Positions 1 through 21,076 of a stretch of DNA of 21,076 nucleotides are shown piece after piece. Source of the DNA: Candidatus Latescibacterota bacterium. Lineage in GTDB: Bacteria; Latescibacterota; UBA2968; GCA-2709665. Position 1 is the first letter of the stretch. Each line of letters begins with the position of its first letter. The position numbers and the translations under genes are program-made. Where the stretch lies: contig JAAXHE010000105.1 of NCBI GenBank assembly GCA_012271065.1, positions 1 through 21,076 on the forward strand, written 5' to 3'. The notes under the pieces were generated by a model. The model did not search any database, was not told the DNA's origin, and was given only the letters and a program-made list of their open reading frames with translations.

Positions 1-1
1 G

Positions 2-448
2 AAACCCGGCGACGGCGCGCAACCGGCCGTCTGGACCGCCCGATTGCCGCACAGCGGCGATTACGACGTCTACTACTATTTCATTCATCCAAGGTTCTCC
101 AGGCGCCTGCGTATGGCCACGGAATTCAGCCTTGTCGTCTCCCACGGAGGCGAGGTGGATACACTGGCGGTTGAAGCAGACAAACTCAAGGGCGGCTGGA
201 ACGTACTGGGACGATACCGGTTCGAAGGCGGGGAGTTTGCCAGCGTCGAATTGTCCGACCGGGCAAACGGGCGCCTATATGCGGATGCGGTGCGCTGGAG
301 GTACGTGGACCCCGACCACCCGGAAGAGGTGTATGAAGAAGATCTACCCGCATGGGATTTCGGCCGGGGCCGTCGGGGCGGTGACCGGAGCGGACGAGGC
401 GGGGGCAGCCGGAGCGGCGGAGGACAATGGCGTGGAAGAGGTTGGTAA
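2..448 (+). CDS. C-terminal part of a protein with a golvesin/xanthan-lyase-like domain and an Arg/Gly-rich tail (5' end outside window)
   Basis: The reading frame is open from the left edge of the window to TAA at 446-448, so only the last 148 residues or so are seen. The visible domain has the features of the golvesin C-terminal/Xly-like beta-sandwich found on secreted enzymes: a 'W-x-A-R-L-P-x-S-G-x-Y-x-V' strand, a central 'GGWNVLGRYRFEGG' block, and the closing 'ADAVRWRY' strand. These domains are thought to bind carbohydrate or other surface ligands and usually follow a catalytic domain, which would lie to the left of this window. After the domain comes an acidic linker (EEVYEEDLPAWDFG) and then a tail of about 25 residues made almost only of Gly, Arg and Ser, ending in Trp. 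The tail is unusual for a secreted protein. The domain family is fairly sure; the enzyme it belongs to is unknown. Confidence 0.7.
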   Translation, partial: KPGDGAQPAVWTARLPHSGDYDVYYYFIHPRFSRRLRMATEFSLVVSHGGEVDTLAVEADKLKGGWNVLGRYRFEGGEFASVELSDRANGRLYADAVRWRYVDPDHPEEVYEEDLPAWDFGRGRRGGDRSGRGGGSRSGGGQWRGRGW

Positions 449-471
449 TCCACTGGAGATCAGCGTATTAT
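442..471 (+). promoter_or_regulatory. Possible sigma70-type promoter for the adaptor gene
   Basis: TTGGTA (442-447) and TATTAT (466-471) are separated by 18 bp. The -10 matches consensus at five of six positions and the -35 at four of six. It overlaps the stop codon of the preceding gene and would start transcription near 478, just before the GAGGTG ribosome-binding site at 483-488. This is an inference from the sequence only. Confidence 0.35.
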
Positions 472-492
472 AACCCTTTTTTGAGGTGAAAC

Positions 493-1575
493 TTGAAGAG
501 AACAGTCCTGAGCGGTTTTTGTATCGTATTCACCGCAGTTGCCATTCTGGCCGGATGCGGCGGGCAAACAGAACAGCGGTCCGTGGATCTGACCGTCCCC
601 GTGACGGTTCAGGCAGTGCGTCTGGACACCATGGAGGCGACAGTGGCGGCCACGGGCACGCTCCGGCCCTTCAAAGAAGCCCGTATTCAGACCGAGGTGG
701 AGGGAATTATTCAATTCGTGGCGCGGGGCGTCGGCGGACGACTGACGGAAGGGATGCGGGTGACCCGGAACCAGGAGATCGCCCGTCTTGCAAACAGGGA
801 GCTCGTTGTGAACGCGCGCCTGGAATCCCGTGAACTTGCGCGCTCCGCGGCGACGCGTACGCTGCGCGAGCAGGAGGTACTCGTAGAACGCAAACTGGGC
901 ACGGAGAGAGACCTGGAAGAAGCGCGCCGGGCCCTCGCCGAGGCCGAATCCAACTATGAAGATGCTCTCGTTCAGATCGCCAAGACGACGATTCGGACGC
1001 CAATCGCCGGTTTTCTGACAGGATTGGCCGATATTACCGAAGGCACGCTGGTGGAGGCCCGCACCACCATTGCAACGGTGATGGATTACAATCAGGTGTT
1101 CGTCGACCTCAAGATTCCAAATGCATATATCGCATCCGTTTCACCGGGCCAGGTCTTGCGCGTAGAGAACTACGCGTTGCCTAACCGGCGGTTTTTGGGG
1201 ACCGTCAAGGTCGTGGACCCCGCCATCGATCCGACGACGCGTACGTTCCGGGTGCTGGGGGTGGTGAAGAACCCGAACCTGATGCTGCGCCCCGGGATGT
1301 TCGTAAAGGCCGAGATTGTCACCCGGTCTCACGAAGACGCGGTCGTGGTCCCGCGCCGCTTCGTCCTGACCCGCCAGAATCGTAAGGTGGTGTTCGTCGA
1401 AGAGGAGGGAAGGGCACAGATGCGCAATGTAAAACTGGGATTGGAGGGGCCGGAGCAGGTCGAGATTCTCGAAGGGCTTGAACCGGGCGAGCGCCTCATT
1501 ACCAGCAACTACGAGACGCTGCGGCCGCGTACGCGCGTGCGGGTGACCGGGGAGGGCGTGTCGGGGCAGCAATGA
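493..1575 (+). CDS. RND efflux periplasmic adaptor (membrane fusion) lipoprotein, HlyD/AcrA family
   Basis: Periplasmic adaptors link an inner-membrane pump to an outer-membrane channel. The N-terminus is a lipoprotein signal peptide with a lipobox LAGC (lipidated Cys at residue 22), so the protein is predicted to be membrane-anchored. Family features follow in order: a first half-lipoyl segment (about 45-90), an Arg/Glu-rich coiled-coil hairpin (about 95-160), the second half-lipoyl segment with the 'TTIRTPIAGFL' strand (about 165-185), a beta-barrel with 'GTVKVVDPAIDPTTRTF' (about 230-250) and 'LRPGMFVKAEI', and a membrane-proximal domain to the C-terminus. At 360 residues it has normal family length. 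The start is TTG at 493, chosen for the GAGGTG ribosome-binding site at 483-488 and the complete signal peptide. It should serve the RND genes that follow, although a terminator lies between. No outer-membrane TolC-type gene is visible in the window. Confidence 0.93.
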   Translation: MKRTVLSGFCIVFTAVAILAGCGGQTEQRSVDLTVPVTVQAVRLDTMEATVAATGTLRPFKEARIQTEVEGIIQFVARGVGGRLTEGMRVTRNQEIARLANRELVVNARLESRELARSAATRTLREQEVLVERKLGTERDLEEARRALAEAESNYEDALVQIAKTTIRTPIAGFLTGLADITEGTLVEARTTIATVMDYNQVFVDLKIPNAYIASVSPGQVLRVENYALPNRRFLGTVKVVDPAIDPTTRTFRVLGVVKNPNLMLRPGMFVKAEIVTRSHEDAVVVPRRFVLTRQNRKVVFVEEEGRAQMRNVKLGLEGPEQVEILEGLEPGERLITSNYETLRPRTRVRVTGEGVSGQQ

Positions 1576-1732
1576 TAACCGTTTGCACCGCACATCCGCC
1601 GTCCTGACTGCCGTACCGGCTCGAGAGATCCCGTCCGCAACGAACGAAACATCGTGTGAAATTTTTGTGTCCTGTCCCGAAAATTCCTCACCATTCGACC
1701 GCCGATTCATCCCGTCTCGCTGCGTTCCCGTC

Positions 1733-1779
1733 GCTCGCCGACCATACGCAGGTTGCCTGCGCTCCGGCGCCTTGCGAGC
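1733..1779 (+). other. Nested stem-loops in the intergenic leader
   Basis: CGCAGG (1747-1752) and CCTGCG (1756-1761) form a perfect 6-bp hairpin with a TTG loop. GCTCGC (1733-1738) pairs with GCGAGC (1774-1779) to enclose it. The arrangement, about 60 nt before the terminator, would suit a folded leader RNA. The function is unknown. Confidence 0.4.
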
Positions 1780-1839
1780 CAGGCGACTCAGCAGTCGAAT
1801 TCAGCCAACTTATTCCCGGGACAGAACACCAGATTGGAC

Positions 1840-1887
1840 CCCTCTGGGGCCCGGCGACAGCGTGTGGGCCTTCCGGAGGGTTTTTTT
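1840..1887 (+). terminator. Strong rho-independent terminator between adaptor and RND genes
   Basis: The arm at 1840-1852 (CCCTCTGGGGCCC) pairs with 1866-1880 (GGGCCTTCCGGAGGG), giving 13 pairs with one G-U and a 2-nt bulge around a 13-nt loop, followed directly by seven T at 1881-1887. It lies 265 bp after the adaptor stop codon and 171 bp before the first RND start. It can end the adaptor transcript, or act as an attenuator for the pump genes. Confidence 0.8.
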
Positions 1888-2010
1888 AACCCGCTGTGTC
1901 GATGCTCGCATACCGGAGACATGGACCCGCGACCCACGATGTCTTCAGGCATTGTGACACTCGATCCCGGGGACTTTTTCCTGCCATCGTCTCCATCCAT
2001 GTAAATCTAC

Positions 2011-2031
2011 GGTTTCTGAGTTATAGAAACC
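2011..2031. promoter_or_regulatory. Perfect 7-bp inverted repeat upstream of the first RND gene (possible operator)
   Basis: GGTTTCT (2011-2017) and AGAAACC (2025-2031) are exact reverse complements separated by GAGTTAT. The site ends 27 bp before the ATG at 2059. Spacing and symmetry suit a dimeric repressor such as a TetR-family regulator, but no such regulator is in the window. It could instead be an mRNA hairpin. Confidence 0.4.
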
Positions 2032-2058
2032 AGTTCTTGCGCAAAAAGGGCCGATACG

Positions 2059-5000
2059 ATGTCATTGCCCGAATTCTCGACGAAATATCCCGTGACGGTC
2101 GCTATGGCGACGCTGACGGTAGCGCTTCTCGGCTGGATTTCGCTGGAGCGGCTGGACGTGGATCTGTTGCCCGACCTGCGTTCGCCCGTGATCACTGTGG
2201 ACCTGCGTTTTCCGGGCAAGACGCCCAGGGAGATGGAGGAACGATATGCGCAGCGCCTGGAAGGTGACATCGGCACGGTGCGACACGTCAAACGGGTACA
2301 TTCCGTGTCACGCTCCGGGCAGGCCGTGGTCATCGCGCAATTCGAGTGGGACGCGGACATGGATTTCGCCGTACTCGATGTGCAGAAGAAAGTGGCCCGG
2401 TACGCATCGGACCCGGATATCACGAGCCTGGACGTTACACAGGAAGACCCACAGGCGTTGCCGGTGATGCGCCTCGCCGTATCGGGAGCGGACTGGCAGG
2501 ATCCCGACGAATTACTGGGCAGGGTGGAGAACATCATTCGGCCCAAGCTTGAAGGGCTGTCCGGGGTGGCTTCGGTTGAAATCGAAGGGGGCGCCGAGAA
2601 AGAGATCCGCGTCACACTGGATTCCTATCTCCTGCAAGCATTTGGCGTTAATTCCGAAACGGTGGTCTCGCGGATTCGCGAGGCGAATTCGGATGTCTCC
2701 GGAGGAACGCTGAAGGACGGGCAGCGATCTTATCTGGTAAAAGGCCTGGGGCGTTTGACGGATCTGGCGGACGTGAACAACCTGGTTGTGGGCGAGCGCA
2801 GGGGCGAATCGACGAACGGCGGAGAAGACGCTTCGACCCACCGCGTGCCGGTCACGGTCAGCGACGTGGGTAACGTAGCTCTGCAATACAAAGAGCGTGA
2901 AACCATCGTGCGCCTGGACGGCATGGAGTGCGTAGGGCTTGCTGTTTACAAGGAAGCCGGTTCGAATACCTCTTCAGTGGTTAATGGAGTCCTCCAGGAA
3001 CTGGGAAGCCTCGAGGCCGATCTGGCCGGCATCCGGTTTACCGTGGTGGAGAACCAGGCGCGCTTTGTCGAACGCGCGGTAGATGAAGTGGAAGAGGCGG
3101 CCGTTATCGGCGCGTTGCTGGCCGTGGGCGTGTTACTTGCCGCGCTCCGTCAATGGACGGCCACGCTGGTGATCGGCCTTGCCATTCCGATTTCCGTCCT
3201 GGCAACCTTCACGCTGATGTATTTCCAGGGGTTGTCGCTGAACGTGATGACCCTCGGCGGTCTGGCGCTGGGCGCGGGCATGCTGGTGGATAACGCCATC
3301 GTCGTGATTGAAAACATCTACCGGCACCTCGAAAGTGGAGAAACCGCCGTGGAAGCCTCGGTCAAAGGCGCCGGCGAGGTCGGGGTCGCGATTCTGGCTT
3401 CCACCCTGACGACGGTTTCCGTGTTTCTGCCTATCGTCTATCTTCAGGGGTTGGCCGGCGAACTCTTCAAGGAACAGGCCTGGACGGTCGCGTTTTCACT
3501 GATTTCGTCTCTTGCCGTAGCGATGACGGTGGTCCCAATGTTGACCGCACGGCTCTTCAGTCGGTATCGGCGCAGATCCACCAGGGCCGCCGGGGCGCGT
3601 ACGTTCAGGCTTTTTCTAGATGCGTCCCTTAACCATAAAGGCCGCACGATGGCGGTACTGGCAGTCTGCCTTCTGGCCGCCTTCTATATGGCCGCGTCCA
3701 TCCATACGTCATTCATTCCCACGGAAGACGAGGGCGTACTTCACGTGGATCTCGCAATGCCGGAGGGCACAAGGCTCGAGTCAACAGACAGGGTAGCGAG
3801 GCGTGTTGCGGCAATTGCACAGGTGGTTGCCGGAGAGGAAGCGCGGCACATCTACTTGCGGGCGGGAACCGATCCGAACCGGTTCACGGCCGTGGGAGAA
3901 CCCACAGGCCCGAACCGGGCCGAGCTGACGGTCGTCCTGGGCCCGCAAACGGACCGCCGGGGCGTCACTGAACTCACCGCCGCACTGGATGCAGCCCTTC
4001 TGGAAGTTCCGAACGTCAAGGTTAACTATCGACTGCATAAATCTGCGTTGGAAGGACTTGTACGTGGAGGCGCCGCACCGGTCCAGGTGGAGGTCAGCGG
4101 TGAGAATCTGGTACTGCTTCGGGAGCTGACGGCAGACTTGAAACGGCGCATGGACGTGCTGTCGACGGTGTATAATGTACGAACCAGCTTCCAGGACGGT
4201 CAGCCCGAGGTAGACGTCGTGCTGCGGCCGGAAGTCACAGCGGCGTTCGGCCTTACCTCACAGAACCTCGTGCGTGAACTCGAGCGCAGACTGGGCGGCG
4301 AGGAAGCCGGAGAACTCTCCAAGGACCAGCGTGCGCGAACCATCCGGGTGGGGTTCGAAGACGTGGATCTTCGTGAGTTGGAACATGCGAGAATCGACGG
4401 CCCCGACGGGGCAATGCTCACGCTGGGAGACCTCGCCGACCTTCGCGTGGTCCAGGGTCCAAGAGAAATTCTGCGTGACGGTCAGCGCAGGGTGGGGAGG
4501 GTATCCGCTTTTCTGACCGAAGGCGTGGTCTTGAGCCAGGCGGCAACGCAGATCAGACAGGCGGTAAGTCAGATGGCCATTCCACACGGGTACCGGATAA
4601 CCATAACCGGCGAGGAACGGGAGCGTGCCGAATCGTTCGGAGGCCTGCAATTCGCCCTTCTGCTTTCCGTGGTGCTCGTCTACATGGTCATGGCATCGCT
4701 CTTCGAGTCTCTGCTGCATCCGTTTACCGTGATGCTGACCGTGCCGCTGGCCGGCATCGGGGTGGTGTTCGCATTCTGGGGACTGGGAGAGGCTTTCGGC
4801 GTGATGGCTTTCATCGGAGCGATCATGCTGGGAGGCATCGCGGTCAACGACGCCATCATTCTGGTGGACCACATCAACCAGTTGCGGCGGAAAGCGGGCG
4901 ATGTCAGGATGGCCGTCCTCCAGGGCGCGCAGGATCGTCTGCGTCCCATCCTGATGACCAGCGCTACGACCATTCTGGCACTGTTGCCCATGGCGGTGGG

Positions 5001-5142
5001 TGTCGGCGAAGGCGCCCGCCTGCGGGCGCCGATGGCAGTGGCGGTTATCGGCGGATTGGTGACGTCCACACTAATGACACTGGTGGTGATTCCAGTCGTC
5101 TACGAAATGATCGAACGGCTCAGAAACAGGAGGACGGCGTGA
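2059..5142 (+). CDS. RND-type efflux permease subunit (AcrB/MdtB-like, HAE family)
   Basis: This is an inner-membrane, proton-driven multidrug or lipid exporter subunit of the AcrB superfamily. Its 1027 residues match the family length. The fold order is visible: TM1 (about 12-28), the first large periplasmic loop, TM2-6 (about 348-500), TM7 (about 529-548), the second periplasmic loop, and TM8-12 (about 865-1015). The TM4 proton-relay motif reads GMLVDNAIVVIEN, with D411 present and the second acidic residue replaced by N412. The TM10 motif reads GIAVNDAI (N930, D931), so the AcrB lysine is absent. The start is ATG 2059 with a modest AAGGG eight bases upstream. The stop overlaps the next gene by 4 bp, so the two RND proteins are probably made together and may form a mixed trimer, as MdtB and MdtC do. 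The substrate cannot be told from sequence. Confidence 0.95.
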   Translation: MSLPEFSTKYPVTVAMATLTVALLGWISLERLDVDLLPDLRSPVITVDLRFPGKTPREMEERYAQRLEGDIGTVRHVKRVHSVSRSGQAVVIAQFEWDADMDFAVLDVQKKVARYASDPDITSLDVTQEDPQALPVMRLAVSGADWQDPDELLGRVENIIRPKLEGLSGVASVEIEGGAEKEIRVTLDSYLLQAFGVNSETVVSRIREANSDVSGGTLKDGQRSYLVKGLGRLTDLADVNNLVVGERRGESTNGGEDASTHRVPVTVSDVGNVALQYKERETIVRLDGMECVGLAVYKEAGSNTSSVVNGVLQELGSLEADLAGIRFTVVENQARFVERAVDEVEEAAVIGALLAVGVLLAALRQWTATLVIGLAIPISVLATFTLMYFQGLSLNVMTLGGLALGAGMLVDNAIVVIENIYRHLESGETAVEASVKGAGEVGVAILASTLTTVSVFLPIVYLQGLAGELFKEQAWTVAFSLISSLAVAMTVVPMLTARLFSRYRRRSTRAAGARTFRLFLDASLNHKGRTMAVLAVCLLAAFYMAASIHTSFIPTEDEGVLHVDLAMPEGTRLESTDRVARRVAAIAQVVAGEEARHIYLRAGTDPNRFTAVGEPTGPNRAELTVVLGPQTDRRGVTELTAALDAALLEVPNVKVNYRLHKSALEGLVRGGAAPVQVEVSGENLVLLRELTADLKRRMDVLSTVYNVRTSFQDGQPEVDVVLRPEVTAAFGLTSQNLVRELERRLGGEEAGELSKDQRARTIRVGFEDVDLRELEHARIDGPDGAMLTLGDLADLRVVQGPREILRDGQRRVGRVSAFLTEGVVLSQAATQIRQAVSQMAIPHGYRITITGEERERAESFGGLQFALLLSVVLVYMVMASLFESLLHPFTVMLTVPLAGIGVVFAFWGLGEAFGVMAFIGAIMLGGIAVNDAIILVDHINQLRRKAGDVRMAVLQGAQDRLRPILMTSATTILALLPMAVGVGEGARLRAPMAVAVIGGLVTSTLMTLVVIPVVYEMIERLRNRRTA

Positions 5143-8100
5143 TTCTCCCCGATCTTGCGGTCCGGCGGCCGGTCACGACGTCCATGTTCTTTGCCGCGTT
5201 CGCCATATTGGGGGTGGTGTCGTGGACGAGGCTCCCCATACAGCTTTTTCCGGAGCTGATCTTTCCGGAGGTATATGTCACGCTGACGCTGCAGGGGGCC
5301 TCTCCGGAACAGGTAGAGAGAGATCTGCTGATTCCCATAGAAGGCGAGATCGGCAAACTCGACGGCGTCCAGGAGATGGAGTCGTTCGCGATGGCAAACA
5401 GGGGGGGTGTCCGGGTATCCTACGCCCCCGACGTGGATATGAAATTCGCCCTGCTTCAGCTGCAGAGCAACCTGAACCGATTGCAGGCATCGCTGCCCGA
5501 ACGCACGCAGACCGATGTACGGAGGTTCGATTCGACCGATCTCAGCAGCAGCATTATGGAGCTTCACGTGCTTGCCGACTGGGACCTGAACCAGCTGCGG
5601 GAGTTCACGGAGGAAAAGATCCGACCCGAACTGGAATCTGTCGACGGCGTCGTGAACGTATCCGTATTGGGCGGGCGCCGCAGCGCGGTCGAAATCGTCC
5701 TGGATCCGTTCCTGCTGGAGGCGCACGGCCTTTCGACGGGCCAGGTACGGACACGCCTAAACAGCCACAACCGGAGACGTGAGTACCTGGGTCGGGTATA
5801 CGACGGGAACCGGGCCTATTCCGTTAGCATTCAGGGACAGTTTACGGACCTGCACCAGATTCGCAATCTCGTCTTGAACGAGGGCGGCACGCTCAGGTTG
5901 GGCGACGTCTCGCGGATCAGGCACGGACTTCAGGAGCAGGCCGATCGGCACAGAGTCAACGGCAAGCCTTCTGTGGGCGTGCGCGTCCAGAAGGACGACG
6001 AAGCGAATCTGATCGAAGTGGCCGCTGACGTGGAAGCCGCCATTGGCAGGCTGAATCGGAATCTCGAGAGTGAGGGTGTGGAACTGGGCGTGAGTTCCTC
6101 CCAGGCCGATCTGATGACGGGGGCGCTCTCCACACTGAAACAGGCGGCCATCGTCGGTGCCGTGCTCGGACTCATCGTACTCTTTCTGTTTCTTCGTAAC
6201 CTGCGTTTTGTCTCGGTCCTCCTGCTGGCCATCCCGGTCTCCCTCCTGATGACCTTTAATCTGATGTACCTGGGCGGGCTGTCCGTCAACGTGCTGTCGC
6301 TTTGCGGTCTCGCGCTTGCGATGGGAATGCTCGCGGACAACGGCATCGTGGTGATGGAGAATATCTTCAAACACTACGAACGAGGAAAGTCGCCCGCTCG
6401 CGCGGCACGGGACGGGGCATCCGAAGTCGGGCGCGCCGTGATCGCGGCGACAGCAACCACGGTAACCGCATTCCTGCCGGTTCTGTTCATCGAAAGCGAC
6501 GCACGGGACCTGCTGCGTGAACTCGCGTTGTCCATGGCGTTTCCGCTTGTGGCTTCGCTGCTGGTGGCGCTTACGCTTGTCCCCGCCCTTGCCGTCCGCG
6601 CATTGAGCAGCGAGGTCCGGCAGCCGCCGGACGTCCGTGGCCTGCTCGAACGGTATACCATGCTGTTGAAGGCCGCGTTGCGGCACCGTGCATCTGTGGT
6701 CCTGGCGGTCGGCGCCGCCCTTGCGCTGACACTCGTCCTGGCCTTCTTCTACCTGCTTCAACAACAGGTACGGAGGGAGGAGACGCGCTTTACGGTTTAC
6801 GTGAATCTGCCGGAAGGCGCCACGCTGGATGCCACAGATGACGTCGTGAAACAGGTGGAGGAATCCGTACGGGACGTGCCTGGTCTGGATCGCTTTTCGG
6901 CGTCGGTCCGTGAGGCCGAGGCCGACGTAAACGTCCTGCTGCATAACCGTTCCGGGCGGCCCGGTGGTATCTCGCTGGATGAAATCAAGGAACAGCTTGA
7001 CGAGAAACTGCAGAATGTACAGGGAGGCGTCGTGGGATACGAACCCAGGCCCAGGGCGGGGAGGGGGGGCCGTGGGCAGGGGATAGGTCAACGCCGGCGG
7101 CGCAGTTCCGGAGGGTTCGATCTGACCGGAACCTCGCCTGCCGAGCAGGTCGTGGTACGCGGATACGACTTTACGATACTGACGATGATCGCGAACGACG
7201 TGTCATACCGGCTTGAGGAAATCGAGGAGGTGGATGCCAACAGCGTACGTGCCGACGCCGAACGGAGTTCGCCCGAGGTCCAGGTGATTCCCGACGCGTC
7301 GGCCCTGTTCGACAGGCGGCTCGACGCGCGGGAGGTCCTCGCTGCAATGGGTGACACCCGATGGGACGGGTTCCGAACGACTGTTCCGTTTCTGCTGCCC
7401 GACGCCACCGAGATACCCATCGAAGTGCGAACGATCGAAGAGGAGGACCGCGACCGCTACGGGCTGTCTGAGTTCCGGCGTTCGCGCATTCTGAACCAGG
7501 ACGGCCACTACGTACCTCTGAACGAAGTCGCGCGGGTCCGGACGGACGAGGGCAGAAGCAACCTGTTGCGGACCGACCAGACACGCCGGCTCGTGGTTTC
7601 GTACAGGTTTCCGTCGGAAGTCCTGGATTCTCAACCACGATTGGATCTTGCGAGGCGGGCGGTGCGCACGACGCTGCAGGATATGCTGCTTCCCGAGGGT
7701 TATTCGATCGAAGTCATCGAGGCACACGAGGAGATGATTTACTATTGGATGATGGCAATAGCCGCGGTACTCATCTATATGATTCTGGCCTCGCTGTTTG
7801 AATCTCTCTCCTCTCCGATAATCATCCTGTGTACGCTTCCGCCCGCGGCCATTGGCTCCTGCTGGGCGCTGATGATGTCAGGCACGGGCCTGAGCCAGCA
7901 GGAGGGCCCCATGGCGCTCCTGGGCTTCATCGTCCTGCTTGGAATTGCGGTGAATAACGGGATTATCCTGATCGACGCCGTCGGTGTGCTCAGATCCCGA
8001 TTCGGCTATCGTCGGGAACGCGCCGTACTGGCGGCCGCGAGATCCCGTGTACGACCCATCCTGATGACAACGGCCACGACGCTGCTGGGCGTTCTTCCGC

Positions 8101-9851
8101 TGGCGCTGGAATTCGGCGGCGATTTTGAGATCTGGCCACCTTTCGCAATCACGGTACTGGGCGGTTTGTCGGTCTCCATGGTGTCCACGCTGATCCTGAT
8201 TCCAGTCGTATATATGGGACTGGATCAAATCGGAGACTGGCTTGCAGACATGGGGTTAATCGGCGTCGCGCTCTCGCTGCTGGCCACGGCCGCGGCCGGC
8301 TACGGCATATATGTCCGATATGAAAGCATCTTCTGGGCAAGCCTGTCGATAATACCAATCTGGATTGTCTTTTTGACGGGGGTGTGGATCATCCAGAAGG
8401 TACATCGCTCGCGAGTCGCCGCCCGCCGCGTGTCGAGCGCCGTACACGCCATTCAGTTGAGAAACCTTACCAAGATTTACGGCGCGCCCGGCCGATTCGT
8501 GCGGGAGTGGGCGCGTGATGAGCGCCGACGCGGGCGGCTGATGAAAACAGGTCTGGATCCGCAGGACCGCAAGGCGGTTCGCGATGCACTCTTCTGGAAG
8601 CTGCCTTTGCTTGCGCTGTTGTCGTTATTCACCGCCTATTTCGAAGACGAAATCTGGGTCTATCTGCACGCGTTGGCGTTGGCTTTTATGGTGGCCCACG
8701 TGGGTCGATGTTTCGCAGACCTCCGCCAGTGGCACCTGCCCGCGCCGTTCGCTCCCATTGTCAGACTGCTTGACAAAGTCATTCTTCCACTGACGCTTAT
8801 CGCCTATGTGCACTGGCGGCTGGGCCTGCTTTCGGTCACGCTTGCCACATTCGGACTCTGGGCCGCCTATCGTCTGGCACGCCGGCTTGCGAACCGGGTG
8901 CGGACGGGTGAGATCGATCCCGATGCCCTGTCGGGACGTCTTCTGCGACCGCGCCGGTGGTTCTATCAGATGGCGTCGGCGCTGCCTCTTATTGGCGTTC
9001 CCCGGCGGGAATTTCGGGCGCTGGCTGGCGTCAACCTGGAAATCGGCAGGGGGATGTTCGGTCTTCTGGGTCCGAATGGCGCCGGCAAGACCACGTTGAT
9101 GCGTATTCTCTGCCGTGTACTCGAACCCAGCTACGGGTCCATTCTGATCGATGGCCGAAATATCCTGAATAAGGGTTCGATCCATGGACTGATCGGGTAC
9201 CTGCCACAGCACTTCGGCAACTACGGACACCTTTCCGCATACGAGTTTCTGGAGTATAGAGCGCTGCTCGAGGGCTTCAAGGACAGGAAGATTCGCGAGA
9301 CACGGGTGATCGAATCTCTGGAGCAGGTCAATCTGAGCGAACGAAGAGACGATCCGATCGGCTCTTTTTCGGGCGGAATGAAGCAGCGCCTCGGCATCGC
9401 GCAGACGCTCCTGCACGCCCCGCTTATCGTCGTCGTGGACGAGCCCACGGCGGGACTCGATCCGTTGGAGCGTATCCGGTTTCGCAACCTGCTCGCCAGG
9501 CTGAGTCAGGATCGCATCGTCATTTTTTCCACGCATATCGTGGAAGACATCTCTGGAAGCTGCAATCGGCTGGCGGTACTGGATCAGGGGCGTCTACTGT
9601 ATACGGGAACGCCGGGGGAGATGAGATATCTGGCGGCGGGCCGGGTGTGGGACGCGGTGGTTCCGGACGGACGCTTTTCCGACTTGGAGGAACAACTGAA
9701 GCTCATATCGCACCAGCGAACCCCCGACGGCGTCCGGATGCGATTCCTGTCGGAACGGGCACCGGCTGGCATCGGCGCACAGATCGTGGATCCAACCCTG
9801 GAAGACGCATATCTCTACCTGCTTGGCGGAGGGGAGGGACAGCCGTGCTGA
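5139..9851 (+). CDS. RND permease fused to an ABC transporter ATPase, with a membrane insert splitting the ATPase domain
   Basis: A single 1570-residue frame joins two transporter types. Residues 1-1030 form a full RND permease: TM1 at 12-30, TM4 motif GMLADNGIVVMEN with D400, TM10 motif GIAVNNGI at 937-942, TM12 ending in 'LIPVVY'. Two further TM segments follow (about 1040-1059 and 1064-1086). An ABC ATPase then begins with IQLRNLTKIYG (1105-1115), breaks off, and after a basic stretch plus about four hydrophobic segments (about 1151-1248) resumes at 'FRALAGVNLEIG' (from 1292). Walker A is GPNGAGKTT (1311-1319), the signature SGGMKQ (1411-1416), Walker B ends at D1434-E1435 and the switch His is H1466, so the ATPase looks active. 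An Arg/Gly-rich loop sits in the second porter loop (about 635-660). The start is GTG 5139 after AGGAGGA (5128-5134), overlapping the first RND gene by 4 bp. The ATPase probably works with the ABC-2 permease that follows. Domain calls are sure; mechanism is inference. Confidence 0.93.
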   Translation: MILPDLAVRRPVTTSMFFAAFAILGVVSWTRLPIQLFPELIFPEVYVTLTLQGASPEQVERDLLIPIEGEIGKLDGVQEMESFAMANRGGVRVSYAPDVDMKFALLQLQSNLNRLQASLPERTQTDVRRFDSTDLSSSIMELHVLADWDLNQLREFTEEKIRPELESVDGVVNVSVLGGRRSAVEIVLDPFLLEAHGLSTGQVRTRLNSHNRRREYLGRVYDGNRAYSVSIQGQFTDLHQIRNLVLNEGGTLRLGDVSRIRHGLQEQADRHRVNGKPSVGVRVQKDDEANLIEVAADVEAAIGRLNRNLESEGVELGVSSSQADLMTGALSTLKQAAIVGAVLGLIVLFLFLRNLRFVSVLLLAIPVSLLMTFNLMYLGGLSVNVLSLCGLALAMGMLADNGIVVMENIFKHYERGKSPARAARDGASEVGRAVIAATATTVTAFLPVLFIESDARDLLRELALSMAFPLVASLLVALTLVPALAVRALSSEVRQPPDVRGLLERYTMLLKAALRHRASVVLAVGAALALTLVLAFFYLLQQQVRREETRFTVYVNLPEGATLDATDDVVKQVEESVRDVPGLDRFSASVREAEADVNVLLHNRSGRPGGISLDEIKEQLDEKLQNVQGGVVGYEPRPRAGRGGRGQGIGQRRRRSSGGFDLTGTSPAEQVVVRGYDFTILTMIANDVSYRLEEIEEVDANSVRADAERSSPEVQVIPDASALFDRRLDAREVLAAMGDTRWDGFRTTVPFLLPDATEIPIEVRTIEEEDRDRYGLSEFRRSRILNQDGHYVPLNEVARVRTDEGRSNLLRTDQTRRLVVSYRFPSEVLDSQPRLDLARRAVRTTLQDMLLPEGYSIEVIEAHEEMIYYWMMAIAAVLIYMILASLFESLSSPIIILCTLPPAAIGSCWALMMSGTGLSQQEGPMALLGFIVLLGIAVNNGIILIDAVGVLRSRFGYRRERAVLAAARSRVRPILMTTATTLLGVLPLALEFGGDFEIWPPFAITVLGGLSVSMVSTLILIPVVYMGLDQIGDWLADMGLIGVALSLLATAAAGYGIYVRYESIFWASLSIIPIWIVFLTGVWIIQKVHRSRVAARRVSSAVHAIQLRNLTKIYGAPGRFVREWARDERRRGRLMKTGLDPQDRKAVRDALFWKLPLLALLSLFTAYFEDEIWVYLHALALAFMVAHVGRCFADLRQWHLPAPFAPIVRLLDKVILPLTLIAYVHWRLGLLSVTLATFGLWAAYRLARRLANRVRTGEIDPDALSGRLLRPRRWFYQMASALPLIGVPRREFRALAGVNLEIGRGMFGLLGPNGAGKTTLMRILCRVLEPSYGSILIDGRNILNKGSIHGLIGYLPQHFGNYGHLSAYEFLEYRALLEGFKDRKIRETRVIESLEQVNLSERRDDPIGSFSGGMKQRLGIAQTLLHAPLIVVVDEPTAGLDPLERIRFRNLLARLSQDRIVIFSTHIVEDISGSCNRLAVLDQGRLLYTGTPGEMRYLAAGRVWDAVVPDGRFSDLEEQLKLISHQRTPDGVRMRFLSERAPAGIGAQIVDPTLEDAYLYLLGGGEGQPC

Positions 9852-10567
9852 ACTGGCGGGAACTGCTGTTGACCACCTGGCGGCTTTATCGGCTGAGCTG
9901 CAGGATCATCTTTCACAGGAAACTGATGTTCATGTCCATTGGCATCCTTGTCTATTACGCCGCCATGTACGCATTCGCGGTGTGGCGGCCCGACGAAGGA
10001 TTCGGCGTATCGAGGGCGCTCCATGTTCTGGTCGAAATTCCCGGCATCGCACTGGCCATCTATCTGACGATGGATCTCGTCGCGGGCGAACGTGACAGGA
10101 ATACACTGGAGACGCTGTTCAGCACAACCTCGTCGCACTACAGGATTTGGACGATTCGAATGTTGGGGGTCTATCTGGTGCTTGCGGGAACGCTAACGGG
10201 AATGACGATTGTCGCCTACTTTTTCTTCGCGGAATTGCCGATCCTATGGGGCGGGTTGAACGCCTTTCTGCCGGCGTGCTTTGCAGCGGGGCTCACGTTT
10301 TACTTTTCCGTTCTCTGTCGAAGCGGAAACGCAGCAGCGATGCTCGCTACGGGCGTGATGGGCCTGACGCTTGTTGCCTCACAATCAATGCCCGATTCGC
10401 CCTTCGCGCTTTTTCTGGATACGTTCGATCCCCCGGTGGGAATGGAAGACACGTTGTGGGGCGACCGCGTACTGCTGAATCGCATGGCGGTCGCGCTGCT
10501 GTCGGGCCTGCTGCTTCTCATTGGTCTTCGCAAGATGGAAGCCAGGGAAAGATTGGTATCTTCGTAG
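9845..10567 (+). CDS. ABC-2-type transporter permease subunit
   Basis: This 240-residue membrane protein has about six hydrophobic segments, starting with one at residues 28-48. It carries the ABC-2 permease hallmark 'AGERDRNTLETLFSTTSS' in the first cytoplasmic loop, the region that contacts the ATPase. Proteins of this class export lipids, polysaccharides or drugs, or support gliding and cytochrome assembly. The start is GTG 9845, inside the end of the RND-ABC gene (7-bp overlap), with a purine-rich GGAGGGGAGGGA just upstream at 9828-9839. A longer reading from further upstream would run inside the ATPase coding region and is not credible. Overlap and order make it the likely membrane partner of the fused ATPase. 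The next gene is convergent, only 53 bp away, and I see no clear terminator between them. Confidence 0.85.
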   Translation: MLNWRELLLTTWRLYRLSCRIIFHRKLMFMSIGILVYYAAMYAFAVWRPDEGFGVSRALHVLVEIPGIALAIYLTMDLVAGERDRNTLETLFSTTSSHYRIWTIRMLGVYLVLAGTLTGMTIVAYFFFAELPILWGGLNAFLPACFAAGLTFYFSVLCRSGNAAAMLATGVMGLTLVASQSMPDSPFALFLDTFDPPVGMEDTLWGDRVLLNRMAVALLSGLLLLIGLRKMEARERLVSS

Positions 10568-10620
10568 GTTTGCGCTGCCCCGCACCTGATGAACCCGGGC
10601 CGAATCCTCTCCAGCACATT

Positions 10621-11763
10621 CTATTCCCTGCTTACATCCAATCGGACCTTCCGGGGTACGACGTTTACGACCGTCAGGTCCGTCCCGTGCCTAACAGACT
10701 CGGTGCCGAATTCAAAGGTTCTGCGTCCGAACCTCACGTAACTGGCGTCGATAACGAGTTGGAAGTCGTCCACGGGCGCCAATAGGATTGCACGACGCGG
10801 ACCCTTCACGGTAACGTCTACAACGGCAGGTGTAACGCCCTTCAGCTTATAGCCACGTGGCAGATTTTCCACGCCGACCTTCACTTCGTATGTCGTTTCC
10901 TGGACCGCCGCGCCGGGTACCAGAAACATCCACGCGCAGAACGCCAGCACGAGGGAAACCAACCCCTCCGCAAGACGCCGCACCAGCCGGCCCCGTCCGT
11001 TCTTCCGCCCGCCGGCGACCACGTGCTGCGCATGTTCCTGCAACCTGGCCAGAAGTTCAACGGGGTCGCCTACGACTTCCAGCTCTCCCTGTTGCGCCAC
11101 GGAGATGGTGCCACGCTCTTCGGAAACAACGAGGCACAGGGCATCGCTGCGTTCGGCCAGCCCGAGCGCAGCTGCGTGGCGGGTGCCTCCCGCGCCGAGT
11201 TCGGCGCGGTTTTCCGAAAGCGGCAGATGTACGGCGAAACGCTCCAGTTGGTCATCTTTCATCACCAGAGCCCCGTCGTGACCCGCCGACGACGTGCCGA
11301 ACAGGCTGTCGATCAGCTCTTCACTGATATTGGCCTGTAGCGCGATCCCGCCTTGCAGAAGCCTGTCCAGCGGCTCTCGCCCGGGCAGGACCACGAGGGC
11401 GCCCCGCCGCTTCACCGCCAGCTGATGAATCGCACGAACCAGCACCGCCAGACTGCCTCCTCGGGGCCGGGATACCCGTCTGCCGAGGCCCAGCGCGGCA
11501 ATCTGTTCGAACAGCCGCCGGAGGTCGTCCTGAAACACAACCACAAGCAGCACAACCAGCACTGCGAAAAAACCCTGGAATATCCACGCGGTCAGCTGCA
11601 GTTCGAATTGCCGGGCCAGCAGATAGAAGACGCCCAGAAACGCCAGCCCCACAAGCGCCATTCGCGCGTGCATTCTCCGTGTCCAGGCAAGCAGGCCCCA
11701 GATCAATACACCCACGACCGCTACGTCCACCAGATCGGCAAATGCGATGTCCATAAACGCCAT
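10621..11763 (-). CDS. Diadenylate cyclase (CdaA type) fused to a YbbR/CdaR-like domain
   Basis: The protein should make cyclic di-AMP from two ATP at the inner membrane. It has three N-terminal TM segments (about 10-80), then the DAC catalytic domain with DGA at 163-165 and GTRHAAALG around 193-201, ending in the 'VVSEERG' strand. A basic linker, a fourth TM segment (about 250-270) and one YbbR repeat (to residue 380) follow. In Firmicutes the cyclase (CdaA) and its YbbR regulator (CdaR) are separate adjacent genes; here they are one chain. The RHR motif of the family reads R195-H196-A197, so its third residue is lost. I chose ATG at 11763 because the chain from there starts MAFMDIAF, close to known CdaA starts; ATG at 11754 is possible. 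No good ribosome-binding site is seen. The 37 residues upstream of this ATG look non-coding. Confidence 0.88.
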   Translation of the reverse strand: MAFMDIAFADLVDVAVVGVLIWGLLAWTRRMHARMALVGLAFLGVFYLLARQFELQLTAWIFQGFFAVLVVLLVVVFQDDLRRLFEQIAALGLGRRVSRPRGGSLAVLVRAIHQLAVKRRGALVVLPGREPLDRLLQGGIALQANISEELIDSLFGTSSAGHDGALVMKDDQLERFAVHLPLSENRAELGAGGTRHAAALGLAERSDALCLVVSEERGTISVAQQGELEVVGDPVELLARLQEHAQHVVAGGRKNGRGRLVRRLAEGLVSLVLAFCAWMFLVPGAAVQETTYEVKVGVENLPRGYKLKGVTPAVVDVTVKGPRRAILLAPVDDFQLVIDASYVRFGRRTFEFGTESVRHGTDLTVVNVVPRKVRLDVSRE

Positions 11764-11821
11764 TTCGGGGGTTTTGCGGCTGTGAAATTCAGGCTTCCGA
11801 GTGCTAAAGCATACCCGTGAG

Positions 11822-11839
11822 CGGTGGATTTGTCCACCG
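11822..11839. promoter_or_regulatory. Perfect 7-bp hairpin upstream of the cyclase gene
   Basis: CGGTGGA (11822-11828) and TCCACCG (11833-11839) pair perfectly around a TTTG loop. It lies 58 bp upstream of the cyclase ATG, in its probable 5' untranslated region, and lacks a T-run on either strand, so it is not a terminator. It may be an operator or an mRNA structure. Confidence 0.35.
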
Positions 11840-11996
11840 GTACGGAATATGGGCAATCTTTCACATTTCGTCAAGACCCCGGCCGGTATTCATCAATAAT
11901 CCTGCCAATGCCCGCCGGGTACCGTGACACCCTGATTGTCCCGGGATCCGGCGACCGCTTCGTGAAACGGAATTGCCCGTTGTACCCGTCTTTCGC

Positions 11997-12025
11997 TTGG
12001 CCGGTACCCGGAAAATACATATATT
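11997..12025 (+). promoter_or_regulatory. Possible promoter for the TPR-heparinase pair
   Basis: TTGGCC (11997-12002) and TATATT (12020-12025) are 17 bp apart, in an AT-rich patch that stands out from the surroundings. Transcription would begin near 12032, about 65 bases before the TPR start codon. The -35 is weak. Inference only. Confidence 0.3.
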
Positions 12026-12096
12026 TATCGACTCCGGAATCAACAGGAAATGGATATCGATTCATCAGGCGCTGTTACGGCATGGAGGTAAGCGAT

Positions 12097-12777
12097 ATGC
12101 AGGGTGCACGGGGACGGTTGACCAGACGGGAACTCAGGCAGGACGAGTTTGTCAACAGAATACTGGCGGCGTGGGCCTATGTGGAAGAGAACTATGTCCG
12201 GGTGCTTGCCGCCGGCGGGGGAGTGGTTGTCCTGATCCTGCTCGGCGTATTCGTCATGCACCAGATGGACGCCCAGGCCAGGGAGGCGGTGGAGGCGGAG
12301 GGCCGGGTTCGGGTACTGCTGCTCCAGGGGAGGGTCGACGATGCCATTCTGGACGCGGAACGCGTTGCGGAAGCCTATAGCGGCGATGCGGCAGCGGGGA
12401 GGGCGCTTCATCTGGCCGGCGGTCTTTATTTTGAAACCGGGCGCTACGCGGAGGCGCGTGCTGCATTCGAGAGATACCTGCAGGCGTTCGACGGGGGAGG
12501 ACCCGCAAGGTACAGCGCCTGGTCAGGTATCGCGGCCGCAATGGAAGAAGAGGGCGATCAGGCAGGTGCGGCAGCCAAATACCTGGCGTTCGCCGACGAA
12601 TTCGTCGACTCGCCGTTTGCGCCCAATGCGCTCAGGGAGGCTGCGCGCTGTTACAGACTATCGGGCGATACAGTCCAGGCCAGAACGCTGCTCCAGCGCA
12701 TCCTGGACCGTTATCCTAGGAGCCCGGTTGCGCGAAGTGCCGGGGAGGAACTCAATCAGATGGGTGGTGTCGGATGA
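12097..12777 (+). CDS. Membrane-anchored tetratricopeptide-repeat protein (YfgM/CpoB-like TPR)
   Basis: This 226-residue protein has a charged cytoplasmic N-terminus (RRELRQDEFVNRIL), one TM segment (about 38-58), then alanine-rich helical repeats of TPR type; 'GRYAEARAAFERYL' and 'DTVQARTLLQRILDRYPRSP' are typical TPR units. The layout matches the YfgM/PF09976-like family, single-pass proteins with periplasmic TPRs that act near the Sec translocon or the envelope. I set the start at ATG 12097 because GGAGG (12084-12088) sits eight bases upstream. An ATG at 12082 lies before that site and has no ribosome-binding site of its own. The stop overlaps the start of the heparinase-like gene (ATGA), indicating translational coupling. 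The family is fairly sure; its role and why it is paired with the next gene are not known. Confidence 0.8.
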   Translation: MQGARGRLTRRELRQDEFVNRILAAWAYVEENYVRVLAAGGGVVVLILLGVFVMHQMDAQAREAVEAEGRVRVLLLQGRVDDAILDAERVAEAYSGDAAAGRALHLAGGLYFETGRYAEARAAFERYLQAFDGGGPARYSAWSGIAAAMEEEGDQAGAAAKYLAFADEFVDSPFAPNALREAARCYRLSGDTVQARTLLQRILDRYPRSPVARSAGEELNQMGGVG

Positions 12778-15700
12778 CGGATCCGGAACTGAGAACGACC
12801 CGGTCACGCGCATTCAACCCGACCGACCTGGCCGACGATATCCTGCTGGTGGTACCGGACGATATGTTGCGCCACTCCGCTGTCGCCAGCGTTCGCGACG
12901 CGGTGGGGAAGGTGGGGCGACCGCCGGAAACGATCCCTCAGGGATGTTTCCGACCGGAGCAGTTCCGGGAAAGACATGTCATTGCATGCGGAAATCTGGC
13001 AAATAACCGGGCGATCCAGCGATTATATACCGCCCGGTGTTGTTTTGTGGATACCTTGTTCCCGGGTGAAAACGGCTATCTGGTCAAGTCGATTTCAGAT
13101 CCGTTCGGGTACGGCCGCAATTGCATTGTCGCGGGCGCCAGTTCCGATGATGGACTGGCGGCGGGCCTCGGCATTTTTACGGACATCGTCGCCGCCGGCA
13201 ACGGCTGTCTGGACCGCGTCCACGCCGCGTCTTCGGGACCTGAAACGCCCCTCCCGCCGGATGCTTCGGAGATCAACCGGATGGTACGGGACGATCTGAA
13301 GATCTGGGGAACGGGGTGGTCGGCTTCGCCGTTTCGCGGAGGCAGGCTGCTGACATATCTCTGGCGTCATTACCTCACGGACCACCCGGTCTGGGCGCGA
13401 GCGGCGGTGGAAATCCTGAAGGGATCCATAGAACCGTGGCGCGCGGAATGCCGTGCGCACCCGGAGGCCTACCACTGTTTCTTCAACCTGCACCTCTATA
13501 TTCATCTATGGGACCTCGTGGAAGACAACCCCCTGTTTACGCGGGAAGACCGTCTGGGGGCCGTCACGATGTTCGCGGAGTTGCTGAGACATCTTATGAA
13601 GCTCTCGTACGTCTCGGAGGAAGTGAATCCTCCAGGTGAAATCCGGCAGAACCACACGACTTTCATCGGGTTGAACCTGGCGGTGGGCGGCGACTACATG
13701 ACAAGGCGGCACGGAATTGGGGAGTTTCGACGGGCGAACGAAATCGCAAGCCGCATATTCGAAGGTCAGATGGACTGTTACAAGCCCGATGACGATGGGG
13801 GAGTGGGGTACGTCTGGCACGCGCCCCAGGAAACACTCAGCTACTCTCTGTACCGTGACGACGACCGTTACCTGACCGGGGGCCACGTGGCGGACCTCTG
13901 CAAACTGGCCGTTGTCACCACCGACAACATGCGCAGCGAATGCGGTTACGGCGATACCTCCGGGTACTCTGCATTCTCCACAGACGGATGGGAAGCGCGC
14001 CTCTGGCCGCTGATGGTTTCGACCTGGTATCGTCCGGACCCCGGACACCTCTGGACGTTGAACTGGCTGGGCGAGGCAAAACGGCCCCCGACGGACGGGG
14101 CGCTGCACGGCCTCTATTCGGCGGTAGAGTACGTGGGCGACCGCTTCGCCATTGAAGGATGCGCGACGGAAGCGCCCCGCGATCTGCTTGGAATCTGCGT
14201 GATGGATATGCCCGATGCGGTACTGTCCTGGGTGCGTCGATATACCCCGCAGCCGCATCATCCGGACCCCCGCAGACGGTATTTCGACAAGCTGTCGCTG
14301 CGGCGTAATTTCGAGCCGGGGGGCGAGTACCTGTTGCTGGAAGGCATCGGCACGACCTGTCACGGACACGAAGATACCAACGCGATCATCCGGCTGACAT
14401 GGAACAACAGGGCCTGGCTGGCGGACGGGGATTACATCCGGGCGGCGCCCAGGTTTCACAATTCCGTCACGGTCATGCGCGACGGCGTCGGGGTCCTCGA
14501 TTCGCCCGGTGACAGCGTCGTCATTCCCCCTCTGGCATCCTTGAGCATCGGTAACGACGGCGCGGAACTCGCGACGCTCCGTTCCGAAGCCGCGGGATAC
14601 AACGGCGTGGACTGGCAGCGCGACATTTTCTGGCGCAAGGGTCGCTATATGGTGGTCATGGACCGGCTGCGCTGCCACGAAGCGGGTGACTATCGTCTGC
14701 AGTGTCTGTGGCGGACGGTGGGGGACCCGGCGCTCGAGGCGGAAGGGGTTTGCATCCGACAGGAGGGAGAGGAATTTCATATCCGTAACGCGGACGGTTC
14801 GTCGCAAGAGATCGTACCGGATACGCACGTCAAGAGCCGATGGGGGAGCTATCCGTATTCGGACGGGACGATTTCCGTACTGCATCAGCGAACCGGGTGT
14901 ACCCTCGATGCGGGAACGTCGTTTACCTTTTTGAATCTGCTTACCCCGGGCCCTGACATCCGTATTGAGCGGATCGGTGCTGACGCGGTAAAGGTAACGG
15001 ATGGAGACGAAGTCGCTCTGTTGGGCGCCGGGACCCTTGAACTGGATGGTCTTCAGCTTTCGGGAAGCATGTTCGGGTGCCTCGCCCGGGGCAATCGCGT
15101 GGTCCTGAATGGCGTCGAACGGCTTGGCGGACGAGCGGTCGACAGCGATGAACGGGAACTGGACGATCCCGAGCTTGCGGCCCGGATCCGCCGTGCGCCG
15201 GAAGCATCTCAGGCAGCCCGGCCCGCAGCCCGCCCTCCGGTTTCCGGCGGGCCGGCGGACCGATGGCGCCGCGAATTCCCGCACAGGATTCGCCACGTCT
15301 GCGTCTCAGACGAAGGCAAATTGCTCCTTGCGTATGGCACGGAGGTCGCGTGTCTGCGTGCGGCGACCGGCGATACGGCCTGGTCCCGGTCGATTGACGC
15401 GGAAGGCGGCGCCAGCCGCGTGCATCTGTCGGATATCGACGGTGACGGGAATTCGGAAGCAATGGTGGGTACCGAGGACTCGCAACTGGTTGTTCTGGAA
15501 GGCGAATCGGGTTCAGAACGGTGGCGGCGCCCGATGGCGAATATGTTCAATCGCGGCACGCGGGTGTCCGCCATCGCGGTGGCCGACCTGGAAGGGAACG
15601 GCGACCTGAGCGTGCTTGCCGGTACCGAAGGATGGTTTGTCAACGCGTTTGCGAACGACGGCAGCCTTAGATGGGCCGAGTGGTTTCGATATCACGCCAT

Positions 15701-16316
15701 CACGGCGTTGAGAGTCACAGACACGGACGGCGATGGCAGGGCCGAGGTTCTGGCTGGCACGGAATACTACACGCCGCTGACGGTACACAACTTCGACGGG
15801 TCGTTTCGCTGGTCCACGTTCGAGCAGGTTGGATCGCACGGCAACGCCACAACGCCCAGGCGCGGCATCGGTCTGAAACATATGGTGCTGTGCGACCTGG
15901 ACCGCGACGGCGTTCTGGAAGTCGTTTACGGTACGGAAGACGGTTGGATCTACGCCGTTAAACCCCGGGACGGCGCCGAACTCTGGCATACCAATCTGGT
16001 GGGCGAAGTCACCGGGCTTATCGTCCTGGAGGATGTACTGATTGCGGCGTGCGAATTCGGCGTGCTGTACGGGTTTGACTTTAACGGGAATCTGATTTGG
16101 CGACGCCACGAAGTGGAATGGATCCACACGCTCGCCGAATCAGCCGGTGTAGTCGCCGCCGCCGTCAACCGGCGGGAGATCCGGACGTACGACCGGGAGG
16201 GACGCTGCCAGGGTTCGCTGGAAATACCCGCGAACGTCACTTCGCTCACCGCGGCGCAGAGCGGGTTCGTGTGTGCCGATGAACGGGGCGTCGCAATGAT
16301 TGATCTTCAGGCATGA
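12774..16316 (+). CDS. Heparinase II/III-like protein with C-terminal FG-GAP/PQQ-like propeller
   Basis: The 1180-residue chain has three parts. Residues 1-200 form an alpha/beta region ('GNLANNRAIQRLY', 'PGENGYLVKSISDPFG') like the N-terminal domains of some glycosidases. Residues about 200-800 look like a polysaccharide lyase: an alpha/alpha toroid with an N293-H294 pair in 'IRQNHTTF', then a beta-sandwich with H530-G-H532-E-D534 in the position of the heparinase II/III C-terminal domain. After a Pro/Ala-rich linker (about 815-832) a beta-propeller follows with four calcium-loop motifs at D887, D938, D983 and D1041 (DIDGDG, DLEGNG, DTDGDG, DLDRDG) mixed with PQQ-like 'W-blade' strands. The expected role is uronic-acid polysaccharide cleavage plus binding. 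The N-terminus has no signal peptide, which is odd for such a protein. ATG 12774 overlaps the upstream stop. The domains are fairly sure; activity and substrate are not. Confidence 0.78.
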   Translation: MTDPELRTTRSRAFNPTDLADDILLVVPDDMLRHSAVASVRDAVGKVGRPPETIPQGCFRPEQFRERHVIACGNLANNRAIQRLYTARCCFVDTLFPGENGYLVKSISDPFGYGRNCIVAGASSDDGLAAGLGIFTDIVAAGNGCLDRVHAASSGPETPLPPDASEINRMVRDDLKIWGTGWSASPFRGGRLLTYLWRHYLTDHPVWARAAVEILKGSIEPWRAECRAHPEAYHCFFNLHLYIHLWDLVEDNPLFTREDRLGAVTMFAELLRHLMKLSYVSEEVNPPGEIRQNHTTFIGLNLAVGGDYMTRRHGIGEFRRANEIASRIFEGQMDCYKPDDDGGVGYVWHAPQETLSYSLYRDDDRYLTGGHVADLCKLAVVTTDNMRSECGYGDTSGYSAFSTDGWEARLWPLMVSTWYRPDPGHLWTLNWLGEAKRPPTDGALHGLYSAVEYVGDRFAIEGCATEAPRDLLGICVMDMPDAVLSWVRRYTPQPHHPDPRRRYFDKLSLRRNFEPGGEYLLLEGIGTTCHGHEDTNAIIRLTWNNRAWLADGDYIRAAPRFHNSVTVMRDGVGVLDSPGDSVVIPPLASLSIGNDGAELATLRSEAAGYNGVDWQRDIFWRKGRYMVVMDRLRCHEAGDYRLQCLWRTVGDPALEAEGVCIRQEGEEFHIRNADGSSQEIVPDTHVKSRWGSYPYSDGTISVLHQRTGCTLDAGTSFTFLNLLTPGPDIRIERIGADAVKVTDGDEVALLGAGTLELDGLQLSGSMFGCLARGNRVVLNGVERLGGRAVDSDERELDDPELAARIRRAPEASQAARPAARPPVSGGPADRWRREFPHRIRHVCVSDEGKLLLAYGTEVACLRAATGDTAWSRSIDAEGGASRVHLSDIDGDGNSEAMVGTEDSQLVVLEGESGSERWRRPMANMFNRGTRVSAIAVADLEGNGDLSVLAGTEGWFVNAFANDGSLRWAEWFRYHAITALRVTDTDGDGRAEVLAGTEYYTPLTVHNFDGSFRWSTFEQVGSHGNATTPRRGIGLKHMVLCDLDRDGVLEVVYGTEDGWIYAVKPRDGAELWHTNLVGEVTGLIVLEDVLIAACEFGVLYGFDFNGNLIWRRHEVEWIHTLAESAGVVAAAVNRREIRTYDREGRCQGSLEIPANVTSLTAAQSGFVCADERGVAMIDLQA

Positions 16317-16406
16317 AAATCCATGTGCAATAGTTGCCGTATACCATAACCGGATGAACCCGACGAAAACCGGTATAAGATATATTATGTAAACTTACGA
16401 TTCGCG

Positions 16407-16420
16407 AAACAGGGCTGTTT
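16407..16420. repeat. Short inverted repeat in the convergent gap
   Basis: AAACAG (16407-16412) and CTGTTT (16415-16420) are perfect complements with a 2-nt spacer. The 124-bp gap between the heparinase-like stop and the HTH gene stop also has TATACC (16340-16345) matched by GGTATA (16372-16377). Neither has a clean T-run, so I do not call a terminator, though the gap must end two convergent transcripts. Confidence 0.3.
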
Positions 16421-16440
16421 ACCGTTTTCTGCGATTATTT

Positions 16441-17109
16441 CTATATGAATGGCTCTTTTTTGTCGCTTCTGCTCTGTAGCGTGGATAATTCGGTTTTCAG
16501 CCGCCCTATTTCCCGGTTTTTGCCCGCCAGGTCCTCTTTAAATGCCTCACAGCTGTTTTCGAGGGCCTTGTTCTTTTCTTTCAGGGAATTCCGTTCTTCA
16601 CCAAGGCGCTTCAGTTCCTTTCGGAGCCAATGTGCCGAAAGCGCCGCCTCTTCCCTGGCTTTTTCGGCCACGCGGAGACTTTCGCGCAACCCCTCAATGT
16701 CATCCTTGTATTTTCGCGCTTCGGTCCAACCGGACGCCGACGACGCTTCGAGTTGGGCCTGTCGTTCGTTCAGTGCGCGAATTTCGGCCGTGCGTTCCGC
16801 CAGTGCCCGCTCGACGGCATCCAGTTTTCCTATTCGTTGTTGCAACTGGTCGTAGTCGCCCCGGTCGAGCTGTACCAGTGACTCGTTATGGAGTCCCTCC
16901 AGTCTTTCCGGATATAGAAGTTTTCCATATTTTTTCCTGTAAATTTCCAATATATTTCCTTTGGGAATCCGCCACGCGCCATTCCACTTCCGGGCTTTCA
17001 GATATTCCCGATCTATATAGTTTCGGACCGTTTTCGTGGTCACTTTAAGTAAATTCGCGGCTTGGTCGATGGTCAGATGCTCCGCCTGGTCGATCTGAAT
17101 GTCGGACAT
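16441..17109 (-). CDS. Excisionase/MerR-type helix-turn-helix protein with a long coiled coil
   Basis: The 222-residue protein starts with a compact DNA-binding domain (about 9-60): 'HLTIDQAANLLKVTTKTVRNYIDR' followed by 'ARKWNGAWRIPK' reads as the helix-turn-helix and wing of the HTH_17/excisionase family. From about residue 85 to 215 it is almost all charged heptad sequence (Glu, Lys, Arg, Leu), predicted as a coiled coil. The layout recalls KfrA-like or other multimerising DNA-binding proteins, but I cannot name a family for the full chain. ATG 17109 has GGAGG four bases upstream on this strand. The gene and its flanks are more AT-rich than the neighbours, which could mean recent acquisition. 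The inverted repeat at 17141-17162 in its promoter region is a plausible binding site for the protein itself. Confidence 0.75.
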   Translation of the reverse strand: MSDIQIDQAEHLTIDQAANLLKVTTKTVRNYIDREYLKARKWNGAWRIPKGNILEIYRKKYGKLLYPERLEGLHNESLVQLDRGDYDQLQQRIGKLDAVERALAERTAEIRALNERQAQLEASSASGWTEARKYKDDIEGLRESLRVAEKAREEAALSAHWLRKELKRLGEERNSLKEKNKALENSCEAFKEDLAGKNREIGRLKTELSTLQSRSDKKEPFI

Positions 17110-17140
17110 AGATCCTCCATTACTTGATTATTCCATTTAT

Positions 17141-17162
17141 TTTCCTAAATTATTATAGGAAA
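17141..17162. promoter_or_regulatory. Inverted repeat between the HTH gene and gcvT (possible operator)
   Basis: TTTCCTA (17141-17147) and TAGGAAA (17156-17162) are perfect reverse complements around an 8-bp AT-only spacer. The site is 31 bp upstream of the HTH gene and 61 bp upstream of gcvT, in the AT-rich divergent promoter region. It suits autoregulation by the HTH protein and possibly control of gcvT. Confidence 0.4.
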
Positions 17163-17223
17163 TTTCATTCCTGAATTCAAGGAAGATTCGCGATTCGGTA
17201 TTGTTTTCCGGAAGGATGCTCAA

Positions 17224-18333
17224 ATGGACGACGCAACCCTGAAACGCACCCCACTCTACCGGCAGCATGTCAAACTGAATGCCAAGATGGTCGAATTCGG
17301 CGGATGGGAGATGCCGGTTCAGTATGCCGGCATCATTGAGGAACATCGGGCGGTAAGAACGGCGGCGGGGCTGTTTGACGTGAGCCACATGGGGCAGATC
17401 CGGGTCTCTGGGACCGGCGCGAGGGATTTTCTGCGATATCTGGCAGCCAACGATATCCGGAAACTGGATATCGGCAGATGCCAATATTCCTTTCTCCTGA
17501 ACGAGCGCGGCGGTACGATCGACGACATGATGGTCTATCGGACCGGTGAGGACTCATACACACTCGTCGTCAACGCCTCGAACGCCGAAAAAGACTGGGC
17601 GCACATTGTTTCCACGGGGACCGGCCTGAAGGACGTCCGTCTGGAGAACCGGATCGGCAAACGGGCCCTCCTGGCCTTCCAGGGTCCACTGGCGGCTGAA
17701 ATCCTGTCGGAGCTGACGCCCGAAGACGTCGGGGCCCTGCGTTTCCACGATGTACGCCCGTACACCGTTGCCGGCTGGCCCGTAATGCTCGCGGCGTCGG
17801 GTTATACCGGGGAAAACGGATTCGAAATCTTCGTGGAGACGAACGAGGTGGAATCGCTGTGGTGCGCGCTTCTCGAGGCCGGCAATCGCGCCGGAGCGGT
17901 ACCGGCCGGTCTTGGAGCCCGCGATACCCTCCGGCTGGAGGCTTCGCTGGCTCTTTACGGGCACGAACTCGACGAGAATACGTCCCCTCTGGAGGCCAAC
18001 CTCGGTTTTGCCGTGGCGAAAACGGGGGCTTACATCGGCTATGAAGCGATCCGGGAACAGTTGGCGGGCGGCGTCAGCAAGAGGCTGGTCATGCTTGAAA
18101 TGATCGACAAGGGCATTCCACGCCAGGGTTACCGGATTCATCGTTCGGACGGCAGCGACGCGGGTGTGATCACCAGCGGGTCGGTTTCACCGTGGACCGG
18201 CAGGATCATCGCCATGGGCTTTGTGGACCCGAAGCTTGCCCGCCGGGAACAGGAAGTGCTTGTTGCCGTCCGAAACCGGCGGCTTCGGGCGAAGGTGGTT
18301 CGCAGGCCGTATTATCGGCGACCCGGAAGTTAA
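17224..18333 (+). CDS. gcvT: Glycine cleavage system T protein (aminomethyltransferase)
   Basis: GcvT releases ammonia from the aminomethyl group on lipoylated H protein and passes the one-carbon unit to tetrahydrofolate (EC 2.1.2.10), in the cytoplasm. The 369-residue length is normal. The N-terminus has the family pattern 'LKRTPLYRQHVKLNAKMVEFGGWEMP' in short pieces, then 'AGLFDVSHMGQIRVSG', and the conserved acidic pair D100-D101 in 'GGTIDDMMVYR', the position of the catalytic Asp in the E. coli enzyme. 'ASGYTGENGFEIF', 'LGARDTLRLEA' and 'ITSGSVSPW' complete the folate-binding and C-terminal domains. ATG 17224 follows a GGAAGGA ribosome-binding site. The H and P proteins are not adjacent, so the gene stands alone here. 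It ends 92 bp before a terminator shared with leuS. Confidence 0.97.
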   Translation: MDDATLKRTPLYRQHVKLNAKMVEFGGWEMPVQYAGIIEEHRAVRTAAGLFDVSHMGQIRVSGTGARDFLRYLAANDIRKLDIGRCQYSFLLNERGGTIDDMMVYRTGEDSYTLVVNASNAEKDWAHIVSTGTGLKDVRLENRIGKRALLAFQGPLAAEILSELTPEDVGALRFHDVRPYTVAGWPVMLAASGYTGENGFEIFVETNEVESLWCALLEAGNRAGAVPAGLGARDTLRLEASLALYGHELDENTSPLEANLGFAVAKTGAYIGYEAIREQLAGGVSKRLVMLEMIDKGIPRQGYRIHRSDGSDAGVITSGSVSPWTGRIIAMGFVDPKLARREQEVLVAVRNRRLRAKVVRRPYYRRPGS

Positions 18334-18425
18334 GATCCCGTCCCGGAACACCAGCGTCATCCCCCCTACCCTGCCCGTGTCGTATTTTCCGCCCACGCGG
18401 GCCTGCACACGCAGCCGGATTAAAA

Positions 18426-18460
18426 AAAGACCCGGCATCGCTCGACGATCCCGGGTCTTT
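18426..18460. terminator. Bidirectional rho-independent terminator between gcvT and leuS
   Basis: AAAGACCCGG (18426-18435) pairs perfectly with CCGGGTCTTT (18451-18460), and the loop holds a further ATCG/CGAT pairing. Flanking A and T runs give a U-tail on either strand. It sits between the stops of two convergent genes, two bases from the leuS stop codon. Confidence 0.85.
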
Positions 18461-18462
18461 AT

Positions 18463-20916
18463 CTACACCACGATGTTGACGAGGCGATTGGGAACGACAA
18501 TCACCTTCTTGGGCGCTTTGCCCGCGAGATGGCTCCTCACATTCGGCTGCTCCAGCGCCAGCCTCGTGACGTCGTTGCCCTCCGCATCCACGTCCACCTG
18601 AAACCTGGCGCGGACCTTGCCGTTGACCTGCACCGGCATCTGAATGGTTGCCGGACGCGCAAGATCCTCGTCCCATTCCGGCCAGGCCTGCTCGTGGACG
18701 CTGTAGCTCCCGCCGATGCGTTCCCACAATTCTTCCGATATATGCGGCGCAAAGGGCGCCAACAGCAGGCACAGCGAGCGAATGGCATCTTTCCAGGCAT
18801 CCGATTCGACGACGGCAGCGGTCTTCAGTTTGCCAAGACGGCTGACACAGGTCATCAACGCGGCGACGGCGGTGTTGAAGTCGAAGGATTCCAGGTCCTC
18901 CGAGACTTTTCTGATCGCCTGGTGGGTGATCCTTCTCAATTCCGTTGTCTCCCCGGTTCCCGGGGGTTTGCCGGCCGACGCAGCCGGCTCGCTGACAAGA
19001 GACCAGACCCGGTTCAGAAACCGGGGAACGCCTTCCAGGCTCGCCGAGTTCCAGGGGCCGCCCTGGTCCCAACGGCTGATGAACATAAGATATGCCCTGA
19101 CGCTGTCAACGCCGTGCGCGTCGATGAGATCGTCCGGGTTCACCACGTTTCCGCGGGACTTGCTCATTTTCTCGGAATCCTCTCCGAGAATGATGCCCTG
19201 ATTGAACAGCCGGACCATCGGTTCGGCCTCGTCGGTGGCGATGAGCTTCATGTCCCGCATCGCCCTGGTGAAGAAACGGGTATACAGCAGATGCATGGTC
19301 GCGTGCTCGATACCACCCGTATATTGATCCACCGGCAGCCAGTACGCCCCCTCTTCCGGGTCGAACGGTCCGGCTGCGAATTGCGGGCTGAGATACCGGT
19401 ACTGATACCACGACGAACACATGAACGTATCCATCGTATCGGTTTCTCTCCGCGCGTCCCCCTGGCATTCAGGGCAGGTCGTATGCAGGAATCCCTCGTG
19501 ACGCTTCAGTGGAGATTCGCCCGTGGGCAGAAACTCCGCATCTTCCGGCAGTTTCACAGGAAGATCCGTCTCAGGAACCGGCACAACGCCGCAGGTGTCG
19601 CAGTAGACGATCGGTATGGGGCAGCCCCAGTACCGCTGGCGGGAGATCAGCCAGTCGTGCAACCGATAGTTGACCTTGCGCTTACCGATTCCCCGCGCTT
19701 CCAGATCTTCGGCCACCGCGACCTTCGCCGCGTCGGACGGCATGCCGCTGAACCGGCCTGAATTGGCCAGCGTGCCCTTTTCCTCGTAGGGACGCCCTAG
19801 CGGTCGGCCATCCCAGTCCGACGGCGCGATGACAGTCGGAACGGGCAATCCGTACTGTTTCGCGAAACCGAAATCCCGCTCGTCGTGTCCTGGTACGGCC
19901 ATGATCGCGCCGGTTCCGTACGTCGTAAGCACATAATCGGCGATATAGATGGGTACCTCGGCGTTGTTCATCGGGTTGATCGCATACGCTCCCGTAAAGA
20001 CACCGTCGCGATCCTTGTCCAGAGACAACCGGTCGATTTCCGACCGCCGGCCGGCTTCCTCCCGGTACGATGCGACCTCCGCCGCGCGGGCCCGGGATGT
20101 AATCGCGTCGACAAGCTCGTGTTCAGGCGCCAATACCGCGAACGTAACCCCGAATATCGTATCCGCGCGCGTGGTAAAAACCCGAAACGATTCACCCGAA
20201 CCCTTCACGGCCATTTCAAACTCCACCCCTTCACTGCGGCCTATCCAGTTGGTCTGCATCGTTTCGACCCGTCCGGGCCAGTCCAGGCCCGAAAAATCAA
20301 GCAGCGAATCCGCGTATTTCGTAATCCGGAACAACCACTGATCCAGGTCTTTTTTTTCAACGGGTGTATCGCACCGTTCGCAATGGCGGTCATCTCCCCA
20401 CACCTGCTCTCTGGCAAGCGTCGTATTGCAACGCGGACACCAGTCCACCGGAGCCTTTTTCCGATAGGCCAATCCGTGGCGAAAGAACTGCAGGAAGAGC
20501 CACTGCGTCCACTTGTAGTACTCGGGTTCACACGTTACGATCTCCCTTTCCCAGTCGAACATGGCACCCATTTTCTTCAGGTGTCCACGCATTTTCTCTA
20601 CGTTGTCCATGGTCCATTTGGCCGGATGAATCCCTCGTTCGATGGCGGCGTTTTCCGCCGGCAGTCCGAACGCATCAAACCCTATTGGAAACAAGACGTT
20701 ATATCCATTCATCCGCATCCATCTGGCGCGTGCGTCGGAAGGCACCATCGCGTACCAGTGCCCGATATGCAGGTCTCCCGAGGTATACGGCAACATGGTC
20801 AGCGCATAGTGCTTGGGCCTGCCTTTCCTGACGCCGCTCCTGTAGACACCTGTCTGCTCCCAGCGAGTGCGCCACTTTGACTCGATCGCTTCGAAATCGT
20901 ATCCACTTTCAGCCAT
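18463..20916 (-). CDS. leuS: Leucyl-tRNA synthetase
   Basis: This class I enzyme charges tRNA-Leu with leucine (EC 6.1.1.4). At 817 residues it has the normal bacterial length. HIGH lies at 50-53 and KMSKS at 583-587, both intact. A zinc-binding Cys cluster (CPRC ... CERC) appears near residue 160-180, followed by the CP1 editing domain with 'VPGHDERDFGFA'. The catalytic-core stretch 'MDTFMCSSWYQYRYLSP' and the C-terminal anticodon-binding and tail domain ('LAPFAPHISEELWE', 'VNGKVRARF') are present. I chose ATG 20916, with GGGAG seven bases upstream on this strand; a GTG at 20937 would add seven residues but lies before that site. The gene has a palindromic repeat just upstream, in its promoter region, and ends at the terminator shared with gcvT. 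Confidence 0.97.
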   Translation of the reverse strand: MAESGYDFEAIESKWRTRWEQTGVYRSGVRKGRPKHYALTMLPYTSGDLHIGHWYAMVPSDARARWMRMNGYNVLFPIGFDAFGLPAENAAIERGIHPAKWTMDNVEKMRGHLKKMGAMFDWEREIVTCEPEYYKWTQWLFLQFFRHGLAYRKKAPVDWCPRCNTTLAREQVWGDDRHCERCDTPVEKKDLDQWLFRITKYADSLLDFSGLDWPGRVETMQTNWIGRSEGVEFEMAVKGSGESFRVFTTRADTIFGVTFAVLAPEHELVDAITSRARAAEVASYREEAGRRSEIDRLSLDKDRDGVFTGAYAINPMNNAEVPIYIADYVLTTYGTGAIMAVPGHDERDFGFAKQYGLPVPTVIAPSDWDGRPLGRPYEEKGTLANSGRFSGMPSDAAKVAVAEDLEARGIGKRKVNYRLHDWLISRQRYWGCPIPIVYCDTCGVVPVPETDLPVKLPEDAEFLPTGESPLKRHEGFLHTTCPECQGDARRETDTMDTFMCSSWYQYRYLSPQFAAGPFDPEEGAYWLPVDQYTGGIEHATMHLLYTRFFTRAMRDMKLIATDEAEPMVRLFNQGIILGEDSEKMSKSRGNVVNPDDLIDAHGVDSVRAYLMFISRWDQGGPWNSASLEGVPRFLNRVWSLVSEPAASAGKPPGTGETTELRRITHQAIRKVSEDLESFDFNTAVAALMTCVSRLGKLKTAAVVESDAWKDAIRSLCLLLAPFAPHISEELWERIGGSYSVHEQAWPEWDEDLARPATIQMPVQVNGKVRARFQVDVDAEGNDVTRLALEQPNVRSHLAGKAPKKVIVVPNRLVNIVV

Positions 20917-20944
20917 TTGACGGCTCCCTGTACTCACAGTTTAC

Positions 20945-21043
20945 CAGTCCGTTGACAAAGTCGCTCTGCAGGCGAGGCCGAGCAACGCAGTATTTCGACC
21001 GCAAGGGCCAGCCGTAGCCCGGATGGGCTTTTTCAACGGGCTG
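20945..21043. repeat. Palindromic REP/MITE-like element with imperfect inverted ends
   Basis: The left end CAGTCCGTTGACAAAGTC (20945-20962) matches the reverse complement of 21026-21043 at 15 of 18 positions, bounding a unit of about 99 bp with no coding capacity. Inside is a hairpin with a T-run, AGCCC-GGAT-GGGCT followed by four T (21016-21033), which reads as a terminator on the + strand. The unit sits 28 bp upstream of the leuS ATG. Only one copy is in the window, so its dispersal in the genome is an expectation, not an observation. Confidence 0.6.
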
Positions 21044-21076
21044 TAAGGGGACACCGCGGCCGATGCACCCCCGTTC

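Follow-up and report, generated by a model that had tools for sequence, protein, structure and literature searches.

RND and ABC exporters are regarded as distinct machines, each with an energy source of its own. ABC ATPases can operate with a periplasmic adaptor and a TolC-like channel, as in MacAB-TolC, and the MdtABC and MuxABC pumps work without an ABC domain. The operons for these two pumps encode two different RND permeases together with an adaptor, and so does the operon described here, in which one of the permeases continues into an ABC ATPase. For MdtABC, an MdtB2C1 heterotrimer is known (PMC7015380). The operon analyzed here lies in a 21,076-nt stretch of DNA from a Candidatus Latescibacterota bacterium (contig JAAXHE010000105.1), the whole of which we refer to as the window.

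The RND–ABC fusion is real, widespread and made from known parts. No published description of such a protein was found among the titles and abstract openings listed in the literature searches, subscription journals and preprints lying outside their coverage. JGI uses the product name 'multidrug efflux pump subunit AcrB/ABC-type multidrug transport system ATPase subunit', which covers both parts, and hence the fusion has already been visible to annotators. A conserved chain carrying RND and ABC parts would show that the two kinds of exporter are naturally coupled.

Architecture and conserved residues of the fusion

The fusion gene (RND2::ABC) occupies positions 5139..9851 of the forward strand, on which all features given below also lie; it starts with GTG and encodes 1570 amino acids, with no interruption over 1570 codons. 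The initial annotation had read this single open frame as a full RND permease followed by a full ABC ATPase, and Pfam bears this out. ACR_tran matches residues 5–1027 (5151..8219) with 617 bits over profile positions 3–1019 of 1021, a full-length match, and ABC_tran matches residues 1297–1438 with 94 bits. Where two extra TM segments had been counted, hydropathy and a high-confidence model (m4b15a3c2678d) give six, two after the RND unit (8241..8393, residues ∼1035–1085) and four inside the ABC domain. The ABC domain starts at about residue 1104 with a β strand, present in the model, and the A-loop Tyr (8448..8480, residues 1104–1114, ...IQLRNLTKIY). It is then split, between strand 1 and Walker A, by ∼177 residues with four TM helices (8481..9011, residues ∼1115–1291). 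Model helices here span residues 1119–1136, 1144–1164, 1171–1196, 1204–1228 and 1231–1255, and the insertion opens with a basic amphipathic helix bearing a conserved GRFxxEW motif. Pfam, motifs, the model and the alignment place the rest of the ABC domain, with a C-terminal extension, at 9012..9848. Walker A (9069–9095, residues 1311–1319, GPNGAGKTT), the signature (9366–9389, SGGM from residue 1411), the Walker B Asp-Glu (D1434-E1435, ending at 9443) and the switch His (H1466, 9534–9536) all lie where the initial annotation had put them.

We aligned 110 sequences, namely P0001 and 109 of the 120 listed homologues, retaining rows of >1450 amino acids and dropping 11 shorter ones. The Walker A Lys, Q-loop Gln, signature Ser-Gly, Walker B Asp-Glu and switch His are invariant (110/110), and the A-loop residue Tyr1114 is likewise present in every row. 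All 110 aligned fusions contain the insertion, with the Trp of GRFxxEW in 108 of them; the operon's second ATPase lacks it. It is unusual in its own right for an ATPase domain to be interrupted by four membrane helices. Among the 50 Foldseek or VIA rows shown, no known fold with a four-TM insertion in its NBD was seen, and in the VIA alignment to solved NBDs the first aligned model residues are 80–85 in 49 of the 50 rows shown.

The TM4 acidic residue, which we take to be the proton-relay residue, had been noted as retained in the RND half. This holds for D400 (codon 6336–6338; 110/110) but not for the adjacent position, N401 (110/110), which is Asp in MdtB. Where MdtB carries an Asp pair in TM4 and a Lys in TM10, the fusion carries D-N and N: N939 aligns with the MdtB Lys and is Asn in all 110 rows. 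The AcrB/MdtB-type Lys is therefore absent, and proton coupling cannot be taken for granted. Three unfused RND genes of G001, the nearest genome compared, were inspected by motif pattern; two carry D-N / N-N and the third D-P / N-N. The occurrence of the same D-N / N-N pair in unfused proteins indicates that the pattern is not special to the fusion, and the N-N pattern in all three means that the TM10 Asn does not exclude proton coupling. Against the NCBIfam model RND_permease_2 the fusion scores 528 bits, below the curated cut-off of 1250.

Recurrence and gene neighborhood

Fused genes were annotated at 36 loci, 30 of them unbroken and away from contig ends, 5 touching a contig end and 1 broken. 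Isolate genomes, titled as such in their records, account for 2 of the 30 intact loci; G043 and G044, each a single-contig genome, also have an intact fusion, and the G001 gene is intact and 96% identical. Homologues with the fused order thus occur in many genomes rather than always being split into two genes, and these intact copies argue against the misassembly at the junction that had been raised as a concern. A joining of neighboring genes by misassembly or read-through could be suspected from G515, where the RND and ABC halves are in separate frames, and from G035, where the gene is in several frames. However, recurrence of the intact fusion refutes this explanation, and all fused NBDs included in the NBD tree form one clade; we consider an artefact extremely improbable. 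The G515 gene, from the P. massiliensis family search, has an in-frame stop exactly at the RND/linker border and a frame change upstream. The break may mean that the tether is not always needed, or that this copy has decayed. Broken-frame pieces from G515 and G035, the two genuine exceptions, were searched separately, with their frames left unmended. Judging by the first 40 residues of 17 short homologues, many start within the RND part or the linker, and each may be a fragment, a broken gene or a true split; short frames in G034, G012, G063, G568, G571 and G578 touch contig ends.

The cluster order is ABC ATPase (ABCup), ABC-2 permease with a degenerate M1 domain (PERM1100), in some cases an outer-membrane channel, adaptor, RND1, RND2::ABC and a putative small ABC-2 permease (PERM240). 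In the window, PERM1100 (∼1130 aa) is represented by its C-terminal end (Golvesin_C region, 2..448), the 5' part lying beyond the window. The product of 2..448 is near-identical to the C terminus of the G001 protein encoded at L007:13800-17198, in which Pfam finds Golvesin_C and, weakly, ABC2_membrane_3 and Peptidase_M1. Downstream are a membrane fusion (periplasmic adaptor) protein (493..1575; NCBIfam TIGR01730 RND_mfp, 191 bits, above the cut-off of 94.9; Pfam HlyD_D23) and RND1, an unfused RND permease of 1027 aa (2059..5142; Pfam ACR_tran, 748 bits) whose stop codon runs into the GTG start codon of the fusion gene. PERM240 (9845..10567), read from the DNA, would by its model and Foldseek matches be a small six-helix ABC-2-like permease; it shares its first 7 nt, GTG start included, with the fusion gene.

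The fusion is co-inherited with RND1, the adaptor, PERM240, ABCup, PERM1100 and often an outer-membrane channel, although in the clade to which the window belongs the operon has no channel gene. PERM240 lies directly downstream of the fusion in all 34 loci with DNA extending that far. In the nearest phylum no genome has PERM240 without the fusion, and PERM240 and PERM1100 occur almost exclusively alongside it, the PERM1100 counts coming from a profile that also includes G029 and G044. Operon profiles were built from G001 (plus the window), L009–L017, L089 and L092, where matches are partly by construction; L111–L136 had no part in the profiles for OMF, MFP, RND and ABCup. Catalytic motifs are intact in 22/22 copies of ABCup, and the HEXXH zinc motif is found in none of 21 full-length copies of PERM1100, which hence does not classify as an M1 aminopeptidase. 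For PERM240, Pfam PF12679/PF12698 fall below cut-off on P0003, with precomputed matches on some homologues. Frame breaks are seen elsewhere in the cluster, in RND1 of L131 and in PERM1100 and the channel gene of L016, each of which lies in two frames. Very different bacteria, ranging from cultured Bacteroidota to uncultured phyla, share both the fusion and the cluster around it, and by this recurrence it looks like a genuine, so far undescribed kind of export machine with two engines.

A Walker A pattern scan of genome contigs matched at least 596 stretches, and 80 loci were kept, 9 with the fusion (L009–L017) and 71 with essentially the ABC part alone; the scan gives no measure of fusion frequency. 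L024, L036 and L088, among the 71, are the upstream ATPase of the fusion operon, and in L021 and L028 this ATPase and PERM1100 are followed by the contig end. The NBD tree leaves ABCup and the fused NBD in a polytomy. Its 'other' rows are 47 of the 71 non-fusion loci, the remainder lacking the motif pattern or length, and fused rows L012, L112, L114, L116, L127, L128 and L129 were left out on the same grounds. The RND tree was built without bootstrap; it includes four outside rows and shows long branches.

Possible roles of the ABC half

Since the ATPase has likely permease partners of its own, an RND pump with an ABC exporter tethered to it is the simplest interpretation. We estimate at roughly 55% the probability that the fusion physically links the parts of a hybrid exporter spanning the envelope, with the RND pump tethered to an ABC-2 exporter. 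Likely partners of the fused NBD are the downstream permease PERM240 and the upstream second ATPase-permease pair; the NBD would contact PERM240/PERM1100, as judged from gene order and fold alone. The fused and standalone ATPases would power the ABC-2 permeases. The arrangement could be two homodimeric exporters, although a single heterodimer (fused NBD with ABCup, PERM240 with PERM1100) would be more economical. Using ATP, the ABC part would take up cargo in the cytoplasm or the inner leaflet and deliver it to the periplasmic side, where the tether would hold the ABC exporter beside an RND1/RND2 trimer. This trimer would capture the cargo and pass it on through the adaptor and the channel in the outer membrane, the proton gradient presumably supplying the energy. 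More speculatively, a 2:1 RND trimer as in MdtB2C1 would bring two RND2::ABC chains and hence two ATPase domains, which is what one ABC transporter needs. Counting against the bridge reading are the modest fold match of PERM240 and its sub-threshold Pfam matches, the missing channel gene in the window's clade, the TM10 Asn, and the broken frames of G515, L131 and L016. Somewhat short of even odds, in our view, is the fuller proposal of one obligate complex and a new transporter class, with an ABC-2 heterodimer and an RND trimer covalently coupled via the membrane-embedded ATPase domain, and with ATP serving the inner membrane and the proton gradient the envelope for a single cargo.

The initial annotation had suggested that one protein could draw on both energy sources. 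Taken as a second engine that the ABC half gives directly to the RND protein, this is unsupported, given PERM240 downstream of the fusion wherever the DNA reaches and the ATPase-permease pair upstream. In a revised form, the fused NBDs would use the six extra helices to gate or drive conformational cycling of the RND trimer, besides or in place of protons, and the ABC-2 permeases would be a separate exporter served by ABCup. A covalent fusion kept family-wide and an NBD anchored by its own conserved insertion fit this proposal, as does the TM10 Asn, which leaves room for another energy source. But that Asn pattern is shared by the unfused RNDs of G001, the strict association of PERM240 with the fusion points to PERM240 as the NBD partner, and we know of no RND with an NBD docking surface, making direct energization unlikely. 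It is less probable still that the ABC half is a regulator or assembly factor, with ATP binding gating RND-adaptor-channel assembly by MacB-like mechanotransmission and with little ABC-2 transport. The degenerate M1 and Golvesin_C domains of PERM1100 do resemble periplasmic binding modules that could transmit motion, and genes for the adaptor and, often, the channel belong to the operon; however, the catalytic motifs of the fused NBD and ABCup are intact throughout, and two complete ATPase-permease pairs are conserved. The fusion offers a direct test case for cargo hand-over from an inner-membrane ABC step to a trans-envelope RND pump, and its cultured hosts, Parabacteroides massiliensis and Draconibacterium mangrovi, commensal and environmental isolates, open it to experiment.

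Comparison with described transporters

Several known systems resemble individual parts of the operon. Among the ABC models of NCBIfam, the fused NBD and ABCup both score best against DrrA and GldA, although both proteins fall below both curated cut-offs (the fusion scoring 166 versus 312 bits and 160 versus 403 bits, respectively). TM_1403 heads the Foldseek list for the fused NBD, which also includes NosDFYL chains; unlike the fusion, none of the NBD chains among the Foldseek/VIA rows listed is fused to an RND unit. We know of no four-TM insertion in the NBDs of type V exporters (NosDFY, CcmAB, PmtCD, ABCG). For the PERM240 model, membrane chains of NosDFY, CcmABCD (chain B), PmtCD and ABCG are similar in fold, but the match is modest, with a best E value of 6.4e-3 (NosDFY membrane chain; none ≤0.001) and query TM scores of ∼0.5–0.64 in the top rows. 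For the RND half of the fusion, MdtB is the top PDB sequence match, and the NCBIfam models for MdtC/MdtB rank high but score far under cut-off. The parallel with MdtB2C1 is one of gene content: for RND1 and RND2, what is known, from sequence, is the co-inheritance of the two RND genes.

A single frame and a divided ATPase domain

The initial annotation had placed an RND permease and an ABC ATPase in one open frame, and this is borne out: 1570 codons without a stop (5139–9851, forward strand) encode a single chain with Pfam matches to both ACR_tran (residues 5–1027) and ABC_tran (1297–1438). The ABC motifs lie in the protein sequence where that annotation had put them. The gene begins with GTG and shares 4 nt with the 3' end of the RND gene before it; the gene downstream most likely begins with GTG as well, overlapping the end of the fusion gene by 7 nt.

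The two extra TM segments noted previously do follow the 12-TM RND unit, as hydrophobic helices at ~1035–1085, but the model and alignment bring the total to six, because four more helices lie inside the ABC domain. The first strand of the ATPase and its A-loop tyrosine lie in IQLRNLTKIYG (1105–1115), and the following strand, FRALAGVNLEI (1292–1302), lies ~177 residues beyond. In the standalone operon ATPase of the nearest genome (G001) the same stretch reads without interruption (GLTKIYPKGTVPALDSVDLEIGKG), which identifies the gap as an insertion. An AlphaFold2 model of residues 1021–1570 (100-row alignment, mean pLDDT 91) predicts the first strand at 1104–1114, an amphipathic helix at 1119–1136, four long helices (1144–1164, 1171–1196, 1204–1228 and 1231–1255), and then a strand (1292–1303) leading to the P-loop. 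Solved nucleotide-binding domains (NBDs) were fitted from model residues 80–85 onward in 49 of the 50 VIA-align rows listed; for FtsEX-EnvC (8hd0_A), 210 residues fit at 1.8 Å over model span 84–469, and hence ~176 model residues are skipped. Among 110 aligned sequences (the window protein and 109 homologues of >1450 aa), first strand and Walker A are 195–288 residues apart, and thus the insertion is present in all 110. It opens with a basic stretch bearing a conserved GRFxxEW motif, the Trp of which is found in 108 of the 110, and the catalytic motifs of the fused NBD are intact in every one.

Recurrence and history of the fusion

A search with residues 1040–1570 gave at least 4127 matches among 7996 scored candidates. 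Both PF00873 and PF00005 were detected in all of the 120 matches listed, 109 of which exceed 1450 aa; matches beyond these 120 need not be fusions. Source names among the matches listed include Acidobacteriota, Gemmatimonadetes, Latescibacterota, KSB1 and Krumholzibacteria, with shorter pieces from Bacteroidales, Odoribacter, Spirochaetales and Prolixibacteraceae. A linker-only profile matched 31 of 64 genomes in the phylum of G001, each once (in G031, two pieces in one frame), 39 of 123 in the family of Parabacteroides massiliensis, and at least 6 of 395 in the phylum of Draconibacterium, a lower bound given that at most 8 candidates were scored per genome there. One genome of the Parabacteroides massiliensis family, G571, has two matches on separate contigs (C297 and C281), possibly two fusion copies, one cut by a contig end.

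The fused gene is complete and away from contig ends in 30 of 36 annotated loci; of the other six, five abut a contig end, and in L112 the gene is split over several frames. Beyond these 36, the fusion gene of L141 (G515, 3057–7884) is also broken: its reading frame changes near RND residue 246, and an in-frame stop falls exactly at the RND/linker border.

Fused NBDs form one clade (support 100/99; 30 of 37 in the tree, seven left out). A separate clade of 20 rows comprises 15 copies of the standalone upstream ATPase (ABCup) and five scan loci, three in the same operon (L024, L036, L088) and two preceding a large ABC-2 permease, PERM1100 (L021, L028). The unfused RND1 (32 rows) and the fused RND2 (25 rows) each form one clade, and their deep splits are similar. 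These sequence relationships fit a single ancient fusion, then co-inheritance with some spread between phyla.

A conserved operon with two ATPase–permease pairs

Operons were annotated with profiles built for this analysis, and counts cover only loci with DNA reaching the position. The window begins inside PERM1100, and the region further upstream was taken from G001. A single gene order emerged: ABCup, PERM1100, (OMF), MFP, RND1, RND2::ABC, PERM240, where OMF is an outer-membrane channel, MFP an adaptor and PERM240 a small putative ABC-2-like permease. All reachable loci contain PERM240 (34/34), RND1 (31/31; two frames in L131), MFP (29/29) and PERM1100 (28/28; two frames in L016). ABCup is present in 19 of 20 (17 of 18 annotated, plus L089 and L092); the exception, G044, has a copy 0.9 Mb distant (68% identity), around which no further operon part was detected within the 10 kb examined. 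According to locus annotation, OMF is encoded within the operon in the Bacteroidota and in part of the home phylum, whereas operons of the window's own clade lack it.

Across the 64 genomes of the home phylum, PERM240 occurs in 30, all among the 31 fusion-bearing; in the remaining one (G063), the contig ends inside the fusion. PERM1100 occurs in 31, 30 of them shared with the fusion set. The contig of G057 (fusion, no PERM1100) begins inside RND1; in G064 (PERM1100, no linker match) the operon is present and its contig stops within RND2. G013 carries five PERM1100-like proteins (contigs C200, C456, C186, C198 and C26), with the fusion operon on C200 only.

PERM240 is modeled with six helices (pLDDT 79), and its closest folds, at modest scores, are membrane chains of NosDFY, CcmABCD, PmtCD and ABCG. 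PERM1100 is homologous to PERM240 in its N-terminal 300 residues, over nearly their whole length (hhalign probability 93.7, E 3e-8), and hence the operon contains two ATPase–permease pairs, with one of the ATPases fused to an RND. PERM1100 also has a Golvesin_C domain and a weak M1 peptidase match; HEXXH was found in none of 21 copies. ABCup, like the fused NBD, retains its catalytic motifs: 15 of 22 copies fit every motif pattern, and the other 7 show conservative variants only (e.g. FLPQ, GKSS).

The window's operon, otherwise tightly packed, has a 483-bp gap between adaptor and RND1 (1576–2058; 317 bp in G001, 322 bp in G026), in which repeats were sought and none found. Further along the window, a 417-aa protein (10621–11874, reverse strand) matches CdaA_N and DAC (diadenylate cyclase), and YbbR weakly, below the cut-off; it is possibly the c-di-AMP synthase CdaA fused to a CdaR-like domain. 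An 1180-aa protein (12774–16316, forward) has FG-GAP and BamB-like beta-propeller repeats in its C-terminal third and no Pfam family at E 0.001 in its first ~800 residues. The product of 16441–17109 (reverse) has an HTH_17/MerR-type DNA-binding domain followed by an apparent long coiled coil.

Proposed working and relation to known systems

We propose that the fused and standalone ATPases would power the ABC-2 permeases, which would move cargo through the inner membrane or extract it from there. Held by the tether, the ABC-2 exporter would stay against an RND1/RND2 trimer, which would in turn load the adaptor and channel. MdtB2C1 is described as a mixed RND trimer (PMC7015380). By analogy, we would guess that a mixed trimer with two RND2 subunits supplies two NBDs, as an ABC dimer requires. 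The RND half may still run on the proton gradient. Its TM4 Asp is invariant; in TM10, MdtB, its closest PDB sequence match, has Lys, whereas the fusion has Asn at the same position, a pattern seen likewise in unfused RNDs of G001.

Searches aimed at an RND–ABC fusion in open-access literature other than preprints found no description of one. We know of no system that matches the joining of RND and ABC in a single chain, the NBD split by membrane helices and the operon of two ABC and two RND components. Every single part belongs to a known family, and there is a real chance that the RND2::ABC system represents a new class.
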